NCBI RefSeq assembly: GCF_900104845.1
Contig: NZ_FNSR01000001.1
Span: 1,550,001 to 1,614,000 of the forward strand
Direction of reading: 5' to 3'
Length of the DNA: 64,000 bases
Source: Paraburkholderia caballeronis
GTDB taxonomy: Bacteria; Pseudomonadota; Gammaproteobacteria; Burkholderiales; Burkholderiaceae
Below, one piece after another: positions 1 through 64,000 of this stretch (its first letter is position 1; each line of letters begins with the position of its first letter). Under the pieces are notes generated by a model. The model saw only the letters and a program-made list of their open reading frames with translations. It did no database searches and was not told where the DNA came from. The position numbers and the translations under genes are program-made.

Positions 1-2
1 AA

Positions 3-1211
3 TGGATACAGAACGTGGTCTGGTATCCGGTTGCGTTGACGTTCGGCGCGGCGGCGCTCGCCTATACCATCGGCCGGCCGGAACTGGCGACGAACGGCAT
101 TTACGTCGGCCTTTTCTGCATCGTCGCGTACTGGCTTTCGACGTGGGTGGTGCTGCAAGGCGTCGAGGTGTTTGCACGAATCGCGAACTGGACCTTCGTG
201 ATCGGCACCATCGTGCCGGGCATCGTGCTGCTGGTGCTGCTCGGCTACTGGATCAGGAGCGGCCATCCGATCGGGTGGCAACACCTGAACGATAGCGCGC
301 TGTCGCAGGACGGTCATGCGCGATTCTGGCCCGCGATTCACGGCTTCGGCACGATCTCGTTTCTGGCCGGCATCGTGTTGCTGTTCGCCGGCGTGGAAGT
401 GCAGGCCGTTCACGTGATGGACATGCGCAGCCCGAGCCGCGGTTATCCGGCGGCAATCGGTCTGGGCGCGCTGATCTCGGTCCTGATCTTTGCGCTAGGC
501 GCGTTGCCGATCGCCGCGATCCTGCCGTACGACAAAATCTCGCTGCAGTCGGGCGTATTCGATGCGTTCGGCGCGGTGATCGGCGATCTGTGGCATATGA
601 GCTGGCTGGTCGCTGCGTTGTCGCTGCTGGTCGGCATCGGCGCGATCAGCGGTGTGCTCGCATGGCTCGGCAGCCCGTCGCGGGGACTGCTCGCGACCGC
701 GCAGGAGGGCGAATTGCCGCCGATCCTTCAGGCCAAAAACCGCAAGGGCATGCCGACGCATATCCTGCTGGTGCAGGGGCTGGTCGTGACCGTGATTTCA
801 TGTTTCTACTTTGTGATCCGCGACGTGTCGGTAGCCTTCTTTCTGATCTCCGCGATGACGATCGCGCTGTACCTGATCGCCTATATGCTGATGTATGCGG
901 CGGCGATCCAGTTGCGCTATTCCGCGCCCGCACTGCCGCGACCGTTCAGGCTGCCGGGCGGCCTGGCCGGCATGTGGCTGATTGCCGGCATCGGTTTTGC
1001 CGGGGTGCTGTTCAGCTTCGTCGTGTCGTTCTTTCCGCCCGACCAGTTGCCGGTCGGCTCGCCGTTGCTTTATACCGGACTGGTCGTACTCGGCATCGTG
1101 GTCTTCGCGGGCATCCCGTTGATCATCCACCATGTGCGGCGAAGTGACTGGGCTTCGGTTCGTGAAGCGCCGCTCGTGCAAAAGCGGCCTGCCGCGGCGC
1201 CGTTGAATTGA
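3..1211 (+). CDS. APC-family amino acid permease, 5' end outside the window
   Basis: This is the C-terminal 402 residues or so of an integral membrane amino acid transporter of the APC superfamily. The reading frame is already open at base 3 (residues WIQNVVWYP), so the start and the first membrane helices lie upstream. About nine hydrophobic segments follow. The WIQNVVWYP stretch and the long loop before a GVEVQAVH helix resemble the GadC/glutamate:GABA antiporter-like branch of the family, which exchanges amino acids across the inner membrane. The last 30 residues are polar and basic, as expected for a cytoplasmic tail. The substrate cannot be read from sequence. About 250 bases separate it from the next gene, so it probably ends its own transcript. 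Confidence 0.85.
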   Translation, partial: WIQNVVWYPVALTFGAAALAYTIGRPELATNGIYVGLFCIVAYWLSTWVVLQGVEVFARIANWTFVIGTIVPGIVLLVLLGYWIRSGHPIGWQHLNDSALSQDGHARFWPAIHGFGTISFLAGIVLLFAGVEVQAVHVMDMRSPSRGYPAAIGLGALISVLIFALGALPIAAILPYDKISLQSGVFDAFGAVIGDLWHMSWLVAALSLLVGIGAISGVLAWLGSPSRGLLATAQEGELPPILQAKNRKGMPTHILLVQGLVVTVISCFYFVIRDVSVAFFLISAMTIALYLIAYMLMYAAAIQLRYSAPALPRPFRLPGGLAGMWLIAGIGFAGVLFSFVVSFFPPDQLPVGSPLLYTGLVVLGIVVFAGIPLIIHHVRRSDWASVREAPLVQKRPAAAPLN

Positions 1212-1465
1212 ACGGCTGCGAAAGCCCTCATCGCGGATGATGCCGCGTAGCGAGGCGCGTTGACCGTCACCGTACAGACTGCGCGTTGTCTTATGTGAGA
1301 ACGTGAGTTCTGGTCCTGTACGCACCAGCGGCTTTCGGGCCGCTCTCGCTCGGCAGGTGTCGCGAACAGGTGTCTCCGAAACTGCCGGTCAGCCGTACGA
1401 TCAATCCGCGGCGCTGCGTTCGGCGCCGCCGGTTGCGATCGATGCATTGATGAATGGAGATCACC

Positions 1466-2323
1466 ATGTCAGCGCATGCACACTCCTTCCCACCACCGGC
1501 CGACGGGGTCGGCCAGCCGGATCAGGACATACCGGACGGGGTGGTGGACGGCCCTTTCACGCGGGTGGTGGCGCGCTTCGCGGACGGCTCTGCGCCAGTC
1601 GGCGCTTCGCCCGGCACGACTGCGCCGAGTGACGAGATTCTGGCCATCGTTGCGCACGAGCTATGCAACCCGCTGACTCCTTTGCAGTTTGCCGCCCGCG
1701 CCCTCCGCCTCGCGTCAGTGAAACGGCCCGAAGTGTCAAATATGATTGACGTCATCGACCGGCAGATTGCGCAGATCGCGCGGCTTGCGGAGGATTTGAC
1801 CGATGCCACGCGAGTCAGCCGGGGCGAGTTGCGTCTGAGAAAGGCACGGGTTGTACTGGCTGACGTGCTGTCGGATTTCCTTGATGCGGCCGCAGTCGCG
1901 GCCGCCTCGCGCGGCCAGACATTCACCGTTCAGATTCCTGACAGGATGCTGCGTCTGGAGGGCGACCCGATGCGCCTCGGGCAGGCTGTCAACAACATGG
2001 TGCGCAACGCCGTGAAGTACACGCCTGCGGGTGGCGCGATCGAGGTGAGCGCGATCGCCGAGGGACGGGACCTAGTCGTGTCCGTCAAGGACAGCGGTCT
2101 GGGCATTTCCGCGGCATTGTTGCCTCACATTTTCGATCTGTTTGCTCAATCCAGCCGGACGCTCGCAGCGAGTGCCGGTGGCTTGGGGATCGGTCTCGCG
2201 GTGGTGAAGGCCGTCGCGGAAGCGCATGGCGGCACGGTGACAGCCGCCAGCGGCGGCCCGGGCAAGGGCAGCGAATTCACGCTGCGGCTGCCTGTCGTGG
2301 TCGTCGAACAGTGCGTCTGCTGA
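1466..2323 (+). CDS. orphan soluble sensor histidine kinase
   Basis: This is a 285-residue histidine kinase without a membrane segment or a recognisable sensor domain. The phosphoacceptor helix holds HELCNPLTPL, with the histidine near residue 64. An HATPase_c domain follows, with an N box around NNMVRNAVKYTP, a G1 box DSGLGIS and a G2 box GGLGIGLAVV. The first 50 residues are Pro/Gly-rich and probably disordered. The frame also opens at ATG 1454, but GGAGA at 1456-1460 is well placed for ATG 1466. No response regulator is adjacent, so the partner is unknown; a hybrid kinase or a distant regulator is possible. The usual Arg of HELRNPL is Cys here, which may be family variation or a redox-sensitive position (inference). 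Confidence 0.85.
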   Translation: MSAHAHSFPPPADGVGQPDQDIPDGVVDGPFTRVVARFADGSAPVGASPGTTAPSDEILAIVAHELCNPLTPLQFAARALRLASVKRPEVSNMIDVIDRQIAQIARLAEDLTDATRVSRGELRLRKARVVLADVLSDFLDAAAVAAASRGQTFTVQIPDRMLRLEGDPMRLGQAVNNMVRNAVKYTPAGGAIEVSAIAEGRDLVVSVKDSGLGISAALLPHIFDLFAQSSRTLAASAGGLGIGLAVVKAVAEAHGGTVTAASGGPGKGSEFTLRLPVVVVEQCVC

Positions 2324-2560
2324 ATGCCGGATGGCGGGGTTCCATGGGTGACGCCGCGGGCCACGAGGCGGGGGTTGCCGGGCCTTGCGACGACGGACGC
2401 GCTGCACCGTACTGCGGGCGTTCGTCATCCGTGAATACGGTGGATGTGAGGCAGTGGGACACAGCAGGGCGTCGCCATCCCGTTTCGCCGGACATCTCAT
2501 ATTGGCAATCGCCGTGCTACCAGGACGGTATTTTTCCGCGCGCGCGGTCGGGAGTGGCAT

Positions 2561-3280
2561 ATGGCGGATGAGCAGCATCTCAGCGGGAATCATCTGCTCG
2601 CCGTTCTGCCGCTGGCCGAGTGGTCGCGCCTTTCGCCGCACCTGGTGCTGGTCGATATGCCACTGGGGCAGGTTGTCTACGAATCGGGCGACCGTCTGAA
2701 TTCCGTTTATTTTCCAACGACGTCAATCGTTTCGTTGCTGTATGTGATGGCCGATGGCGCATCGGCGGAAATCGCAATCGTCGGCAACGAAGGCGTCGTC
2801 GGCGTGGCGCTTTTCATGGGCGGCGAAACCACGCCGAGTCGCGCGGTCGTGCAGAGTGCGGGTAAGGCGTATCGGCTGGAAGCCCGCATCCTGAAGGAAG
2901 AGTTTCATCGGGCCGGGCCGGTGCAGCGCCTGCTGTTGCGTTATACCCAGGCACTCATCACACAGATGGCGCAAACCGCGGTTTGCAACCGGCACCATTC
3001 GATCGATCAGCAATTGTGCCGATGGCTGCTGCTGAGTGTCGACCGCCTGCCGTCGAACAAGCTGACGATGACTCAGGAACTGATCGCCAACATGCTCGGC
3101 GTCCGCAGACCAGGGGTCACCGAAGCGGCAATGAAACTGCAGGAAGCCGGGCTGATCCGGTACAACTACGGGCATATCGAGATTCTGGATCGCCCCGGAC
3201 TGGAGAAGCGCGTTTGCGAGTGTTATGACGTGGTGAAGCGCGAGTTCGACCGCCTGCTGCCCGATCTGAAAGCGCTTTGA
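2561..3280 (+). CDS. Crp/Fnr-family transcriptional regulator (copy 1)
   Basis: This is a 239-residue regulator with an N-terminal cyclic-nucleotide-binding-type beta barrel (about residues 15-135), a long dimerisation helix and a C-terminal winged helix (about 150-225) that contains TQELIANMLGVRRPGVTEAA. There is no N-terminal cysteine cluster of the FNR type, so it is unlikely to be an iron-sulfur oxygen sensor. The ligand is unknown. It is a close paralogue of the protein encoded at 4749-5468; about 35 residues differ by eye, mostly in the first 75. ATG 2561 follows a weak purine-rich stretch. Its spacer neighbourhood contains GTAC palindromes that have the 5-4-5 geometry used by Crp/Fnr proteins. 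Confidence 0.9.
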   Translation: MADEQHLSGNHLLAVLPLAEWSRLSPHLVLVDMPLGQVVYESGDRLNSVYFPTTSIVSLLYVMADGASAEIAIVGNEGVVGVALFMGGETTPSRAVVQSAGKAYRLEARILKEEFHRAGPVQRLLLRYTQALITQMAQTAVCNRHHSIDQQLCRWLLLSVDRLPSNKLTMTQELIANMLGVRRPGVTEAAMKLQEAGLIRYNYGHIEILDRPGLEKRVCECYDVVKREFDRLLPDLKAL

Positions 3281-4748
3281 CGGGCGGGTGTGGGCCGACG
3301 CTCTTTCTTCTCGATGCCAGGGGCTGCGAATTCACGTCGCCGCGCGAAAATGACCATACGCGGAAGTGCTTCTACGGGAACAGCCTGCGCGATGCCCGAC
3401 ACTTCTTTTCAGTGGCTCACGTAGCGTCTGGGCCATACGAAATCCTGCCTTTTATTCAACGCGAGACTCGGTCTGTACGCTGACGTACCGCATCCGGATT
3501 GGATTCGGCATAACGTTTGTATGACGTGAATGCCATGTATGAAATCACCCGGCATTCGACGGCGTTTCCATCGCGCACACGGCCGGCGGCTCCAGCAGAT
3601 ATACGACGACCGGCACCTACGACGTCGCCGGCAGACAGATGCGCCGTGCAGGCCATCGACGCAAGCTTCTCTCCGCGACACCGGCAACGCCCGTATGAAC
3701 CCGTTCACGACGCGCGCCACGGTTTCATGGGCCGTCAATGCAGGTTTCGGTCGTGGTTGCCGGCGCCGTTCAGGGTTGAACATCGGCGTCAGGCTGGACC
3801 CGGAGCGTAGTCGCCATTGGCTATGCGGGATTCGTCGGGTGCAGAGGGCCGGTGTACCTGTCGAATCTTCCGGTTCGAGAAAGTACGCCGGACGTTACCG
3901 GCCGACCCTGTTCCATCTGAACCGGCTCATCCGGAAACTCGACCTCGACGCTACCTGGGTCATCGGGCGACGACACCATGCACCGGCTACGGGATCGCGA
4001 CGAGGCCGAGGCCGGCGTGCTGTGGTTTTCACCCGTTTCCCTTTCCGCCGCGATCGGCTCTGCGCAGGGGGCGGCGTTCGACGATCAGGCGAAGCAACGC
4101 AGGTGCTTCGTGAAACGAAGCGACGAGCAGCGGACCTCGCGGAGCGAAAATTCTGCAATTGCGGGGCGATCCGCAGGCGGCTCATCGTCGCGGGGCAGCT
4201 TCGATAGGCCGACGGGAGCCGTCGGCCGTCAGCCGATCGATAACGACGCAGGCAAACAGAAAGCGCGGCTGTCTATCACATGAATGGGGCACTCGCGCGA
4301 GCGCGCAGCGCGCAGTTGGCGCATCTCGCGCGCGTAAGCCGATGGTCCGCTCCAGCCACACTGAGGTACGATACAAAGCCGGTATTCGTTATCGCTTTCC
4401 GGACGTATTCCGACGCACGCTGAGCCGCCAGGCGGGAAACGCCGGGAGCGATCCCGAGACGGGACGCGACCCGGAACCAGGCCGGGGAATGCGCGTTACG
4501 CACGTAGTCCGGAGGCGGCCGCGCGTCGCTGGGAGAAAACGGTTCGCGGTTATCTCGCGCGGCGGCGTGACGGTTTCCCCTGCATCGGCGCAACGGCATC
4601 CGGAAGGAATGATCGAGCGCACGGTGAACCGGCATGCGCGGCGGGAACGCCATTCCGGAATACCGGTTTGCCGCAGTCAGCATCGGTCTTGTCAGACACA
4701 ACTGCGCAAAGACGACACCGTTGTTTTGTGCGTATCGAGGAGTGTCCC
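3281..4748. other. 1.5-kb spacer without a convincing gene
   Basis: Open frames here (for example 3530-4207 on +) are arginine-rich, lack ribosome binding sites and match no family I know. The stretch has a palindrome at 3475-3488 and may be eroded coding DNA left between the duplicated Crp/Fnr genes. Confidence 0.6.
3475..3488 (+). promoter_or_regulatory. GTACG-CTGA-CGTAC palindrome (site A)
   Basis: This is a perfect inverted repeat with 5-base arms and a 4-base spacer, followed by CGCATCCGG. Twenty-two of 23 bases match site B at 8488. It lies about 195 bases after the first Crp/Fnr gene. It is a candidate operator; the bound protein is unknown. Confidence 0.5.
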
Positions 4749-5468
4749 ATGTCGAAAGTGAATCCGCCTCGTGGCAACCACCTGATCGACGTTTTGCCGG
4801 CGGCCGAGTGGGAACGCCTCGGGCCGCATCTGGTGCTGCTCGATATGCCGTTGGGGCAGGTCGTCTACGAGCCCGGGGGGCGGCTTGACCATGTCTATTT
4901 CCCGACCACGGCCATCATCTCGCTGCTCTATGTGATGGAGGATGGCGCGTCCGCCGAGATCGCGATCGTCGGCAACGAGGGCATGGTCGGCATCGCGCTC
5001 TTCATGGGCGGCGAAACCACGCCGAGTCGCGCGGTCGTGCAGAGCGCCGGACAGGCGTACCGGCTGAATGCGCGCATTCTGAAAGAGGAGTTTCACCGCG
5101 CCGGCGCGATGCAGCGGCTGCTGCTGCGCTATACCCAGGCGCTCATTACCCAGATGGCGCAGACCGCCGTGTGCAACCGGCATCACTCGATCGATCAACA
5201 GTTGTGCCGCTGGCTGCTGCTGAGCATCGACCGTCTGCCGTCCAACGAACTGAAGATGACCCAGGAACTGATTGCCAACATGCTCGGCGTGCGCAGGCCC
5301 GGTGTGACCGAAGCGGCAATGAAGCTGCAGGACGCGGGCCTGATCCGCTACAACTACGGCCACATCGAGGTGCTGGATCGACCCGGGCTCGAAAAGCGCG
5401 TGTGCGAGTGCTACGGCGTGGTGAAGCGCGAGTTCGACCGCCTGCTGCCCGATCTGCAGGCGTTGTAG
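4749..5468 (+). CDS. Crp/Fnr-family transcriptional regulator (copy 2)
   Basis: This 239-residue protein has the same architecture as the copy at 2561-3280: a cNMP-type sensor barrel, a dimer helix and a C-terminal winged helix with ANMLGVRRPGVTEAA identical in both. The central part of the barrel (NEGMVGIALFMGGETTPSR) and the DNA-reading helix hardly differ, so the two proteins probably bind the same sites. Differences cluster in the first 30 residues and around residues 40-100. The frame is open back to 4668, but GAGGAG at 4738-4743 fixes ATG 4749, giving the same length as copy 1. No FNR-type cysteines are present. The pair looks like a local duplication kept by divergence of the input signal (inference). 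Confidence 0.9.
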   Translation: MSKVNPPRGNHLIDVLPAAEWERLGPHLVLLDMPLGQVVYEPGGRLDHVYFPTTAIISLLYVMEDGASAEIAIVGNEGMVGIALFMGGETTPSRAVVQSAGQAYRLNARILKEEFHRAGAMQRLLLRYTQALITQMAQTAVCNRHHSIDQQLCRWLLLSIDRLPSNELKMTQELIANMLGVRRPGVTEAAMKLQDAGLIRYNYGHIEVLDRPGLEKRVCECYGVVKREFDRLLPDLQAL

Positions 5469-5580
5469 TTCGCCCGGCAAGCGTGACGACGGTGCCGGTC
5501 AGGGCGCCGTGGCGGCCTTCGTCTCCGGAGCACCGGTCGCGCCGAAAACACGCGGGCATCCGACCCGGACGTGACCCTGC

Positions 5581-6609
5581 TCAGACGTCCGCTCTTGCCG
5601 CCAGCTTTTCCGGATGGCCGCCGAACGCATGGCGCATGGCGGACAATACCTGGTCGGCGAAGTCCGCATCGCCGCGCGAGCTGAAGCGTTCGTAGAGCGC
5701 CGCACTCAGCACCGGCGCGGGCACGGCTTCGTCGATGGCCGCGACGATCGTCCAGCGTCCTTCGCCGGAGTCCGATACGCGGCCGGCATACTGCGTCAGC
5801 AACGGATCGTTTTCGAGCGCGGCGGCGGTGAGGTCCAGCAGCCACGAGCCGATCACACTGCCGCGACGCCAGACTTCCACGATCTCCGGCAGTTCGAATG
5901 CGTACTGGTAGTGCTGCGGGTCGCGAAGCGGCGTGGTTTCCGCATCGGCCTCGCTCTGCCGCTTGCCGATGTCGGCGTTGCGCAGGATGTTCAGGCCTTC
6001 GGCATAAGCCGCCATGAGTCCGTATTCGATGCCGTTGTGGACCATCTTGACGAAATGTCCCGCGCCAGGCGGACCGCAGTGCAGGTAGCCTTGCTCGGCG
6101 GTGCGGCCGTGGCGGGTTCGGCCCGGTGTCACCGGCACCCGGTCGGCACCCGGCGCGAGCGCGGAAAAAATCGGATCGAGCGACTGCACGGTGCGGTTGT
6201 CTCCGCCGATCATCAGGCAGTAGCCTCTTTCGAGCCCGAAGATTCCGCCGCTCGTCCCCACGTCGACGTAGTGAATGCCGTGCGCCTGCAATTGCGCGCT
6301 GCGGCGGATGTCGTCGTGATAGTGGGAGTTGCCGCCGTCGATCACGACGTCGCCGGCATCGAGCAACGGCAGCAGCGCGGCCAACTCGCGATCCACCGCC
6401 GCGGCGGGCAGCATCATCCAGAGGATGCGCGGTCTGGTCAGGCGCGAAACGCAATCCTCCAGCGAAGCGGCGCCGGTCGCACCCGCTTGACGAAGCGCTG
6501 TGACCGCCTCGCCATCGGAATCGTAGACGACGCATTCATGACCCTTCCTCATCAAGCGTTGGACCATGCCGTTGCCCATCCGTCCCAATCCTGTCATGCC
6601 GACTTGCAT
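5581..6609 (-). CDS. gnd: decarboxylating 6-phosphogluconate dehydrogenase, short type
   Basis: This 342-residue enzyme oxidises and decarboxylates 6-phosphogluconate to ribulose 5-phosphate in the cytosol. It has an N-terminal Rossmann domain beginning MQVGMTGLGRMGNGM, a GGNSHYHDD substrate loop, and a helical C-terminal domain with GHFVKMVHNGIEYG, which carries the expected catalytic Lys. The length fits the short GndA/YqeC class (about 300-340 residues, often NAD-preferring) and not the 470-residue classical Gnd. The frame continues upstream to 6879, but ACGGAGGC just before ATG 6609 marks the start. It stands alone on the minus strand, convergent with the second Crp/Fnr gene. With the phosphoglucomutase at 8862 it suggests a link between the stress region and sugar-phosphate flux. 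Confidence 0.9.
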   Translation of the reverse strand: MQVGMTGLGRMGNGMVQRLMRKGHECVVYDSDGEAVTALRQAGATGAASLEDCVSRLTRPRILWMMLPAAAVDRELAALLPLLDAGDVVIDGGNSHYHDDIRRSAQLQAHGIHYVDVGTSGGIFGLERGYCLMIGGDNRTVQSLDPIFSALAPGADRVPVTPGRTRHGRTAEQGYLHCGPPGAGHFVKMVHNGIEYGLMAAYAEGLNILRNADIGKRQSEADAETTPLRDPQHYQYAFELPEIVEVWRRGSVIGSWLLDLTAAALENDPLLTQYAGRVSDSGEGRWTIVAAIDEAVPAPVLSAALYERFSSRGDADFADQVLSAMRHAFGGHPEKLAARADV

Positions 6610-6862
6610 GGCGCCTCCGTGGCGAGCGTGGGGGAAATCTTCACCGTTACGCAGGTTCGCCGCGGCGCAGCTTGCCGTGGAAAATGCGCGGCCGGCATTC
6701 TGTCCGTTGCGCGGAATCGTCCGCTGACTGGTCGCGCATCCGCTGCCGTCCGGAACGCGATAGCGCCAGTGCCAACCGGGACGGGTGGGAGCGTGCCGGC
6801 CGGTTCCGTTGATCGGGTCGCAGATCGGTACGAGGGCAATCCAGACGATGATCGGTGTCGGG

Positions 6863-7192
6863 CATCGGGTCGGGCGCAAGGATCGGTGCTACTGCACGGT
6901 GGCATCGAACCGGAAGGACGGCGGCCGAAGGACCGGGTGACGCATGGCGAGTGCGTCCTTCTGTGTCGTGTCCGAAATTGCGGCGCCTCGTGGACTGTTG
7001 ATACGAGCGGTTACGCCATCGACGGTGATCGTGCCGCCGGCTTCGGTCCGATTGCGACGAGATTTTGTGCGTTGACCCGGACGCAATGCCGCGAACTGCG
7101 GCCGGGTGCGCGAAGGAATGTCTTAGCCATTTCGCGGCGGAAAAGCCGATCCAGGCGGACAGGAGAAAGAGAAGCAGTGTAGTGAGAGTCAT
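6863..7192 (-). CDS. possible small membrane protein
   Basis: The minus frame starting at ATG 7192 opens with MTLTTLLLFLLSAWIGFSAAKWL, a good single membrane helix, then a basic tail. The remaining residues become arginine-rich and unlike a folded protein, so the true end of any functional product is unclear and the left coordinate is approximate. The only ribosome-site candidate is a weak AGGAA 11 bases upstream. Palindrome F at 7331-7344 sits about 140 bases upstream of this start. I do not recognise a family. Confidence 0.2.
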
Positions 7193-7330
7193 GGTGGTCG
7201 CCGTTCCTGGCGGAAGGTCTCCCAACGGTACGGGAATTCGGAGGGGCGTTGCCGCTGTCGCTTCGGGCGCATTGCGGTGCGAGGCTGGTACGGTACGGAA
7301 TCAAGGTGCGCGCGAGCGGCAACGAAGTCG

Positions 7331-7344
7331 GTACGGTGCCGTAC
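7331..7344 (-). promoter_or_regulatory. GTACG-GTGC-CGTAC palindrome (site F)
   Basis: This is a perfect 5-4-5 inverted repeat. In the minus direction it continues as CGTACCGA, like the CGTACCGC that follows the other copies. It is embedded in a longer imperfect dyad (AACGAAGT ... ACTTCGTT). It could serve the minus-strand frame that starts at 7192. Confidence 0.45.
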
Positions 7345-7795
7345 TTCGTTCGCGGCTCAAAGGAGCGTTCCCGTGATTTGCTCCTGCGGGCATCGGGCAT
7401 CTTCGACGCGGCCAGGGACGGCATCGGCCGTCTGCTGTTGTGCGGTTCTCGTCGTAACTGGCCGATGCGTGCCGGTCGGACGGGCAGCCGCTTTCCCTCG
7501 TGCCGGCGAATGGAATCGGCGTGTGCGTAACATCGTCGCGGGGTAACGCAACCTCGTGACGAAAAAGCGCCGTGCGTTCGTGTCCTTCCGTTCGACGCAG
7601 ATCCATTGGGACATCTGCCCGTTTCCACAAGAACGGCACCGGTACGCTGGCGGACCGACTGCCCTGCCGCCTTCAGCCACAATGCGCGTAGCTCGGACCT
7701 GGCGGACTCGCGGCGGGATGGGGCCCGCCCGGTCCCACCCGGTCCGGCCCGGTTGGCCGTGGCGGCTCGCCGTATCAGTTCCAGGGAGTATCGAA

Positions 7796-8011
7796 ATGAA
7801 ACAGGTTCATACCGTCGTCGCTGGGGTCGTTCTGGCCTCCGTGGCGATTCTCATGTTTGGATGCAGTGACATGTCGCATAGGGATGCGGACACCGCGGTC
7901 GGCGCAGGGGCAGGTGGCGTTGCCGGAGCGGTGCTGACGGGCGGCAGCGTACTGGGTACGGTCGGCGGCGCGGCCGTCGGCGGTGTCGTCGGCAATCAGG
8001 TCGGCAAGTAG
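7796..8011 (+). CDS. OsmB-like glycine-zipper lipoprotein
   Basis: This 71-residue lipoprotein has a signal sequence ending in a lipobox-like LMFGC (Cys 23). After a short linker comes a glycine-zipper stretch (AVGAGAGGVAGAVL and AAVGGVVGNQVGK), as in OsmB and the glycine zipper 2TM family. Such proteins sit in the envelope and are typically induced by osmotic or envelope stress; the exact activity is not known. GGGAG at 7783-7787 places the start at ATG 7796. A degraded GTAC palindrome at 7641-7656 lies 140 bases upstream. It fits the envelope-stress character of the region. Confidence 0.85.
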   Translation: MKQVHTVVAGVVLASVAILMFGCSDMSHRDADTAVGAGAGGVAGAVLTGGSVLGTVGGAAVGGVVGNQVGK

Positions 8012-8075
8012 CGGCGTTTTCCGTGCGGGCGGTTTCCTGCCGATGGCCCATCGCGATGCCGGCAGGACCCGCTTT

Positions 8076-8234
8076 TTACAGGTGTCCCATCAGGAGGAGG
8101 ACCAGCACAGCCACGGCGGCAACGCCGAGGATGCTGCTCGGAAAGTAGCCCCAGTTGCGGCTGTGCGGCCAGCTGGGAAATGCGCCGATCAGCAGCAAAA
8201 CCACAACGATCAAAACGATCATGCCCATGTTCAT
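8076..8234 (-). CDS. DUF3309 small membrane protein
   Basis: This 52-residue peptide has two hydrophobic helices around the conserved core GAFPSWPHSRNWGYFPS, which is the DUF3309 signature (usual form: G-x-x-P-x-WPHSR-x-WGY-x-P). Function is unknown; members are short inner-membrane peptides often found near stress genes. ATG 8234 aligns with family starts (MNMGMIVLI against the common MSLGTILLI), but the GGAG at 8235-8238 is nearer the ideal distance for the ATG at 8228, so the mature protein may be two residues shorter. It converges with the glycine-zipper lipoprotein gene, leaving 64 bases between the stops. Confidence 0.85.
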   Translation of the reverse strand: MNMGMIVLIVVVLLLIGAFPSWPHSRNWGYFPSSILGVAAVAVLVLLLMGHL

Positions 8235-8861
8235 TCTCCGTGGAAATTGATAGCGTCATTAAACTGGAATCCGGATCGAATGACCCGGATCCTGCCTTGA
8301 CTGGAGCCGCATGCAGCAGGTGGCGGCTTATCCGGCCTGCGTTTCCTGTTCGTCGAATTCGCAGTTCAGTGTAGACGGCGCTGGACGCGCAGTCGGTACG
8401 CTATCGGTCAAGGAGCAGGGATGGCGCTGGCCGCCGTTCTGGATTCGGCGCATGTGAGAAGGGCGTTTGCCGGAACGCAGGCGATTGGTACGCTGACGTA
8501 CCGCGTCCGGGCCGAATCCGACGTACTGTCTTGAGCAGCGCCTGGCGAAGCGCGGACCGCGATGCAGAAGTTCGACGGCATCGAGCCGGTGGACTGTGTG
8601 ATGCGGCGTGCACGCGTTGCTGAAATGCCGCCACCGGCAGAGGGGTATGCAATCCGTTATCCCATAGGCGGCATGGTCCTGCTGGCGATGGCGGAGTCCC
8701 GTGGCGCCTGAACCGACGATGTGTACCTGTTCGATTGCGACAAACGGAGAGCACCGAAGAGACAGCGCTGTCTGTCGACAGCCCGACCCATATTTGCCGG
8801 TCCGTGTTGTCGCCGCCTGCGGGCAGCGCCATCATGAGGCCGGACTACGGAGGGTATCGCA
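8235..8861. other. spacer with palindrome B and a 49-codon frame
   Basis: It holds a degraded GTAC site (GGTACG-CTAT-CGGTC) at 8395-8407 and the perfect site at 8487-8502. A + frame at 8562-8711 (49 codons, MQKFDGIEPVDCVMRRARV...) lies just after it, but has no ribosome binding site and no known relatives. Nothing else was recognised. Confidence 0.5.
8487..8502 (+). promoter_or_regulatory. GGTACG-CTGA-CGTACC palindrome (site B)
   Basis: This is the best copy of the repeat family: 6-base arms, 4-base spacer, followed by GCGTCCGG as at site A. The next annotated + gene is pgm, 360 bases downstream. Confidence 0.55.
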
Positions 8862-10517
8862 ATGAGCATCAATCCTCTCGCGGGCAAGCTGGCGTCCCGC
8901 GCGTTGCTGGTCAACGTTCCCCGGCTCGTCACGTCGTACTACAGCGACAGGCCGGACCCGGCAGTTGCGTCGCAACGGGTCGCGTTCGGCACCTCGGGCC
9001 ATCGGGGTTCGGCGCTCACGTGCAGTTTCAACGAGTGGCATGTGCTCGCCATCACGCAGGCCATTTGCCGCTACAGAACACAGCAGGGGATCGACGGTCC
9101 GCTGTTTCTCGGCATCGACACGCATGCGCTTTCGGAACCGGCGTACGCGAGTGCGCTGGAGGTGCTGGCCGCCAACGGCGTCGAGGTCATGATCGCGCAG
9201 AATGGCGAATACACGCCCACGCCGGCGGTGTCGCACGCAATCCTCGCCTATAACCACCACCGCACAGCGGGATACGCGGATGGCATCGTGGTGACGCCAT
9301 CGCACAATCCGCCCGAAAGCGGCGGCTTCAAGTACAACCCGCCGAACGGCGGCCCGGCCGACGAGACCGTGACCGGCTGGATCGAAGCCGTGGCGAACGG
9401 CCTGCTCGAAGACCGGCTTCATGGCGTGCGGCGCATGCCGCTCTCCAGGGCGTTGCGCGCGACGACGACCCATCGGCACGACTTCCTCAATGCCTACGTC
9501 GGCGATCTCGTCAACGTCGTCGACATGGACGTGTTGCGCGGCGCGCCGATCCGCCTCGGCGTCGATCCGCTCGGCGGCGCCGGCGTGCACTACTGGGGGC
9601 CGATAGCACAGCGCTACGGCCTGAATCTCGACGTGGTCAGCGACGAGGTCGATCCGACCTTCCGCTTCATGAGCGTCGACTGGGACGGCCGGATTCGCAT
9701 GGACCCGTCGTCGCCGTATGCGATGCAAACGCTGATCGGCCAGAAGGATCGCTTCGACGTGGCCTTTGCATGCGACACCGATCACGACCGCCACGGCATC
9801 GTCACCCATGACGCGGGGCTGCTGCCGCCGAATCACTATCTCGCCGTCCTGATCGATTATCTGTATCGGCATCGTCCGCAATGGCGGCCCGACGCGGCGG
9901 TCGGCAAGACGATCGTCAGCAGCGGGATGATCGATCGCGTAACGGCCAGGCTCGCGCGGCCGCTTTACGAAGTGCCGGTGGGCTTCAAATGGTTTGTCGC
10001 CGGCCTGCTCGACGGCTCGCTGGGGTTCGGGGGCGAAGAGAGCGCGGGCGCGAGCTGCCTTCGGCTCGACGGCACGGCATGGACCACCGACAAGGACGGC
10101 ATCGTGGCCGCATTGCTGTCGGCGGAAATCACGACCCGTACCGGCCGCGACCCGGCGGAAATCTACCGTGATCTGACGCAGCGGCTGGGTGACCCGGTCG
10201 AGCGCCGCGTTCAGGCGGTGGCGACGGCGGCGCAGCGCGCGCTGCTCGCGCGGCTGTCGCCAGCGCAGTTTCCTCATGCCGAACTGGCGGGCGAGAAGAT
10301 CGGGCAGGTGCTCGACCGCGCGCCGGGCAACGGCGCGGCCCTCGGCGGGATCAAGGTGGTCACGAAGAATGGATGGTTTGCCGCGCGACCGTCGGGAACG
10401 GAAGACCTCTACAAGATTTATGCTGAAAGTTTTCTCGGCGAGGATCACCTGACGCGTATCGTCGACGAGGCCGAGGCGCTGATCGACAGCACGCTCGCGG
10501 CACAGACGGCGATGTGA
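8862..10517 (+). CDS. pgm: phosphoglucomutase (alpha-D-glucose phosphate-specific)
   Basis: This 551-residue enzyme interconverts glucose 1-phosphate and glucose 6-phosphate in the cytosol, feeding glycogen, trehalose and surface polysaccharide synthesis. The phosphoserine loop TPSHNPP has its Ser at residue 147. The metal loop appears as CDTDHDRHG, the sugar-binding loop as GGEESAGAS, and the phosphate-binding loop as RPSGTEDLYKIYAES near the C-terminus. All four hallmarks of the alpha-D-phosphohexomutase superfamily are intact, and the length matches E. coli Pgm (546). GGAGGGT at 8849-8855 supports ATG 8862. It is a single gene preceded by a long spacer with palindrome B, so stress-linked control is possible (inference). 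Confidence 0.95.
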   Translation: MSINPLAGKLASRALLVNVPRLVTSYYSDRPDPAVASQRVAFGTSGHRGSALTCSFNEWHVLAITQAICRYRTQQGIDGPLFLGIDTHALSEPAYASALEVLAANGVEVMIAQNGEYTPTPAVSHAILAYNHHRTAGYADGIVVTPSHNPPESGGFKYNPPNGGPADETVTGWIEAVANGLLEDRLHGVRRMPLSRALRATTTHRHDFLNAYVGDLVNVVDMDVLRGAPIRLGVDPLGGAGVHYWGPIAQRYGLNLDVVSDEVDPTFRFMSVDWDGRIRMDPSSPYAMQTLIGQKDRFDVAFACDTDHDRHGIVTHDAGLLPPNHYLAVLIDYLYRHRPQWRPDAAVGKTIVSSGMIDRVTARLARPLYEVPVGFKWFVAGLLDGSLGFGGEESAGASCLRLDGTAWTTDKDGIVAALLSAEITTRTGRDPAEIYRDLTQRLGDPVERRVQAVATAAQRALLARLSPAQFPHAELAGEKIGQVLDRAPGNGAALGGIKVVTKNGWFAARPSGTEDLYKIYAESFLGEDHLTRIVDEAEALIDSTLAAQTAM

Positions 10518-10850
10518 CGGCCGTCTGGATGTGCGGGGCGCCTGGGTTCGCGTGCGTTGGCGAGACCCGCCTGCTGTCCGGCTATGACCGGGGCAGCAGC
10601 GCCAGCGTGCACGCGCGGAGGTCGTCGGTCGTGGTGGCTCTGTTCGCGCAGCAGGACTTCGGAAGCGCCGAAATGCCCGATGCCTCGTTCGCCGACGTGG
10701 CAATGTCAGCCTCGCGGCACACCGGCTTCGATTTACCCGCCGCGAGCCGGCCGACAGCAGTAGCGCCGCATAGGCGGCGCGTGCGTCGGAGCGGCCATGT
10801 CGGCCCGGGCGTCTCGGGCGTGCATGGTGTCGTATTGCGCGGCGTCGCGC
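10518..10850. other. 333-base spacer, nothing recognised
   Basis: It lies between the convergent pgm and PRC-barrel genes. A minus-strand frame ending at 10582 has protein-like composition, but no start, ribosome site or known relative. Confidence 0.5.
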
Positions 10851-11675
10851 CTACCGTTCGGCGTTGTGCGGGGCGTCAGCCTGCGACGCCGGCTCGCGGC
10901 GCGACCAGTATCCGTCCAGGCCGTAGTACTGATGGAGCGCGACTTCGTAGCTGCGATGGACGGGCGTCGTGCCGTCGTATGCCGGGCTGTGCCGGATGGC
11001 GTCGCGGGTCAGCGTCGTGGACACGGTGGACGTGAACCAGTCGACCAGCACGATCCAGCGGATGGCCACCAGCACCTCCTTGCCGCCGGGCCACCAGTTG
11101 CGCGTATCGACGCGCAGGTAGCGGATGGCCCAGGCTTCGTCGTCGTAGATGAAACCGCAGACGTGGCCGATATCGCCGTCGACGGTCTCGATGTGATAAC
11201 CCTTCACCTCGTCCGTGCTGCGCAGATGAACGTCGGCGGGCGGCTCGGCGGCCGGCCGGTCGATCCGCGACGGCGGCTCCGGTGCGGAATCCGTTGTCGG
11301 ATCCGTCGCGTCGAACGCCGGCCACGCGCCCATGCCCCAGAGGTTCGGGCCACCCCAGTAAGTCGGATAGTTGTAGTGGCGCAGATAGTCGATCTCGTAC
11401 TGACGCGATACCGGCTTGTGCGTATCGACATTCGGGCTGTCGCGCACCTGTTGCTGCGTCAGGTTCACGTAGATGACGTTCGCCGCCGCATCCGAGCGCC
11501 TGACCGACCGGGGCGAAACGAGCACCTGGCGGTTGCTGAGCCAGGTGCCCGTTTCGACCACCAGATAGCGCAGGCCCCACGCGTCGTCGTCGAAATAGGC
11601 CTGATCGACCGTGCCGATGTCGCCGTCGAGCGCGCTGACGGTGCAGCCGTGCAGATCCTCGATGCTGCGTAGCAT
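10851..11675 (-). CDS. tandem PRC-barrel domain protein
   Basis: This 274-residue soluble protein has two PRC-barrel domains. The first (about residues 1-75) begins MLRSIEDLHGCTVSALDGDIGTV and includes YLVVETGTWLSNRQVLVSP. The second (about 170-235) repeats the pattern with VKGYHIETVDGDIGHV and YLRVDTRNWWPGGKEVLV. A Pro/Ala-rich linker joins them. PRC-barrel proteins of this type are widespread in soil proteobacteria; the domain also occurs in RimM and photosynthetic reaction centre H subunits, and mediates protein contacts. Function here is unknown. The frame stays open far upstream, but the G-rich stretch before ATG 11675 and the family-typical MLRSI start decide the choice. It is 62 bases downstream of the SYLF lipoprotein gene and probably co-transcribed with it. 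Confidence 0.85.
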   Translation of the reverse strand: MLRSIEDLHGCTVSALDGDIGTVDQAYFDDDAWGLRYLVVETGTWLSNRQVLVSPRSVRRSDAAANVIYVNLTQQQVRDSPNVDTHKPVSRQYEIDYLRHYNYPTYWGGPNLWGMGAWPAFDATDPTTDSAPEPPSRIDRPAAEPPADVHLRSTDEVKGYHIETVDGDIGHVCGFIYDDEAWAIRYLRVDTRNWWPGGKEVLVAIRWIVLVDWFTSTVSTTLTRDAIRHSPAYDGTTPVHRSYEVALHQYYGLDGYWSRREPASQADAPHNAER

Positions 11676-11737
11676 GATGGTTTCCCCCCACTCGAAGACG
11701 GACATGGATGCACGCCATGTCCCATCCAGCGGACTGG

Positions 11738-12325
11738 CTACAGCGACTTGAGCCGGCTGACCTTGGTGCCGTCGAGCGACGCACCGGCCATCAATCCGCT
11801 GTTGGTCAGCACGAATGCATCCACCTGCCCGGTTGCCGTGCTGGTGTCGACAGCGCCGTTCGCGCCGATCTTCAGCACCGCGACGGATGCGTCTCCGCCC
11901 GCCGACCATCCGTCCGAACTGCGGAAGCGGTTGAGCGAGTCGTCGGTCATGAACAGAAAGATGATCGCCCGTGATTGCGCGCCGATCTGCCATCCGACGG
12001 AGCCGGTTGCGGTGCTGTAGTAGCCGACGGTGCGCCCGCGCACCCGCAGCGAACCCTCGCCATACTCGCCGCCGACGATGAAGCCGGCGTCGATGACCGA
12101 CGGGAAAATCAGCACGCCGCGCGCTTTGCCGACGAGTTCGCGCGAACCGTCCGCCGCGCCGTACAGGCGCGAGAGGGTGGAGTCGACGCCCGAGTCGATG
12201 GTGTGGCGCTTGTCCGATTGCTCGCTGCTGGCGTCGGACGGGCCGGTGGTGGTGCAGCCGGAGAATGCCAGGCCGAGGGCGAGCATCGACCCCGACGTAC
12301 TCCATATGAAAGTTCGTCTTAGCAC
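11738..12325 (-). CDS. SYLF-domain (YSC84-type) lipid-binding lipoprotein
   Basis: This 195-residue protein carries a lipoprotein signal with lipobox LAFSGC (Cys 24), then a SYLF domain: GVLIFPSVIDAGFIVGGEYGEGSLRVR and VGWQIGAQSRAIIFLFMTDDSL are typical. Eukaryotic SYLF proteins bind phosphoinositides; bacterial members sit in the envelope with unproven roles. Translation starts at GTG 12325, set by CAGGAG seven bases upstream. The tail GLMAGASLDGTKVSRLKSL is the usual ending. Palindrome C lies 61 bases upstream on the matching strand. The next gene downstream encodes the PRC-barrel protein, probably in the same transcript. Confidence 0.88.
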   Translation of the reverse strand: MLRRTFIWSTSGSMLALGLAFSGCTTTGPSDASSEQSDKRHTIDSGVDSTLSRLYGAADGSRELVGKARGVLIFPSVIDAGFIVGGEYGEGSLRVRGRTVGYYSTATGSVGWQIGAQSRAIIFLFMTDDSLNRFRSSDGWSAGGDASVAVLKIGANGAVDTSTATGQVDAFVLTNSGLMAGASLDGTKVSRLKSL

Positions 12326-12385
12326 GATCTTCTCCTGGTTGGCTGACGATGCCTTCGACGTTACGCCAGTGCGAGCGCGGAGGCG

Positions 12386-12399
12386 GTACGACAGCGTAC
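12386..12399 (-). promoter_or_regulatory. GTACG-CTGT-CGTAC palindrome (site C)
   Basis: This is a perfect 5-4-5 dyad which, read on the minus strand, continues CGCCTCCG like sites A and B. It is 61 bases from the GTG start of the SYLF gene, a normal operator distance. A related half-site (GTCTGTACGGCG on the minus strand) lies near 12470. Confidence 0.55.
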
Positions 12400-12550
12400 A
12401 AACTGCGAATTCTCAATCCGGTCCGGCGATGCGACGGTCTTTCGGCGCAGGCCAGGACGAAGGTCCTGCGCCGTACAGACATGCGGTCCATTGGGTCCGA
12501 AGATCCAGGATGGATCACGATATTCTTTAATGCACGCGTGGAGGTTTCTC

Positions 12551-12991
12551 ATGCAATACCCGCTATATGTTCGTCAAACTGACGATATGCGCTATCGCGG
12601 TCGTTTTCCCGACTTCCCTCGCGCTGACGCGAGCGGAAAGTCGTTTGATGAACTGGAGCACAATGCGCGGGACAGGGTAGAGCGGCTCTACGACCGCAGC
12701 GAGTTCCTCATTCCGGAGCCGACCGACGATCTGACCGCGTTGCAGGCGCTGGATATGGACGACGGAAAGGGCATCTGGATGTTCGTCGACATCGATCTCG
12801 CGCAGGTCACGTCGCGCGCGGTCCATCTGCAATTCAGCCTGAATGAAGACGTGCTGCGTGACATCGACGACGCAGCCCACGCGAGCCGGATGACACGCCC
12901 TGCATTCATTGCGCTGGCCTGTCTGCACGAACTCGATCGCGCGCGGGTGATGGCACACGATCGGCGTTCGGCACGCCGGTTTGGGGGGTGA
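12551..12991 (+). CDS. orphan HicB-like antitoxin-type protein
   Basis: This 146-residue protein has an N-terminal HicB-like fold (YPLYVRQTDDMRYRGRFPDFPRADASGKSFDELEHNARD, about residues 3-45) that resembles a degenerate RNase H domain, and a C-terminal segment (LQFSLNEDVLRDIDDAAHASRMTRPAFIALA) that looks like a ribbon-helix-helix DNA-binding region. HicB proteins neutralise a HicA mRNA interferase and repress their own promoter. No hicA frame sits on either side, so this is an orphan; it may act only as a regulator or pair with a distant toxin (inference). GGAGG at 12540-12544 supports ATG 12551 over upstream in-frame ATGs. Confidence 0.75.
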   Translation: MQYPLYVRQTDDMRYRGRFPDFPRADASGKSFDELEHNARDRVERLYDRSEFLIPEPTDDLTALQALDMDDGKGIWMFVDIDLAQVTSRAVHLQFSLNEDVLRDIDDAAHASRMTRPAFIALACLHELDRARVMAHDRRSARRFGG

Positions 12992-13275
12992 TATCGCAGC
13001 GGGATTGCGTGTTTCGTTCTGGTTGCCCGGCGTGTCCGAACTCGCGCCGTGCAGGCCGGCTTTCCGGCAACATGGGCAGCCGGAAAGCCGGCACGTACAA
13101 CCACAACGTGCCGGTCAGCGCGGCTTCGGCCAATGCGCCGCGCAGGCTCGACATGCCGATGAACGAGGGGACGGGTTTGGGCCTCGACGACAACGGGGTG
13201 TGTCCGTGATTGCCCGGCTCGCCAGCGAGTATCGGGCCGGACGACGTGTCGGCACGGCGTACCCTTGCGGCTACG

Positions 13276-13578
13276 CTAGAGCGGCAGGAACAGGTTGATG
13301 CCAGGCGCCGCTTCCGGTCCATAAGCAATGGGCGGGGCGCCGTAGAGATAACCTTCGTTGCCGCCATACTCGTTGCCGCGACGACGATCGTCGTGCCGGT
13401 AGCCCTGCTGCCGGACGTCATGCCCACGACTGTGTTGCTGCCCTCCGCGATGGCCGTATTCCGCCCGCAGCGGCGATGCGACGAAGAGACCGGCCAGCGC
13501 CAACGCGAGGCCGGCCGTGGTTAGCCACTTTGTTCGTGCCGGGCGCTTCAGCGGCGCGTGCGTGATCGAGGTTTCCAT
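13276..13578 (-). CDS. small exported His/Arg/Gly-rich protein
   Basis: This is a 100-residue protein. A basic N-terminus followed by LTTAGLALALAGLFVASPLRA is a signal peptide, with cleavage probably after residue 39. The mature part (about 60 residues) is low-complexity, rich in His, Arg, Gly and Tyr, and ends APGINLFLPL. I do not recognise a named family. GGAGAAC before ATG 13578 is a good ribosome site. It lies about 80 bases downstream of the LTXXQ-like gene on the same strand, so the two may be one transcript of periplasmic proteins. Confidence 0.6.
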   Translation of the reverse strand: METSITHAPLKRPARTKWLTTAGLALALAGLFVASPLRAEYGHRGGQQHSRGHDVRQQGYRHDDRRRGNEYGGNEGYLYGAPPIAYGPEAAPGINLFLPL

Positions 13579-13657
13579 GATGTTCTCCGGTGAGCGGACC
13601 GGGCCTGCGCCGAATGGCGTCGCGCCGGTTCGCGGACGATTGCGGGGCGGCCCCGAC

Positions 13658-14140
13658 TCAACCCTTCTTTGTCGTGGCGTGCCTGTCGTTGCGGAAAATC
13701 AGATCGGCGTTGTGCTTCTGCGCATCCGACATGCTGTTGTACAGCGCCTCGAACGGAGGCGTGAGTTTCTTGATTCCGTCCGCATGGGTATCGATGAACT
13801 GGCCGTATGACCGGAGATCGTCGACGGCGCTCATGCTGTGCGCGTTGGCGGTGCGGGACTGCCTGAGCGAATCCATGGCGGCGGCGTTGTCGCGCATGAC
13901 CTGCGCGACCGGCTGCCACAACGATTCCTGCGTCGCCGTGATCTGGAGGCGCGAGTGCAGATTGTCGATTCGCGTATCGACAGCGGTATGGGCCGCGATG
14001 GTTGTGACGTGCGCGTCCGTCCGAGGTTGCGCGGGCGTCGCGGCGCTGGCCGGGTTGGTCAGCACGGCGATGCCGACAAGCAGTGCCGACGCGAGCATGG
14101 TTGCGGTTCGGGGTGGGAGAGGATGGCTGATGTGTTGCAC
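13658..14140 (-). CDS. Spy/CpxP-like LTXXQ-motif periplasmic protein
   Basis: This is a 160-residue protein with a signal peptide (MLASALLVGIAVLTNPASA) and a helical mature part. The segment LQITATQESLWQPVAQVM followed by helices with SMSAVDDLRSY and DAQKHNADLIF resembles the LTXXQ pattern of the Spy/CpxP family, periplasmic chaperones induced by envelope stress. The Leu of the motif is replaced by Ile (ITATQ). The start is GTG 14140, placed by GGAGG at 14148-14152. It probably forms a transcript with the small exported protein downstream. Confidence 0.7.
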   Translation of the reverse strand: MQHISHPLPPRTATMLASALLVGIAVLTNPASAATPAQPRTDAHVTTIAAHTAVDTRIDNLHSRLQITATQESLWQPVAQVMRDNAAAMDSLRQSRTANAHSMSAVDDLRSYGQFIDTHADGIKKLTPPFEALYNSMSDAQKHNADLIFRNDRHATTKKG

Positions 14141-14141
14141 G

Positions 14142-15086
14142 ACGGGACCTCCACAGGGAGTCGATAAGCGATCGAACTTCGCCTCCGGCGAGAACGCTGC
14201 GGGCGAGTTCGATCGAACAGATCACTTATGCTGGCGTTCGCGATGGGAGTCTGTCCGATGTCGGACGTTCGGGGAGCGCGTTCGAACTTCACGCGACCGA
14301 TGTGGCTGCCGTCGCAGCGCGTCATGGGGGTTGCGCCCCGGAGCAAGGCGCACGGAGTCCGGGCGGCAGCGTGAAGGTGGTCATGATCGCTTGCCTGGCG
14401 CGTCGGCAGATGCATCATGACCCGAACCGTCACCATGCCGGTGCCGATGACGGCCGCCCGAAGCTGCCGGCAACCGTGCGCGGCGATCTCGACCGGTGTC
14501 CGGACGTCGGTGTGGACGACGGCGCACGTCATCGGACGAGATGACGCTGGGTGAACCTGTAGTCATCGAGCCGGTTGCGCTGGCCGCCTTGTTCCCATAA
14601 CTCGCGTGCGCGGACCAGGATGCTCGCTTCCCTGACGGAAGTCGGTTCGCGTTCTTCGACCGGGTCGCCACCCGCGTCGATACGCACGGTCGTGGCATCG
14701 TATCCGTCGGCGAGTCGATGCCATGCTTTTACGTGGTTCATGTCCTCGAACTGACGGATGCGGATGACGATGGCTTCGCCTTCGTACCCTGGGCTACAGT
14801 CACACGCATCAGTTCCGTGCGATGCGGATGCCCGAGGGGATCAGTGAACGTCTTGTGGATTCCCGGTTTGCCGAAGCCGAAACCGCCGCGAAGTTCGTCG
14901 ACGCTGCCCGGGACGTTGTCCAGGTCTCGACCCGGCGACGAGGGACGAGGAAAGACCGTGGTTGTCCGGTCCCTGGGTGGCCGGGATACAATATCGTCTC
15001 GCCTCGAACACGCATTTCAGGATGTTCGTTGCCCGGCAGCGCAAAGTGATTGCGCGGCGGGCTCGCCGCAATGGACAGTTGCCACA
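14142..15086. other. spacer with only one possible small gene
   Basis: The stretch between the LTXXQ-like gene and the Lrp-type regulator holds the possible gene at 14529-14741. Other frames on both strands lack ribosome sites and known relatives. Confidence 0.5.
14529..14741 (-). CDS. possible 70-residue hypothetical protein
   Basis: This short frame has balanced composition (MNHVKAWHRLADGYDATTV...), acidic and basic residues in alternation, and no membrane segment. GAGG lies directly before ATG 14741, rather close for a ribosome site. Its stop overlaps the ATG of a following minus-strand frame (ATGA at 14529-14532), but that second frame runs 80 bases into the LTXXQ gene and is doubtful. 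No family recognised. Confidence 0.35.
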   Translation of the reverse strand: MNHVKAWHRLADGYDATTVRIDAGGDPVEEREPTSVREASILVRARELWEQGGQRNRLDDYRFTQRHLVR

Positions 15087-15563
15087 ATGACCGCGCATCT
15101 CGACGACTACGACCGGAAATTGCTCGCTGAAGTGCAGAAGGATGCGCGAATTCCGCAGAATGAATTAGGGGCGCGCGTCAACCTGTCCACTGCCGCCGTC
15201 AACCGGCGCCTGAAGCGGCTGTCCGATGACCACGTGATAGAACGATACACTGCGGTCGTTGAACCCGGGGCCGTGGGCTATCCTTTGATGATTGTCGTCA
15301 CGGTCGAGATCGAGAGGGAGCAGATGGACCTGCTCGATTCAATGAAGCGAACGTTCGAGGCCTGTCCGCAGATCCAGCAGTGCTATTACGTTGCTGGCGA
15401 ATGGGATTTCGTGCTGGTACTGGTCGTGCGTCACATGGATCAGTACAACGATCTGACTCGACAACTTTTTTTCGGTAACAACAACGTCAAGCGGTTCAAG
15501 ACGCTCGTGGTCATGGATCGTGTGAAGGCCGGCCAGAATGTGCCTGTCCATATCGAACCCTGA
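15087..15563 (+). CDS. Lrp/AsnC-family transcriptional regulator
   Basis: This is a 158-residue protein with an N-terminal helix-turn-helix (LDDYDRKLLAEVQKDARIPQNELGARVNLSTAAVNRRLKRL, about residues 4-48) and a C-terminal RAM/ligand-binding domain (about 70-145, including CYYVAGEWDFVLVLVV). These proteins form octamers and sense amino acids. The gene converges with the diaminopropionate ammonia-lyase gene and is the obvious candidate to control it and the binding protein at 17530. The frame opens as far back as 14718, but upstream residues do not fit the family; ATG 15087 gives the normal length. No strong ribosome site is visible. Confidence 0.9.
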   Translation: MTAHLDDYDRKLLAEVQKDARIPQNELGARVNLSTAAVNRRLKRLSDDHVIERYTAVVEPGAVGYPLMIVVTVEIEREQMDLLDSMKRTFEACPQIQQCYYVAGEWDFVLVLVVRHMDQYNDLTRQLFFGNNNVKRFKTLVVMDRVKAGQNVPVHIEP

Positions 15564-15662
15564 GGCTCGCAAGCGAACGAATGGGCCATTCCCCTGCGGC
15601 GAAGGTGCCGGATGCCCGCTGCCGTCTCGACCAGAAAGGACGCGACGGCATGGGGCCGTGGA

Positions 15663-16889
15663 TCAGGCCGCGCGTTTCAGCCACGCAGCTTGCCTCGCGA
15701 GCACCGACTCCGCTGTTTCTCCGACGCATTCCGCGTAGACGGATGGCGCCGTAGCCCCTTCGGTGCTGATGAGCAGCACGCGTGATTCGGCGTCGAGTCC
15801 GGCTTCCATCTTCCATGCGGATTGTTGAAGCAGCGTCATGAGACCGGCGAGGCCAGCCGCACCCGACTCTCCGACGAGGAGGGGGGCGTCGCGGTGGTTG
15901 CCTGTCGCGGCTACGCGCATTGCTTCGGTCGCGTCGGTGTCGCGGACAGTCATGAAATGATCCGCACCTGCCTGCAGGATTTTCCAGGCGAGGGGCGACG
16001 CTTCTCCGCATGCGAGACCCGCCATGAGCGAGTCGACCGAGCCCGTGGCCTTGGTTACCTGGCCGGCCACTGCGCTTTGGTAAAGACAGTCCGCCTGCTT
16101 CGGCTCGACCACCACAAAGCGTGGGCGTTTGAGCTGATGAAATTCCCAGAGATAACCGACGACGCCGGCTGCGAGGCCGCCCACACCGCCTTGTACGAAC
16201 ACATGCGTAAACGCGCATCGATCGGCCGTGCTGCCGGACTGCTCCACGACCTCCGCGGCGATAGTACTGTAGCCCTGCATGACGTCGCGCGGAATGTCCT
16301 CGTATCCGTCATATGACGTGTCGGACACGACGTTCCAGTTGTTCTTCGTGGCCAGCCGTGCGGCCTCTTCGACTGATTCATCGTAATTGCCGGCGCTGCG
16401 CACGATCTGCGCGCCATATGCGGCAATCGCCCGCTCGCGCTCTTCGTTCACGTTCGCGTGGATCACGATCACGCACTGGCATCCGACCGCCTGTGCCGCT
16501 GCGGCCAACGCCTTGCCGTGGTTGCCGTCGGTCGCGCTGATTACGGTGAATTGTCCGAGGAGGCCGCGATGACGCCCTTCGAACAGGTCTTTCGCGGTCA
16601 ACTGATGGTCGGGCCAGCGACGCATGATCAGCCGCAGCAGCGCAATGGGTGCGCCAAGCGCCTTGAAGCTGCCGAGCGGCGACCGGGCGGACTCATCCTT
16701 GAGGCTGATCTGCGCGACGCCGAGCTGCTGGGCGAGCCCGGGCAAATTCCACAACGGGGTCCCGGTCATGTCGATTTGCGACCAGTGCGAAAGCCAGTCG
16801 CGGCTTTGCGTCGCCGACGCGATGTTCAGGATGGCCTTCAACTGATCGGGGTAAGGCGAACGCAGAACATGCCTGTTGGAAGTGAACAT
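15663..16889 (-). CDS. dpaL: 2,3-diaminopropionate ammonia-lyase
   Basis: This 408-residue pyridoxal-phosphate enzyme of fold type II (tryptophan synthase beta family) converts 2,3-diaminopropionate to pyruvate and two ammonia. The PLP lysine is Lys 76 in SPLGSFKALGAP. SATDGNHGKALA is the Asn/His cofactor loop, and VQGGVGGLAAGV is the glycine-rich phosphate cup. Length and motifs match E. coli YgeX/DpaL. GGGGAG nine bases before ATG 16889 marks the start. The neighbouring Lrp-type regulator and the LIV-type binding protein suggest an amino-acid scavenging module. An inverted repeat upstream (16967-17006) is a candidate operator. Confidence 0.9.
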   Translation of the reverse strand: MFTSNRHVLRSPYPDQLKAILNIASATQSRDWLSHWSQIDMTGTPLWNLPGLAQQLGVAQISLKDESARSPLGSFKALGAPIALLRLIMRRWPDHQLTAKDLFEGRHRGLLGQFTVISATDGNHGKALAAAAQAVGCQCVIVIHANVNEERERAIAAYGAQIVRSAGNYDESVEEAARLATKNNWNVVSDTSYDGYEDIPRDVMQGYSTIAAEVVEQSGSTADRCAFTHVFVQGGVGGLAAGVVGYLWEFHQLKRPRFVVVEPKQADCLYQSAVAGQVTKATGSVDSLMAGLACGEASPLAWKILQAGADHFMTVRDTDATEAMRVAATGNHRDAPLLVGESGAAGLAGLMTLLQQSAWKMEAGLDAESRVLLISTEGATAPSVYAECVGETAESVLARQAAWLKRAA

Positions 16890-17529
16890 CAGGAAGAACT
16901 CCCCATAAGGTTGAAAGCGGAATGGTGGCCGAGGCTGGGCATCTGCGTATGACCAGTCGAACCGGATGCGTAAATGGTATTACGGTCAATTTCTGCTTTT
17001 TACGCAAAATAGACGGGTTCGATGCAAAGTCGTTGCGGATCGTCCTGCGGATTCGATAAGTTTTTTATCCGGCGTCCGGAAGCGGCGACGTGGCCGGTCG
17101 GCGCTCGCCGGATCGGCGTGCCGCGCGGCTTGGCCCGCTCCGCGAAGGTTGGGCGTCAAGTGAAAATTATTGCGACCGCAACGCCAATTCTGCAAAAAAC
17201 GCGCAGGACGAAGGCCGTTGCCCATTTTGGCTATCGACGACTCTCAATATACTTTCTTCGTGCGTTGCAGAAACGGATCGACCATGCGGCGGCCTTGTTC
17301 GATGCAGTCGAGCGCGATCGAATCCGGCGAATCACGTTCTCTGCGCACCGAATGTCACCCCCGAGTCAGGATCCATGTGAAAACATGAGGAATGCAAAAA
17401 GATGGCCAATCTAACCATTTCCTTAAAGTAAAACGGGCGGGCGTCTGCAACCTTCGAAGCGTATGTGGACGTGCCGCCGGGCGGCGCCAGGAAATGAAGT
17501 AGTTCGATGAACCTAAACTGGAGATTTGT
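16890..17529. other. 640-base control region between dpaL and a binding-protein gene
   Basis: This divergent spacer is richer in A+T than its surroundings (especially 16965-17060 and 17380-17450), as expected for two promoters. It contains the inverted repeat at 16967-17006. No gene was recognised. Confidence 0.55.
16967..17006. promoter_or_regulatory. TGCGTAAA ... TTTACGCA inverted repeat upstream of dpaL
   Basis: Perfect 8-base arms (16967-16974 and 16999-17006) are centred 32 bases apart, about three DNA turns, and lie 78-117 bases before the dpaL start. The spacing suits a multimeric Lrp/AsnC regulator, and the gene at 15087 is the candidate (inference). Confidence 0.4.
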
Positions 17530-18675
17530 ATGAACGCAGTGCTTCACAAGCTGAGCCCGATCGGCGCCGCAACCGTCCTTTTTGTAGCGATGACGACGAC
17601 AGCGTTTGCCGATCAGATCGTCAGGATCGGACACTTCGCGCCGTTGACGGGTATGAGCGCGCACGTGGGTAAGGACGACCAGAACGGCGCCCGGCTGGCG
17701 ATAGAGGAAATCAACGCGAAACAGCTTGTCATTGGCGGCCAGAAGGTCACGTTGGAGCTCGATGGCCAGGACGATGCGGCGGACCCGAAGACGGGTACCG
17801 TAGTGGCGCAGAAGATGGTTGATGACGGTGTAGTCGCTGTGATCGGTAGCGATATGTCGAGCACGACCATTCCTGCGGCCCGGATCTTCAGCGATGCAGG
17901 CATCGTGCAGATTTCGCCCGGCGCAACCAATCCGGACTACACGCTGCTCGGTTACAAGACAGCGTTCCGTGTGGTTGGAACGGACGCGCAGCAGGGTCCC
18001 GCACTCGCGGACTATGGCATCAAGGTCCTGAAGGCGAAGACCGTGGCAATCGTGGACGACTCGACTTCCTATGGTCAGGGCCTCGCCAGCCAGTTCGAGA
18101 AGGGTGTGAAAGCACAGGGCGCCACGGTGCTTTCGCACGATGCGACGAACGACAAGGCAGTCGATTTCCGTTCCATCCTCACCCGGATCAAGGGCGAGAA
18201 TCCCGACGTGATCATGTATGGCGGCGAAGACGCGACGGGCGGTCCCTTTGCAAAACAGGCGGCGCAACTTGGCATTCGTGCGCGGATTCTCGCGGGTGAC
18301 GGCGTCTGTACGGAGTCGCTGGCAGAGTTGGCCGGTACGGCCACCGATAACATCGTCTGCTCGGAAGCCGGCATGGCGCTCTCGAAGATGCCGGGTGGCG
18401 CGGTATTTGTCGAGAAGTACAAGAAGCGTTTCCAGCAACCGATCCAGATTTACGCGCCATACTCATACGATGCCGTTTATATCATCGTCGATGCAATGAA
18501 ACGGGCAAACTCGACCAATCCGGCGAAGATCCTGGCTGAGATGCCGTCAACCAACTACAAGGGTGTCATTGGCGACACCACCTTCGATTCGAAGGGGGAT
18601 TTGCAGCACGGCGTGATCTCGGTTTTCTACTACAAGAAAGGCGAGAAGACGCTGATCGACGTTATGAAGATGTAA
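17530..18675 (+). CDS. LIV-type ABC transporter periplasmic binding protein
   Basis: This 381-residue protein has a signal peptide ending TTTAFA (cleavage after about residue 27), then a type I periplasmic-binding fold like LivK/LivJ: IVRIGHFAPLTGMSAHVGKDDQNGARLAIEEIN at the start of the mature protein, and VAVIGSDMSSTTIPAARIFSDAGIVQISPGATNP in the first lobe. Such proteins deliver branched-chain or other amino acids to an inner-membrane ABC importer. No permease or ATPase genes are next to it, so it must use components encoded elsewhere. GGAG at 17519-17522 supports ATG 17530. Given dpaL and the Lrp-type gene next door, its ligand may be an amino acid such as diaminopropionate (inference). 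Confidence 0.88.
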   Translation: MNAVLHKLSPIGAATVLFVAMTTTAFADQIVRIGHFAPLTGMSAHVGKDDQNGARLAIEEINAKQLVIGGQKVTLELDGQDDAADPKTGTVVAQKMVDDGVVAVIGSDMSSTTIPAARIFSDAGIVQISPGATNPDYTLLGYKTAFRVVGTDAQQGPALADYGIKVLKAKTVAIVDDSTSYGQGLASQFEKGVKAQGATVLSHDATNDKAVDFRSILTRIKGENPDVIMYGGEDATGGPFAKQAAQLGIRARILAGDGVCTESLAELAGTATDNIVCSEAGMALSKMPGGAVFVEKYKKRFQQPIQIYAPYSYDAVYIIVDAMKRANSTNPAKILAEMPSTNYKGVIGDTTFDSKGDLQHGVISVFYYKKGEKTLIDVMKM

Positions 18676-18788
18676 GTCGCCGTCCCCTGGCCGCTATTCG
18701 GCTCGGCGGCCGGCATGGCTTGGGACGGGGATCACGCATGGGTTGCGCCGGCGGCGCTCTTTTTCCGCCAGGCGAGGATGCCGCTGGC

Positions 18789-19496
18789 ATGTCCCGAGGG
18801 ACGCCCCCTCGTTCGGGTGCTTTGCATCTGGGTCGACCAGGCTGTCTCACGGGCAGGCAGCATCATCTCGCCGTCGGGAACGACCGCGTGCTGCGGTTTC
18901 CCGCCGCGGTTGCCCCGTTCGGTGCGATGACCGACGCCAGTCCCGCTTCGTTCGACGCGTTGCGCCGGCTGATCGCGGAGCACGGGCCGGTCGCGTTGAC
19001 CACCGCGGACGAACTCGCGGCGCCCGCTGGATGCTCCGTCGTCACGCATGCCACGTTGTTTCAGATGGTGTGGCAGCGCGAACCCGATACGGCACACGCG
19101 TGGGAACACCACGTGCAGCTGAACGAGCGCGACGTGCCGGACATGCTCGCGCTGGCCGCCGCCACGCAACCCGGTCCGTTCGGGCCGCGCACCATCGAAT
19201 TCGGCGCCTACGTCGGCGTGCGCCGGCAACGCTCGCTGGCCGCGATGGCGGGCGAACGCATGAAGGTCGACGGTTATACGGAGATCAGCGCCGTCTGCGT
19301 CGATCCCGCTTTTCGCGGACAAGGTCACGCGACCGGCCTGATGAAGCTGCTGATCGCGGTCCTCTGCGCGCGCGGCGAGATGCCATTTCTGCACGTGCTC
19401 ACGTCGAATCACGGCGCGGTCGCGCGGTATCGGGCGATGGGTTTCGTCGAGCGGCGCGAGATGCATCTGACCGTGCTCGGTGAGAAAGGCGGCTGA
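18789..19496 (+). CDS. GNAT-family N-acetyltransferase (FR47-like)
   Basis: This is a protein of about 235 residues. The C-terminal half is a GNAT fold: EISAVCVDPAFRGQGHATGLM holds the acetyl-CoA loop (RGQGHA), followed by MPFLHVLTSNHGAVARYRAMGFVERREM. The substrate is unknown. The start is uncertain. The segment LTGRQHHLAVGNDRVLRFPAAVAPFGAM, upstream of the ATG at 18927, matches the N-terminal part of FR47-like relatives, so an earlier start is needed; ATG 18789 is chosen, though no good ribosome site precedes it. It appears to be a single-gene unit. Confidence 0.75.
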   Translation: MSRGTPPRSGALHLGRPGCLTGRQHHLAVGNDRVLRFPAAVAPFGAMTDASPASFDALRRLIAEHGPVALTTADELAAPAGCSVVTHATLFQMVWQREPDTAHAWEHHVQLNERDVPDMLALAAATQPGPFGPRTIEFGAYVGVRRQRSLAAMAGERMKVDGYTEISAVCVDPAFRGQGHATGLMKLLIAVLCARGEMPFLHVLTSNHGAVARYRAMGFVERREMHLTVLGEKGG

Positions 19497-19648
19497 ACGG
19501 TGCGTATTGATTTCGCGTAGCAACGCGGCAGGCATTTCGCGCGAGGCGGCCCGGTAGCCGATTTCGTGCGTCCGGCGAATCAACGCGGCTCGCTTGCAGC
19601 CGGTACACTTGCCGGCACGAACACCCGCTGCCCGGAACCTGCCACGCC

Positions 19649-20707
19649 ATGAATCCGCGATTCACCGCCATCTCCGCCGCTCTTGCCGCCGCCGCGCTGT
19701 TCGGCGCGGCGACGCCGCTGGCCAAGCTGCTGCTCGGCTCGCTGTCGCCGTTCATGGTCGCCGGGCTGTTCTACGTCGGCAGCGGCATCGGGCTGGGTAT
19801 CGGCATCGGGATTCGCCGGTTGCGCGCGCCCGGCGCGGAAAGCGGCAACCAGCGGATCAGCCGCGCCGACTGGCCGTGGCTGCTCGGCGCAATCGCGGCG
19901 GGCGGCGTCGCCGGTCCCGCGCTGCTGATGCTCGGCCTGTCGGGCACGCCGGCCGCGACCAGTTCGCTGCTGCTGAACCTCGAAGGCGTGTTGACGGCCG
20001 CGATCGCGTGGGTCGTGTTTCGCGAGAACGTCGATATCCAGGTGTTCGCCGGCATGGCGGCGATCGTCGCCGGCGGCGCGATGCTGTCATGGCATCCCGG
20101 CGAAACCGCGCTGCCGGTCGGTGCGCTGCTGATCGTCGGCGCGTGCCTGTGCTGGGCCATCGACAACAACCTGACGCGCAAGGTGTCGGCCAACGATGCG
20201 ATGGTGGTGGCGTGTCTGAAAGGGCTGATCGCCGGGCCGGTGAATCTGGCGATTGCGTTCTCGACCGGCGGATCGCTGCCGGGCGCGGGAACGGTCGCCG
20301 CGGCGATGGTCACGGGGCTGGCCGGTTACGGCGTGAGCCTCGTGCTGTTCGTGATCGCGCTGCGCCACCTCGGGACGGCGCGCACCGGCGCGTATTTCTC
20401 CATCGCGCCGCTGTTCGGCGTCGCGCTTTCGCTGCTCATCTGGCCGGAACTGCCGCACGCCGCGTTCTGGATCGCCGCCGCGTTGATGGCCGTCGGCATC
20501 TGGCTGCACGTGCGCGAACGGCACGAACACGAACACACGCACGAACCGGTCGAGCATACGCATCGGCATCGGCACGACGAACACCATCGGCACGAACACG
20601 ACTTCCCGTATGCAGGCGACGAACCGCATACGCACCCGCACCGGCATCAGCCGGTCACGCATGCCCATGCGCATTTTCCGGATGTTCATCATCGGCATTC
20701 GCATTAG
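19649..20707 (+). CDS. DMT/EamA-family transporter with His-rich tail
   Basis: This 352-residue inner-membrane protein has ten hydrophobic segments in two EamA repeats (about residues 1-140 and 150-288). It is a drug/metabolite-superfamily exporter with no known substrate. From residue 289 a cytoplasmic tail of about 64 residues is extraordinarily rich in His, with repeats such as HEHEHTHE, HRHRHDEHHRHEHD and HAHAHFPDVHHRHSH. Similar tails occur on some proteobacterial relatives and suggest binding of a transition metal such as nickel, zinc or cobalt. Metal sensing or metal-dependent gating is inference. No strong ribosome site precedes ATG 19649. Confidence 0.85.
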   Translation: MNPRFTAISAALAAAALFGAATPLAKLLLGSLSPFMVAGLFYVGSGIGLGIGIGIRRLRAPGAESGNQRISRADWPWLLGAIAAGGVAGPALLMLGLSGTPAATSSLLLNLEGVLTAAIAWVVFRENVDIQVFAGMAAIVAGGAMLSWHPGETALPVGALLIVGACLCWAIDNNLTRKVSANDAMVVACLKGLIAGPVNLAIAFSTGGSLPGAGTVAAAMVTGLAGYGVSLVLFVIALRHLGTARTGAYFSIAPLFGVALSLLIWPELPHAAFWIAAALMAVGIWLHVRERHEHEHTHEPVEHTHRHRHDEHHRHEHDFPYAGDEPHTHPHRHQPVTHAHAHFPDVHHRHSH

Positions 20708-20758
20708 GGCGGCGTTACCGCCGATGCCGCCGATGCCGCCGATGCACCGGAACCCGTT

Positions 20759-21679
20759 TTAAACGTCGTCGGGCGCGGCCGACGCATGCCGCTCGAAGTG
20801 CTGCACGAGAAAGTCGATGAAGGCCCGCGCGCGGGCGGACTGATTGCGCCGGTTCGCGTAGTACACGAACAGGTCCGCCGACGGCTGCGCGTACTCGGGC
20901 AGCACGACGCGCAGCCGGCCGCTTTCCAGATATTTCGCGAGGTCCCATTCCGAGCGCACCAGAATGCCGTGGCCGTCCAGCGCCCAGCCGAGCACGATGT
21001 CGCCGTCGTTGCTCGACAACGCGCCGCGCACCTTCACGGTCTCGCTGCGCTCGCCGTGCGTGAAGCGCCAGATTCCATACGCGTCGTCGTTCTGGCGATG
21101 GATGATGCAGCTGTGGTTCGCGACGTCGTCCAGACTCTGGGGCATCCCATGTTTTTCCAGGTAGCGCGGCGACGCGCACATGAAGCGCCGGTTCGCCATC
21201 ACGCGGCGCGCGTTGAGCCGCTTGTCCGGCAGCGCGCCGAAGCGGATCGCCAGATCGACGCCCGTTTCGACCAGGTCGATCGGCCGGTCGGTGACGTCGA
21301 GCTGCACCTCGACGTGCGGGTAGCGTTTCGCGAACGCGGAGACGAGCGGGGCGATCGTCGTGCGGCCGAAGCCGAGCGTCGCGTTCACGCGCAGCAGGCC
21401 GCGCGGCACGGAGCGGCTCGACGACACCGCGTCCTCCATCTCCTTGAGCGCGGCGAGAATGCGCGTCGCGTGTTGCAGATAGGTCTCGCCTTCGGCGGTG
21501 AGGCTGATGCGGCGCGTCGTCCGGTTCACGAGCCGCACGCCGAGCCGCGCTTCCATCTGCGAAAGCCGCTTGGTCGCAGCGGGCGGCGTGAGGTCCAGCG
21601 CGCGTGCGACGGCCGCGAGACTGCCGTGCCGCGCGAGCAGCACGATGAATTCAAGCTGGGAGCTGACGTCGGTTTTCAT
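20759..21679 (-). CDS. LysR-family regulator divergent from tarD
   Basis: This 306-residue LysR-type regulator has an N-terminal winged helix-turn-helix (FIVLLARHGSLAAVARALDLTPPAATKRLSQMEARLG, about residues 10-48) and a two-lobed effector domain from about residue 90. The frame is open to 21715, but ATG 21679 (MKTDVSSQLEF) fits family starts. It is divergent from the D-tartrate dehydratase gene with a 123-base intergenic region containing an exact inverted repeat, so it very probably controls that gene, and perhaps itself, in response to tartrate or a related acid (inference from position). Confidence 0.9.
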   Translation of the reverse strand: MKTDVSSQLEFIVLLARHGSLAAVARALDLTPPAATKRLSQMEARLGVRLVNRTTRRISLTAEGETYLQHATRILAALKEMEDAVSSSRSVPRGLLRVNATLGFGRTTIAPLVSAFAKRYPHVEVQLDVTDRPIDLVETGVDLAIRFGALPDKRLNARRVMANRRFMCASPRYLEKHGMPQSLDDVANHSCIIHRQNDDAYGIWRFTHGERSETVKVRGALSSNDGDIVLGWALDGHGILVRSEWDLAKYLESGRLRVVLPEYAQPSADLFVYYANRRNQSARARAFIDFLVQHFERHASAAPDDV

Positions 21680-21692
21680 CGGATGGCATTTA

Positions 21693-21721
21693 CCGAAAGT
21701 TAATAATGAAGTCACTTTCGG
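21693..21721. promoter_or_regulatory. LysR operator candidate, CCGAAAGT-N13-ACTTTCGG
   Basis: Perfect 8-base arms lie between the divergent lysR-type gene and tarD, 13 bases from the regulator start and about 80 from the tarD start. The position is typical of a LysR recognition site. Confidence 0.6.
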
Positions 21722-21802
21722 GCAATCATAGCCGCAGTCGCGACGCGTACGCTGTGCGTCCCGTCAGTTCGCCGGCGCATGCGCGGCACGAAGGAGATCT
21801 CC

Positions 21803-22969
21803 ATGAGAATCGTCGCAATCCGCGAAAAAACCGTTCCGATCAGTTCGCCGATCCGCAACGCCTATATCGACTTCAGCAAGATGACGCTGAGCCTCGTCGC
21901 CGTGGTCACCGACGTGATCCGCGACGGCAGGCCGGTGGTCGGTTACGGCTTCAATTCCAACGGCCGTTACGGGCAGGGCACGCTGATGCGCGAGCGTTTC
22001 ATTCCGCGCGTGCTCGAAGCCGATCCCGCGTCGCTCGTGGACGATGCCGGCGACAATCTCGATCCGCACCGGATCTGGGCGGCGATGTTCCAGAACGAAA
22101 AACCGGGCGGCCACGGCGAGCGTTCCGTCGCGATCGGCACGATCGACATGGCGGTGTGGGATGCGGTCGCGAAGATCGCGGGCAAGCCGCTGTTCCAGTT
22201 GCTCGCGGACCGCTACGGCGACGGCGAGGCGAACCGCCGGATTTTCGTCTACGCAGCGGGCGGCTACTACTATCCGGGCCAGGACCACGGGAAGCTGAAG
22301 GACGAGATGCGCGGTTATCTCGACCGCGGTTATACGGTGGTGAAGAAGAAGATCGGCGGCGCGTCGCTGGACGAGGACCTGCGCCGCATCGATTCGATCC
22401 TCAGCGTGCTCGGCGACGGTCAGAAACTCGCGGTGGACGCGAACGGCCGTTTCGATCTCGACACGGCGATCCGGTATGCAAAGGCGCTGTCGCAATACGA
22501 CCTGTTCTGGTACGAAGAGGCGGGCGATCCGCTCGACTTCGAATTGCAGGCGACGCTGCGCAACTACTACGACAAGCCGATGGCGACCGGCGAGAATCTG
22601 TTCTCGATGCAGGACGCGCGCAACCTGATCCGCTACGGCGGCATGCGCGCGGATCGCGACTGGCTCCAGTTCGACTGCGCGCTCAGTTACGGCCTCGTCG
22701 AATATCTGCGCACGCTCGCGATGCTGCGCCAGCACGGCTGGTCGCCGAGCCGCTGCATTCCGCACGGCGGCCACCAGATGTCGCTGAACATCGCGGCGGG
22801 CCTCGGGCTGGGCGGCAACGAATCGTATCCGGACCTGTTCCAGCCGTACGGCGGTTTCCCCGATGGCGTGAAGGTCGACAACGGCTACATCACGATGCCG
22901 GACCTGCCGGGCATCGGCTTCGAGGGCAAGGCGGACCTGTATGCGGAGATGCGCAAGCTCGTCGCGTAG
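21803..22969 (+). CDS. tarD: D(-)-tartrate dehydratase (enolase superfamily)
   Basis: This 388-residue enolase-superfamily enzyme matches the D-tartrate dehydratase family first described from Bradyrhizobium, which dehydrates D-tartrate to oxaloacetate. The capping domain includes SSPIRNAYIDF and YGFNSNGRYGQG. The barrel holds a catalytic Lys in VVKKKIGGA, metal ligands in VDANGRF, WYEEAGDPLD and ATGENLF, and the catalytic His in CIPHGGHQMSLN. These agree closely with what I remember of the characterised protein. AAGGAGATCTCC before ATG 21803 is a strong ribosome site. No tartrate transporter is adjacent; the divergent LysR gene is the likely regulator. Confidence 0.9.
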   Translation: MRIVAIREKTVPISSPIRNAYIDFSKMTLSLVAVVTDVIRDGRPVVGYGFNSNGRYGQGTLMRERFIPRVLEADPASLVDDAGDNLDPHRIWAAMFQNEKPGGHGERSVAIGTIDMAVWDAVAKIAGKPLFQLLADRYGDGEANRRIFVYAAGGYYYPGQDHGKLKDEMRGYLDRGYTVVKKKIGGASLDEDLRRIDSILSVLGDGQKLAVDANGRFDLDTAIRYAKALSQYDLFWYEEAGDPLDFELQATLRNYYDKPMATGENLFSMQDARNLIRYGGMRADRDWLQFDCALSYGLVEYLRTLAMLRQHGWSPSRCIPHGGHQMSLNIAAGLGLGGNESYPDLFQPYGGFPDGVKVDNGYITMPDLPGIGFEGKADLYAEMRKLVA

Positions 22970-23215
22970 GCGATGAGGTTTCCGTGAGCGGTGTTGGAGC
23001 GCGACGCGTATCCGGGGCCGCGCCGTCCTTTTTTACGCAGGCTTTATTTCTGGTTCGATATCATCGGCTCGTGTGGACGCATCCGCGAGGCAAAGTGCGC
23101 GATCGGTCATCGGAGGCGATCGCAGCGGGTTTTCTTCGCGAGTCGCGCCGTGCGTGTTCCGTTCGCTGACGAAGCGTAGCATCGCACGGATCACGCGCAT
23201 TCAACGAGCCAGGAC

Positions 23216-24064
23216 ATGACGATTCTGACGTCGCTTTCGACTTGGGCGCACCGCCGCCGCGCCGTTGCCCGCGATGCCGCGCCCGAGCGCGGCGTGGTCA
23301 TGCACGTGACGCTGGAGGCGCGTTACGCGGCGTCGCTGCGGCACGCGCTTTCGTGCGACTGCGCGCATGACGCGTGGACCATGCGGATCGCGCCGCTGCC
23401 CGGCACGCAGCAGGTGCGTCTGTCGCTTTATCTGCCGAAGCAGCAGGTCGATACCGCGATGTCGCGCATCGAGGCGTGCGCGCCGTCGGCGGACGTCCAG
23501 CAGATCGTCGAACTGCCGTATGCGCCGACCGATGCGTGGCGCGATCTCGCGAGGGTCCGCGCGAGCGAACTGTCTTTACGCGAGCGTCCGCGGACGCCAT
23601 GGTCGCCGGCGGAACCGGCCGCGTCCCTGCGCGAGTTGTTGACCCGCGAGCGGATCGAGACGGCGCTCGACGTCGCCGGCCGGGACGCGCTGTTCTCGTG
23701 GGCCGCGTCGCGCTTCGCTCGCGATACCGGGCTGCACGCGGCGGATATCGAAGCGGGGCTGCGCGAGCGCGAGCGGTCCGGCTCGACGGCGCTCGGCCAT
23801 GGTTTCGCGATTCCTCACTGCCGGCTGGCGCGGCTGCACGAACCGGTCGCGGCCTACGTGCGTTTCGCGCGGCCCGTGGATCTCGATGCGCCCGATGCGC
23901 AGCCGGTGATCGACGCGGTGATCCTGCTGGTTCCGGCGTGGGCCGGCTCGCTGCATCTGTCGCTGCTCGCGGAAATCGCGCAGCGGTTCTGCGATGCGGA
24001 GTTTCGCGAGCGGTTGCGCGGCTGCGCGACCGGTGGCGCGATCTTCGATTGCCTTCGCGCCTGA
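23216..24064 (+). CDS. PTS EIIA(Ntr)-type domain protein with extra N-terminal domain
   Basis: This is a 282-residue protein. Residues from about 135 onward form a PTS EIIA type 2 domain: LTRERIETALDVAGRDALFSWAA, then GHGFAIPHCR with the phosphorylatable His 201, and a C-terminal LLAEIAQRFCDAEFRERL. The N-terminal 130 residues are not EIIA; VMHVTLEARYAASLRHALS and VRLSLYLPKQQVDTAMSRIEA suggest a small alpha/beta domain, perhaps like the C-terminal domain of MgtC proteins (weak guess). No EIIB, EIIC or HPr is near, so a regulatory rather than transport role is likely, as for PtsN, which is itself a shorter single-domain protein. Downstream lies a 16-base tandem repeat. Confidence 0.75.
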   Translation: MTILTSLSTWAHRRRAVARDAAPERGVVMHVTLEARYAASLRHALSCDCAHDAWTMRIAPLPGTQQVRLSLYLPKQQVDTAMSRIEACAPSADVQQIVELPYAPTDAWRDLARVRASELSLRERPRTPWSPAEPAASLRELLTRERIETALDVAGRDALFSWAASRFARDTGLHAADIEAGLRERERSGSTALGHGFAIPHCRLARLHEPVAAYVRFARPVDLDAPDAQPVIDAVILLVPAWAGSLHLSLLAEIAQRFCDAEFRERLRGCATGGAIFDCLRA

Positions 24065-24073
24065 CGGCTTGAT

Positions 24074-24105
24074 CGGTTGACCATTTGACCGGTTGACCAT
24101 TTGAC
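24074..24105 (+). repeat. two tandem copies of CGGTTGACCATTTGAC
   Basis: A perfect 16-base direct repeat begins ten bases after the stop of the EIIA-fusion gene. The third copy breaks off after CGG. It is a short slippage-type duplication; no function is evident. Confidence 0.8.
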
Positions 24106-24359
24106 CGGCTGGCGCCGACGGCCGGCATCCCGGCCGCCAGCCGCTCGTCGTTATCCGCGACGGCGTTCAAGGCCCGACATGCGACATGAGACGTCTGAGC
24201 ATGTTCCTGAGCCGATCGCGAATGTCCTTCCGGCCGCGCGCGGCTTAAAGTGCAGCCATCGAACCAGCCGGTTCCCAATCGGGCCTGCGGTGCGAGTCCT
24301 CTTCGCGACCTGGCGTATCGGCCGCGCGACTCGCACCGAGACCCCATGGAAGACAGATC

Positions 24360-25751
24360 ATGAAAACCCTGAACGTCGATGTTGCCGTGATCGGTGCGGG
24401 CAGCGCGGGCCTGCCCGCATACCGGGCCGCGAAGGCCGAAGGCGCGCGCGCCGTGCTGATCGAGGGCGGCCCGTACGGGACCACCTGCGCGCGCGTCGGC
24501 TGCATGCCGTCGAAGCTGCTGATCGCAGCCGCCGACGCCGCGCATCACGCGTCGAGCACCGCGCCGTTCGGCGTGTACGTCGACGGCAACGTGCGCATCG
24601 ACGGCCGCGACGTGATGCGCCGCGTGCGCAGCGAGCGCGACCGGTTCGTGGGGTTCGTCGTCGAAGGCGTCGAGCAGATGCCCGCCGAAGACCGGCTGCG
24701 CGGTGATGCGCAATTCGTCGACGACGGTCTGCTTCAGGTCGGGGACGACACGCGCGTTCGCGCGCGCAGCATCGTGATCGCGACGGGCTCGACGCCGGTC
24801 GTGCCCGCGATGTACCGGACGCTCGGCGACCGCGTCGTCGTGAACGACGACGTGTTCGAATGGCAGGATCTGCCGCGCAAGGTCGCCGTGATCGGCGCGG
24901 GCGTGATCGGGCTGGAACTCGGGCAGGCGCTGTCGCGGCTCGGCGTAGCGGTGACGCTGCTCGGCGGCGCGCGCGGCCACGTGGGGCCGTTGAGCGACCC
25001 GGACATCGCCGCGTATGCGCGCGGCGTGTTCGAACAGGCATTCCGCTTCGAGTCGCGCGCGCACGTCGAGGCGGCGACGCGCGTCGGCGACACGGTTCAA
25101 CTGCGGTATCGCCGGGCCGACGGCGACGTGGTCGACGATACGTTCGACTATCTGCTGATCGCGGCGGGCCGCCGCCCGAACGTCGGCCGGCTCGCGCTGC
25201 ACAACACGTCGCTCGCGCTCGATGGCGACGGCGTGCCGGTCTACGACCCGCTCACGCTGCAGGCGGGCGGGCAGCCGGTGTTCATCGCCGGCGACGCGAA
25301 CGGCGTACTGCCGCTGCTGCACGAAGCGGCGGACGAAGGGCGGATGGCCGGCCTCAACGCGGCGCGGTTCCCCGCCGTGCAGCCGCTCGTGCGCCGCGCG
25401 CCGATCTCGGTGGTGTTCACCGATCCGGGCATCGCGATGGTCGGCGCGCGCCACGCGGATCTCGCGCCGGACGCGTATGTCGTCGGCGAGGTCAGCTTCG
25501 AGGACCAGGGCCGCAGCCGCGTGATGCTGAGGAATCGCGGCCTGATGCACGTGTACGCGGACCGCGCGACCCGCCGGTTCGTCGGCGCGGAATGGATCGG
25601 GCCGGATGCGGAGCACATCGCGCATCTGCTCGCGTGGGCGCTGCAAATGAAGCTGACGGTCGACGCCATGCTGGCGATGCCGTTTTATCACCCGGTCGTC
25701 GAGGAGGGCGTGCGCACGGCGCTGCGCAGCGCGGCCGCCAGGCTGGCGTGA
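24360..25751 (+). CDS. dihydrolipoamide dehydrogenase-like flavoprotein disulfide reductase
   Basis: This 463-residue FAD/NAD(P) disulfide oxidoreductase begins with the dinucleotide motif VAVIGAGSAG. The redox disulfide is TTCARVGC (Cys 43 and Cys 48), the second nucleotide motif is VAVIGAGVIGLELGQAL, and the FAD site near the C-terminus is VFIAGDAN. The C-terminal dimer-interface pair appears as YHPVVEEG where lipoamide dehydrogenases usually have HPTxxE; His is kept. It resembles Lpd but is not next to 2-oxoacid dehydrogenase genes, so it may act on another disulfide or quinone. The ATG at 24360 directly follows AGACAGATC, a poor ribosome site. Confidence 0.85.
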   Translation: MKTLNVDVAVIGAGSAGLPAYRAAKAEGARAVLIEGGPYGTTCARVGCMPSKLLIAAADAAHHASSTAPFGVYVDGNVRIDGRDVMRRVRSERDRFVGFVVEGVEQMPAEDRLRGDAQFVDDGLLQVGDDTRVRARSIVIATGSTPVVPAMYRTLGDRVVVNDDVFEWQDLPRKVAVIGAGVIGLELGQALSRLGVAVTLLGGARGHVGPLSDPDIAAYARGVFEQAFRFESRAHVEAATRVGDTVQLRYRRADGDVVDDTFDYLLIAAGRRPNVGRLALHNTSLALDGDGVPVYDPLTLQAGGQPVFIAGDANGVLPLLHEAADEGRMAGLNAARFPAVQPLVRRAPISVVFTDPGIAMVGARHADLAPDAYVVGEVSFEDQGRSRVMLRNRGLMHVYADRATRRFVGAEWIGPDAEHIAHLLAWALQMKLTVDAMLAMPFYHPVVEEGVRTALRSAAARLA

Positions 25752-25833
25752 GCCGTTCGCGGCTGCGATCGGGCGCCCGGCCTCGCCGGCCGGTTCGATC
25801 CGCGGCCGGGTGCTTCTCCTCGTTTTTCTCACC

Positions 25834-25850
25834 GTTCTCGTAACGAGAAC
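25834..25850. promoter_or_regulatory. GTTCTCGT-A-ACGAGAAC palindrome upstream of the GST gene
   Basis: This perfect 17-base palindrome lies 108 bases before the GST start. It contains T-N11-A, as in LysR-type boxes; the LysR gene at 28846 is a candidate binder. There is no T-run after it, so it is not a classical terminator of the preceding gene. Confidence 0.5.
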
Positions 25851-25957
25851 AATGAATTCGCGCCGCGGCCGATTCCGCGGCGCGCGCGGCGTTCCTAGAC
25901 TTGGGTCCCAGATGACGTGGATTCCCCACCGACCCTTCGACCCAAGGAAAAATCGCC

Positions 25958-26575
25958 ATGAAGCTCTACCATCACCCGCTGTCCGGCCACTCGCATCGCG
26001 CGCACCTGTTCCTGTCGCTGCTCGGCATCGAGCACGAGCTGATCGAAGTCGATCTGGCCGCGGCCGCGCACAAGGCGCCCGAGTTCCTGAAGCTGAACCG
26101 CTTCGGCCAGGTGCCGGTGCTGATCGACGGCGACGTCGCGATTCCGGATTCGAACGCGATCCTCGTCTACGTGGCGCGCAAGTTCGGCAAGACCGACTGG
26201 CTGCCGCAGACGCCGGCGCTCGAAGCGGCCGTGCAGCGCTGGCTGTCGGTCGCCGCCGGGGAGATCGCATACGGCCCGGCGGCCGCGCGGCTCATCACCG
26301 TGTTCGGCGCGAAGTTCAACGCCGAGGAAACGATCGCCCGCGCGCACCGGATCATCAAGCTGATCGACGACGAACTGGCCGGCCGCGAGTTCCTCGTGCT
26401 GTCCCACCCGACCATCGCGGACGTCGCGCTGTACAGCTACATCGCGCGCGCGCCGGAAGGCAACGTCGATCTGTCGTTCTATCCGAACGTCGACGCGTGG
26501 CTGCGCCGCATCGAGGCGCTGCCGGGTTTCGTCGCGTTCCGCAAGACGCCGGCCGGCCTCACGGCCGGACACTGA
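25958..26575 (+). CDS. glutathione S-transferase family protein
   Basis: This 205-residue protein has the canonical two-domain GST architecture: an N-terminal thioredoxin-like domain ([23 protein letters not shown] at residues 1-23, with the cis-proline segment GQVPVL and the glutathione-binding PDSNAI near residue 66) and a helical C-terminal domain with [12 protein letters not shown]. It conjugates or reduces small electrophiles with glutathione in the cytosol. AAGGAAA 10-16 bases before ATG 25958 serves as ribosome site. It is 63 bases upstream of the PNPOx/reductase fusion gene, on the same strand, and probably in one transcript preceded by the palindrome at 25834-25850. Confidence 0.9.
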
Positions 26576-26638
26576 GCGCAGCGGCCGTCCGCAACTGGTT
26601 TGCGCGGCTTGCCGTTTGGTCCGCGCGGGAGGCGAATC

Positions 26639-28717
26639 ATGACAGCATCGACAGACCTGACCGATCCGGGATCGCCGTGGCATCCGGGCGAACAGGCGTT
26701 GCAGCAGAAGGCCGGCGTGACGGAGAAGATGCTCGGCGTCGGGCAGCGCTTCATCCGCGACTACCTGCCCGACCAGCACCGGACGTTTTATGCGCAGTTG
26801 CCGTTCATCGCGGTCGGCGCGGTCGCGGACGACGGCGACGTGTGGGCGACGTTCGCCTGTGGCCACCCAGGCTTCATGCGCACGCCGACCGACAAGGTGC
26901 TGCACGTCGACGTGACGGCCGATCCGCGCGACCCCGCGTCGGCGGGGCTGCGTGACGGCGCGGCGCTCGGCCTGCTCGGGATCGAGCTGCATACGCGCCG
27001 CCGCAATCGCCTGAACGGCTCGGTGCACGCGATGACGGCGGCCGGTTTCGACGTCCACGTCGCGCAGGCGTTCGGCAATTGCCCGCAGTACATCCAGGCC
27101 CGCGACTTCGCGTTCGTTCGCGAGCCGGGCGAGTTTTCCCGCCGCGACGCGATCGAGTTCGACGCACTGACCGGCCGCGCGCGGGCGATGGTCGAGTCGG
27201 CCGATACGTTTTTCGTCGCGTCGTATGTCGGCGACGGCGCGCGCCGCCAGGTGGACGTGTCGCATCGCGGCGGCAGGGCGGGTTTCGTGCGCATCGGCGA
27301 CGACGGCACGCTGACGATCCCCGAATTCGCGGGCAATCTGTTCTTCGCGACGCTCGGCAACTTTGTCGTGAATCCGCGCGCGGGTCTCACGTTCGTCGAC
27401 TTCGAGACGGGCGACCTGCTGCAGATGACCGGCGACGCGGCCGTCGATCTGGACTCGGCCGAAATCGCCGCGTTCCAGGGCGCTGAGCGGCTGTGGCGCT
27501 TCACGCCGCGGCGCATCGTCTATCGCGCGGACGCATTGCCTTTGCGGTGGACCTTCGAGGCCGGCGGCTGGTCGCCGAACACGCTGATGACCGGCAACTG
27601 GGACGAAGCGGCGCGGCGGCTGGAGGCTGCCGCGCTCGCCGATGCGTGGCGGCCGTTCAAGGTGACGAAGATCGTCGACGAAAGCGCGGTGATCCGCTCG
27701 TTCCACCTCGAACCGCTCGACGGGGCGGGTCTGATTCCGCACGCGGCCGGCCAGCATCTGCCGATCCGCGTGACGCCGCCGGGCGGCGACCGGCCGGTGA
27801 TCCGCACCTACACGCTGTCGACCGCGCCGTCCGATGGCCGTTATCGGATCAGCGTGAAGCGCGACGGACTCGTGTCGTCGTATCTGCACGACGCGATGCG
27901 GGTCGGCAGCGTGATCGAGACGCGCGCGCCGGCCGGCCAGTTCACGATCGACGCCGCCGGGCGCCGGCCGGCGGTGCTGCTCGCGGTCGGCGTCGGCGTG
28001 ACGCCGATGCTCGCGATGCTGCGGCACGTCGTTTATGAAGGGCTGCGCACGCGCCGCGTGCGGCCGACGTGGTTCTTTCACTCGGCGCGTTCGCTGAAGG
28101 AGCGCGCGTTCAGCGACGAAATCGCGCGGCTCGAAAGCGCCGCGAACGGCGCGGTGAGGGTCGTGCGCGCGCTGACGGACACGCAGGGCGCGCACGACGG
28201 CGACGACTACGACGTGGCCGGCCGGATCGACGTCGAGCTGTTGAGCGCGACGCTGCCGTTCAACGACTACGACTTCTACCTGTGCGGGCCGTCCGCGTTC
28301 ATGCAGTCGATGTACGACGGTCTGCGCGATCTGAACGTCGCGGACGACCGCATCCACGCGGAGGCGTTCGGGCCTTCGGGGCTGAAGCGCAGAAAGGATG
28401 CGGCGGCACAGGAAGGTCCGGTCAGGGCCGCGGCGAACCAGCCGACGCCCGTCGCGTTCGTGAAGTCGGGCAAGGAGGCGCGCTGGAGCCCGGACAGCGG
28501 ATCGCTGCTCGACCTCGCGGAAGCGCGCGGACTGACGCCCGCCTACGGCTGCCGCAGCGGTAGTTGCGGCACCTGCAGGACGCGCATCGTCGAAGGGGCG
28601 GTCGCTTATCCGGCCGCGCCGGAATTCGCCGTGGCGGACGGCGACGCGTTGATCTGCTGCGCGGTTCCGGCGAGCCCCGAGTCGGGCGGCGGCGAACGGC
28701 TGCTGCTCGACCTGTGA
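26639..28717 (+). CDS. fusion: PNPOx-like domain, FAD/NAD(P) reductase, 2Fe-2S ferredoxin
   Basis: This 692-residue three-part protein begins with a pyridoxamine-phosphate-oxidase-like flavin-binding split barrel (about residues 45-200; FIAVGAVADDGDVWATFACGHPGF). Next is a ferredoxin-NADP reductase-like module (about 335-580; HLPIRVTPPG, IRTYTLST, LLAVGVGVTPMLAML, YLCGPSAFM). The C-terminal plant-type 2Fe-2S ferredoxin has cluster ligands in YGCRSGSCGTC and a final Cys near ALICC. The layout suggests electron flow from NAD(P)H through FAD and 2Fe-2S to the split barrel or an outside acceptor. GGGAGG six bases before ATG 26639 is a strong site. It follows a GST gene, so a detoxification role is plausible (inference). 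Confidence 0.88.
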   Translation: MTASTDLTDPGSPWHPGEQALQQKAGVTEKMLGVGQRFIRDYLPDQHRTFYAQLPFIAVGAVADDGDVWATFACGHPGFMRTPTDKVLHVDVTADPRDPASAGLRDGAALGLLGIELHTRRRNRLNGSVHAMTAAGFDVHVAQAFGNCPQYIQARDFAFVREPGEFSRRDAIEFDALTGRARAMVESADTFFVASYVGDGARRQVDVSHRGGRAGFVRIGDDGTLTIPEFAGNLFFATLGNFVVNPRAGLTFVDFETGDLLQMTGDAAVDLDSAEIAAFQGAERLWRFTPRRIVYRADALPLRWTFEAGGWSPNTLMTGNWDEAARRLEAAALADAWRPFKVTKIVDESAVIRSFHLEPLDGAGLIPHAAGQHLPIRVTPPGGDRPVIRTYTLSTAPSDGRYRISVKRDGLVSSYLHDAMRVGSVIETRAPAGQFTIDAAGRRPAVLLAVGVGVTPMLAMLRHVVYEGLRTRRVRPTWFFHSARSLKERAFSDEIARLESAANGAVRVVRALTDTQGAHDGDDYDVAGRIDVELLSATLPFNDYDFYLCGPSAFMQSMYDGLRDLNVADDRIHAEAFGPSGLKRRKDAAAQEGPVRAAANQPTPVAFVKSGKEARWSPDSGSLLDLAEARGLTPAYGCRSGSCGTCRTRIVEGAVAYPAAPEFAVADGDALICCAVPASPESGGGERLLLDL

Positions 28718-28845
28718 ACGCATCGCCTGCCGCTGCGGCCGACGTCTGCTGCTATGCTGGCTCGCTGCGCGCCTGCCGGGCCTGCGATGCGGCCGGCTCG
28801 CGCGCGGCCTTCATTTTCACCTCGTACTCGTGGCGCTTCTGACTC

Positions 28846-29754
28846 ATGGACAGGCTTCAGGCAATGCTCACTTTCGTGACGGTGGTCGAAACGGAGGGTT
28901 TCGCGTCGGCGGCGCGCAAGCTCAACGTGTCGCCGTCGGTCATCAGCCGGGTCGTGACGGAACTCGAAGAGCACCTCGGCGTGCGCCTGTTGACGCGCAC
29001 GACGCGCGTGGTCCGCGTGACCGACGCGGGCTCGACGTTCTTCGACGACTGCCGCCGGATCCTCGCGGAAATCGACGTGGCCGAACTGTCCGCGTCGGGC
29101 GCGAACGCGACGCCGCGCGGCCAGTTGACGATCAGCGCGCCGGTGATGTTCGGCAGGATCTACGTGGTGCCGATCGTTCACGAGTACCTGACGCGTTATC
29201 CGGCCGTGAACCTGAACTGCTGGTTCCTCGACCGCATCGTGAATCTCGTGGACGAGGGCGCCGACGTCGCGATCCGCATCGGCAAGCTGCCGGATTCGTC
29301 GTTGCAGGCGGTCGCGGTCGGCAACGTGCGGCGCGTGCTGTGCGCGTCGCCGGCCTACCTCGAAGCGCATGGCGTGCCGCAGCGCCCCGACGACCTCGCG
29401 GGTCACGCGACGCTGCAGGGGACCGGCCTCACGCCCGCGCCCGAATGGCGCTTTCGCGCGGACGGGCGGCCGCTCGCGGTGCCGATCCAGCCGCGCCTCG
29501 TGACCACCACCAACGACTCGGCGATCGAGGCCGCGCTGGCGGGGCTCGGCATCGTGCAACTGCTGTCGTACCAGGTCACGCGCGAACTCGCGGACGGGTC
29601 GCTGCGCATCGTGCTGGCCGACTACGAAGTCGAACCGTGGCCGGTCCACGTCGTTCACCGCGAAGGGCGATACGTGAACCAGAAGGTCCGCGCGTTCCTC
29701 GATCTCGCGATCGAAACGCTCCGGATGAAAGCGTCGTTGTGGAACGCCGTGTGA
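28846..29754 (+). CDS. LysR-family transcriptional regulator
   Basis: This 302-residue LysR-type regulator has an N-terminal winged helix (MLTFVTVVETEGFASAARKLNVSPSVISRVVTELEEHLG) and an effector domain from about residue 92. It is of the large subgroup related to DsdC/AaeR-type proteins. It is on the same strand as the GST and PNPOx-fusion genes, 128 bases after the latter, and is a likely controller of them through the palindrome at 25834-25850 (inference). ATG 28846 agrees with the usual start (MDRLQAMLTFV). Confidence 0.9.
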   Translation: MDRLQAMLTFVTVVETEGFASAARKLNVSPSVISRVVTELEEHLGVRLLTRTTRVVRVTDAGSTFFDDCRRILAEIDVAELSASGANATPRGQLTISAPVMFGRIYVVPIVHEYLTRYPAVNLNCWFLDRIVNLVDEGADVAIRIGKLPDSSLQAVAVGNVRRVLCASPAYLEAHGVPQRPDDLAGHATLQGTGLTPAPEWRFRADGRPLAVPIQPRLVTTTNDSAIEAALAGLGIVQLLSYQVTRELADGSLRIVLADYEVEPWPVHVVHREGRYVNQKVRAFLDLAIETLRMKASLWNAV

Positions 29755-29789
29755 CCGGTTTGCTTCGCTGTCTTATCGCCGTTCGCGCG

Positions 29790-29875
29790 GCTCGCCACGC
29801 CTCGGGACCGGACTCGCCGAAGAACTGCCCGGTCGGGCCGTCGTCGTCGGGCGTCGCGAGCCGCACGGCCGGAAC
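29790..29875 (-). pseudogene. C-terminal scrap of a short-chain dehydrogenase
   Basis: On the minus strand the frame reads VRLATPDDDGPTGQFF, very like the usual SDR ending (WLATLPDDGPTGGFF...). No Rossmann domain, YxxxK motif or start is left upstream. The remnant ends where 8-base tandem repeats begin, next to an AraC scrap in the opposite direction. Confidence 0.5.
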
Positions 29876-29908
29876 GCGTTCGCGAGCGCGACCGTCACGC
29901 TTCGCGGA

Positions 29909-29932
29909 TGCGTGGGTGCGTGGGTGCGTGGG
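29909..29932 (+). repeat. three tandem copies of TGCGTGGG
   Basis: An 8-base unit repeated exactly three times lies between two gene remnants that point in opposite directions. It may mark the deletion junction. Confidence 0.8.
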
Positions 29933-29935
29933 TGC

Positions 29936-30035
29936 GGATGCGGCGGCTCATCGAGCGTCCCGACGACATCGCGGTGCTTGCGCCGCTGATCGGGCGGAAG
30001 ATCCTGTCGCGGCCGGCGCGGCGCAAAGGCGGTAC
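29936..30035 (+). pseudogene. internal scrap of an AraC-family regulator
   Basis: The + frame reads RRLIERPDDIAVLAPLIGRKIL, which matches the end of the AraC N-terminal domain (typically RLLxRPxDIxVLAPLIEREILYRLL). The sensor barrel before it and the helix-turn-helix after it are absent; residues beyond KIL no longer fit. Confidence 0.5.
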
Positions 30036-30196
30036 CCGCCACGGCCGCTACCGGGCGATGAGCGGCGCGGCCCGATCGGCGCGCGCGGGGGATGCGTACG
30101 CGTCGTCGTCGGTCGAGGGGGTTGCGGCAGGCGGGCGGGGCTCCGATGCGCTTCCTGTTGCAGCGCGGCTGCCCGTCGCTTAAAATCGCACGTCTT

Positions 30197-30258
30197 CCGG
30201 AGATGGCATTCCTCCCGTAACCGCCGCACGCTCGCCGTCGCGGCTGATGATGCCTACG
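30197..30258 (+). promoter_or_regulatory. fluoride riboswitch (crcB motif)
   Basis: The conserved blocks of the fluoride aptamer appear in order: GGAGATGGCATTCCTCC, then AACCGCC, a variable hairpin (GCACGCTCGCCGTCGC), and CTGATGATGCCTAC. The ATGGCAT and ATGCC blocks can pair, as required for the pseudoknotted fold. It lies about 80 bases upstream of a CLC-F-type antiporter gene, which is the expected target. The motif is recognised from memory of the family consensus. Confidence 0.9.
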
Positions 30259-30308
30259 AGTTCCTGGGTTGCAGGAGGTCGTAGGCCGTCCAGACGACGC
30301 CCTGTCGC

Positions 30309-30335
30309 CCAGGTTTGACGCTGCTTCAAACCTGG
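30309..30335 (+). promoter_or_regulatory. hairpin between riboswitch and start codon (expression platform candidate)
   Basis: CCAGGTTTGA and TCAAACCTGG form a perfect 10-base stem with a 7-base loop that ends five bases before the ATG at 30341. The 3' arm contains the only purine-rich stretch that could act as ribosome site (CTGGAAA), so the stem could hide it when fluoride is absent (inference). No T-run follows. Confidence 0.55.
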
Positions 30336-30340
30336 AAATC

Positions 30341-31651
30341 ATGAAACATCTGAAGTCTGTCGAGCAGTTCGCCATGGTCCCGTACCTGGTGCGCTGGCTG
30401 CTCTTCTCGTGCGTGCTCGGCGCGCTCGCCGGCACCGCGTCCGCGGTTTTTCTCTACGCACTCGATCGCGCCACCGACACCCGCATCGCTCATGCATGGC
30501 TGCTGTGGCTGCTGCCCGTCGCCGGGTTCGCGACCGGCTGGGTCTATCTGCGCGTCGGCCAGTCGGTCGAAGGCGGCAACAACCTGTTGATCGACGAAGT
30601 CCACGATCCGAAGAAGATCGTGCCGAAGCGGATGGCGCCGCTGGTGCTGGTCGCGACCGTCGTCACGCATCTGTTCGGCGGCTCGGCCGGGCGCGAGGGC
30701 ACCGCCGTGCAGATGGGCGGCGCGCTGGCCGACCAGGTCACGCGCCTGTTCGGGCTCGACCGCGACGAGCGCCGCATCCTGCTGATGGGCGGCATCGCGG
30801 CGGGGTTCTCGTCGGTGTTCGGCACGCCGCTCGCCGGCGCGATCTTCGGACTCGAAGTGCTCGCGATCGGCCGGCTGCGCTACGATGCGCTGCTCGCGTG
30901 CGTCGCGTCGGCGCTGGCCGCCGACCTGGCGTGCCGCGCGTGGGGCATCCATCACACCGTCTACACGATTCCGTTCGTCCCGCCGATGACGGCGGCCGGG
31001 CTCGGCTCGGTGATCGTCGCCGGCATCGCGTTCGGCATCGTCGGCATGCTGTTCGCGGACTCCACGCACGCACTGTCCGCGTTCATCAAGCGGAAGATCG
31101 CGTATGCGCCCGCGCGTGCGCTGATCGGCGGCGCGGCCGTGGCGGTCGCGGCCACCGTGCTGCACGTGCCGCAGTTTCTGGGCCTCGGCATTCCGACGAT
31201 CGTGCAGGCGTTCGGCGGGCCGCTGCCGGTCTACGACTTCGCGGGCAAGTTCGGCTTCACCGTCGCGACGCTCGCGTCCGGCTTCAAGGGCGGCGAGGTG
31301 ACGCCGCTGTTCTACATCGGCGCGACGCTCGGCAACGCGCTCGGCCACGTGCTCGCGCTGCCGATTCCGGTGCTCGCCGGGCTCGGGTTCGTCGCGGTGT
31401 TCGCCGGCGCCGCGAACACGCCCATCGCGTCGACCATCATGGCGATCGAACTGTTCGGCTCGGACATCGCCGTTTATGCGGCGCTCAGTTGCGTCGTCGC
31501 GTATCTGTTCTCGGGGCATACGGGCATCTATCGCGCGCAGCGCGTCGGACACGCGAAGCATCCGCTGCTGCCCGCCGGCATGCGCCTGTCCGAGATTCCC
31601 GCGTTGCGCCGCGCGCGCCGCGCCGAAACGAACGTCGCCCCGCCACCGTAA
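30341..31651 (+). CDS. eriC: CLC-F fluoride/proton antiporter
   Basis: This 436-residue CLC-family membrane protein exports fluoride in exchange for protons. The selectivity loop reads GGNNLL (residues 78-83), the Asn-containing form seen in the fluoride-specific CLC branch, in place of the chloride-type GSGIP. GREGT (117-121) holds the gating Glu. FKGGEVTPLFYIGATLGNALG is the second pore signature. There are about ten membrane helices and no CBS domains. It stands alone behind a fluoride riboswitch, which independently supports the fluoride assignment. It converges with a diguanylate cyclase gene. Confidence 0.92.
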   Translation: MKHLKSVEQFAMVPYLVRWLLFSCVLGALAGTASAVFLYALDRATDTRIAHAWLLWLLPVAGFATGWVYLRVGQSVEGGNNLLIDEVHDPKKIVPKRMAPLVLVATVVTHLFGGSAGREGTAVQMGGALADQVTRLFGLDRDERRILLMGGIAAGFSSVFGTPLAGAIFGLEVLAIGRLRYDALLACVASALAADLACRAWGIHHTVYTIPFVPPMTAAGLGSVIVAGIAFGIVGMLFADSTHALSAFIKRKIAYAPARALIGGAAVAVAATVLHVPQFLGLGIPTIVQAFGGPLPVYDFAGKFGFTVATLASGFKGGEVTPLFYIGATLGNALGHVLALPIPVLAGLGFVAVFAGAANTPIASTIMAIELFGSDIAVYAALSCVVAYLFSGHTGIYRAQRVGHAKHPLLPAGMRLSEIPALRRARRAETNVAPPP

Positions 31652-31822
31652 CCGCAGCCGGACCGGCTCGTCGTTGTAATGCCGGGCGGTGAGCGGCGCC
31701 GGGGCATGACGTCGCCGCGTGGGGTTCCGTTTGTCGCGGGACGGGAAGGGGATTGCGGCGCGTCGATACAGTCTGCAACCCGAATGATCGGGAGCGACGG
31801 CGGCGCCGCAACAAACACACGC

Positions 31823-33382
31823 CTATTCCAGCACGATCGCCTGCACCTGATTGCGGCCGGACGACTTCGCGACATAGAGCTGCTCGTCGGCCGTCGATAC
31901 CAGCGTCTCCGGCTCGCGGCCGGCCGTCGGCCGGCAGGTCGCGCAGCCGACGCTGACCGTCACGAGCCCGGTATCGCTGCCGGGGTTCTCGATGCGCAGC
32001 GCCTCGACGCTGGCGCGGATCGTTTCCGCGACCTGCATCGCGCCGTCGTGGCCGGTGTCCGGCAGCACGACCGTGAATTCCTCGCCGCCGTAGCGCGCGA
32101 CCACGTCGACCGAGCGCCGCGCGGCCGCCGCGATGCGCGTCGCGACCGTCGCGAGGATCCGGTCGCCGGCCGCGTGGCCGAACGTGTCGTTGTAGAGCTT
32201 GAAGCGGTCGATGTCGATGAACAGCACCGACAGGCTGCCGCGCTCGCGCAGCGCGCGGTTCCATTCCGCATGCAGCCGCTCGTCCAGCGTGCGGCGGTTG
32301 CTCAGTTTCGTCAGCGGATCGGTCGTCGCCTGGCGCGCGAGTTCCGCCTGCGCGCGCAGCTTGTCGCGCAGCGTGTACGCGAGCATCCACGCGCCGAGCG
32401 CGAGCGCCGCGCCGAACAGCACCGCGATGCTGCCGACGATGCGCCGCTGATGTCGCCAGCTCTTGAGCACGTCGTCGGTCGCCGGCGCGACCACCGCGAC
32501 GAACGGCAGGCCGGACACGTGCCGCCACGTATAGATCCGCTCGACGTTGCCGCTGCCGACCAGCACCGCCGAGCCGCCGTCGCGCGCCGCGATTTGCCTG
32601 AACGCCGCCGTGTCCGCGACGCTGACGCCGGACGTCTCGTCCGCATACGGCTTCACGCCGAGCAGCGTGCCGTCGTCCAGCGTGATCGCGACAATGCCGG
32701 GTTCGGCTACGTTGATCCGCTCGAACAGCCGCTGGAAGAACTCCAGCCGCACCTCGAACATCGCAACGCCGGCAAACGCGCCGTCGGGCGCGTTCAGCCG
32801 CCGCGTCAGCGCGATCGACAGCTTGCCGTTGTGCAGCCGCGAGCGGAACGGATGCGACACGACAAGGCCGGCCGACGGGTCCTGCTTCTGCTTGAGGAAG
32901 TAGTCGCGGTCGTCGAGCCGCAGCACCGGGCTCACTTCGCTGCCGTCCTGCGACGCGACGATCTGGCCGGCCGCGCCGACGACGAATTCGCCGTCCACGT
33001 ACGCGTCGTCGGGCAGGTCGCGAAACAGCAGACGGTTCTGGAGGTCCGGCGGCGCGACCCACGTGCGAGGGTCCTCGGCGCTGCGGACGATCTCCTGCAA
33101 CTGGACGTCGTGGAAGCGGAAGTTGCGTTCGAGGTCGAGCGCGATGATCCAGCTGAGGTTTTCAGACGTCTCGCGCGCGTGCTCCATCGCGTCGCGGCGG
33201 CCGGCCTCCATCTCGATCAGCGGCACCGCGGCGACGATCGCCGCGATGACCGTGCCGGCGATCCCGACCGCATACGGGCGGTTGCCGATCAGCCGCGTGG
33301 CGGCGGCGATGGCGGCCGCGCCCGCGCGGCGCAAGCGCGACGCAGCCGGGCGCTCGGGCACAGCGTTCGCAGGTTCGTCCAT
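31823..33382 (-). CDS. membrane diguanylate cyclase with dCache-type sensor
   Basis: This is a 519-residue protein. One membrane helix lies near residues 40-58 (YAVGIAGTVIAAIVAAVPLI), then a periplasmic double-Cache-like sensor (about 60-300), a second helix (IVGSIAVLFGAALALGAWML) and a C-terminal GGDEF domain. The active site reads GGEEF at residues 432-436, and an RxxD inhibitory site (RSVD, 423-426) precedes it by the standard five residues, so c-di-GMP synthesis with product inhibition is expected. A TTG lies two codons upstream of the chosen ATG (33382). The gene converges with the fluoride antiporter gene. Confidence 0.9.
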   Translation of the reverse strand: MDEPANAVPERPAASRLRRAGAAAIAAATRLIGNRPYAVGIAGTVIAAIVAAVPLIEMEAGRRDAMEHARETSENLSWIIALDLERNFRFHDVQLQEIVRSAEDPRTWVAPPDLQNRLLFRDLPDDAYVDGEFVVGAAGQIVASQDGSEVSPVLRLDDRDYFLKQKQDPSAGLVVSHPFRSRLHNGKLSIALTRRLNAPDGAFAGVAMFEVRLEFFQRLFERINVAEPGIVAITLDDGTLLGVKPYADETSGVSVADTAAFRQIAARDGGSAVLVGSGNVERIYTWRHVSGLPFVAVVAPATDDVLKSWRHQRRIVGSIAVLFGAALALGAWMLAYTLRDKLRAQAELARQATTDPLTKLSNRRTLDERLHAEWNRALRERGSLSVLFIDIDRFKLYNDTFGHAAGDRILATVATRIAAAARRSVDVVARYGGEEFTVVLPDTGHDGAMQVAETIRASVEALRIENPGSDTGLVTVSVGCATCRPTAGREPETLVSTADEQLYVAKSSGRNQVQAIVLE

Positions 33383-33642
33383 GGGCAACCACCGCGAGGA
33401 GAGTCGGGCGACGTACGTTGGACAGCCGTTGTGTTGCAGTGCGATCGCGCGCGGGCGGGTTGCCGTTGGCGTGGCCGTCCGTCATCGGAACCGACGCGGC
33501 CTGCACGCGGTTCGCCCGGCGCGAACGGTAATCATCGCCGTATCGGCCGATCCTGTCACGCGTCGATCCGGTTGGCATCGATTCTTCGCGGCGTCCCGCG
33601 TGCCGAAGCGCGTGTCGTCAACCGTCCGCTATATGGCTGCTC

Positions 33643-33888
33643 TTACGCTCGTCGCTTCTTCCACGCGTAATCGGCGGGCGGATCGGCAACGCCGGCGCGT
33701 CCGACCGCGTTCGGATGCTCCGAGCATAGCGTAACGAACGACACCGCTTCGCCGCGATGCTGACGCGCGCGCAGCGCCTCCGCGAAGCGGAGCGCGTCCG
33801 ACATCGCATCGGCGGGGAAACCTTGCGCATGCGGGACGGGCGCGGCGTCGCCCGGCTCGCACCAATAGACCATGTACACCGGATTCAT
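33643..33888 (-). CDS. 81-residue hypothetical protein
   Basis: This small soluble protein (MNPVYMVYWCEPGDAAPVPHAQGF...) has a helix-forming middle (AMSDALRFAEALRARQHRGEAVSFVTLCSEHPNAVG). It looks like a real conserved protein by composition, with aromatic residues near the start and a Lys/Arg-rich end, but I cannot name a family. No strong ribosome site is visible before ATG 33888. It sits alone between the diguanylate cyclase gene and a small exported protein gene, all on the minus strand. Confidence 0.6.
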   Translation of the reverse strand: MNPVYMVYWCEPGDAAPVPHAQGFPADAMSDALRFAEALRARQHRGEAVSFVTLCSEHPNAVGRAGVADPPADYAWKKRRA

Positions 33889-34036
33889 CGGCAATGTCGT
33901 CGAAGCGGACGGAAGAGGGGAGTGCCGATCATAAGCGAAGCTGGCGCGATGGATCGACACGGCGAGGCGGGAGCGGCGGCGACGTCGTTGTCTCGTTGCG
34001 TTCGCCGCCGTTCGCCGTCGATCGCGGATGCCGACG

Positions 34037-34336
34037 TCACTTGTTCTGCGCGTCGAACTTCGGCGCCGACGACGCGCCCGTGTTCTGCGTCGAGCCTCCC
34101 ACGCCGCCGGTGTCCGCCGCGGTGCCGGGCTGCGGATAGCCGGACTGCCGGCGGTCCTCCTGCGTGCCGCGCGGCATCCGTTCGGTATCCGATCCGTTCG
34201 CGCCGTTCGCATCACCGAACTGATAGACGCCGTTTTCGCGCGGCGTCTCGGTGCTTTGCGCAACCGCCGTGGACGCCAGTACGGCGGCGAGCGCCGCGAT
34301 CACGATCGCGGCTGTGTGTTTCGTTCGCTGTTTCAT
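34037..34336 (-). CDS. small exported Ser/Gly/Thr-rich protein
   Basis: This is a 99-residue protein. MKQRTKHTAAIVIAALAAVLASTAVAQ is a clear signal peptide with cleavage after AVA. The mature 70-odd residues are polar and probably disordered (QFGDANGANGSDTERMPRGTQEDRRQSG...). AGAGGA seven bases before ATG 34336 is a good ribosome site. No family was recognised; small proteins of this kind are common in Burkholderia periplasm. Confidence 0.65.
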   Translation of the reverse strand: MKQRTKHTAAIVIAALAAVLASTAVAQSTETPRENGVYQFGDANGANGSDTERMPRGTQEDRRQSGYPQPGTAADTGGVGGSTQNTGASSAPKFDAQNK

Positions 34337-34849
34337 CGCAGATCCTCTTTGTGCGGCAGCCCACAGTCGCGGGATGCGGAGGCGGGCCGTCCGCTTACAG
34401 ATTCGCAAGCTCCATGCCGCGAACGTTCGTTTTGATTCGTCGCTTTATGCCGCTGTGGAGGCGCGTTTATGCGCGGTTGCTTTCGGGGCGAGTCGCGCTG
34501 TGAGGAGGGCCAAACGTTAAATCTGGCGGGCCTTTGCGGCTGACCGCATCGTGGCAGGCCCCTGCCGGCCGCCATTGCCGGCCGCGCGCACCGGATGCGC
34601 CAGGTTGACAGATCGGCCGCGCGCGCATCGAACTCGACGCTGCATTTACCTTACCGCCGCTGTCGTTTATGTAACTCAAAACGAATGATCGGAAAGGAAT
34701 TGGAAATTTAAGTAACTCCGGAATGTAACGCAGAAATGGTCCAATTCGCGGCAGTTTCAATGCGGTAAGTCTTTCCGGCTGTATTTCTAACAACATCCCC
34801 AGCACCTCACGATGCATGGGACGCTGACCCGCGAATCTGGAGCCACTGA
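34337..34849. other. 513-base spacer and leader of the phosphoesterase gene
   Basis: There is no gene. Bases 34640-34800 are clearly lower in G+C than the surroundings, with GTAAC-like elements repeated near 34669, 34713 and 34726, and probably hold the phosphoesterase promoter. Confidence 0.5.
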
Positions 34850-36694
34850 ATGTTCCGCAAATCCCTCTTGCCTATCCCGTTTGCCGCGGCGTTGCTTGCG
34901 CTGAGCGCGTGCGGCAGCAGCCACGACGACACGCCGGCCGCTCCGGCGCAGTCCGCGCAGGATTCCCTGAAAACCGCTACGCCGATCAAGCACGTCGTCG
35001 TGATCTACGGCGAGAACGTGTCGTTCGACCACTACTTCGCGACGTATCCGACCGCGAGCAACCTGGCGGGCGAGCCGCAGTTCTCGGCGGCCGCGAACAC
35101 GCAGACCGACATCAACACGCTGGTCGCGAAGAGCCTGACGGGCGCGAACAACCCGAACGCAGCGGCCGGGTCGCCGAACCTCGTCAACGCAACGATCAAC
35201 ACCATCACGACGGAGCCGCCGAAGGCGCCGAACGGCGGTGTGGCGCTGTCCGCGACGGTCACGCCGCAGCCGTTCCGTCTGGATCGCGCTCAGGCCAACA
35301 CGGAAAGCCAGAACCACAGCTACACGCCGGAACAGCTCGGCGACGACAACGGCAAGATGGACGCGACGCCGCTCTTCACGTCGGCGGCCAACGCGATCCC
35401 GGGCAGCACGGGTGAATTCGCGTCGCCGGCGCAGGTGCTCGGCTACTTCGACGGCAACACCGTCACCGCGTACTGGAACTACGCGCAGAACTTCGCGATG
35501 AGCGACAACGCGTGGACCGACACGTTCGGCCCGTCGACGCCGGGTGCGGTCGAAGTGGTGTCGGCGCAGAACAATGGCGCGCAGGTCAGCCCGAACGTCG
35601 TGACGAACTCGACGACGACGACCAACGCGATCGTCGACGGCCAGGGCGGCATGTCGCTGATCGGCGACCTGGACCCGACCACCGACACGTGCTCGATCGC
35701 CGCCGAAAAGGCGACGTCGTCGCCGCAGTCCGGTCCGACGGCGATGATGTCGAGCAAGAACATCGGCGATCTGCTGAACGCGGCGAAGATCACGTGGGGC
35801 GGCTTCATGGGCGGCTTCAACCTGCAGACCGTGAACGACAACGGCACGACCGGCTGCGCACGTTCGACGTGGTCGGACGTGCTCGGCAAGGCGGTGCCGG
35901 ACTACGTGCAGCACCATGCGTGGTTCCAGTACTACACGTCGACGGCCAACCCGACGCACCAGCGCCCGAGCTCGGCGTCGGTCATCGGCTCGGACGATCC
36001 GCAGTTCGACAGCACGGCGACGCCGGTTCACCACCAGTACGACACGGACGACTTCTTCACGGCGGTTGCGGCGGGCAACTTCCCGTCGGTGAGCTTCCTG
36101 AAGGCGCCGGCAGTGGGCGACGGTCACCCGGGCAACTCGGATCCGCTCGACGAGCAGGCGTTCGTCGTGAAGGTCGTCAACTTCCTGCAGCAGCAGCCTG
36201 ACTGGAAGAACACGGCCGTCATCATCGCGTACGACGACTCGGACGGCTGGTACGACCATCAGAAACCGACGATCCAGCACTCGTCGTTCGACACGACGCT
36301 GAAGGTCACGGCGGGCAACTCGGGCAACGGTGCAACGTTCCAGGGCGCCGACCAGTTCACGGCCGCCGGCCAGTGTACCGACAGCGGCGCGCAGCAACCG
36401 GCCGGCGTGAACGGCGGCGCGGTGAACGGCCGTTGCGGTCCGGGCACGCGTACGCCGTTCCTGCTGATCTCGCCGTGGGCGAAGAAGAACTTCGTCGACC
36501 ACACGACGATCACGCAGGCGTCGGTCGTGCGCTTCATCGAGGACAACTGGCTCGGCGGCACGCGTCTCGGCCAGGGCGCGTTCGATGCGACCGCGGGCGA
36601 CATCCGCGCGATGCTGAACACGACGGGCGACACGCCGACGGTGTTCCTCGACCAGAACCTCGGCACCAAGCTGGCGAGCGCCCCGTCGAACTAA
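34850..36694 (+). CDS. acpA: AcpA-like acid phosphatase/phospholipase C family lipoprotein
   Basis: This 614-residue exported phosphoesterase belongs to the family of bacterial phospholipases C and Francisella AcpA. The signal peptide ends in a lipobox LSAC (Cys 21), so it is probably lipid-anchored. The catalytic core begins KHVVVIYGENVSFDHYF, with the metal-binding Glu-Asn; the family-typical NHSYTPEQ appears near residue 150, VSFLKAPAVGDGHPGNSDPLDEQ near 420, and AYDDSDGWYDHQ near 465. Relatives release phosphate from phosphomonoesters or phospholipids in the periplasm. It lies upstream of a di-haem peroxidase gene, separated by a strong terminator, so the two are separate transcripts. Confidence 0.88.
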   Translation: MFRKSLLPIPFAAALLALSACGSSHDDTPAAPAQSAQDSLKTATPIKHVVVIYGENVSFDHYFATYPTASNLAGEPQFSAAANTQTDINTLVAKSLTGANNPNAAAGSPNLVNATINTITTEPPKAPNGGVALSATVTPQPFRLDRAQANTESQNHSYTPEQLGDDNGKMDATPLFTSAANAIPGSTGEFASPAQVLGYFDGNTVTAYWNYAQNFAMSDNAWTDTFGPSTPGAVEVVSAQNNGAQVSPNVVTNSTTTTNAIVDGQGGMSLIGDLDPTTDTCSIAAEKATSSPQSGPTAMMSSKNIGDLLNAAKITWGGFMGGFNLQTVNDNGTTGCARSTWSDVLGKAVPDYVQHHAWFQYYTSTANPTHQRPSSASVIGSDDPQFDSTATPVHHQYDTDDFFTAVAAGNFPSVSFLKAPAVGDGHPGNSDPLDEQAFVVKVVNFLQQQPDWKNTAVIIAYDDSDGWYDHQKPTIQHSSFDTTLKVTAGNSGNGATFQGADQFTAAGQCTDSGAQQPAGVNGGAVNGRCGPGTRTPFLLISPWAKKNFVDHTTITQASVVRFIEDNWLGGTRLGQGAFDATAGDIRAMLNTTGDTPTVFLDQNLGTKLASAPSN

Positions 36695-36798
36695 ACGGCG
36701 ACCGCCCGGATGGACCGCGCCGCAACCGTGGGGCGGCGCGCGTCGGTGAAAGCCGGCGTGCGCCGCTTGAGCGGACGGCCGGACAACCTGTAGCCAGG

Positions 36799-36839
36799 GT
36801 CGAGCCAGTGCGTTTTGCGCACTGGCTCGACGTTTTTAT
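36799..36839 (+). terminator. rho-independent terminator after the phosphoesterase gene
   Basis: A perfect 14-base stem (GTCGAGCCAGTGCG / CGCACTGGCTCGAC) with a 5-base loop is followed by GTTTTTATT. It is the clearest intrinsic terminator in the window. Confidence 0.9.
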
Positions 36840-36865
36840 TGCGTCATCCCTGTTGATCTATCGCC

Positions 36866-38311
36866 ATGAGTCTTCGTCCTGATACTGCATTGCCTCCGTC
36901 GCTGCCCTCGGGCGGCAATTCGAGCCCCGACGCCACCCGCAAAACGCTGCGGCGCGTGCTCGGCTGGGCCGTGGCCGTCGTGGCGGCCGGATGCGTCGCG
37001 TTTGCCGCGTACGCGGCGATCTATCCCGAACGGATGCCGCCCGCGATCGGCGACATCGTCGAAGACATCACTGGCGCGAATCCGCAGCCGGTCAAGCTGC
37101 ACCTGCCGCCGCAGCAGCCGCTGAGCGCGATGGCGCAGCTCGGCCGGCAGATCTTTTTCGACCCGTCGCTGTCGGCGTCGGGCAAACAGTCGTGCGCGTC
37201 GTGCCACAGCCCCGACCACGCGTATGGCCCGCCGAACGACCTGTCGGTGCAGATGGGCGGCCCGCACCTCGACCAGGCGGGCTACCGGCCGCCGCCGTCG
37301 CTCGGTTACCTGTACCGCCAGGTGCCGTTCAGCATCGGCCCGGATCTGGCCGACGACGACACCGCGCCGGCGTCGATCGCGCAGCAGGCCGCCGCCGCGA
37401 GCGGCGTGCAGCGCGCGGTGAAGACCGCCGGCGTCGCGCCTGCCGCGCCCGCGATGGTGCCGCAGGGCGGCCTGTTCTGGGACGGCCGCGCGAGCACGCT
37501 GGAAAAGCAGGCCATCTCGCCGATGCTGAACCCGGTCGAGATGGCGAACGCGACCGAGGACGACGTGATGCACAAGCTGCTGGCGACGAAATACGTCGAC
37601 CAGTTCAAGAAGCTGTTCGGCGACGAGATCGTGCAGAAGCCGCACATGATGCTGGCCGAGGCGATGTTCGCGGTCGGCCGCTTCCAGTTCGAGGACCCGT
37701 CGTTCCATCCGTTCACGAGCAAGTACGACTACTGGCTGCAAGGCAAGGCCCGCCTCACGCATGCCGAGTTGCGCGGCCTGAAGCTCTTCAACGATCCGGA
37801 CAAGGCGAACTGCGCCGGCTGCCACCTGAGCAAGCCGACCGCCGACCATCTGCCGCCGCTCTTCACGGACACGCAATACGAATCGCTCGGCGTGCCGCGC
37901 AACCGCGACCTGCCGGTCAACAAAAACCCGGCGTTTTACGACATGGGCGTGTGCGGGCCGTTCCGCACCGACGTGAGCGACCTGACGCAGTACTGCGGCA
38001 TGTTCCTCACGCCGACGCTGCGCAACGTCGCGACGCGCCACGCGTTCTTCCACAACGGCGTTTATCACGACCTGCAGCACGTGATGGACTTCTACAACCT
38101 GCGCGCGACGAATCCGGAAAAGATCTATCCGCGCGACGCGGCGGGCAAGGTCGCGCAGTACGACGATCTGCCGGCGAAGTATCACGCCAACGTGGACGTC
38201 GCCGACGCGCCGTTCGACCGCAAGGCCGGCGACACGCCCGCGATGACCGACCAGGACATCAAGGACATCATCGCGTTCATCGGCACGCTGAACGACGGCT
38301 ACAAGCCTTGA
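36866..38311 (+). CDS. di-haem cytochrome c peroxidase family protein
   Basis: This 481-residue protein is anchored by one N-terminal membrane helix (about residues 35-55, AVAVVAAGCVAFAAYAAIYP). Two haem c sites are present: CASCH (110-114) and CAGCH (316-320), as in bacterial cytochrome c peroxidases and MauG. GRQIFFDPSLSASG precedes the first site and FHNGVYHDLQHVMDFY follows the second, both family-typical. It reduces hydrogen peroxide with electrons from cytochrome c, or modifies a protein partner as MauG does. It stands alone after a terminator and is followed by a GC-rich hairpin. Confidence 0.9.
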   Translation: MSLRPDTALPPSLPSGGNSSPDATRKTLRRVLGWAVAVVAAGCVAFAAYAAIYPERMPPAIGDIVEDITGANPQPVKLHLPPQQPLSAMAQLGRQIFFDPSLSASGKQSCASCHSPDHAYGPPNDLSVQMGGPHLDQAGYRPPPSLGYLYRQVPFSIGPDLADDDTAPASIAQQAAAASGVQRAVKTAGVAPAAPAMVPQGGLFWDGRASTLEKQAISPMLNPVEMANATEDDVMHKLLATKYVDQFKKLFGDEIVQKPHMMLAEAMFAVGRFQFEDPSFHPFTSKYDYWLQGKARLTHAELRGLKLFNDPDKANCAGCHLSKPTADHLPPLFTDTQYESLGVPRNRDLPVNKNPAFYDMGVCGPFRTDVSDLTQYCGMFLTPTLRNVATRHAFFHNGVYHDLQHVMDFYNLRATNPEKIYPRDAAGKVAQYDDLPAKYHANVDVADAPFDRKAGDTPAMTDQDIKDIIAFIGTLNDGYKP

Positions 38312-38742
38312 TTCGACCGTATGCCGGGGCGGCTGCGCGACGGGTTCGTCGCGTTGCGCCGCCCCGGCGTCCAACGGCGCTTTGCTGCGGCGCGCTCGGG
38401 CAATTCCTCGGGCAATTCACATGCCCGGGCGTGCCGGTTTTGTCCTCCTTCCTCGCGTCCTCCCGGACGTTCCACAGGCCCGCCGCCTGACTCCTGCCGA
38501 TACGCTTCAGCACGCGCTTAATGCTGTTTCGCCGTAGCGCGGACGGCAGCGAAGTCGCGCCATCCGCCGGCGAAACGCCAAAACGCTCGGACTCCTGCGC
38601 GTACCGGGCAGCTACAAAGCACCCGCGCGGGACTGCGACTATGCTTCACGGGCAGGCTCCGCAGCCTATCGTTCGGTATTCCAGGGATTTACCGCGACTT
38701 CAGCTTTCTCCTGATGCTGTTACCTACGTTCAGAGGTGGACC
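38312..38742. other. 431-base spacer with a hairpin
   Basis: There is no gene. It contains the hairpin at 38323-38368 and otherwise nothing recognisable. Confidence 0.5.
38323..38368 (+). terminator. GC-rich hairpin after the peroxidase gene
   Basis: GCCGGGGCGGC and GCCGCCCCGGC form a perfect 11-base stem around a smaller inner stem (GCGACG/CGTCGC), starting 12 bases after the stop codon. There is no T-run, so efficient intrinsic termination is uncertain. Confidence 0.45.
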
Positions 38743-40227
38743 ATGGTTTCCAGAAAGGACCGTGAAAGCAGTGGAGGCAGGATGGGCGGTTATGCGTCGT
38801 GGTGCTTCTGCGACAAGGACCGCGCACTGTACGTGAATCGCCGCATCAGCGCGGACCTGTCGCGACGCGGTTTCGTCGCCGGGATGGCCGCGTCGATGCT
38901 GAGCCTCGTGCTGCCGAAAATAGCGGGCGCGCAGAGCGCGAGCCCGCCGCCGCCGCCGGCCGCGCCGATCGTGTTCACGAATTTCCGGCTGTTCGACGGC
39001 CAGTCCGCCGCGCTGCGCGATGGATTGACGCTGACCGTCGAAGGCGATCGCGTCGGCCGGATCGAGCGCGGCCAGGCCGCCGCGGCCCCGGCCTCGACCG
39101 ATGGCCGGCAGGTCGTCGATTGCGGCGGCCGCGTGATGATGCCAGGCCTGATCGACATGCACTGGCACGCGCTGCTCGCCGCGCTGCCGATCGAAGCGGT
39201 GCTGCAAGGCGACTTCGGCTACGTGTACATCGCGGCGAGCGCCGAGGCGGAGCGCACGCTGCTGCGCGGCTTCACGACGATTCGCGACGCGGGCGGCCCC
39301 GCGTTCGCGTTGAAGCAGGCGATCGACAGCGACGTGATCTCCGGCCCGCGGGTCTACCCGTCCGGCGCGATGATCACGACCACCGGCGGCCACGGCGATT
39401 TCCGGCCGCTGTCCGACATTCCAAAGGCCGGCGGCCAGATCAGCACGATCGAGAAAGAGGGCGGCGCGGTGATCGCGGACACCGCCGACGAGGTGCGTCT
39501 GCGCGCGCGCGAGCAGTTGATGCAGGGCGCGTCGCAGGTCAAGATCATCGGCGGCGGCGGCGTGTCGACGCCGCGCGCGCCGCTCGACATGGTCACGTTC
39601 TCCGAGCCGCAACTGCGCGCGGCGGTGGAGACGGCCGGCGACTGGGGCACCTACGTGCTCGTGCATGCGTACACGCCGGAGTCGATCCAGCGTTCGGTGT
39701 CGGCCGGCGTGCAGTGCATCGAGCACGGCCATCTGATGGACGACCGGACCGCCGCGCTGCTCGCGAAGAGCGGCACGTGGCTCAGCATCCAGCCGTTCTA
39801 CGAAGGCGCGATCGTGCCGCGCCCGAGCCCGGTGCGCGAGAAGCAGCTCGAAATCATCGACGCGACGGACGGTGCATATCGGCTTGCGAAGAAACACGGG
39901 GTCAAGACCGCGTTCGGCTCGGACCTGCTGTTCTCGCAGGTGCTCGCGACGCGCCAGGGCGCGATGCTCGCGCAACTGAAGCGCTGGTATTCGGCGGGCG
40001 AGGCGCTGACGATGGCGACCGGCGGGAACGGCCGGCTGCTTGCGCTGTCGGACCGGCGCAATCCGTATCCGGGCAAGCTCGGCGTGCTCGAAGAGGGCGC
40101 GTATGCGGACCTGCTGCTCGTCAACGGCAACCCGCTGGAGAACCTCGAACTGATCGCCGATCCCGCGAAGAGCCTGAGCGTCGTGATGAAGGGCGGCAGG
40201 TTCTACAAGAACACGCTGGCGGCGTAG
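38743..40227 (+). CDS. exported amidohydrolase-family metal-dependent hydrolase
   Basis: This is a 494-residue protein. A twin-arginine-like signal (LSRRGFVAGMAASMLSLVLPKIAGA, about residues 40-66) directs export. The amidohydrolase barrel follows: GLIDMHWHALL gives the metal-binding HxH (His 140 and 142), then KIIGGGGVSTP, HAYTPESIQ and IEHGHLMDD with metal-ligand histidines, and FGSDLLF with the catalytic Asp. Relatives include imidazolonepropionase-like and prolidase-like amidohydrolases that cleave cyclic or peptide amide bonds. AGAGGTGGACC before ATG 38743 fixes the start, although the frame is open from 38521. The long pre-RR stretch is unusual; a start nearer the RR motif is possible. 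Confidence 0.82.
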   Translation: MVSRKDRESSGGRMGGYASWCFCDKDRALYVNRRISADLSRRGFVAGMAASMLSLVLPKIAGAQSASPPPPPAAPIVFTNFRLFDGQSAALRDGLTLTVEGDRVGRIERGQAAAAPASTDGRQVVDCGGRVMMPGLIDMHWHALLAALPIEAVLQGDFGYVYIAASAEAERTLLRGFTTIRDAGGPAFALKQAIDSDVISGPRVYPSGAMITTTGGHGDFRPLSDIPKAGGQISTIEKEGGAVIADTADEVRLRAREQLMQGASQVKIIGGGGVSTPRAPLDMVTFSEPQLRAAVETAGDWGTYVLVHAYTPESIQRSVSAGVQCIEHGHLMDDRTAALLAKSGTWLSIQPFYEGAIVPRPSPVREKQLEIIDATDGAYRLAKKHGVKTAFGSDLLFSQVLATRQGAMLAQLKRWYSAGEALTMATGGNGRLLALSDRRNPYPGKLGVLEEGAYADLLLVNGNPLENLELIADPAKSLSVVMKGGRFYKNTLAA

Positions 40228-40256
40228 CCTGGTTTGCCCGCACACCGTCGAATGAA

Positions 40257-40289
40257 CCGCGCCGGATCGACGACGTCGGTCCGGCGCGG
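40257..40289. terminator. bidirectional hairpin between amidohydrolase and porin genes
   Basis: CCGCGCCGGA and TCCGGCGCGG form a perfect 10-base stem between two convergent genes. There is no clear T-run on either side. Confidence 0.45.
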
Positions 40290-40309
40290 CATCGACGGCG
40301 CTGGGCCGT

Positions 40310-41500
40310 TTAGAACTTGTGGCGCATGCCGACGCGCAGCACCAGTTGGTGGTTGTTGTCGGACGGCGTCACGCCGTTGATCGCCGCGACCGCCGCCGCG
40401 CCGGTCGAGTTCGTGCCCGACGCCTTCTGGTAGATCCCGACGAAATACAGGTCGGTCCGCTTCGACAGGAAGTAGTCGGTGCCGAGCGCGGCCTGGTGAT
40501 ACGTCGATCCTTCGCGGCCCTGCACCGAGCTGCCGCGCGTGTAGTCGTACGCGGCGCCGACGAGCCAGGCGGTCGTCAACTGATACTTGAAGTTCGCCTC
40601 GACGTTGTTGAACATCGCGTTGCCGCTGTTGCCGGCCGGGTTCGGGCCGGAGCCGCCGCCGTCCAGGTTGTCGAAGCGCGTGTACGAGTAGGTGCCGCCA
40701 AAGGTCGCCGCGCCGTACGTGTACGCGCCGCCCGCCGCATACACCTCCTGGGTGCGGGCGTTCGCGAAGCCCGAGAACACCGGCGACGCGATGTTGTTCA
40801 GCGTCGCGAGCGGCGCGGAGCCGGTCGTGTTCGCGAGCGCGCTCGTGCCGTAGAACGACGTGTTCGGGTTGCGGATGTTCAGGTAGCCGACGCCGAGGCC
40901 GAGCGGGCCGTTGTAGTACGAGCCGCCGAGCGACCAGATCTGGTTCTGGCTGAAATGCCCGGCGACGCCGCCGGGGCTGTACACGCCGCCGAACGTGAAG
41001 CCGCCGTAGTTGTTGCTCGTGTACTTGATCGCGTTGTTCACGCGGTTCGAGTTGTTGATGTTGTCGAGGTCGCCCGGGTGCGCGGTGTAGAAGCCGCCCC
41101 ACTGGTCGCCGATTTCGAACAGGCCGACGTAGTCGACGACCGAGTCGTACTGGCGGCCGAGCGTGACCATCCCGTACGGCGTGCTGAGACCGACGAACGC
41201 CTGGCGGCCGAACATCAGGCCGCCCTGGCCGAGCTTGCCGCTGCTGAGGTCCATCCCGTTTTCGAGCACGAAGATCGCCTTCATGCCGCCGCCGAGATCC
41301 TCGGTGCCTTTCAGACCCCACCGGCTCGCCTGGATCTCGCCGCTCACGAGGCTGTACTGGCGCGCGCCGTGCGAGTTCGTGTTGAAGGTCAGGCCTTCGT
41401 CCACCACGCCGTACAGCGTCACGTTGCTCTGCGCGTGCGCGACGCCCGCGCAGGCGCCGAGCGCACCCACCATGCCCGCTAACCGAAGTGTTTTTTTCAT
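40310..41500 (-). CDS. Gram-negative porin (OmpC-like, betaproteobacterial)
   Basis: This 396-residue outer-membrane porin has a signal peptide ending GVAHA (about residue 23). The mature protein starts QSNVTLYGVVDEGLTF, the classical beginning of Burkholderia/Neisseria porins, and ends LRVGMRHKF with a terminal Phe needed for outer-membrane insertion. WGLKGTEDLGGGMKAIF and FGRQAFVGLSTPYGMVTLGRQYD are signature strands. It forms a 16-stranded trimeric channel. It is divergent from the GntR gene that heads the LIV/hydantoinase operon and could supply that operon's substrate across the outer membrane (inference). Confidence 0.93.
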   Translation of the reverse strand: MKKTLRLAGMVGALGACAGVAHAQSNVTLYGVVDEGLTFNTNSHGARQYSLVSGEIQASRWGLKGTEDLGGGMKAIFVLENGMDLSSGKLGQGGLMFGRQAFVGLSTPYGMVTLGRQYDSVVDYVGLFEIGDQWGGFYTAHPGDLDNINNSNRVNNAIKYTSNNYGGFTFGGVYSPGGVAGHFSQNQIWSLGGSYYNGPLGLGVGYLNIRNPNTSFYGTSALANTTGSAPLATLNNIASPVFSGFANARTQEVYAAGGAYTYGAATFGGTYSYTRFDNLDGGGSGPNPAGNSGNAMFNNVEANFKYQLTTAWLVGAAYDYTRGSSVQGREGSTYHQAALGTDYFLSKRTDLYFVGIYQKASGTNSTGAAAVAAINGVTPSDNNHQLVLRVGMRHKF

Positions 41501-41944
41501 CGTTGTTCCATCCAGTCGTTGATTTCAATCCCCGTGCGAGAAAGCCGGGAACCAAGCCGCGGTCATCGTTCGCCGACCGCGAGGCGCACTTCATAAAAAA
41601 CGTCGTCCTAACAAAATTCAATTCCGTCCCGTCGGCCAGGGCGGGGGACAGCCCGGCGACGAACCGGCGCCGCATCGCGCGTCGAAGCACACGCCGAAGT
41701 GCGCATCGATTCGCGATGGAGCCTTGAATTGCGATGCAAATTAAGCATCCGAATTTGTTGTGTCAATGGAACATTTGAACGTCGAAATGTCTCATGGACG
41801 CGATCTTGAGGATGCGAAAGCAGCGGCGAAAAAGCGCCGGACGGGCGCCGGGCGAGCACCGGCGCGGCCTTGCGGGGAAAGGGCTGGAGCGAAGGGAGGG
41901 GAGAGGCAGAAAGCGCCGCGGATGGCGATGCGGACTTACCATAG

Positions 41945-41973
41945 AGGACAATGTTTGTTTCTCACTTTGTCCT
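41945..41973. promoter_or_regulatory. AGGACAA-N15-TTGTCCT inverted repeat upstream of the GntR gene
   Basis: Seven-base perfect arms (41945-41951 and 41967-41973) end just before a promoter-like -35 element. It is a candidate autoregulatory operator of the GntR/UTRA regulator. Confidence 0.4.
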
Positions 41974-41974
41974 A

Positions 41975-42003
41975 TTGACCCGACATTACGACACTTTTAG
42001 AGT
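41975..42003 (+). promoter_or_regulatory. sigma70-like promoter of the GntR gene
   Basis: TTGACC and TAGAGT are separated by 17 bases. The expected transcript start falls within a few bases of the ATG at 42011, which would give an almost leaderless message; another start site is possible. Confidence 0.35.
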
Positions 42004-42010
42004 GGCCGCC

Positions 42011-42805
42011 ATGGGAACGACACTACCTCTGCCGAAATACCACCAGATCTACCTGGTGCTTCGCGAGCAATTGCAGGAAGGCCAGTTCGACGAGGAGGGC
42101 GTTCCCGGCGAGCATCAGCTGGCCGAACAGTTCTCGGTCGCGCGCATCACGATCAGGAAGGCGATGGAAATGCTGGTCGCCGACGGGCTCGTGATCCGGC
42201 GTCCCGGCATCGGCACCTGGCCGCTGCGCGCGGAGCCGGGCCGGAAGCGCAAGCTCGCGCCGCCGCCGGAAAAAGCGCATCTGACCGGGCTGCTCGAAAA
42301 CATCGTCAACGCGGGGCTGCGCACGAACGTCGAGGTGATCGACAGCAACGTCGTGCTCGCGTCGCCGGTGATCGCCGAGGCGCTGAACGTCGCGGCCGGC
42401 GACCCGGTGTACAAGACGATCCGCGTGCGCAGCACGCGCTCCGGCCCGGTGTCGTACATCACCACGCACGTGCCGCAGGCGCTCGTCGACCTGAAGCCGC
42501 GCGACCTGAAGCGCAAGCCGCTCCTGATGCTGCTCGAAGAAGCGGGCGTCGAACTGGGGGCGGCCACGCAGACCATTTCGGCGCGCCTCGCCGATGCGGT
42601 GGTCGCGCGTCATCTCGACGTGTCGGTCGGCTCGGCGCTGCTCGACGTGACGCGCGTGGTGCGCGACACGAACGAGCGGCCGGTGCAACTGCTGCAGGGG
42701 CTGTATCGGCCCGACCGCTACCAGTATCAACTGGAGCTTTCGTGCGTCGGCGACATCGACGCGCGGGTCTGGGTCAGCGAAGCGTTATCGACCACATTCA
42801 ACTGA
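42011..42805 (+). CDS. GntR-family regulator, HutC/UTRA type
   Basis: This 264-residue repressor-type regulator has an N-terminal winged helix (about residues 8-75; YHQIYLVLREQLQEG and EHQLAEQFSVARITIRKAMEMLVADGLVIRRPGIGTW) and a C-terminal UTRA ligand-binding domain (about 95-255). HutC-type regulators bind small catabolic substrates or intermediates. It is the first gene of a tightly packed operon and only 20 bases upstream of the binding-protein gene, so it most likely represses the whole cluster until the substrate appears. ATG 42011 is chosen because the family motif begins nine residues later; the frame also opens at 41951. Confidence 0.88.
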   Translation: MGTTLPLPKYHQIYLVLREQLQEGQFDEEGVPGEHQLAEQFSVARITIRKAMEMLVADGLVIRRPGIGTWPLRAEPGRKRKLAPPPEKAHLTGLLENIVNAGLRTNVEVIDSNVVLASPVIAEALNVAAGDPVYKTIRVRSTRSGPVSYITTHVPQALVDLKPRDLKRKPLLMLLEEAGVELGAATQTISARLADAVVARHLDVSVGSALLDVTRVVRDTNERPVQLLQGLYRPDRYQYQLELSCVGDIDARVWVSEALSTTFN

Positions 42806-42825
42806 AATATCCGCCTGGAGATCTC

Positions 42826-44031
42826 ATGAGTTCGCGTCGTACCTTTCTGCGTCAGTCGACGGCCGCGGCCGCGATGCTGGCCGCGCCCTGGGCCGCCCGC
42901 GCGGCCGCCGGCAACACCATCAAGATCGGCGTGCTGCATCCGGTCACCGGCGCGGTCGCCTATTCGGGGCAGCAGTGCCGTCTCGGCGCGCTGCTCGCGA
43001 TCGAGGACATCAACAAGGCCGGCGGCATCAAGTCGCTCGGCGGCGCGACGATCGAGGCCGTGCTCGGCGACGCGCAGTCGCGCCCCGAGGCCGGCGCGGC
43101 CGAAGTCGAGCGGATGAACGAGGCAGGCGTGTCGGCGATCGTCGGTGCATATGCCTCGGCCATCTGTCTCGCGACCACGCAGACCGCCGCGAAATACGGC
43201 CTGCCGCACGTCGTCGACGTCGGCGTCGCGGACCAGATCGTGCAGCGCGGCCTCACCAACACGTTCCGCTTCGGCCCCGGCTACGACATGTGCAGCGCGC
43301 GCGCGGTCGAATACCTGAACACGCTGAACAGCGCGGCCGGCAAGCCGGCGAAGACGGTGATGATCGTGCACGAGGAGTCGCTGTTCGGCACCGGCACCGC
43401 GAAGCTGCTCAGCACCGAACTGCCGAAGTACGGGTTCGAGATCAAGGAAGTGGTCAAGCACCCGAACCCGACGCGCGACTTCAACAACATCGTGCTGCGC
43501 ATGCGCGCGGTGAATCCGGACATCGTGATCCCGGCGAACTACTACGACGAATACGCGCTGCTGCTGCGCGCGATGAAGCAGCAGCGCGTGCGGCCGAAGG
43601 CGGTGTTCTCGGTGCTCGGCGGCGCGGCGTCGAGCTACAAGTTCCTGAAGGAGTATCCGGACGTCGCGGACGGCATCATCGACTGCAACCACTGGTTCAA
43701 CCCGAAGGACCCGCGCGTCGCGCCGCTGCGCCAGCGCGTCGAGGCGAAGGGCGCGTACTTCTCGTACGAGGTGTTCATGACGTACACCGCGACGACGCTG
43801 CTTGCCGACGCGCTGGAGCGCGCGAAGTCGGCGGACCGCGCGGCGCTCACCGCGGCGCTCGCGTCGAGCACGTTCAAGGACCACCTGATGCCGTACGGCC
43901 CCACGCATTTCGTGAACGGCCAGAACACCGGCGCGCAGCCGCTGCTCACGCAGGTGCAGGGCGGCGACATCCGGGTGATCCTGCCGCCGGACTTCCGCGA
44001 GGTCGCGCCGGTGTTTCCGCTGAAGGGCTAA
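42826..44031 (+). CDS. LIV-type ABC transporter binding protein with Tat-like signal
   Basis: This is a 401-residue periplasmic binding protein. The N-terminus MSSRRTFLRQSTAAAAMLAAPWAARA has a twin-arginine motif (RRTFLR), so export may be by the Tat system; cleavage after ARA near residue 26. The mature protein has the type I fold: TIKIGVLHPVTGAVAYSGQQ, then SAIVGAYASAICLATTQTAAKYGLPHV. This is the amide/urea/branched-chain amino acid binding class. CTGGAG before ATG 42826 is a good site. It heads the transporter set and defines substrate specificity. Confidence 0.9.
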   Translation: MSSRRTFLRQSTAAAAMLAAPWAARAAAGNTIKIGVLHPVTGAVAYSGQQCRLGALLAIEDINKAGGIKSLGGATIEAVLGDAQSRPEAGAAEVERMNEAGVSAIVGAYASAICLATTQTAAKYGLPHVVDVGVADQIVQRGLTNTFRFGPGYDMCSARAVEYLNTLNSAAGKPAKTVMIVHEESLFGTGTAKLLSTELPKYGFEIKEVVKHPNPTRDFNNIVLRMRAVNPDIVIPANYYDEYALLLRAMKQQRVRPKAVFSVLGGAASSYKFLKEYPDVADGIIDCNHWFNPKDPRVAPLRQRVEAKGAYFSYEVFMTYTATTLLADALERAKSADRAALTAALASSTFKDHLMPYGPTHFVNGQNTGAQPLLTQVQGGDIRVILPPDFREVAPVFPLKG

Positions 44032-44041
44032 GGTTCCGCGC

Positions 44042-44914
44042 ATGTTCGATCCCATCATCCTCGTGCCGGCGCTGCTGAACGGGCTCACGACGGGCGCCGT
44101 GTACGCGCTCGTCGCGCTCGGCCTCACGCTGATCTACGGCGTGCTGCACATCATCAACTTCGCGCACGGCGCGGCGCTGATGGTCGCGCTGTACGCGGTG
44201 TATCTGCTGAAGGACCGGCTCGGCATCGACCCGTATCTCGCGCTGCCGTTCGTGATGGCCGGGATGTTCGTGTTCGGCTACCTGTTGCAGCGCGTGGTCA
44301 TCAACCGCGCGAGCCACGGCTCCGACGAGAACATCCTGCTCGTCACGCTCGGCCTGTCGATCGTGCTGGAAAACCTCGCGCTCGTGCTGTTCCATTCGGA
44401 CACGCGCAACATCGACACGTCGTATGCGATGTCCACCGTCGAGATCGGCCCGGCGATGATCGCGCTGCCGAAGGTGATCGCGTTTTTCGGCGCGCTGGCG
44501 GTCGCGGCGGCGCTGTACGTCATCATCCGCGCGACCGATCTGGGCCGCGCGATCCGCGCGGTGTCGCGCGAGAAACACGGCGCGAAGCTGATGGGGATCG
44601 ACGTCGACAAGGTCTATGCGCTGTCGTTCGGCATCGGCATGGCGTGCGTCGGCGCGGCCGCCTGTTTCCTGCTGCCGAGCTACTACGTGAGCCCGCAGGT
44701 CGGCGGCGGTTTCGTGCTGATCGCGTTCACGATCGTCGTGCTCGGCGGGATGGGCAGCTTCGCGGGCGCGCTGCTCGGCGGGCTGCTGATCGGCGTGGTC
44801 GAGTCGCTGGGCGGGCTGTGGTTCGGCGATTCGATGGGGCAGATGGGCATCTTCGCGATCTTCATCATCGTGCTGCTGGTGCGCCCGCAGGGTCTGTTCG
44901 GCAAGAGGGCATAA
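44042..44914 (+). CDS. livH: LIV-type ABC transporter permease (LivH)
   Basis: This 290-residue inner-membrane permease has about eight hydrophobic helices. LTTGAVYALVALGLTLIYGVLHIINFAHGAALMVAL is the LivH hallmark near the N-terminus, and VVLGGMGSFAGALLGGLLIGVVESL is the coupling region near residue 240. It starts 10 bases after the binding-protein stop and ends three bases before the second permease gene. It pairs with the LivM-type protein to form the channel. Confidence 0.93.
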   Translation: MFDPIILVPALLNGLTTGAVYALVALGLTLIYGVLHIINFAHGAALMVALYAVYLLKDRLGIDPYLALPFVMAGMFVFGYLLQRVVINRASHGSDENILLVTLGLSIVLENLALVLFHSDTRNIDTSYAMSTVEIGPAMIALPKVIAFFGALAVAAALYVIIRATDLGRAIRAVSREKHGAKLMGIDVDKVYALSFGIGMACVGAAACFLLPSYYVSPQVGGGFVLIAFTIVVLGGMGSFAGALLGGLLIGVVESLGGLWFGDSMGQMGIFAIFIIVLLVRPQGLFGKRA

Positions 44915-44917
44915 CCG

Positions 44918-45910
44918 ATGCGCGACGTTCGTTCCATCCTGATCTTCGGCGTGCTGGTCGCCGGCGCCGCGACGGCGCTGCACTCCGGCGTGCTGCTCAA
45001 CTTCCTGATGATGGCGCTGTACGCGGTGCTGCTGTCGCAGGCCTGGAACATTCTCGGCGGCTACGGCGGCCAACTGTCGTTCGGCCACGCGCTGTTCTTC
45101 GGCGTCGGCGCGTACACCCAGGCGATCGCGCAACTGAGCTGGGGCTGGAACCCCTGGCTCGCGCTGCCGGTCGCGATCGCGTTCGGTCTCGTGGCCGGCG
45201 TGGTGGTCGGCCTGCTCGCGTTTCGCGGCGGGCTGCGCGGTTCGTATTTCGCGCTGGTCACGCTCGCGTTCGCGGAGGTCGCGCGGATCGTCGCCGTGTC
45301 GGTGCCGTTCACCGGCGGCGGCGTCGGCCTGATGGTGCCGCTGCACGCGAGTATCGCGAACCTCCAGTTCGGTTCGCGGCGCGGCTACATCTATCTGCTG
45401 CTCGTGGCGGTCTGCTGCGCGCTCGCGCTGACCGCATGGCTGCGCCACTCGCGCTTCGGCGCATATCTGCAGGCGGTGCGCGACAACGAGAATGCGGCGC
45501 GCGCGGTCGGCGTCGATCCGGTGCGCGTGAAGCTCGGTGCGATCGCCTGGTCGGCCGCGTTCATGAGCGTGGCCGGCGCGTGTTACGTGCAGATGTTCCA
45601 GTACATCGACGCGGGCATCGCGTTCGGCCCGTCGATCTCGGTGCAGGCGCTGGTCGGCGTGATCGTCGGCGGGGTCGGCACGCTGTGGGGGCCGGTGCTC
45701 GGCGCGGCGCTGCTGTATGCGCTCGGCGAGGTCACGCGCAACCTGTTCGGCGAACTGCCGGGCCTCAGCATGGTGATCTACGGCGCGGTGCTGGTCGTGA
45801 TCGTGATGTTCATGCCGCGCGGGCTGTCCGGCGCGGGCGTGTCGGCGCGGCGGCTGTGGTCGCGCCCGGCCGCGAACGCGGAACAGCGCAAGGAGCAGGC
45901 CCGTGTCTGA
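44918..45910 (+). CDS. livM: LIV-type ABC transporter permease (LivM)
   Basis: This 330-residue inner-membrane permease has about nine helices. QAWNILGGYGGQLSFGHALFFGVGAYTQAI and GGLRGSYFALVTLAFAEVARIV are LivM signatures; VRDNENAARAVGVDPVRVKLGAIAWSAAFM is the conserved cytoplasmic loop. Its stop overlaps the start of the ATPase gene by eight bases, so translation is coupled. Confidence 0.93.
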   Translation: MRDVRSILIFGVLVAGAATALHSGVLLNFLMMALYAVLLSQAWNILGGYGGQLSFGHALFFGVGAYTQAIAQLSWGWNPWLALPVAIAFGLVAGVVVGLLAFRGGLRGSYFALVTLAFAEVARIVAVSVPFTGGGVGLMVPLHASIANLQFGSRRGYIYLLLVAVCCALALTAWLRHSRFGAYLQAVRDNENAARAVGVDPVRVKLGAIAWSAAFMSVAGACYVQMFQYIDAGIAFGPSISVQALVGVIVGGVGTLWGPVLGAALLYALGEVTRNLFGELPGLSMVIYGAVLVVIVMFMPRGLSGAGVSARRLWSRPAANAEQRKEQARV

Positions 45911-46658
45911 CGTACTGTTGCAGGCCCGCGGCCTGTCCATCACCTTCGGCGGTTTGCGCGCCGTGCAGGACGTGTCGCTCGACGTGCCGCCGAACCGCCT
46001 CACCGCGCTCGTCGGCCCGAACGGCGCGGGCAAGACCACGCTGTTCGCGCTGCTGTCCGGCTTCCTGAAGCCGGGCGCGGGCAGCGTGCAGTTCATGGGA
46101 CGCGACATCACCGGCTTGCCGCCGCATCAGTCGGCGCGGCTCGGCCTCACGCGCACGTTCCAGATCGTGCAGCCGTTCGGCGCGCAGACGGTGCGCGAGA
46201 ACATCGCGGTCGGCGCGCATCTGCATCTGCGCGACCGGCGCGCGGCGCTTGCCGCCGCCGACGAGGTGGCCGAGCGCGTGAACCTGAAGGACAACCTCGA
46301 CAAGCCGGCCGCCGACCTGACCGTCGCGGGCCGCAAGCGCCTCGAACTCGCGCGCGCGCTCGCGACCCGGCCGCGCCTGCTGCTGCTCGACGAAGTGCTC
46401 GCGGGGCTGAACCCGAGCGAGATCGACGAGATGATCCCGGTGATCCGCGGACTCGCGGACAGCGGCGTCACGGTGCTGATGATCGAGCACGTGATGCGCG
46501 CGGTGATGAGCCTCGCGGAGCACGTATGGGTGCTCGCGCAGGGCCGGCTGATCGCGGGCGGCACGCCGCGCGAGGTCACCTCGAACCCGGCGGTGATCGA
46601 GGCGTATCTCGGCCACGGCACCGCCGAACGGCTCGCGCGCGAAGGAGAACAACCGTGA
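45903..46658 (+). CDS. livG: LIV-type ABC transporter ATPase (LivG)
   Basis: This 251-residue ATPase has a Walker A motif GPNGAGKTT (about residues 38-46), an ABC signature in the LTVAGRKRLELARALA stretch (a variant of LSGGxQ), and Walker B LLLLDEVLAGL followed by a His switch in IEH. It is the LivG type, with the extended C-terminal VIEAYLGHG. It starts at GTG 45903 behind AAGGAG and overlaps livM by eight bases. It drives import through the LivH/LivM pair. Confidence 0.92.
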   Translation: MSDVLLQARGLSITFGGLRAVQDVSLDVPPNRLTALVGPNGAGKTTLFALLSGFLKPGAGSVQFMGRDITGLPPHQSARLGLTRTFQIVQPFGAQTVRENIAVGAHLHLRDRRAALAAADEVAERVNLKDNLDKPAADLTVAGRKRLELARALATRPRLLLLDEVLAGLNPSEIDEMIPVIRGLADSGVTVLMIEHVMRAVMSLAEHVWVLAQGRLIAGGTPREVTSNPAVIEAYLGHGTAERLAREGEQP

Positions 46659-47365
46659 GCGCACTGCTCGAAATCGAAGGGCTGCACTCGGGTTACGGCC
46701 GCACCGAAGTGCTGCGCGGCGTGGACATGCGCGTGGACGACGGCGAGATCGTCGTGCTGCTCGGCAGCAACGGCGTCGGCAAGACCACGCTGAACAACAC
46801 GATCTGCGGGATCAACCGCGCGTGGCAGGGCAGCGTGCGGTTCGACGGGCAGGTGCTGACCGGCCGCCACTACCGCGACGTCGTGTCGGCCGGGCTGATC
46901 CAGGTGCCGGAAGGGCGGCGCATCTTCCCGAACCTGAGCGTGCGCGAGAACCTCGAACTCGGCGCGTTCCGGCGCGGCAAGCGCAATCGCGCGACGAACC
47001 TCGCGCGGGTGCTCGACATGTTCCCGCGCCTGCACGAACGCAGCGGCCAGGCGGCCGGCACGATGTCCGGCGGCGAGCAGCAGATGCTCGCGATCGGCCG
47101 CGGGCTGATGGCCGAGCCGCGCCTGCTGATCCTGGACGAGCCGTCGCTCGGCCTGTCGCCGCTGATGGTCGAGGAGATGTTCGCGCTGATCCAGCGGCTG
47201 CGCAGCGAAGGGCTCGCGATCCTGCTGGTCGAGCAGAACGTGCGCCAGTCGCTCGAAACGGGACAGCGCGGCTACGTGCTCGAAAACGGCGCGATCCGTC
47301 ATTCGGGCACCTGCGCGGAATTGATGGCGAGCGACGCGCTGCGTCGCGCCTATCTGGGGATGTAG
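46655..47365 (+). CDS. livF: LIV-type ABC transporter ATPase (LivF)
   Basis: This 236-residue ATPase has Walker A GSNGVGKTT, signature MSGGEQQMLAIGRGLM, and Walker B LLILDEPSLGLSP. The compact length and the ending LRRAYLGM are typical of LivF. The start is GTG 46655, whose TG lies in the TGA stop of livG (GTGA overlap), indicating translational coupling. GGAG at 46644-46647 is the ribosome site. It is followed after three bases by the aconitase-family large subunit gene, which ties transport and catabolism into one transcript. Confidence 0.92.
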   Translation: MSALLEIEGLHSGYGRTEVLRGVDMRVDDGEIVVLLGSNGVGKTTLNNTICGINRAWQGSVRFDGQVLTGRHYRDVVSAGLIQVPEGRRIFPNLSVRENLELGAFRRGKRNRATNLARVLDMFPRLHERSGQAAGTMSGGEQQMLAIGRGLMAEPRLLILDEPSLGLSPLMVEEMFALIQRLRSEGLAILLVEQNVRQSLETGQRGYVLENGAIRHSGTCAELMASDALRRAYLGM

Positions 47366-47368
47366 TCG

Positions 47369-48637
47369 ATGGCAGTAGCACAAACGCTTGCGCAAAAACT
47401 GATTGCGGCGGCCTGCGGAAAACCGGCCGTCGAGGTGGGGGAGATCGTCACCTGCAACGTCGATCTCGCGATGTTTCATGATTCGAGCGGCCCGCGCCGC
47501 CTGAAGCCGATGCTGGAGGCGCTCGGCGCGCCGCTGTGGGACAAGTCGAAGATCGTGCTCGTGATGGACCATTACGTGCCGGAAGCCGACGACGAATCGC
47601 GCCGCATCGTGCGGATCGCGCGCGACTGGGCGAGCGCGCAGCAGTTGCCGAACGTGTACGACAGCGTCGGCATCTGCCACGTCGTGCTGCCCGAGCGCGG
47701 GCATCTGCGGCCCGGCATGCTGTGCGTCGGCGGCGATTCGCATTCGCCGACCGGCGGCGCGTTCGGCGCGTACATGTTCGGCGTCGGCAGCACCGAGATG
47801 CTCGGCGTCGTCGTGTCCGGGCAGATCTGGGTGAAGGTGCCGCAGACGCTGCGGATGGTCTGGCATGGGCGGCTCGCGCGCGGCGTGACCGCGAAGGACA
47901 TGATGCTGCACATGATCGGCCGGTTCGGCATGAACGGCGGCCGCTACCAGGCGGTGGAATTCTGCGGCGACGCGGTGACCGCGCTGTCGATGCAGGAGCG
48001 CATGACGCTGTCGAACATGAGCGCGGAACTCGGCGCGCAGGCCGGCCTGATCGCGCCGGACGACACGACCGTCGCGTATCTGCGCGGCGTCGGCGTGAGC
48101 GCCGACATCGACGTGGGCCGCTGGCAGGGCGATCCCGGCGCACGGGCGGAAACGCACGAGTTCGACGCGGCGACGCTCGCGCCGCAAGTGGCCGCGCCGC
48201 ACAGCCCCGCGAACACGCGCGACGTCGCGCAGTTCGACGGCGTGCGGGTGCAGGTCGCGTACATCGGCGCCTGCACCGGCGCGAAGCTCGACGACCTGCG
48301 CGCGGCCGCGAGCGTGCTGCGCGGCCGGCGCGTCGCGGACGGCGTGCAGCTGGTGGTCGCGCCGGCGAGCCTGCGCGACGCGGAACAGGCCGAACGCGAA
48401 GGCGTGATGGCTGCGCTGCGCGACGCGGGTGCGCAGATGCTCGCGACCAGTTGCGGCGCGTGCGCCGGTTATGGCGGTTCGATTCCCGAGGGCAGCACGG
48501 TGATTTCCAGCACCGCACGCAATTTCAAAGGCCGGATGGGCGCGGCGTCCGCCGACGTGTATCTCGGCTCGCCGTACACGGTCGCCGCGTCCGCGTTGAC
48601 CGGGCGCATCGCCGACGCGCGCGAGGTGCTCGCATGA
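47369..48637 (+). CDS. aconitase/LeuC-family hydro-lyase large subunit
   Basis: This 422-residue protein belongs to the aconitase superfamily, in the isopropylmalate-isomerase-like (LeuC) branch. The three 4Fe-4S ligands are visible: Cys 302 in YIGACTGAK and Cys 362 and 365 in SCGACAG. MDHYVPEAD and GGDSHSPTGGAFGAYMFGVGSTEM are substrate and cluster-loop motifs. Enzymes of this type add or remove water across the C=C bond of unsaturated di- or tricarboxylates (isopropylmalate, citraconate, maleate, dimethylmaleate, homoaconitate). It overlaps the small-subunit gene by four bases. The catabolic setting argues against leucine synthesis; hydration of a substituted maleate is more likely (inference). 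Confidence 0.88.
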   Translation: MAVAQTLAQKLIAAACGKPAVEVGEIVTCNVDLAMFHDSSGPRRLKPMLEALGAPLWDKSKIVLVMDHYVPEADDESRRIVRIARDWASAQQLPNVYDSVGICHVVLPERGHLRPGMLCVGGDSHSPTGGAFGAYMFGVGSTEMLGVVVSGQIWVKVPQTLRMVWHGRLARGVTAKDMMLHMIGRFGMNGGRYQAVEFCGDAVTALSMQERMTLSNMSAELGAQAGLIAPDDTTVAYLRGVGVSADIDVGRWQGDPGARAETHEFDAATLAPQVAAPHSPANTRDVAQFDGVRVQVAYIGACTGAKLDDLRAAASVLRGRRVADGVQLVVAPASLRDAEQAEREGVMAALRDAGAQMLATSCGACAGYGGSIPEGSTVISSTARNFKGRMGAASADVYLGSPYTVAASALTGRIADAREVLA

Positions 48638-49167
48638 GCGGCCGTCTCGACATTCGACAGGCGGGCGACACGCACCGCGTCTGGCGCGTCGGCGCCGACA
48701 TCGACACCGACGCGCTCGCGCCCGGCGCGTACATGAAGTTCGGCATCGACGAGATCGCGCGGCATTGCCTCGAAGGCACGCGCGCGGACTTCGCAGCCGG
48801 CGTCGCGCGCGGCGACGTGCTGGTCGCCGGGCCGAACTTCGGCATCGGCTCGTCGCGCGAACAGGCCGCCGCCGCGCTCGTGCATCTCGGCGTGCGCGCG
48901 GTCGTCGCGCCGGCCTTCAGCGGGCTGTACTTCCGCAACGCGTTCAACGTCGGCCTGCTGCTGCTGACCTGCGCGGAAGCGGAAAGCATCGGCGAAGGCG
49001 AGCGCATCGCGATCGACGCGCGCGCCGGCCGCATCCGCCGCGCGGACGGCGTCGAACTCGCGTGCGAGCCGGTGCCGACGTTCCTGCTCGACATGGTCGA
49101 CGCAGGCGGCCTGCTCAATCTGCTCAGACAGCGTTACCCCAAACCGAACGGAGCCGTTTCATGCTAG
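48634..49167 (+). CDS. aconitase/LeuD-family hydro-lyase small subunit
   Basis: This 177-residue swivel-domain subunit carries GADIDTDALAPGAYMKF (the common DIDTDxIIP motif is altered) and GPNFGIGSSREQAAAAL, the substrate-binding signature of LeuD and aconitase domain 4. FSGLYFRNAFNVGLLLL is also family-typical. It works as a heterodimer with the product of 47369-48637. It starts at ATG 48634 (ATGA overlap) and its stop overlaps the next gene by seven bases (ATGCTAG). Confidence 0.9.
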   Translation: MSGRLDIRQAGDTHRVWRVGADIDTDALAPGAYMKFGIDEIARHCLEGTRADFAAGVARGDVLVAGPNFGIGSSREQAAAALVHLGVRAVVAPAFSGLYFRNAFNVGLLLLTCAEAESIGEGERIAIDARAGRIRRADGVELACEPVPTFLLDMVDAGGLLNLLRQRYPKPNGAVSC

Positions 49168-50888
49168 ATCCCGTCACGCTGGCCGTCCTGAAGGGACGGC
49201 TGGAACAGATCGCCGACGAAATGGACGCGACCCTGTACCGCAGCGCGTTCAATCCGATCATCGCGGAAGCCCACGATGCGTGCCACGGCATCTACGATGC
49301 GCAGACCGGCGCGACGCTCGTGCAGGGCAAGTCCGGGTTGCCGGTGTTCGTCGGCGCGATGGCGTTCGCGGTGCAGGCCGCGATGCGCGCGGCCGCCACG
49401 CGCGGCGGCATGGTCGACGGCGACGTGTGGCTGTTCAACGACCCGTACGAAGGCGGCACGCACGCGAACGACTTCAAGCTGGTGCGGCCGGTGTTTCGCG
49501 ACGGCAGGCTGTTCTGCTTTCTCGCATCGGCCGCGCACTGGCACGACGTCGGCGGCGCGGTGCCGGGCAACTACAACCCGGCCGCGACCGAATGCTGGCA
49601 GGAGGCGGTGCAGATTCCGCCGGTGCGGATCGTGCGGCGCGGCGAACTCGACGCCGACGTGCTCGCGATCCTGAAGGCGAACACGCGGCTGCCGGACAGC
49701 CTGTGGGGCGACCTGAACGGCCAGCTCGCGGCGCTCGAACTCGGCGTGCGCCGGCTCGACGACCTGCTCGATTCGTACGGCGACGCGACGGTGCTCGACG
49801 CGCTGTCGCTGCTGCGCGAGCGCGCGGTGAAGCTGATGCGCGCGCACGTCGCCGCGCTGCCGGACGGCGACTATCCGTTCTCGGACATCCTCGACAATGA
49901 CGGCGTGCGCGACGAGCCGCTGACCATCGCGCTGACGATGCGGGTGGCGGGCGACGCGCTGACGCTCGACTTCACCGGCACGTCGCCGGCGTGCGCGGGG
50001 CCGGTCAACATCTCGCGCGCGACCGCGATCGCCGCGTGTTACGTCGCGCTGAAGCACCTGTTCCCGGACGTCCCCGCGAACGCGGGCGTGCTCGATGCGG
50101 TGTCGTTCGTGCTGCCGGACGGCCTCGTGATCTCGGCGGACCGGCCGCGTCCGGTCGGCGGCTACACCGAGACGATCCTGCGGATGATCGACGTGATCTT
50201 CTGCGCGATGGCGCAGGCGGTGCCGGAGCGCGCGATGGCGCAGTCGTACGGCACGATCAACGCGCTGTCGATCGCCGGCCATCGCAGCAGCGGCGCGCGT
50301 CAGGGCCAGCGCTGGGTGATGTTCAGCTTCTTCGGTGGCGGCCACGGCGGCCACTCGGACGGCGACGGCCTGAGCCACGGCAACGCGCCGATCTCGACCG
50401 CGACGATCCCGCCGCTCGAAATCCTCGAAGCCGCGTATCCGGTGCGCTTCACGCAATGGGCGCTGCGCCCGGACTCGGGCGGCGACGGCGAACATCGCGG
50501 CGGCCTCGGCGCGATCTACGAGATCGAGTTGCTGGAGAACGAGGCCGAGGCGTTCATCTTCGGCGAGCGCGGCCGTTCCGCGCCGAAGGGGATCGCGGGC
50601 GGCAGCGAGTCGGTGCCGAACGTGTTCCGTTATCAGAACGGCGGCGAATGGCGCACGCCGCCGATGGCGTCGAAGATGCGCGGCATCCAGTTGAAACGCG
50701 GCGAACGCGTGCGGCTCGAAACGCCGGGCGGCGGCGGTTACGGCGCGCCGTCCGCGCGCGCCGCGGCCGCGCGCGAGCGCGATCTCGCGATGGGCTACGT
50801 GACGGACGATAAAACGAAGGACAAGGACAACGCCGCGAACGACCAGGCGCGGGCGGCGCACGCAGAACAAAAGGAGCAGCACGCATGA
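49161..50888 (+). CDS. hyuB: hydantoinase B/oxoprolinase family protein
   Basis: This 575-residue subunit belongs to the ATP-dependent hydantoinase/5-oxoprolinase/acetone-carboxylase group. MLDPVTLAVLKGRLEQIADEMDATLYRSAFNPIIAE is the typical start, with AHDACHGIYDA and LFNDPYEGGTHANDF for the catalytic region. It ends with a Lys/Asp/Ala-rich tail after GGGGYGAP. With HyuA it opens a cyclic amide, imide or lactam at the cost of ATP; N-methylhydantoin, 5-oxoproline and caprolactam enzymes are known relatives, and carboxylases of ketones are others. Start ATG 49161 overlaps the preceding stop; its own stop overlaps hyuA (ATGA). Confidence 0.9.
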   Translation: MLDPVTLAVLKGRLEQIADEMDATLYRSAFNPIIAEAHDACHGIYDAQTGATLVQGKSGLPVFVGAMAFAVQAAMRAAATRGGMVDGDVWLFNDPYEGGTHANDFKLVRPVFRDGRLFCFLASAAHWHDVGGAVPGNYNPAATECWQEAVQIPPVRIVRRGELDADVLAILKANTRLPDSLWGDLNGQLAALELGVRRLDDLLDSYGDATVLDALSLLRERAVKLMRAHVAALPDGDYPFSDILDNDGVRDEPLTIALTMRVAGDALTLDFTGTSPACAGPVNISRATAIAACYVALKHLFPDVPANAGVLDAVSFVLPDGLVISADRPRPVGGYTETILRMIDVIFCAMAQAVPERAMAQSYGTINALSIAGHRSSGARQGQRWVMFSFFGGGHGGHSDGDGLSHGNAPISTATIPPLEILEAAYPVRFTQWALRPDSGGDGEHRGGLGAIYEIELLENEAEAFIFGERGRSAPKGIAGGSESVPNVFRYQNGGEWRTPPMASKMRGIQLKRGERVRLETPGGGGYGAPSARAAAARERDLAMGYVTDDKTKDKDNAANDQARAAHAEQKEQHA

Positions 50889-52966
50889 AGGCCGTACAAG
50901 GTTCGCTCGTCGTCGGCGTCGATGTCGGCGGCACGTTCACCGATCTGTTCGTGCTCGACGAGGCGTCCGGCAGCGCGCGCGTCGTCAAGGTGCCGTCCAC
51001 GCGCGGCGAGGAGGCGAAAGGGTTCATGAACGGGATCGCGCGCATCGGCGACCCGGACGCTCGACAGCAAACGAGCGGCGGCGCGGGCGCGATCGCGACG
51101 ATCGTGCACGGCACGACGGTCGGCACGAACGCGCTGCTCGAACGCAAGATGGCGCGCACCGGCATCATCACGACCGAGGGTTTCCGCGACGTGCTCGAAA
51201 TGCGCCGCCGCGACCGGCCGCGCACGTGGGGGCTGCGCGGCAGCTTCGAGCCGGTCGTGCCGCGCGATCTGCGTGTCGAGGTCAGCGAGCGGGTGCTCGC
51301 GGACGGCACGCTGCACACGCCGGTCGATCTCGCGCAGGTCGAGGCGGCCGCGCGCGCGCTGCTCGAACGCGGCTGCGACGCGGTGTGCGTGTTCTTCGTG
51401 AACGCGTATGCGAATCCGTCGAACGAGGCGCAGGCGGTCGCCGCGGTGCGCGCGCTGTGGCCGAACGCGAACGTCACCGCCGCGACCGAGGTGCTGCCGG
51501 AGATCCGCGAGTTCGAACGCTGCTCGACCGCGACGCTGAACGCATCGTTGCAGCCGGTCGTCGGCAGTTATCTGACGCGGCTCGAAAACGATCTGAAGGC
51601 GCACGGCTTCGGCGGCGAACTGCTGGTCGTGCAAAGCAACGGCGGGATCATGTCGAGGCAGACCGCGTGCGACGTGCCGGTGCGGACCGCGCTGTCCGGC
51701 CCGGCCGCCGGCGTGATCGCGTGCGCCGCAATCGGGCGCGCGGCGGGTTTCCCGAACCTCGTGACCGGCGACATGGGCGGCACGTCGTTCGACGTGTCGC
51801 TGGTCGCGGACGGCGCGGCGTCGCTGTCCGCGCAGACGTCGCTCGACTTCGGGATGGTGGTGCGCGCGCCGATGATCCAGATCGAGACGATCGGCGCGGG
51901 CGGCGGCTCGATCGCGTCGGTGGACGCGGGCGGCCTGCTGCAGGTCGGCCCGGAATCGGCAGGCAGCGTGCCGGGGCCGGCCTGTTACGGACGCGGCAAC
52001 CTGCGGCCGACCGTGACCGACGCGAACGTGCTGCTCGGCCGCATCAGCGCGGACCGGCCGCTCGGCGGCGGCCTGCTCGCGCGGCTCGACATCGACAAGT
52101 CGCGCGAGGCGATCGACACGCACGTCGCGCAACCGCTCGGCCTCGACGTGCACGCGGCGGCAGAGGCGATCCTGACCGTCGCGAACGCAAAGATGGCGGG
52201 CGCGATCCGGCTCGTGTCGATCGAGCGCGGCCACGATCCGCGCGAGTTCGCGTACATGCCGTTCGGCGGCGGCGGCGCGCTGCACGTGTGCGCGATGATG
52301 CGCGAGGTCGGCAGCACGACCGGCATCGTGCCGCGCTTTCCGGGCGTCACGTCGGCGATCGGCTGCGTGATCGCGGACATGCGGCACGACGCGGTGCAGA
52401 CGATCAACCGCGCGCTCGACGACCTCGACCTCGACGAACTGCGCGAGCGCGTCGCGACGATGGCCGATGCGTGCCAGCAGCGGCTCGACTCGGCGGGCGT
52501 CGGGTTCGACGCGGTGCGCGAGCACGTCGAGCTGGACATGCTGTACGTCGGCCAGAGCCATACGGTCAGCGTCGAGGTGCAGCGCGACGGACTCGACCGC
52601 GACGCGATCCGCGCCGCCTTCGAGCACGCCTATCGCGCCGCGTTCGGCCGCACGCTCGACGGCATCGCGGTGCGCATCCTGAACCTGCGTTATGCGCGCA
52701 TCGGCGTGCGGCCGAAGTTCGACCTGTCGGTGCTCGCGCCGACGGCGACGACGATGCCCGAACCGCTCGGCACGCAGCCGGTGTTCCATGCGGGCCGCTG
52801 GTGGGACGCGACGCGCTGGGCGCGTCTCGAACTGCCGGTCGATGCGACGGTGGACGGCCCGGCGATCCTCGAACAGGGCGATACGACGATCTGGCTGGAG
52901 CCGGGTTTCAGCGGCCGCGTCGATGCGCTCGGCAATCTGCTGATCGCGGCGCGGGAGGGCGCATGA
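50885..52966 (+). CDS. hyuA: hydantoinase A/oxoprolinase family protein
   Basis: This 693-residue ATP-binding subunit partners the product of 49161-50888. The actin-like N-terminal domain begins VVGVDVGGTFTDLFVLDE (phosphate loop). TIVHGTTVGTNALLERK and GDMGGTSFDVSLV are further nucleotide-binding motifs, and MPFGGGGALHVCAM lies near residue 458. This is the OplA/HyuA layout with a C-terminal beta-rich domain. It phosphorylates or otherwise activates the ring amide. Its stop overlaps the next start (ATGA at 52963). Confidence 0.92.
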   Translation: MKAVQGSLVVGVDVGGTFTDLFVLDEASGSARVVKVPSTRGEEAKGFMNGIARIGDPDARQQTSGGAGAIATIVHGTTVGTNALLERKMARTGIITTEGFRDVLEMRRRDRPRTWGLRGSFEPVVPRDLRVEVSERVLADGTLHTPVDLAQVEAAARALLERGCDAVCVFFVNAYANPSNEAQAVAAVRALWPNANVTAATEVLPEIREFERCSTATLNASLQPVVGSYLTRLENDLKAHGFGGELLVVQSNGGIMSRQTACDVPVRTALSGPAAGVIACAAIGRAAGFPNLVTGDMGGTSFDVSLVADGAASLSAQTSLDFGMVVRAPMIQIETIGAGGGSIASVDAGGLLQVGPESAGSVPGPACYGRGNLRPTVTDANVLLGRISADRPLGGGLLARLDIDKSREAIDTHVAQPLGLDVHAAAEAILTVANAKMAGAIRLVSIERGHDPREFAYMPFGGGGALHVCAMMREVGSTTGIVPRFPGVTSAIGCVIADMRHDAVQTINRALDDLDLDELRERVATMADACQQRLDSAGVGFDAVREHVELDMLYVGQSHTVSVEVQRDGLDRDAIRAAFEHAYRAAFGRTLDGIAVRILNLRYARIGVRPKFDLSVLAPTATTMPEPLGTQPVFHAGRWWDATRWARLELPVDATVDGPAILEQGDTTIWLEPGFSGRVDALGNLLIAAREGA

Positions 52967-53595
52967 GCGCGGCGACGCCGACCCCGGCGGCCCCGCTCGA
53001 CGCGCGGCGCACCGCGCTCGTGATCGTCGATCTGCAGCACGACTTCATCGGCGACGGCGGCGCGTACGCGCGCGGCGGCGCGGCGTCCGACGCGGCGCGC
53101 CGGTTGCCCGCGCGCGTCGCGCCGGTTGCGCGCGCGTTGCGCGAGCGCGGCGGCTACGTGGTCGCGAGCCAGTTCACGCTATGGCCCGACGCGGAGGGTG
53201 AACCGATGATCTCGCCGCATCTGAAGCAGTTGCGGCCGTTCCTCGCGCGCGGCGATTTCGAAGCGGGTTCGGCGGGCCATGCGGTCGTCGCGGAACTGGA
53301 TGGGCTCGTGAACGTGTCGGTGCTGAAGGTCGCGTACTCGGCGTTCTTCAACACGCAGCTCGACTGGCTGCTGCGGCGCGTCGGCATCGATACGGTCGCG
53401 ATCTGCGGGATCGTGACGAACGGCGGCGTCGCGAGCACCGCGCGCGACGCGCACATGCGCGACTACCGCGTGCTGGTGCTCGGCGACGGCTGCGCGGCAT
53501 CCACCGGCGCGGCGCACGACACCGCGCTCGCGGACCTGCGCACGGTCGGCGAAGTGACGACGTGCGACGCGTTCGTCGCGCGGCTGTCGGCGTGA
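52963..53595 (+). CDS. isochorismatase-fold hydrolase lacking the catalytic Cys
   Basis: This 210-residue protein has the cysteine-hydrolase (isochorismatase) fold. The expected catalytic Asp 23 (IVDLQHDF) and Lys 122 (VLKVAYSAF) are present, but the nucleophile position in the usual TNxCV motif is Gly 155 (TNGGVASTARDA). True isochorismatases also lack this Cys, whereas amidohydrolases such as maleamate amidase and nicotinamidase need it. The context (after hydantoinase A/B, before a lyase) suggests amide hydrolysis, so the missing Cys is a puzzle; a non-covalent mechanism or another reaction is possible. Translation is coupled to hyuA. Confidence 0.85.
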   Translation: MSAATPTPAAPLDARRTALVIVDLQHDFIGDGGAYARGGAASDAARRLPARVAPVARALRERGGYVVASQFTLWPDAEGEPMISPHLKQLRPFLARGDFEAGSAGHAVVAELDGLVNVSVLKVAYSAFFNTQLDWLLRRVGIDTVAICGIVTNGGVASTARDAHMRDYRVLVLGDGCAASTGAAHDTALADLRTVGEVTTCDAFVARLSA

Positions 53596-53629
53596 CCCTC
53601 AACGGACGGATAGCGGCAGGACCTGACGA

Positions 53630-54484
53630 ATGAACAAACTGAAGACGAAACTCGCGGACGGCACGGTGCTCGCGCCGGGCGTATTCGATGCGTTGAGCGC
53701 GGTGATCGCGGAACAGGCGGGTTTCGACGCGCTGTATCTGTCCGGCGCGTCGATCGCGTACACGAAGCTCGGCCGCTCGGACGTGGGTCTCACGACGTAC
53801 ACCGAAGTCGAGGACACGCTCGCGCGGATCACCGAACGCGTCGCGCTGCCGGTGATCGTCGATGCCGATACCGGCTTCGGCAATGCGCTGAACGTGAAGC
53901 GCACGGTGCGCGGCTTCGAGCGCGCGGGCGCGGCGATGATCCAGCTGGAGGACCAGACGTTTCCGAAGCGGTGCGGCCATCTCGACGGCAAGTCGGTGAT
54001 CCCGGTCGCGGAGATGTGCGGCAAGCTGCGCGCGGCCGTCGATGCGCGCGCGAATGCCGGCACGCTGATCCTCGCGCGCACCGACGCGGTCGCGGTCGAA
54101 GGGCTCGACGCGGCGCTGGAGCGCGCGGAACGGTATCTCGAAGCGGGCGTCGATGCGCTGTTCATCGAGGCGCTGCGCTCGGTCGAGCAGATGGAGGCCG
54201 CGTGTGCGCGTTTCGCCTCGCGCGTGCCGCTGCTCGCGAACATGGTCGAAGGCGGCAAGACGCCGGTGCAGCGCGCGGCGCTGCTCGCGCAGATCGGCTT
54301 CCGGATCGTGATCTTCCCGGGCGCGGCCGCGCGCGCGGTCTCGCATACGCTGAAGGGTTTTTACGGGAGCCTGCACGAGCACGGCACGACCGCGCCGTGG
54401 AGCGACCGGATGCTCGACTTCGACGGACTGAACCAGGTGATTGGCACACCGGATCTTATCGCCGAGTCGAAGCTGTACGAGTAG
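53630..54484 (+). CDS. isocitrate lyase/PEP mutase family C-C lyase
   Basis: This 284-residue barrel enzyme carries the isocitrate-lyase superfamily motif KRCGH (residues 113-117), whose Cys is the catalytic acid in methylisocitrate and dimethylmalate lyases. ADTGFGNALNV, MIQLEDQTF and ILARTDA are magnesium- and substrate-binding elements. Family members cleave a 2-hydroxy diacid at the C2-C3 bond to give an oxoacid plus a carboxylate (methylisocitrate, 2,3-dimethylmalate) or hydrolyse oxaloacetate. It starts 35 bases after the preceding stop and closes the operon. It is the natural last step after a LeuCD-type hydratase (inference). Confidence 0.9.
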   Translation: MNKLKTKLADGTVLAPGVFDALSAVIAEQAGFDALYLSGASIAYTKLGRSDVGLTTYTEVEDTLARITERVALPVIVDADTGFGNALNVKRTVRGFERAGAAMIQLEDQTFPKRCGHLDGKSVIPVAEMCGKLRAAVDARANAGTLILARTDAVAVEGLDAALERAERYLEAGVDALFIEALRSVEQMEAACARFASRVPLLANMVEGGKTPVQRAALLAQIGFRIVIFPGAAARAVSHTLKGFYGSLHEHGTTAPWSDRMLDFDGLNQVIGTPDLIAESKLYE

Positions 54485-54620
54485 GCGGTTGCGCCCAGGT
54501 TGCCGCGCCGCTGTCACGATAAATTCATGTGGCCGGGGCCGCTGGCTTCACGTCATGCGCCAGTGTCTTGCGGTATCGTGGGGCTTCTTTCCCGCGATCG
54601 CCGCGACGCGAGCCACCACG

Positions 54621-54890
54621 ATGCAGCGCACCTACGAATACAAGGGTTTCACCCTCGAAGTGTTCGTCGAGGCCGATTTCAAGGTGCCGAAGTCGGCGCA
54701 TGCGCCCGCGTCGGTCGGTCATGTCGCGCTCGTGCGGATCTTTCGCGACGGCGTGCAGATTTCGACGTTCTCGCCGCTGCGCTTCGGCGACCTCGCGGGC
54801 CGCGCATTCGGATCGGACGTCGAAGCGTTGATGGGCGGCTACTCGGCCGCGCGCAAGGTCATCGACGACCTGTTCACGCGCGACGATTGA
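54621..54890 (+). CDS. 89-residue conserved-looking hypothetical protein
   Basis: This small soluble protein (MQRTYEYKGFTLEVFVEADFKVPKSAHAPASVGHVALVRIF...) has alternating beta strands followed by a C-terminal helix (MGGYSAARKVIDDLF). It has the composition of a genuine compact protein, but I cannot assign a family. An in-frame ATG at 54555 would add 22 residues rich in Ala; ATG 54621 gives a sensible N-terminus. There is no strong ribosome site. It stands alone between the catabolic operon and the dehydrogenase gene. Confidence 0.65.
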   Translation: MQRTYEYKGFTLEVFVEADFKVPKSAHAPASVGHVALVRIFRDGVQISTFSPLRFGDLAGRAFGSDVEALMGGYSAARKVIDDLFTRDD

Positions 54891-55342
54891 CCCACGCGGG
54901 TCGTGCGCGAGCCCTCCCGGCTCAACGCCCTCCCACTTTGCCCGGCGCATCGCATGCGCCGGGCATGCTCATTCGATCATCCGCGCATCAACGGCCTGCC
55001 TGCGGGCATCGGCGCATCGTTGCAGAATGGCGAGGCGGTGTTTGCCGTCCGGCCACGCCGGCTTCGCGTCGCGCGGATTCGTAGTACGGTGACTGCGGCT
55101 GCGGAAATAAAAGCCAGCCGGGCGTGAAACGTGCTCCATTTGTGCGGCGGCCGTCTGCGGAAATTGAAAGGATGTGCCATGCGACTGCGGATCGTGCGCG
55201 AAAGATTCAGCGCCGCCTGAAGGTCTTGCGCAGGTCTTTCGCGGGTCTTTCGCGGGTCTTTCAAGCGGGGTTCCGCGTCGCGCGGCATGCCGGCCGCCTT
55301 GTCCTGTCTGTCAACCGAAACCTGAAACCAGAGGTCATAACC
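54891..55342. other. 452-base spacer with the leader of the PQQ dehydrogenase gene
   Basis: There is no gene. It contains four 11-base direct repeats (55222-55265) about 80 bases before the start codon. Confidence 0.6.
55222..55265 (+). repeat. four tandem 11-base units (GGTCTTTCGCG) upstream of gcd
   Basis: The units are GGTCTTGCGCA, GGTCTTTCGCG, GGTCTTTCGCG and GGTCTTTCAAG, in direct register. The period of 11 is close to one DNA turn, so a protein could bind all four on one face. It may also be a simple slippage product. Confidence 0.8.
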
Positions 55343-57745
55343 ATGGCGACGGATTCTTCGTCAAACAGCGTCGTAAGGTGGATCACCCTTGTCTTCGCGG
55401 CGCTTTCGGGCCTGTATCTGCTGCTCGGCGGCATCTGGCTGTCCGCCATCGGCGGCTCCGTGTATTACGTGATCGCGGGCCTCGCGCTGCTCGTCACCGC
55501 ATTCCTGATTCATCGCCGCAAGGGCGCCGCGCTCGTGCTGTACGCGGTGCTGCTGGTCGGCACCGTCGCCTGGGCGGTGTGGGAAGCGGGATTCGATTTC
55601 TGGGCGCTGACGCCGCGCACCGACGTGCTGGTGATCTTCGGCATCTGGCTCGTGCTGCCGTTCGTGTCGCGCACGTTCAACACGTCCGGCCGGGGCAGCG
55701 TGCTCGTGCTCGCGGCGGGGATCATCATCAGCGCGCTCGTGCTCGTGTACGCGGCGTTCAACGACCCGCAGCAGATCAACGGCACCGTGACGTCGAGCGC
55801 CGCCACGCCGGGCGCTTCGACGCCTGACATCGCGGCCGGCGACTGGCCCGCGTACGGCCGCACCCAGGCCGGCACGCGTTATTCGCCGCTCGCGCAGATC
55901 AACGGGCAGAACGTGAAAAATCTGCAGGTCGCGTGGACGTTCCGCACCGGCGACCTGAAAGGGCCGAACGATCCGGTCGAGATCACGAACGAGGTCACGC
56001 CGATCAAGGCCGGCGACATGCTGTACCTGTGCTCGCCGCACCAGATCCTGTTCGCGCTCGACGCGGCGAGCGGCGCGCTGAAGTGGAAGTTCGATCCGGG
56101 CCTGAAGGCCGACCCGAGCTTCCAGCACGTCACGTGTCGCGGCGTGTCGTATCACGAGACGGCGGCGGCGAAGGCGGCCGGCGCGGGCGCGGCCGCATCG
56201 GCGCTGCCGCAGTGCGCGCGCCGCGTGCTGCTGCCGGTGAACGACGGCCACCTGTTCGCGCTCGACGCGCAGACCGGCCAGCGTTGCGCGGACTTCGGCA
56301 CCCACGGCGACCTCGACTTGCAGCACCTGCAACCGGTGACGACCGCCGGGCAATACGAGCCGACCTCGCCGCCGATCGTGACCGACAGCGTGATCGTCGT
56401 CGCGGGTTCGGTGACGGACAACTATTCGACGCGCGAGCCGTCCGGCGTGATCCGCGGCTTCGACGTCGAGACCGGCAAGCTGCTGTGGGCGTTCGACCCG
56501 GGCGCGGACGACCCGAACGCGATCCCCTCCGACCAGCACAGCTTCACGCTGAATTCGCCGAACTCGTGGGCGCCGGCCGCATACGACGCGAAGCTCGACA
56601 TCGTCTATCTGCCGATGGGCGTCAGCACGCCGGACATCTGGGGCGGCAATCGCACGCCGCAGCAGGAGCGTTATGCGAGCGGACTGCTCGCGCTGCACGC
56701 GTCGACCGGCAAGCTCGCATGGTTCTATCAGACCGTGCACCACGACCTGTGGGACATGGACCTGCCGTCCCAGCCGACGCTCGCGGACATCACCGACAGC
56801 AGCGGCAACGTCGTGCCGGTCGTCTACGCGCCCGCGAAAACCGGCAACATTTTCGTGCTCGACCGGCGCACCGGCCAGCTCGTCGTGCCCGCGCCGGAGA
56901 CGCCGGTGCCGCAGGGCGCGGCGACGGGCGATCACGTGTCGCCGACGCAGCCGTATTCGCAGTTGACGTTCCGGCCGGCGAAGAACCTGACCGGCGCGGA
57001 CATGTGGGGCGCGACGATGTACGACCAGCTGATGTGCCGCGTGATGTTCCACCGGCTGCGCTACGAAGGGCCGTTCACGCCGCCGTCTACGCAGGGGACG
57101 CTGGTGTTCCCGGGCAACCTCGGGATGTTCGAATGGGGCGGTCTCGCGGTCGATACCGACCGGCAACTTGCGATCGCGAACCCGATCGCGCTGCCGTTCG
57201 TGTCGAAGCTGATTCCGCGCGGGCCGGGCAATCCGATCGAGCCGCCGGAAGGCGCGAGCGGCACCGGCACCGAGGTCGGCATCCAGCCGCAGTACGGCGT
57301 GCCGTTCGGCGTGACGATCAACCCGTTCCTGTCGCCGCTCGGGCTGCCATGCAAGGAGCCGGCGTGGGGTTACGTCGCCGCGCTCGACCTGAAGACGAAC
57401 CAGGTCGTGTGGAAGAAGCGGATCGGCACCGTGCGCGACAGCTCGCCGATCCCGCTGCCGTTCCGGATGGGGATGCCGATGTTGGGCGGCCCGATGACGA
57501 CGGCCGGCCACGTGTTCTTCATCGGCGCGACCGCCGACAACTACCTGCGCGCGTTCAGCACCGACACCGGCGAGCAGTTGTGGCGCGCGCGGCTGCCGGC
57601 CGGCGGCCAGGCGACGCCGATGACCTACGAGGCGAACGGCCGGCAGTACGTGGTGATCGCCGCCGGCGGGCATGGGTCGTTCGGCACGAAGCTCGGCGAC
57701 TACGTGATCGCGTATGCGTTGCCGAATGGGCAGAGCGGGCAATGA
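55343..57745 (+). CDS. gcd: membrane-bound PQQ-dependent glucose/quinate/shikimate-type dehydrogenase
   Basis: This is an 800-residue protein. Residues 12-150 form five membrane helices (WITLVFAALSGLYLLLGGIWL and following), as in E. coli Gcd. The rest is a periplasmic beta-propeller quinoprotein: DWPAYGRTQAGTRYSPLAQIN starts the propeller, and FYQTVHHDLWDMDLPSQPTL and PPEGASGTGTEVGI are PQQ-family elements. It oxidises an aldose or quinate-type alcohol in the periplasm and passes electrons to ubiquinone. AGAGG at 55330-55334 supports ATG 55343, although the frame is open from 55124. The substrate (glucose or quinate/shikimate) cannot be settled here. It converges with the cioAB operon. Confidence 0.9.
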   Translation: MATDSSSNSVVRWITLVFAALSGLYLLLGGIWLSAIGGSVYYVIAGLALLVTAFLIHRRKGAALVLYAVLLVGTVAWAVWEAGFDFWALTPRTDVLVIFGIWLVLPFVSRTFNTSGRGSVLVLAAGIIISALVLVYAAFNDPQQINGTVTSSAATPGASTPDIAAGDWPAYGRTQAGTRYSPLAQINGQNVKNLQVAWTFRTGDLKGPNDPVEITNEVTPIKAGDMLYLCSPHQILFALDAASGALKWKFDPGLKADPSFQHVTCRGVSYHETAAAKAAGAGAAASALPQCARRVLLPVNDGHLFALDAQTGQRCADFGTHGDLDLQHLQPVTTAGQYEPTSPPIVTDSVIVVAGSVTDNYSTREPSGVIRGFDVETGKLLWAFDPGADDPNAIPSDQHSFTLNSPNSWAPAAYDAKLDIVYLPMGVSTPDIWGGNRTPQQERYASGLLALHASTGKLAWFYQTVHHDLWDMDLPSQPTLADITDSSGNVVPVVYAPAKTGNIFVLDRRTGQLVVPAPETPVPQGAATGDHVSPTQPYSQLTFRPAKNLTGADMWGATMYDQLMCRVMFHRLRYEGPFTPPSTQGTLVFPGNLGMFEWGGLAVDTDRQLAIANPIALPFVSKLIPRGPGNPIEPPEGASGTGTEVGIQPQYGVPFGVTINPFLSPLGLPCKEPAWGYVAALDLKTNQVVWKKRIGTVRDSSPIPLPFRMGMPMLGGPMTTAGHVFFIGATADNYLRAFSTDTGEQLWRARLPAGGQATPMTYEANGRQYVVIAAGGHGSFGTKLGDYVIAYALPNGQSGQ

Positions 57746-57762
57746 GCGGGCAATGAGCGGGC
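57733..57762 (+). repeat. GAGCGGGCAAT direct repeats across the gcd stop codon
   Basis: Two exact copies and a third partial one lie in tandem; the TGA stop of gcd spans the first junction. It is a recent slippage duplication. Confidence 0.75.
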
Positions 57763-57871
57763 GCGGCGGGCGGTGGGCGGTTCGCTGCGCGCCGGCTGCC
57801 TGCGCGGCGGCGACCGGCGCGGGCCGCGCGGCAGCGCGGCGGTCATCCCGCCGACGACGAGCGCCGCCCGC

Positions 57872-57890
57872 GGCGGCTATCGCAGCCGCC
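57872..57890. terminator. hairpin between convergent gcd and cioB
   Basis: GGCGGCT and AGCCGCC form a 7-base stem with an ATCGC loop, 12 bases beyond the cioB stop. There is no T-run; a weak bidirectional terminator at best. Confidence 0.35.
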
Positions 57891-57901
57891 ATCACCCCCG
57901 T

Positions 57902-58900
57902 TCAGTGATAGTTCGCGTCGGCCGGCGTCTTGTGGCGGAACACCCAGTAGCCGGCCGCCGTGTACACGAGAATGACCGGCACGATGATCGCCGCGCCGAC
58001 CAGCGTGAACACCTGCGTGCTGAGCGGCGCGGCCGCGTCCCATAACGTGACCGCGTCCGGGATCGCATACGGCCATACGCTGACCAGCAGCCCGACGTAA
58101 CCGAGCAGCACGAGCAGCAGCGCGAGCAGGAACGGCGTCGCGTCGTGACGCCGGCGCGTCGCGCGGAACATCAGCACGGCGACCGCCGCGACCGCGAACG
58201 GCACCGGCAGCAGCCGGTAGAACATCGGCGCGGAGAACCAGCGCCGCGCGATCTGCGCGTCGGACAGCGGCGTCCACACCGACACCGCGACCATGAACAG
58301 CAGCAGCACGATCGTCAGCGGTCCGATGAACTGGTGCAGCCGCAGTTGCAGGTCGCCGTCGGTTTTCATCGCGAGCCAGCACGCGCCGAGCAGCGCGTAG
58401 GTGGACATCAGCCCGAGGCCGGTCAACAGGCTGAACGGCGTGAGCCAGAAGAACGGCTCGCCGGCGAAGTTGCCGTTCGCGACCGGTATTCCTTGCAGAT
58501 ACGCGCCGAGCGCGATTCCCTGGAACAGCGCCGCGCCCGCCGAGCCGAGCGTGAACGCGAGGCTCCATGCGTTTTTCGTGCGGTTCGCCTTGCCGCGCAC
58601 CTCGAACGACACGCCGCGCACGATCAGGCACACGAGCATCAGGATGATCGGCAGATACAGCGCCGGCAGCGCGATCGCATACGCGGCCGGGAACGTCGCG
58701 TACAGCGCCGCGCCGCCGAACACGAGCCACGTCTCGTTGCCGTCCCACACCGGCGCGAGCGTGTGCATCATGCGGTCGCGCTCGCGGTCGTCCGGAAAGA
58801 ACGGGAAGACGATGCCGACGCCGAGGTCGAATCCGTCGAGCGCGACGTAGATGAACAACCCCAGCGCGATGATCGCTGCCCAGATGACCGTCAGATCCAT
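57902..58900 (-). CDS. cioB: cytochrome bd-type (cyanide-insensitive) ubiquinol oxidase subunit II
   Basis: This 332-residue subunit has about nine membrane helices. MDLTVIWAAIIALGLFIYVALDGFDLGVGIVFPF is the hallmark N-terminus of CydB/CioB, and PVWDGNETWLVFGGAALYATFP is the second signature. It partners subunit I, encoded 61 bases upstream on the same strand, to form a terminal oxidase that reduces oxygen with ubiquinol and tolerates cyanide and low oxygen. It ends AGYWVFRHKTPADANYH. No small CydX-type frame was recognised after it. Confidence 0.94.
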   Translation of the reverse strand: MDLTVIWAAIIALGLFIYVALDGFDLGVGIVFPFFPDDRERDRMMHTLAPVWDGNETWLVFGGAALYATFPAAYAIALPALYLPIILMLVCLIVRGVSFEVRGKANRTKNAWSLAFTLGSAGAALFQGIALGAYLQGIPVANGNFAGEPFFWLTPFSLLTGLGLMSTYALLGACWLAMKTDGDLQLRLHQFIGPLTIVLLLFMVAVSVWTPLSDAQIARRWFSAPMFYRLLPVPFAVAAVAVLMFRATRRRHDATPFLLALLLVLLGYVGLLVSVWPYAIPDAVTLWDAAAPLSTQVFTLVGAAIIVPVILVYTAAGYWVFRHKTPADANYH

Positions 58901-58961
58901 GATGGCTTCTCCGCGAGTGCTGGCGAGTGCCTGCCAGCTGCTGGCAAATGGGGGGCGGCCG

Positions 58962-60353
58962 TCAATCGGCGGCCGACAGCGGACGGCGTCCCGCGCCGAC
59001 CGCGTTTTGCGCGCGCGGCTCGGGTTCGTGCGGGGCGTCGTCGATCGGCGGCCCGCTGCGGATCAGCTTGAAGATGTACCACGCGCCGGTGCCGAACACG
59101 ACGAAATAGACGATCACGAAGATCATCATCGACAGCCCGACGTTCTGCACGGTGACGGGCGACACCGCGTCGGCGGTGCGCATCAGCCCATAGACGACCC
59201 ACGGCTGGCGGCCGACCTCGGTCGTCACCCAGCCCATCAGCAGCGCGACGTAGCCGGTCGGCCCCATCGCGAGCGCGAAAGACTGGAACAGGCGGTTCTC
59301 GAACAGCCGCCCGCCGCGCCGCAGCGCGACGCCGACGATCGCGAGCAGCAGCATCAGGAGGCCGAGCCCGACCATGATCCGGAAGCTCCAGAACACGATC
59401 GTCGAGTTCGGCCGGTCGTTCTTCGGGAACGTCTTCAGCCCGCGGATCTCGCCGTCCCACGTATGCGTGAGGATCAGGCTGCCCAGATGCGGGATCTGGA
59501 TCGCGTCGCGCGTGACTTCCGCGTCCATGTCCGGAATCCCGAACAGGTTCAGCGCGGTGCCGCCGTGCTCGGTTTCCCACAGTCCCTCGATCGCGGCGAT
59601 TTTCGCCGGCTGGTGTTCGAGCGTGTTCAGCCCGTGCTGGTCGCCCGCGAGAATCTGGACCGGCGCGAGCACCAGCAGCATCCACAGCGCCATCGAGAAC
59701 ATCGTGCGCACCGCCGGATCGCGCCGGCCGCGCAGCAGATGCCACGCGCCGGTCGCGGTGACGAGCAGCGCGACCACGAGGAACGCGGCGATCGTCATGT
59801 GCACGAGCCGGTACGGAAACGACGGGTTGAAGACGATCGCGAGCCAGTCCTGCGGCACGATGCGGCCGTTCTCGATCAGATAGCCGCGCGGCGTCTGCAT
59901 CCAGCTGTTGGACGCGAGAATCCAGAACGTCGAGATCAGCGTGCCGAGCGCGACCAGCAGCGTCGCCGCGAAATGCGCGCGGCGGCCGACCTTGTCCCAG
60001 CCGAACAGCATGATGCCGAGGAAACCCGCTTCGAGGAAAAACGCGGTCATCACCTCGTAGGTGAGCAGCGGCCCGGTGATCGACCCGGCGAAGCGCGAGA
60101 AGCCCGCCCAGTTCGTGCCGAATTCGTAAGCCATCACGACGCCGGACACGACGCCCATCCCGAACGCCATCGCGAAGATTTTCGACCAGTACACGCACAG
60201 GCTGCGGTAATGCGGCTTGCCGGTTTTCAGCCACGCGCCTTCGAGCACGGCGATGAAGCTCGCGAGGCCGATGCTCGTCGCGGGAAAAACGATGTGAAAC
60301 GCGATCGTGAATGCGAACTGGATTCTCGACAGATCGGCGGCGCTGGCACTCAT
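58962..60353 (-). CDS. cioA: cytochrome bd-type (cyanide-insensitive) ubiquinol oxidase subunit I
   Basis: This 463-residue subunit carries the haems. It starts MSASAADLSRIQFAFTIAFHIVFPATSIGL, with a haem-ligand His, and has GDQHGLNTLEHQPAKIAAIEGLWE as the quinol-oxidation loop and GRQPWVVYGLMRTADAVSP as the CioA-type ending. The short Q-loop and overall length fit the CIO branch rather than E. coli CydA (522 residues). AGGAGG eight bases before ATG 60353 fixes the start; the frame stays open to 60758. It is first in the two-gene operon. Confidence 0.94.
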   Translation of the reverse strand: MSASAADLSRIQFAFTIAFHIVFPATSIGLASFIAVLEGAWLKTGKPHYRSLCVYWSKIFAMAFGMGVVSGVVMAYEFGTNWAGFSRFAGSITGPLLTYEVMTAFFLEAGFLGIMLFGWDKVGRRAHFAATLLVALGTLISTFWILASNSWMQTPRGYLIENGRIVPQDWLAIVFNPSFPYRLVHMTIAAFLVVALLVTATGAWHLLRGRRDPAVRTMFSMALWMLLVLAPVQILAGDQHGLNTLEHQPAKIAAIEGLWETEHGGTALNLFGIPDMDAEVTRDAIQIPHLGSLILTHTWDGEIRGLKTFPKNDRPNSTIVFWSFRIMVGLGLLMLLLAIVGVALRRGGRLFENRLFQSFALAMGPTGYVALLMGWVTTEVGRQPWVVYGLMRTADAVSPVTVQNVGLSMMIFVIVYFVVFGTGAWYIFKLIRSGPPIDDAPHEPEPRAQNAVGAGRRPLSAAD

Positions 60354-60628
60354 GGTCTGACCTCCTGCTGTGGACGGCGATAAAAGCGGTTCGCGGCTGG
60401 ACGGCAACAGCACTTTAACCGACATGGACGACGGATGCTTGAGCGATTGGGGCGCGCACGAAATTTGCCCAGTCATCCGGAATGATCGGCCGGCTGAAAG
60501 GCTGTGCGGCGGCGCAGCAAGCGCCAAACCCTGTCGGGCAGGGCGGCGATGGCTTGCGTCACAGACGCGGCATGCAAGCCGGGCGCATCCGATGAACGGC
60601 AATCCCATGAAGGGAATGGAGGCAGGCG

Positions 60629-61888
60629 ATGAGCGATCGACAGCAGGCGCCGTTGAAAGAGAAGCGCCGTCTCGGCAACTGGATGCCGGCGCAGGAGCGG
60701 ACGGCGGCCGCGTTTCGCCGCCGGATCGCGGCCGCGGCGGCGGCGGCCCACGATGCACGGCGCGCGCCGCTCGCGGGCGTCGTCCGGGATCTCGCGGACC
60801 TCGTGCACGGCGACGCGGTGTTGCGGATGAACCTGACGCGCGCGATCGACGAAGCCCGCGCGGCCGGTTACGACCTCGGTTATGCGTCGATCGACGAACT
60901 GATGCGGATCGTCGATTACCTGATGACGTACGCGCCGCCGTTCAGCGCGAGCGCGCCGGTCGCGACGCCGCTGAACGTCGTGCTCGACTGGCCGATGTGC
61001 ATGCCGTCCGGCTACGCGGTGTTTCGCGACCCGGCGTTCAATGCGCAGTTGCGGCGCGTGCTCGATTACTGGTGCGGATTCCTGAGCGGCCCGCATTCGC
61101 GCGCGCATCTGAACGGACACGCGCCGGACGGCTGGTTCTGCGAAGAAGCGCGCGAGAAGATGGGGCTGGAGGAATTCGTCTGCGATCCGTCGCAGCCGCA
61201 CTGGGGCTTCGAGTCGTGGAACGCGTTCTTCACGCGCCGGTTCCGGCCGGGCGCGCGGCCCGTTGCCGGGCCGGACGATCACCGGGTCATCGTCAGCGCG
61301 TGCGAGGCGTCGCCCTACGACGTGCGCGAGAACGTGAAGCTGCACGACCGCTTCTGGATCAAGTCGCAGCCTTATTCGCTGCGCGAGATCCTGACCGCGA
61401 GCCAGCAGGACCTGGCGGAGCGTTTCGTCGGCGGCTCGATCTTCCAGGGGTATCTGAGCGCGTTCAACTATCACCGCTGGCATGCGCCGGTCGCGGGGCG
61501 CATCCGCGCGGCCTATAACGTCGACGGCACCTGTTACTCGGACGTCGAGGCCGAAGGCGTCGATCCGCGCGGGCTGAACGATTCGCAGGGTTATATGACG
61601 GCCGTCGCCGCGCGGGCGGTCGTCGTGATCGACTGCGACGATCCGGGCATCGGCGAGGTCGCGTGCGTGTTCGTCGGGATGGCCGAGGTGTCGTCGTGCA
61701 CGATCGTCGCGCTGCCGGGGCAGCGCGTCGCGAAGGGCGACGAACTCGGCTGTTTCCAGTACGGCGGCAGCACCTATTGCCTGATTTTCCGGCCGGGCGT
61801 GATCGAGCGGTTCGTGCCGCAGCCGCCGTATCGCGACGACGTGCCGCCGCTGCGGGTCAACTCGCATCTGGCTACGGCGCGGGGATAA
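60629..61888 (+). CDS. phosphatidylserine decarboxylase-like protein (PsiD-like, with PSDC domain)
   Basis: This is a 419-residue protein. The N-terminal 160 residues (RRLGNWMPAQER, LADLVHGDAVLRMNLTRAIDEARAAG, WPMCMPSGYAVF) look like the PSD-associated domain found in PsiD-type enzymes. The C-terminal half is the decarboxylase: NYHRWHAPVAGRI and the self-cleavage motif GGST (379-382) in CFQYGGSTYCLIF; cleavage before Ser 381 would make the pyruvoyl group. True phosphatidylserine decarboxylases have LGST and are shorter. PsiD-type relatives decarboxylate aromatic amino acids such as tryptophan; the substrate here is unknown. GGAGGCAGGCG before ATG 60629 is a strong ribosome site. Confidence 0.85.
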   Translation: MSDRQQAPLKEKRRLGNWMPAQERTAAAFRRRIAAAAAAAHDARRAPLAGVVRDLADLVHGDAVLRMNLTRAIDEARAAGYDLGYASIDELMRIVDYLMTYAPPFSASAPVATPLNVVLDWPMCMPSGYAVFRDPAFNAQLRRVLDYWCGFLSGPHSRAHLNGHAPDGWFCEEAREKMGLEEFVCDPSQPHWGFESWNAFFTRRFRPGARPVAGPDDHRVIVSACEASPYDVRENVKLHDRFWIKSQPYSLREILTASQQDLAERFVGGSIFQGYLSAFNYHRWHAPVAGRIRAAYNVDGTCYSDVEAEGVDPRGLNDSQGYMTAVAARAVVVIDCDDPGIGEVACVFVGMAEVSSCTIVALPGQRVAKGDELGCFQYGGSTYCLIFRPGVIERFVPQPPYRDDVPPLRVNSHLATARG

Positions 61889-62100
61889 CCGCTGGAGGGG
61901 AGCGGGGCGTTCGCTGTTCGCCGTTCTTTTTCTCGCGCGGCTGGCGCGGACCCTGCGCCGCGCATGATGATGCGGGAACGCGTGCGCCGCTTGCGTGCGC
62001 GTCAGCGTGACCGACACAGGGCGACGCGGAGAGCTTCGCGCCGCAGCGTTGTTATCGCGAGCCGCCGATTCCGCGACGGGGTGTCAACGTCGTGCCCGCG

Positions 62101-62742
62101 TCAGCGCGACCTGCTTTTCGCGCTCTTTTTCGCGGCCACGGGCCTGCGCGTTTCCTTCTGCGCGACCGGCGCATCACCGCCGTTCAACTGCTCCATCCAC
62201 GACAGCGCGTCGACGTACGACAGGAACTGCTCCAGATAACCGGGCGACAGCTCGCGCATCAGCGACAGCGACCGGTGCACGAGGCTGCTCGAATTCAGCG
62301 GCCCCGCGTTCGTCGGCACCTGGTCGCGCGACTGGCGCACCTGCCGTTCGGCGCTCACGCGCGACCAGGTTTTCCTGAAGTAATCGAGCATCTCCAGCTC
62401 GGGCCACGCGCCAGCGCGGGGCATCGCGCGAGCGGCGCGCGCCTGGTTCGCGATGTAGTCGTTCAGGTCTGCGAGACCGTTGGCCGTTTCGCGCTGCGTG
62501 TCCTTCTCGCCGGCCGCCGCCGTTGCGGACGATGCCCGCTCGACATCGTCCGCATACGCGGCGACCAGCGCATCGAGCCGTGCATCCAGCACGCGCCGCG
62601 CGTCGCCGCCGTGACGCGACGCACGCCGCTCCAGCGCGTCGATCAACCCGAAGCGCACCGGATCGAGACGATCCATGCCGCGCTCCCGCCACGCATCGAG
62701 CCGTGCGCGCGCGCGGGTCGTCGTCTGGGTTTCGTCAGTCAT
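62101..62742 (-). CDS. DUF2894 domain protein
   Basis: This 213-residue soluble protein has ARARLDAWRERGMDRLDPVRFGLIDALERRASRHGGDARRVLDARL at the N-terminus, which fits DUF2894. It then has a helical, Ala-rich middle, a segment RSLSLMRELSPGYLEQFLSYVDALSWMEQL, and a basic tail (KKSAKSRSR). Function is unknown. The start overlaps the OmpA-type gene stop by eight bases, so the two are translationally coupled. With DUF802 and OmpA-type genes it forms a conserved-looking set. Confidence 0.8.
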   Translation of the reverse strand: MTDETQTTTRARARLDAWRERGMDRLDPVRFGLIDALERRASRHGGDARRVLDARLDALVAAYADDVERASSATAAAGEKDTQRETANGLADLNDYIANQARAARAMPRAGAWPELEMLDYFRKTWSRVSAERQVRQSRDQVPTNAGPLNSSSLVHRSLSLMRELSPGYLEQFLSYVDALSWMEQLNGGDAPVAQKETRRPVAAKKSAKSRSR

Positions 62743-63382
62743 GGCGCGCGCCGTCGGCGACCGACGACTTCGGCACCGCCGCGATCTCGACGCGCCGGTT
62801 GCGCGCGCGGCCCGCGTCGTCCGCGTTCGAACTGACCGGCTGCTCGGACCCGAACGCGGCCGCGAACACCGACGACGCCGGCAGGCCTTCGTCGACGAAC
62901 GCGCGCGTGACGGTCAGCGCGCGCTCGGCCGACAGTTCCCAGTTGTCCGCGAAGCGCCGGTTGCCCGAGCGGACCTGGCGGTCGTCCGCGAAGCCGCTGA
63001 CCATCAGGATTTCGTCATGCGTCTTCAGATACGCGGCGAGCGGCCCCGCGAGGCTCTTCAGCAGCTCGCGGCCGGCCGGCTGCAACTGGTCCGAGTTCAG
63101 CGCGAACAGCACCGCGCCGTTGATGCCGATGCGTCCGTTCACGAGCGTCACGCGGCCGGCCGCGAGCGGGCCGGCCAGCGCCTGTTCGAGCGTCTTGCGG
63201 CGCTGCGTTTCGAGCTGCCGCTGCCGGACCTCGTGGTCGAGCCGCGACGACAGTTCGAGCTGCACGCCGATCACGCTGACGAGGATCAGCACGAACGCGC
63301 CGAGCAGCACCGACATCAGGTCGCCGAACGCGGCCCAGATCGGCGTCGTCGATTCGACGCCGCCGTCGATTTCGTCGTTCAT
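62735..63382 (-). CDS. OmpA/MotB-like stator protein
   Basis: This 215-residue protein has a single membrane helix near the N-terminus (about 16-42, WAAFGDLMSVLLGAFVLILVSVIG) and a C-terminal OmpA domain (about 90-210; LNSDQLQPAGRELL, MVSGFADDRQV, NWELSAERALTV, AAFGSEQPV, RNRRVEI), which binds peptidoglycan. Asp 21 in FGDLMS sits where MotB and related stator proteins keep their proton-binding Asp. It is five bases downstream of the DUF802 gene. Together they resemble a MotA/MotB-type or ZorA/ZorB-type ion-driven complex (inference). Confidence 0.85.
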   Translation of the reverse strand: MNDEIDGGVESTTPIWAAFGDLMSVLLGAFVLILVSVIGVQLELSSRLDHEVRQRQLETQRRKTLEQALAGPLAAGRVTLVNGRIGINGAVLFALNSDQLQPAGRELLKSLAGPLAAYLKTHDEILMVSGFADDRQVRSGNRRFADNWELSAERALTVTRAFVDEGLPASSVFAAAFGSEQPVSSNADDAGRARNRRVEIAAVPKSSVADGARHD

Positions 63383-63387
63383 GCCGG

Positions 63388-64000
63388 TCAGTCTCCGAGA
63401 CTTGCGCGCGAATCGGCGAGCCGTTGCAGATCGTCGATGATCTGCTTCTGCGACAGCACGCTCAGATCGACGACCTCGCGCGCCTGCGCGACGTAATACG
63501 CGAGCTGTTCGTCGCTGCGCGCGAGCGATTTGTCGAGCGCGGCCTCGATGCGTTGCAGGTGCTCGACGAGCTTGTCGTTCGATGCGCCGAACCGTTGCAC
63601 CGCCGCGCCAAACGTTTCGCCGAGGCTCGCGACTTCGACCGCGCTGCCGGTCATCTGCGCGGCGACCTCGTCCAGCCGGCGCGCGCCGTGGTCGACCTGC
63701 GCGCCGAAGCGGCCGCCGACGCGTTCGAGCAGATCGGCCGACGTCGACACGAGCGCGTCGATGGCCGTGCGCTGATCGGTGGACGCGTGGTTCACCGCGT
63801 CGAGCAGCGTGCCGAGCGTGTCGAGCAGGCGGTTGCGTTCGTCGAGCATCGCGGTGTCGCGCGCCATGCTGTCGGCCAGATTCGCGCGCAGTTCGGCGAT
63901 CACGTCGGCGGCGGCCTTCGGCGCTTCGGAGGCGGCATCGACGAGGCGGGCGATTTCCGCGATCGTTTCGGCCGCGTGCTGGTGCGTCTGTTCGGTGATC
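63388..64000 (-). CDS. DUF802 domain protein, C-terminal part
   Basis: The last 204 or so residues of a protein whose start lies beyond the right edge. The visible part is a long helical, coiled-coil-like region (IAELRANLADSMARDTAML, STSADLLERVGGRFGAQVDHGARRLDEVAAQ, LVEHLQRIEAALDKSLARSDEQLAYYVAQAREV) ending SQKQIIDDLQRLADSRASLGD. This matches DUF802 proteins, which have an N-terminal membrane part and a long coiled coil and are encoded next to OmpA-type proteins. The five-base spacing to the OmpA gene indicates one operon. The GTG at 63903 is internal; the frame is open to the window edge. Confidence 0.8.
   Translation of the reverse strand, partial: ITEQTHQHAAETIAEIARLVDAASEAPKAAADVIAELRANLADSMARDTAMLDERNRLLDTLGTLLDAVNHASTDQRTAIDALVSTSADLLERVGGRFGAQVDHGARRLDEVAAQMTGSAVEVASLGETFGAAVQRFGASNDKLVEHLQRIEAALDKSLARSDEQLAYYVAQAREVVDLSVLSQKQIIDDLQRLADSRASLGD

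Follow-up and report, generated by a model that had tools for sequence, protein, structure and literature searches.

Cyclic imide catabolism in Blastobacter sp. A17p-4 reportedly runs from an imidase through a half-amidase to a diacid. In the nicotinate fermentation of Eubacterium barkeri, 2,3-dimethylmaleate hydratase (DmdAB) is said to be followed by 2,3-dimethylmalate lyase, which yields pyruvate and propionate. Here, we analyze a 64,000-nt stretch of Paraburkholderia caballeronis (GCF_900104845.1, contig NZ_FNSR01000001.1, forward strand, 1,550,001–1,614,000), referred to below as the window, which contains an operon that can be compared with both systems. As in the Blastobacter route, a cyclic imide would be opened and a half-amide hydrolyzed to a dicarboxylate. 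In contrast to it, the operon has an ATP-dependent HyuBA and a second protein lacking the cysteine, and it adds a hydratase and a lyase that would be dedicated to substituted acids. With E. barkeri it shares a LeuCD-type hydratase followed by an isocitrate-lyase-family lyase, a likeness at the level of enzyme type. However, the acid in E. barkeri arises through rearrangement of a pyridine-derived carbon skeleton, whereas the operon has linked ring-opening hydrolases. Among the titles and abstract openings listed from the open-licence PMC literature on the pathway, its chemistry or the lyase, none concerns such an operon. The operon apparently represents an undescribed variant of cyclic-imide catabolism.

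Layout of the operon

According to the ORF map of the window, twelve plus-strand genes fill positions 42011–54484 almost without gaps:

42011..42805, plus strand: GntR/UTRA transcriptional regulator (Pfam GntR 52.8 bits, UTRA 109.5 bits)
42826..44031, plus strand: LivK-type periplasmic substrate-binding protein (Peripla_BP_6 173.9 bits)
44042..44914, plus strand: LivH permease (ORF, by eye; same position in relatives)
44918..45910, plus strand: LivM permease (ORF, by eye; same position in relatives)
45903..46658, plus strand: LivG ATPase (ORF, by eye; same position in relatives)
46655..47365, plus strand: LivF ATPase (ORF, by eye; same position in relatives)
47369..48637, plus strand: LeuC-like large subunit of an aconitase-family hydro-lyase (PRK00402 523 bits, alignment)
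48634..49167, plus strand: LeuD/DmdB-like small subunit with a GSSRE motif (TIGR02087; alignments with solved small subunits)
49161..50888, plus strand: HyuB, metal-binding subunit of a predicted ATP-dependent lactam/imide/hydantoin hydrolase (Hydantoinase_B 561.5 bits)
50885..52966, plus strand: HyuA, its ATP-binding subunit (Hydantoinase_A 282.1 bits)
52963..53595, plus strand: Iso, isochorismatase fold, with Gly155 at the position of the nucleophilic Cys (PF00857 127.8 bits)
53630..54484, plus strand: isocitrate-lyase/PEP-mutase family C–C lyase (prpB model, residue table)

The first-pass annotation had placed this gene set at 42011..54484 with mostly overlapping starts and stops. All of its genes were found there on the plus strand, and adjacent ORFs overlap by 4–8 bp or lie at most 34 bp apart. 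The overlaps are 8 bp for LivM/LivG, 7 bp for LeuD/HyuB, and 4 bp for LivG/LivF, LeuC/LeuD, HyuB/HyuA and HyuA/Iso. The gaps are 34 bp (Iso–lyase), 20 bp (GntR–LivK), 10 bp (LivK–LivH) and 3 bp (LivH–LivM and LivF–LeuC). Pfam and NCBIfam models back eight of the twelve identities (GntR, LivK, LeuC, LeuD, HyuB, HyuA, Iso and the lyase); LivH, LivM, LivG and LivF were named by eye from their translations and matched to the genes of relatives. An alternative in-frame start of the GntR gene is possible at 41951. Scans for promoters (one promoter-like site, 0.9 expected) and terminators (five terminator-like sites, 6.7 expected) were uninformative.

Enzymes of the operon

The LeuC-like and LeuD-like proteins fit the LeuCD/DmdAB hydro-lyase superfamily in their subfamily models, cluster cysteines and GSSRE motif. 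The large subunit passes PRK00402 (523 bits, cut-off 385) and TIGR01343 of the homoaconitase family (412.6 bits, cut-off 385.7), and falls slightly below the cut-off of TIGR02086 (404.3 against 410.15 bits). Its candidate [4Fe-4S] cysteines C302, C362 and C365 are invariant across ten aligned sequences including that of the window. The small subunit passes TIGR02087 (155 bits, cut-off 108.95), and GSSRE is named as a motif in PMC7308503. Conversely, the models of the leucine-pathway isopropylmalate dehydratase are missed by both the large subunit (TIGR00170, 235.6 against 560.25 bits; TIGR02083, 353.1 against 610.65) and the small one (TIGR00171, 47.8 against 116.25; TIGR02084, 117.7 against 245.85). 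Two LeuC-like genes elsewhere in the genome match the aconitase model far more strongly. The LeuD loop reads APGAYMKFG, with Lys where the YLRT loop of homoaconitase (PDB 2pkp) has Arg. This Lys was considered as a sign of an extra substrate carboxylate and dropped as a substrate reporter, because 3h5e, a bacterial LeuD of known structure, shares this Lys and, by eye, the column holds His in locus L236 and Gln in L243.

The lyase keeps S45, G46, D58, D85, D87, E115, KRCGH, R158, E188 and N210 (E. coli PrpB numbering), together with F186 and P236. Residues of this kind have established catalytic roles in the ICL/PEP-mutase superfamily, and the C–C lyase set (SG, D58, D85, D87, KRCGH, R158, E188, N210) is present in the window and in 71 named rows. 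(The misaligned row own_L216 was left out, and L215 and L219 have no row.) The catalytic residues are thus those of petal death protein and PrpB, and the stretch EGGKTP is common to the lyase and petal death protein. However, the lyase is only 42% identical to petal death protein and 39% to E. coli PrpB, with a signature of its own (Q113, V212, G214, I234, G237). V212 and G214 occur in the window and in 70 of the 71 named rows, the remaining row being gapped there; at these two positions petal death protein carries Ile and Gly, and PrpB Thr and Phe. The PrpB equivalog cut-offs are missed (TIGR02317, 293.7 against 354.4 bits; PRK11320, 248 against 353), whereas another gene of the genome is 76% identical to E. 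coli PrpB. The lyase looks suited to 2-methyl-3-alkylmalates. The residues that bind a distal carboxylate in the ICL/PEP-mutase fold are known, and because the lyase has Val and lacks Thr212 of PrpB, such a carboxylate is not indicated; hematinic acid, which would give pyruvate and glutarate, is a possible but not a favored substrate.

The family names LeuC/D and PrpB could indicate leucine biosynthesis or methylcitrate-cycle genes lying beside an unrelated hydantoinase. We consider this very improbable, in view of the missed leucine and prpB cut-offs, the better homologues elsewhere in the genome and the conserved linkage of the genes. The distinction from the leucine enzyme and from housekeeping PrpB supports the reading of the first-pass annotation, and the KRCGH motif that it noted is present in the lyase.

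HyuB carries AHD at 37, GGTHAND at 98 and AHWH at 125, and HyuA carries DVGGT at 13, DMGGT at 296 and GSVPGP at 360. By motif search, DxGGT is therefore present twice in HyuA together with GxxPGP, and HyuB has the D-H-D-H metal site, the reference ATP and metal residues being those given in PMC8453981. These motifs point to the ATP-dependent hydantoinase/oxoprolinase/caprolactamase family, with ring opening as the predicted activity. The pair resembles CapAB and the ATP-dependent hydantoinases, as described in that paper, in its two subunits and its ATP and metal motifs. Unlike CapAB, it scores far below the caprolactamase equivalog cut-offs (518.9 and 282.1 bits against 1000), and HyuB has no CapB-type vicinal CysCys. 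The acetophenone carboxylase cut-offs of 1250–1500 bits are also missed (HyuA 291.3 and 170.3 bits, HyuB 111.5 bits). HyuA scores higher on the caprolactamase model (518.9 bits) than on the ketone carboxylase model (291.3 bits), which, with the intact motifs, favors the ring opener proposed earlier over a ketone carboxylase.

The Asp and Lys of the isochorismatase fold have catalytic roles, and Iso conserves both (Asp of V/I-DLQ, Lys of V-x-K-VAYS). In fold, Asp and Lys it is like the maleamate amidohydrolases NicF and Ami (PDB 3uao, 4l07), but it has Gly in place of their catalytic Cys. The motif GIVTNGGVAST is found in the window and in 41 named orthologues, and the best 120 of 3001 homologues have Gly at that position. 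Gly155 aligns with the Cys of five Iso2 rows, and the match to the Ami nucleophile (Cys149, mutated in PDB 4l08 according to the entry title) was reached via these rows; rows for the remaining PF00857 genes of the genome, in wrong or overlong frames, were left out. Iso had been read as a maleamate-type amidase, a reading that the missing cysteine leaves unsupported, and the half-amidase step as then proposed is unsupported for the same reason. Iso is the operon's only candidate for a second C–N cleavage. Its source label is 'cysteine hydrolase', despite the missing catalytic cysteine.

Isochorismatases have Asp and Lys, and Gly at the Cys position. Since Iso shows the same pattern and HyuA scores highest on a lactamase model, HyuBA might instead open a pyrrolinone or other lactam, such as a bilin fragment, whose enamine product would lose ammonia. 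Iso would then use an enol or enamine in the manner of an isochorismatase and would not be an amidase. We regard this as unlikely.

Conservation and exchange of ring openers

Conserved co-occurrence, proposed as a check in the first-pass annotation, was surveyed in the 54 named loci whose flanks are long enough and whose LeuC is at least 71% identical to that of the window. LeuD and the lyase are present in all 54 and HyuBA-Iso in 36; a GntR gene is close to the core in most named loci. (ORF maps came from a simple ORF picker rather than a gene caller and miss some genes, LeuD most often, so the counts were taken from separate surveys.) Two genomes of one genus in another class keep the full set, with their lyase gene at a different place. 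Because the set recurs and persists with altered gene order in another class, the operon is more than a chance arrangement: it is a real unit. Of 58 sampled congeners, six have a HyuA orthologue (E 1e-250), and each of these belongs to the nine with this LeuC clade. Carriers include Paraburkholderia, Pandoraea, Achromobacter, Limnohabitans, Variovorax and others, and the operon is kept in many soil and freshwater bacteria.

The expectation that the genes travel together holds for the core in the named loci. It does not hold throughout, as LeuCD-lyase often occurs without a ring opener and distant LeuCD often without the lyase. Outside the named set, the lyase accompanies all 33 LeuC of at least 66% identity and 6 of the 24 LeuC of 52–65%, some of these loci being cut by contig ends; six loci with LeuC of at most 44% (L053–L056, L132, L133) were excluded. 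In one genus (g4), eleven loci contain LeuCD but neither lyase, flavoprotein nor HyuBA. L050–L052 combine LeuCD with genes of the PuuE and Cys types and lack the lyase; in L048 LeuCD is accompanied by HyuBA, with Iso, the lyase and the flavoprotein all missing. The correlation with LeuC distance is r 0.39 for the flavoprotein, 0.53 for the lyase, 0.76 for HyuA and 0.85 for Iso.

PuuE-type proteins occur in 15 of the 80 named loci, and none shares a locus with HyuBA. Two are near those scoring 132–140 bits on the PuuE model and thirteen are distant (29–34% identity); of the distant group, the L172 protein matched nothing in Pfam at 1e-5 and reached 71 bits on the PuuE model. Close PuuE-type proteins are also found in L103, L104, L113 and L045, with a Cys-type isochorismatase-fold protein. 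In L243, an allantoinase/dihydropyrimidinase-type enzyme sits between LeuD and the flavoprotein, with no second hydrolase between those two genes. That one core can carry either HyuBA or an unrelated cyclic amidohydrolase supports the earlier logic, in which ring opening would yield a substituted dicarboxylate for hydration and cleavage.

The nearest models of the exchanged enzymes are allantoinase PuuE and allantoinase AllB/dihydropyrimidinase, and the ring-opener families also include ureide-acting enzymes. HyuBA-type enzymes include hydantoinases (PMC8453981), and genes of the Asp/Glu/hydantoin racemase family are present in some loci. It is thus conceivable, if rather doubtful, that the substrate is a substituted hydantoin or cyclic ureide, opened to an N-carbamoyl acid from which a second hydrolase strips the carbamoyl group, with LeuCD and the lyase using an amino-acid-derived dicarboxylate. 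Against this, no ammonia-lyase to supply the unsaturated dicarboxylate was found among the identified neighbours (many neighbours have no identity), and an Iso lacking Cys suits a carbamoyl group no better than an amide.

The core stands without HyuBA or PuuE in 12 of the 54 named loci. Other hydrolases lie near it in two of the 12 (L190 and L210), and ten of the 12 stretches include a TctC-family gene. Although TctC genes are widespread among these bacteria, their presence is what would be expected of a core that itself acts on an acid. The PDB relatives of the LeuC-like protein also include isopropylmalate/citramalate isomerase. Both observations would suit a core (flavoprotein, LeuCD, lyase) that is a general alkylsuccinate/citraconate route, onto which ring openers for different nitrogen compounds were grafted in separate events. 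We give this only a small chance, as HyuBA-Iso is found in 36 of the 54 loci and is retained in another class. It overlaps with the imide/amide reading preferred below, the difference being which substrate is primary.

Proposed pathway

We propose, with moderate confidence, that the operon serves the catabolism of a five-membered (or similar) cyclic imide or amide, ending in pyruvate and a short carboxylic acid. The Liv transporter would import the ring compound, and HyuBA would open it at the cost of ATP. Nitrogen would leave as ammonia, either in a step involving the Cys-less Iso or spontaneously. LeuCD would then hydrate the resulting alkyl-substituted maleate to an alkyl-substituted malate, which the PrpB-like lyase would cleave to pyruvate and the short acid. 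Each reaction, their order and the substrate class are inferred. The imide, half-amide, maleate, malate and lyase sequence of the first-pass annotation thus keeps its logic of ring opening, hydration and cleavage and loses its cysteine amidase. Against our proposal stand the absence of the Cys nucleophile from Iso, the lack of a second hydrolase between LeuD and the flavoprotein in L243, and a lyase that is not tied to LeuCD everywhere. The gene content of L048, the ureide-acting members of the ring-opener families, the low scores of the L172 protein and the weaker distance correlation of LeuC with the flavoprotein and the lyase than with HyuA or Iso also count against it.

The typical operon has an additional gene, a fumarate-reductase-like flavoprotein, in 42 of the 54 named loci with ample flanks. 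The earlier gene set, correct for the window, overlooked it. No match was found in the window's genome at E 1e-5, while genomes G560 (the source of the query) and G351 matched at full strength. The window's lineage appears to have lost the flavoprotein. In relatives, it would first oxidize succinate-level intermediates to the maleate level and, given its place in the usual operon, succinimide-level substrates may also enter the pathway.

Tetrapyrrole-derived maleimides as the substrate are a guess. A more specific version, which we consider improbable, is a CoA-independent route for alkyl-substituted maleimides and succinimides, for example chlorophyll, heme or bilin fragments. After ATP-dependent opening, the Cys-less Iso would free ammonia from a substituted maleamate with the substrate's own cis-carboxylate as nucleophile, giving an anhydride, after which hydration by LeuCD and chain cleavage would again yield pyruvate plus a short acid. 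If true, this would be a terminal step of tetrapyrrole mineralization and a new isochorismatase-fold mechanism.

The exchange of unrelated ring openers on one core is a case of non-orthologous displacement useful for function prediction. If the imide/amide reading holds, genes named for the leucine, hydantoin and propionate families would form one conserved, testable pathway, and the database name of Iso would be corrected. It would also explain by what steps substituted cyclic imides, which may be what is left of tetrapyrroles at the end of their breakdown, re-enter central metabolism.

Operon layout and its paralogues

The operon reported by the first-pass annotation at 42011-54484 of the window was confirmed: it comprises 12 genes on the + strand that either lie no more than 34 bp apart or, in several cases, overlap by 4-8 bp. 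Eight genes could be assigned to families (GntR/UTRA, Liv-type binding protein, aconitase-family large and small subunits, Hydantoinase_B, Hydantoinase_A, Isochorismatase and PEP_mutase/ICL), and the remaining four, named by eye, are Liv permeases and ATPases. The host genome measures 7.1 Mb in three contigs. A divergent porin-like gene (40310-41500, - strand) has 29% identity to the porin adjoining the operon in the related locus L110. Judged by eye from the translations, an amidohydrolase-family protein (38521-40227) lies upstream of this porin, and a probable PQQ-dependent membrane dehydrogenase (55124-57745) lies downstream of the operon.

The operon LeuC and LeuD fall below the leucine equivalog cut-offs and above the broad homoaconitase/DmdB-type cut-offs. 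The genome carries five further aconitase-family genes; a pair of these score above 560 bits to the family model and are thus better candidates for LeuC. It also holds four other PEP-mutase/ICL-family genes, one of them 76% identical to E. coli PrpB and matching it at 28 of the 30 residues compared. Therefore, LeuC, LeuD and the lyase of the operon are probably specialised paralogues.

Cys302, Cys362 and Cys365 of LeuC are kept across ten aligned sequences, and the catalytic set of the lyase is kept in the window and in 71 rows from the collection set described below. The lyase is set apart from PrpB by T212V, F214G, H113Q, L234I and L237G. The petal death protein, with I212 and G214, resembles it at two of these five positions, alike in kind. 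Residues F186 and P236 of PrpB, which are described as forming the methyl pocket for the pyruvate half, are likewise present in the operon lyase, and for this reason a 2-methyl-3-alkylmalate, yielding pyruvate, appears to be its favoured substrate.

Linkage of the gene set among relatives

The LeuC search gave matches in 40 of 300 genomes of the order sample (E 1e-60; fifteen places with at least 56% identity, window included), 13 of 58 of the genus sample (1e-60; nine with at least 75% identity, window included), 51 of 249 of the family sample (1e-100) and 11 of 398 of the phylum sample (1e-110). Loci from these samples form the sample set. The collection set, which partially overlaps with it, consists of the best 80 of 582 LeuC matches, all with at least 71% identity; the closest relatives among these 80 are from Paraburkholderia. 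Gene presence at collection-set loci was scored by blastp (E 1e-12, 45% of the query) at any place in the stretch.

Ample flanks, with at least 6 kb before and at least 8.5 kb after LeuC, were available for 54 of the 80 loci. Among these 54, LeuD and the lyase were found in all, and a fumarate-reductase-like flavoprotein in 42; HyuBA with the isochorismatase-fold protein (Iso) occurred in 36, PuuE-type proteins in 6, and neither in 12. When truncated loci are included, the counts among all 80 are LeuD 78, lyase 71, flavoprotein 62, HyuBA 41 (Iso in 41 of 41) and PuuE-type 15, with HyuBA and PuuE-type together in none. No HyuB, HyuA, Iso, flavoprotein, LeuD or lyase match above 50% identity lay on the opposite strand in these 80 loci.

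In the sample set (57 loci, LeuC at least 52% identical), the lyase accompanies LeuC at all 33 loci where LeuC reaches 66% identity and at 6 of the 24 where it does not. Full linkage is therefore a property of the closer LeuC clade, and the conserved co-occurrence that had been anticipated for the enzyme genes holds there (lyase in 54 of 54 ample-flank loci) but mostly fails in distant relatives. A recount of the sample set weakened the case for full linkage among distant relatives further; as the closer clade was unaffected, the odds given to the interpretation stayed unchanged. Of the 18 loci that lack the lyase, eleven belong to a single genus (L049, L116, L118-L123 and L125-L127), in which LeuCD of 61-65% identity is accompanied by neither lyase nor flavoprotein nor HyuBA; contig ends truncate some of the rest. 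HyuBA was found in 19 of the 57 loci, 18 of them with Iso; the exception, L048, also lacks the lyase and flavoprotein.

The opposite search, with HyuA (E 1e-250), detected orthologues in six of the 58 congeners, each of them one of the nine that carry the LeuC clade (Fisher p 2.1e-6, kinship ignored). Two genomes of one genus from another class retain GntR, Liv, LeuC, LeuD, lyase, HyuB, HyuA, Iso and the flavoprotein, with the lyase relocated ahead of HyuB; their LivM was missed by the ORF-picking script. Pairwise protein distances correlate (Spearman 0.38 to 0.86), part of which is expected from kinship alone.

Elsewhere, LeuCD pairs of about 42% identity lie near a PrpB-like lyase (34-40% identity) at L025, L028 and L053-L056, which suggests a wider distribution for the LeuCD-lyase pair than for the operon. 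L182 is typical of the Comamonadaceae-like loci; its contig, labelled Singulisphaera, may be mis-binned.

HyuBA, Iso and the flavoprotein

HyuA scores 518.9 bits to the caprolactamase CapA and 291.3 and 170.3 bits to acetophenone carboxylase subunits; the corresponding values for HyuB are 282.1 and 111.5 bits. In the PDB, the nearest entries to HyuA are 6yra (420 bits) and N-methylhydantoinase (392 bits), followed by carboxylases (at most 285 bits). By motif search, the ATP motifs of HyuA (DVGGT, DMGGT, GSVPGP) and the metal-site motifs of HyuB are intact, and no CysCys pair was found in HyuB; reference residues for the ATP and metal-site motifs come from PMC8453981, in which caprolactamase activity was bicarbonate-dependent. 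On these model scores, PDB ranking and intact motifs, HyuBA is likelier to be a lactam, imide or hydantoin hydrolase than a carboxylase.

The interpretation proposed earlier, in which a cyclic imide is opened and converted to a substituted maleate, hydrated by LeuCD and cleaved to pyruvate and a short acid, is partly supported; its amidase step fails at the defining residue, and the usual operon has an extra redox gene. Iso (52963-53595) retains the Asp (VDLQ) and the Lys (VLK). At the site that reads GGSTSGCVRAT in the Cys-type proteins beside PuuE, its sequence is GIVTNGGVAST. Gly occupies the Cys position in the window Iso, its 41 collection-set orthologues, L236 and L237, and in all of the best 120 of 3001 database homologues, the first being the window's own. 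Public names of these homologues are often "cysteine hydrolase" or "nicotinamidase-related amidase", yet the catalytic Cys is absent. Thus, a maleamate-type amidase mechanism is unsupported for Iso. Disubstituted maleamic acids cleave via their own carboxylate, so ammonia may depart spontaneously; it is also possible that Iso assists this release, or that it acts somewhat like isochorismatase.

The extra redox gene encodes an FAD_binding_2-type protein, found in the 62 collection-set loci counted above and usually placed between Iso and the lyase in Hyu-type operons:

L110:2619-4064, - strand, flavoprotein of the usual operon, fumarate-reductase-like

For the one representative compared, the nearest PDB entries are fumarate reductase flavocytochrome c and urocanate reductase. 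In the window, this site measures 34 bp (53596-53629), and no homologue was found in its genome at E 1e-5; ten of ten other genomes gave at least a weak match, with weak matches only in G341, G319, G350, G300 and G382. At L104 and L179, electron-transfer flavoprotein genes adjoin the core. The simplest reading is that the flavoprotein would oxidise substituted succinates to maleates.

Regarding natural substrates, PMC7318184 reports hematinic acid in leaves and cites previous detections of maleimides, both in leaves and in lake sediments; maleimides were undetected in its own study. Tetrapyrrole maleimides are, on these reports, environmental compounds, and nothing in the present data ties the operon to them. 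A search of open-licence PMC papers on the operon, its chemistry and the lyase found, in the text available, no report of this operon.

Exchangeable putative ring openers on a common core

The core, LeuCD-(flavoprotein)-lyase, occurs in five variants. Variant a is the window type, with HyuBA-Iso. Variant b has PuuE-type proteins and a Cys-type isochorismatase-fold protein divergent from the core (L163, L179, these additionally with Asp/Glu-racemase-family and PrpD-family proteins; likewise L103, L104 and L113). At L045, PuuE-type genes lie a few kb downstream, and at L050-L052 PuuE-type/Cys-type genes diverge from LeuCD with the lyase absent. Variant c has a distant PuuE-like protein (29-34% identity; thirteen collection-set loci, Comamonadaceae-type) in the company of PrpD-like, Liv, short-chain dehydrogenase, AtuA and sometimes DUF4387 genes; the sole such protein tested, from L172, gave 71 bits to the PuuE model and no Pfam match. 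At L172 the genes of the short-chain dehydrogenase, DUF4387 and AtuA families (L172:6627-9148) are placed between the Liv transporter and GntR-LeuCD, as they are in similar loci of Comamonadaceae.

Variant d places an allantoinase/dihydropyrimidinase-type amidohydrolase between LeuD and the flavoprotein (L243). A similar enzyme at L190, with racemase-family, PrpD and isochorismatase-fold genes, adjoins LeuCD-lyase; neither of the two relatives of the L243 enzyme found in the order sample (L246, L247) stands beside this core. All PuuE- and AllB-type proteins tested score well under the equivalog cut-offs. Imidases presumably exist among both families, and the literature search found no paper on such members. 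Variant e has no ring opener and carries TctC or MFS transporters instead, which fits direct uptake of the core's putative dicarboxylate substrate. What argues most strongly for a ring-opened dicarboxylate as the substrate of the core is that several unrelated cyclic amidohydrolases occupy one and the same position.
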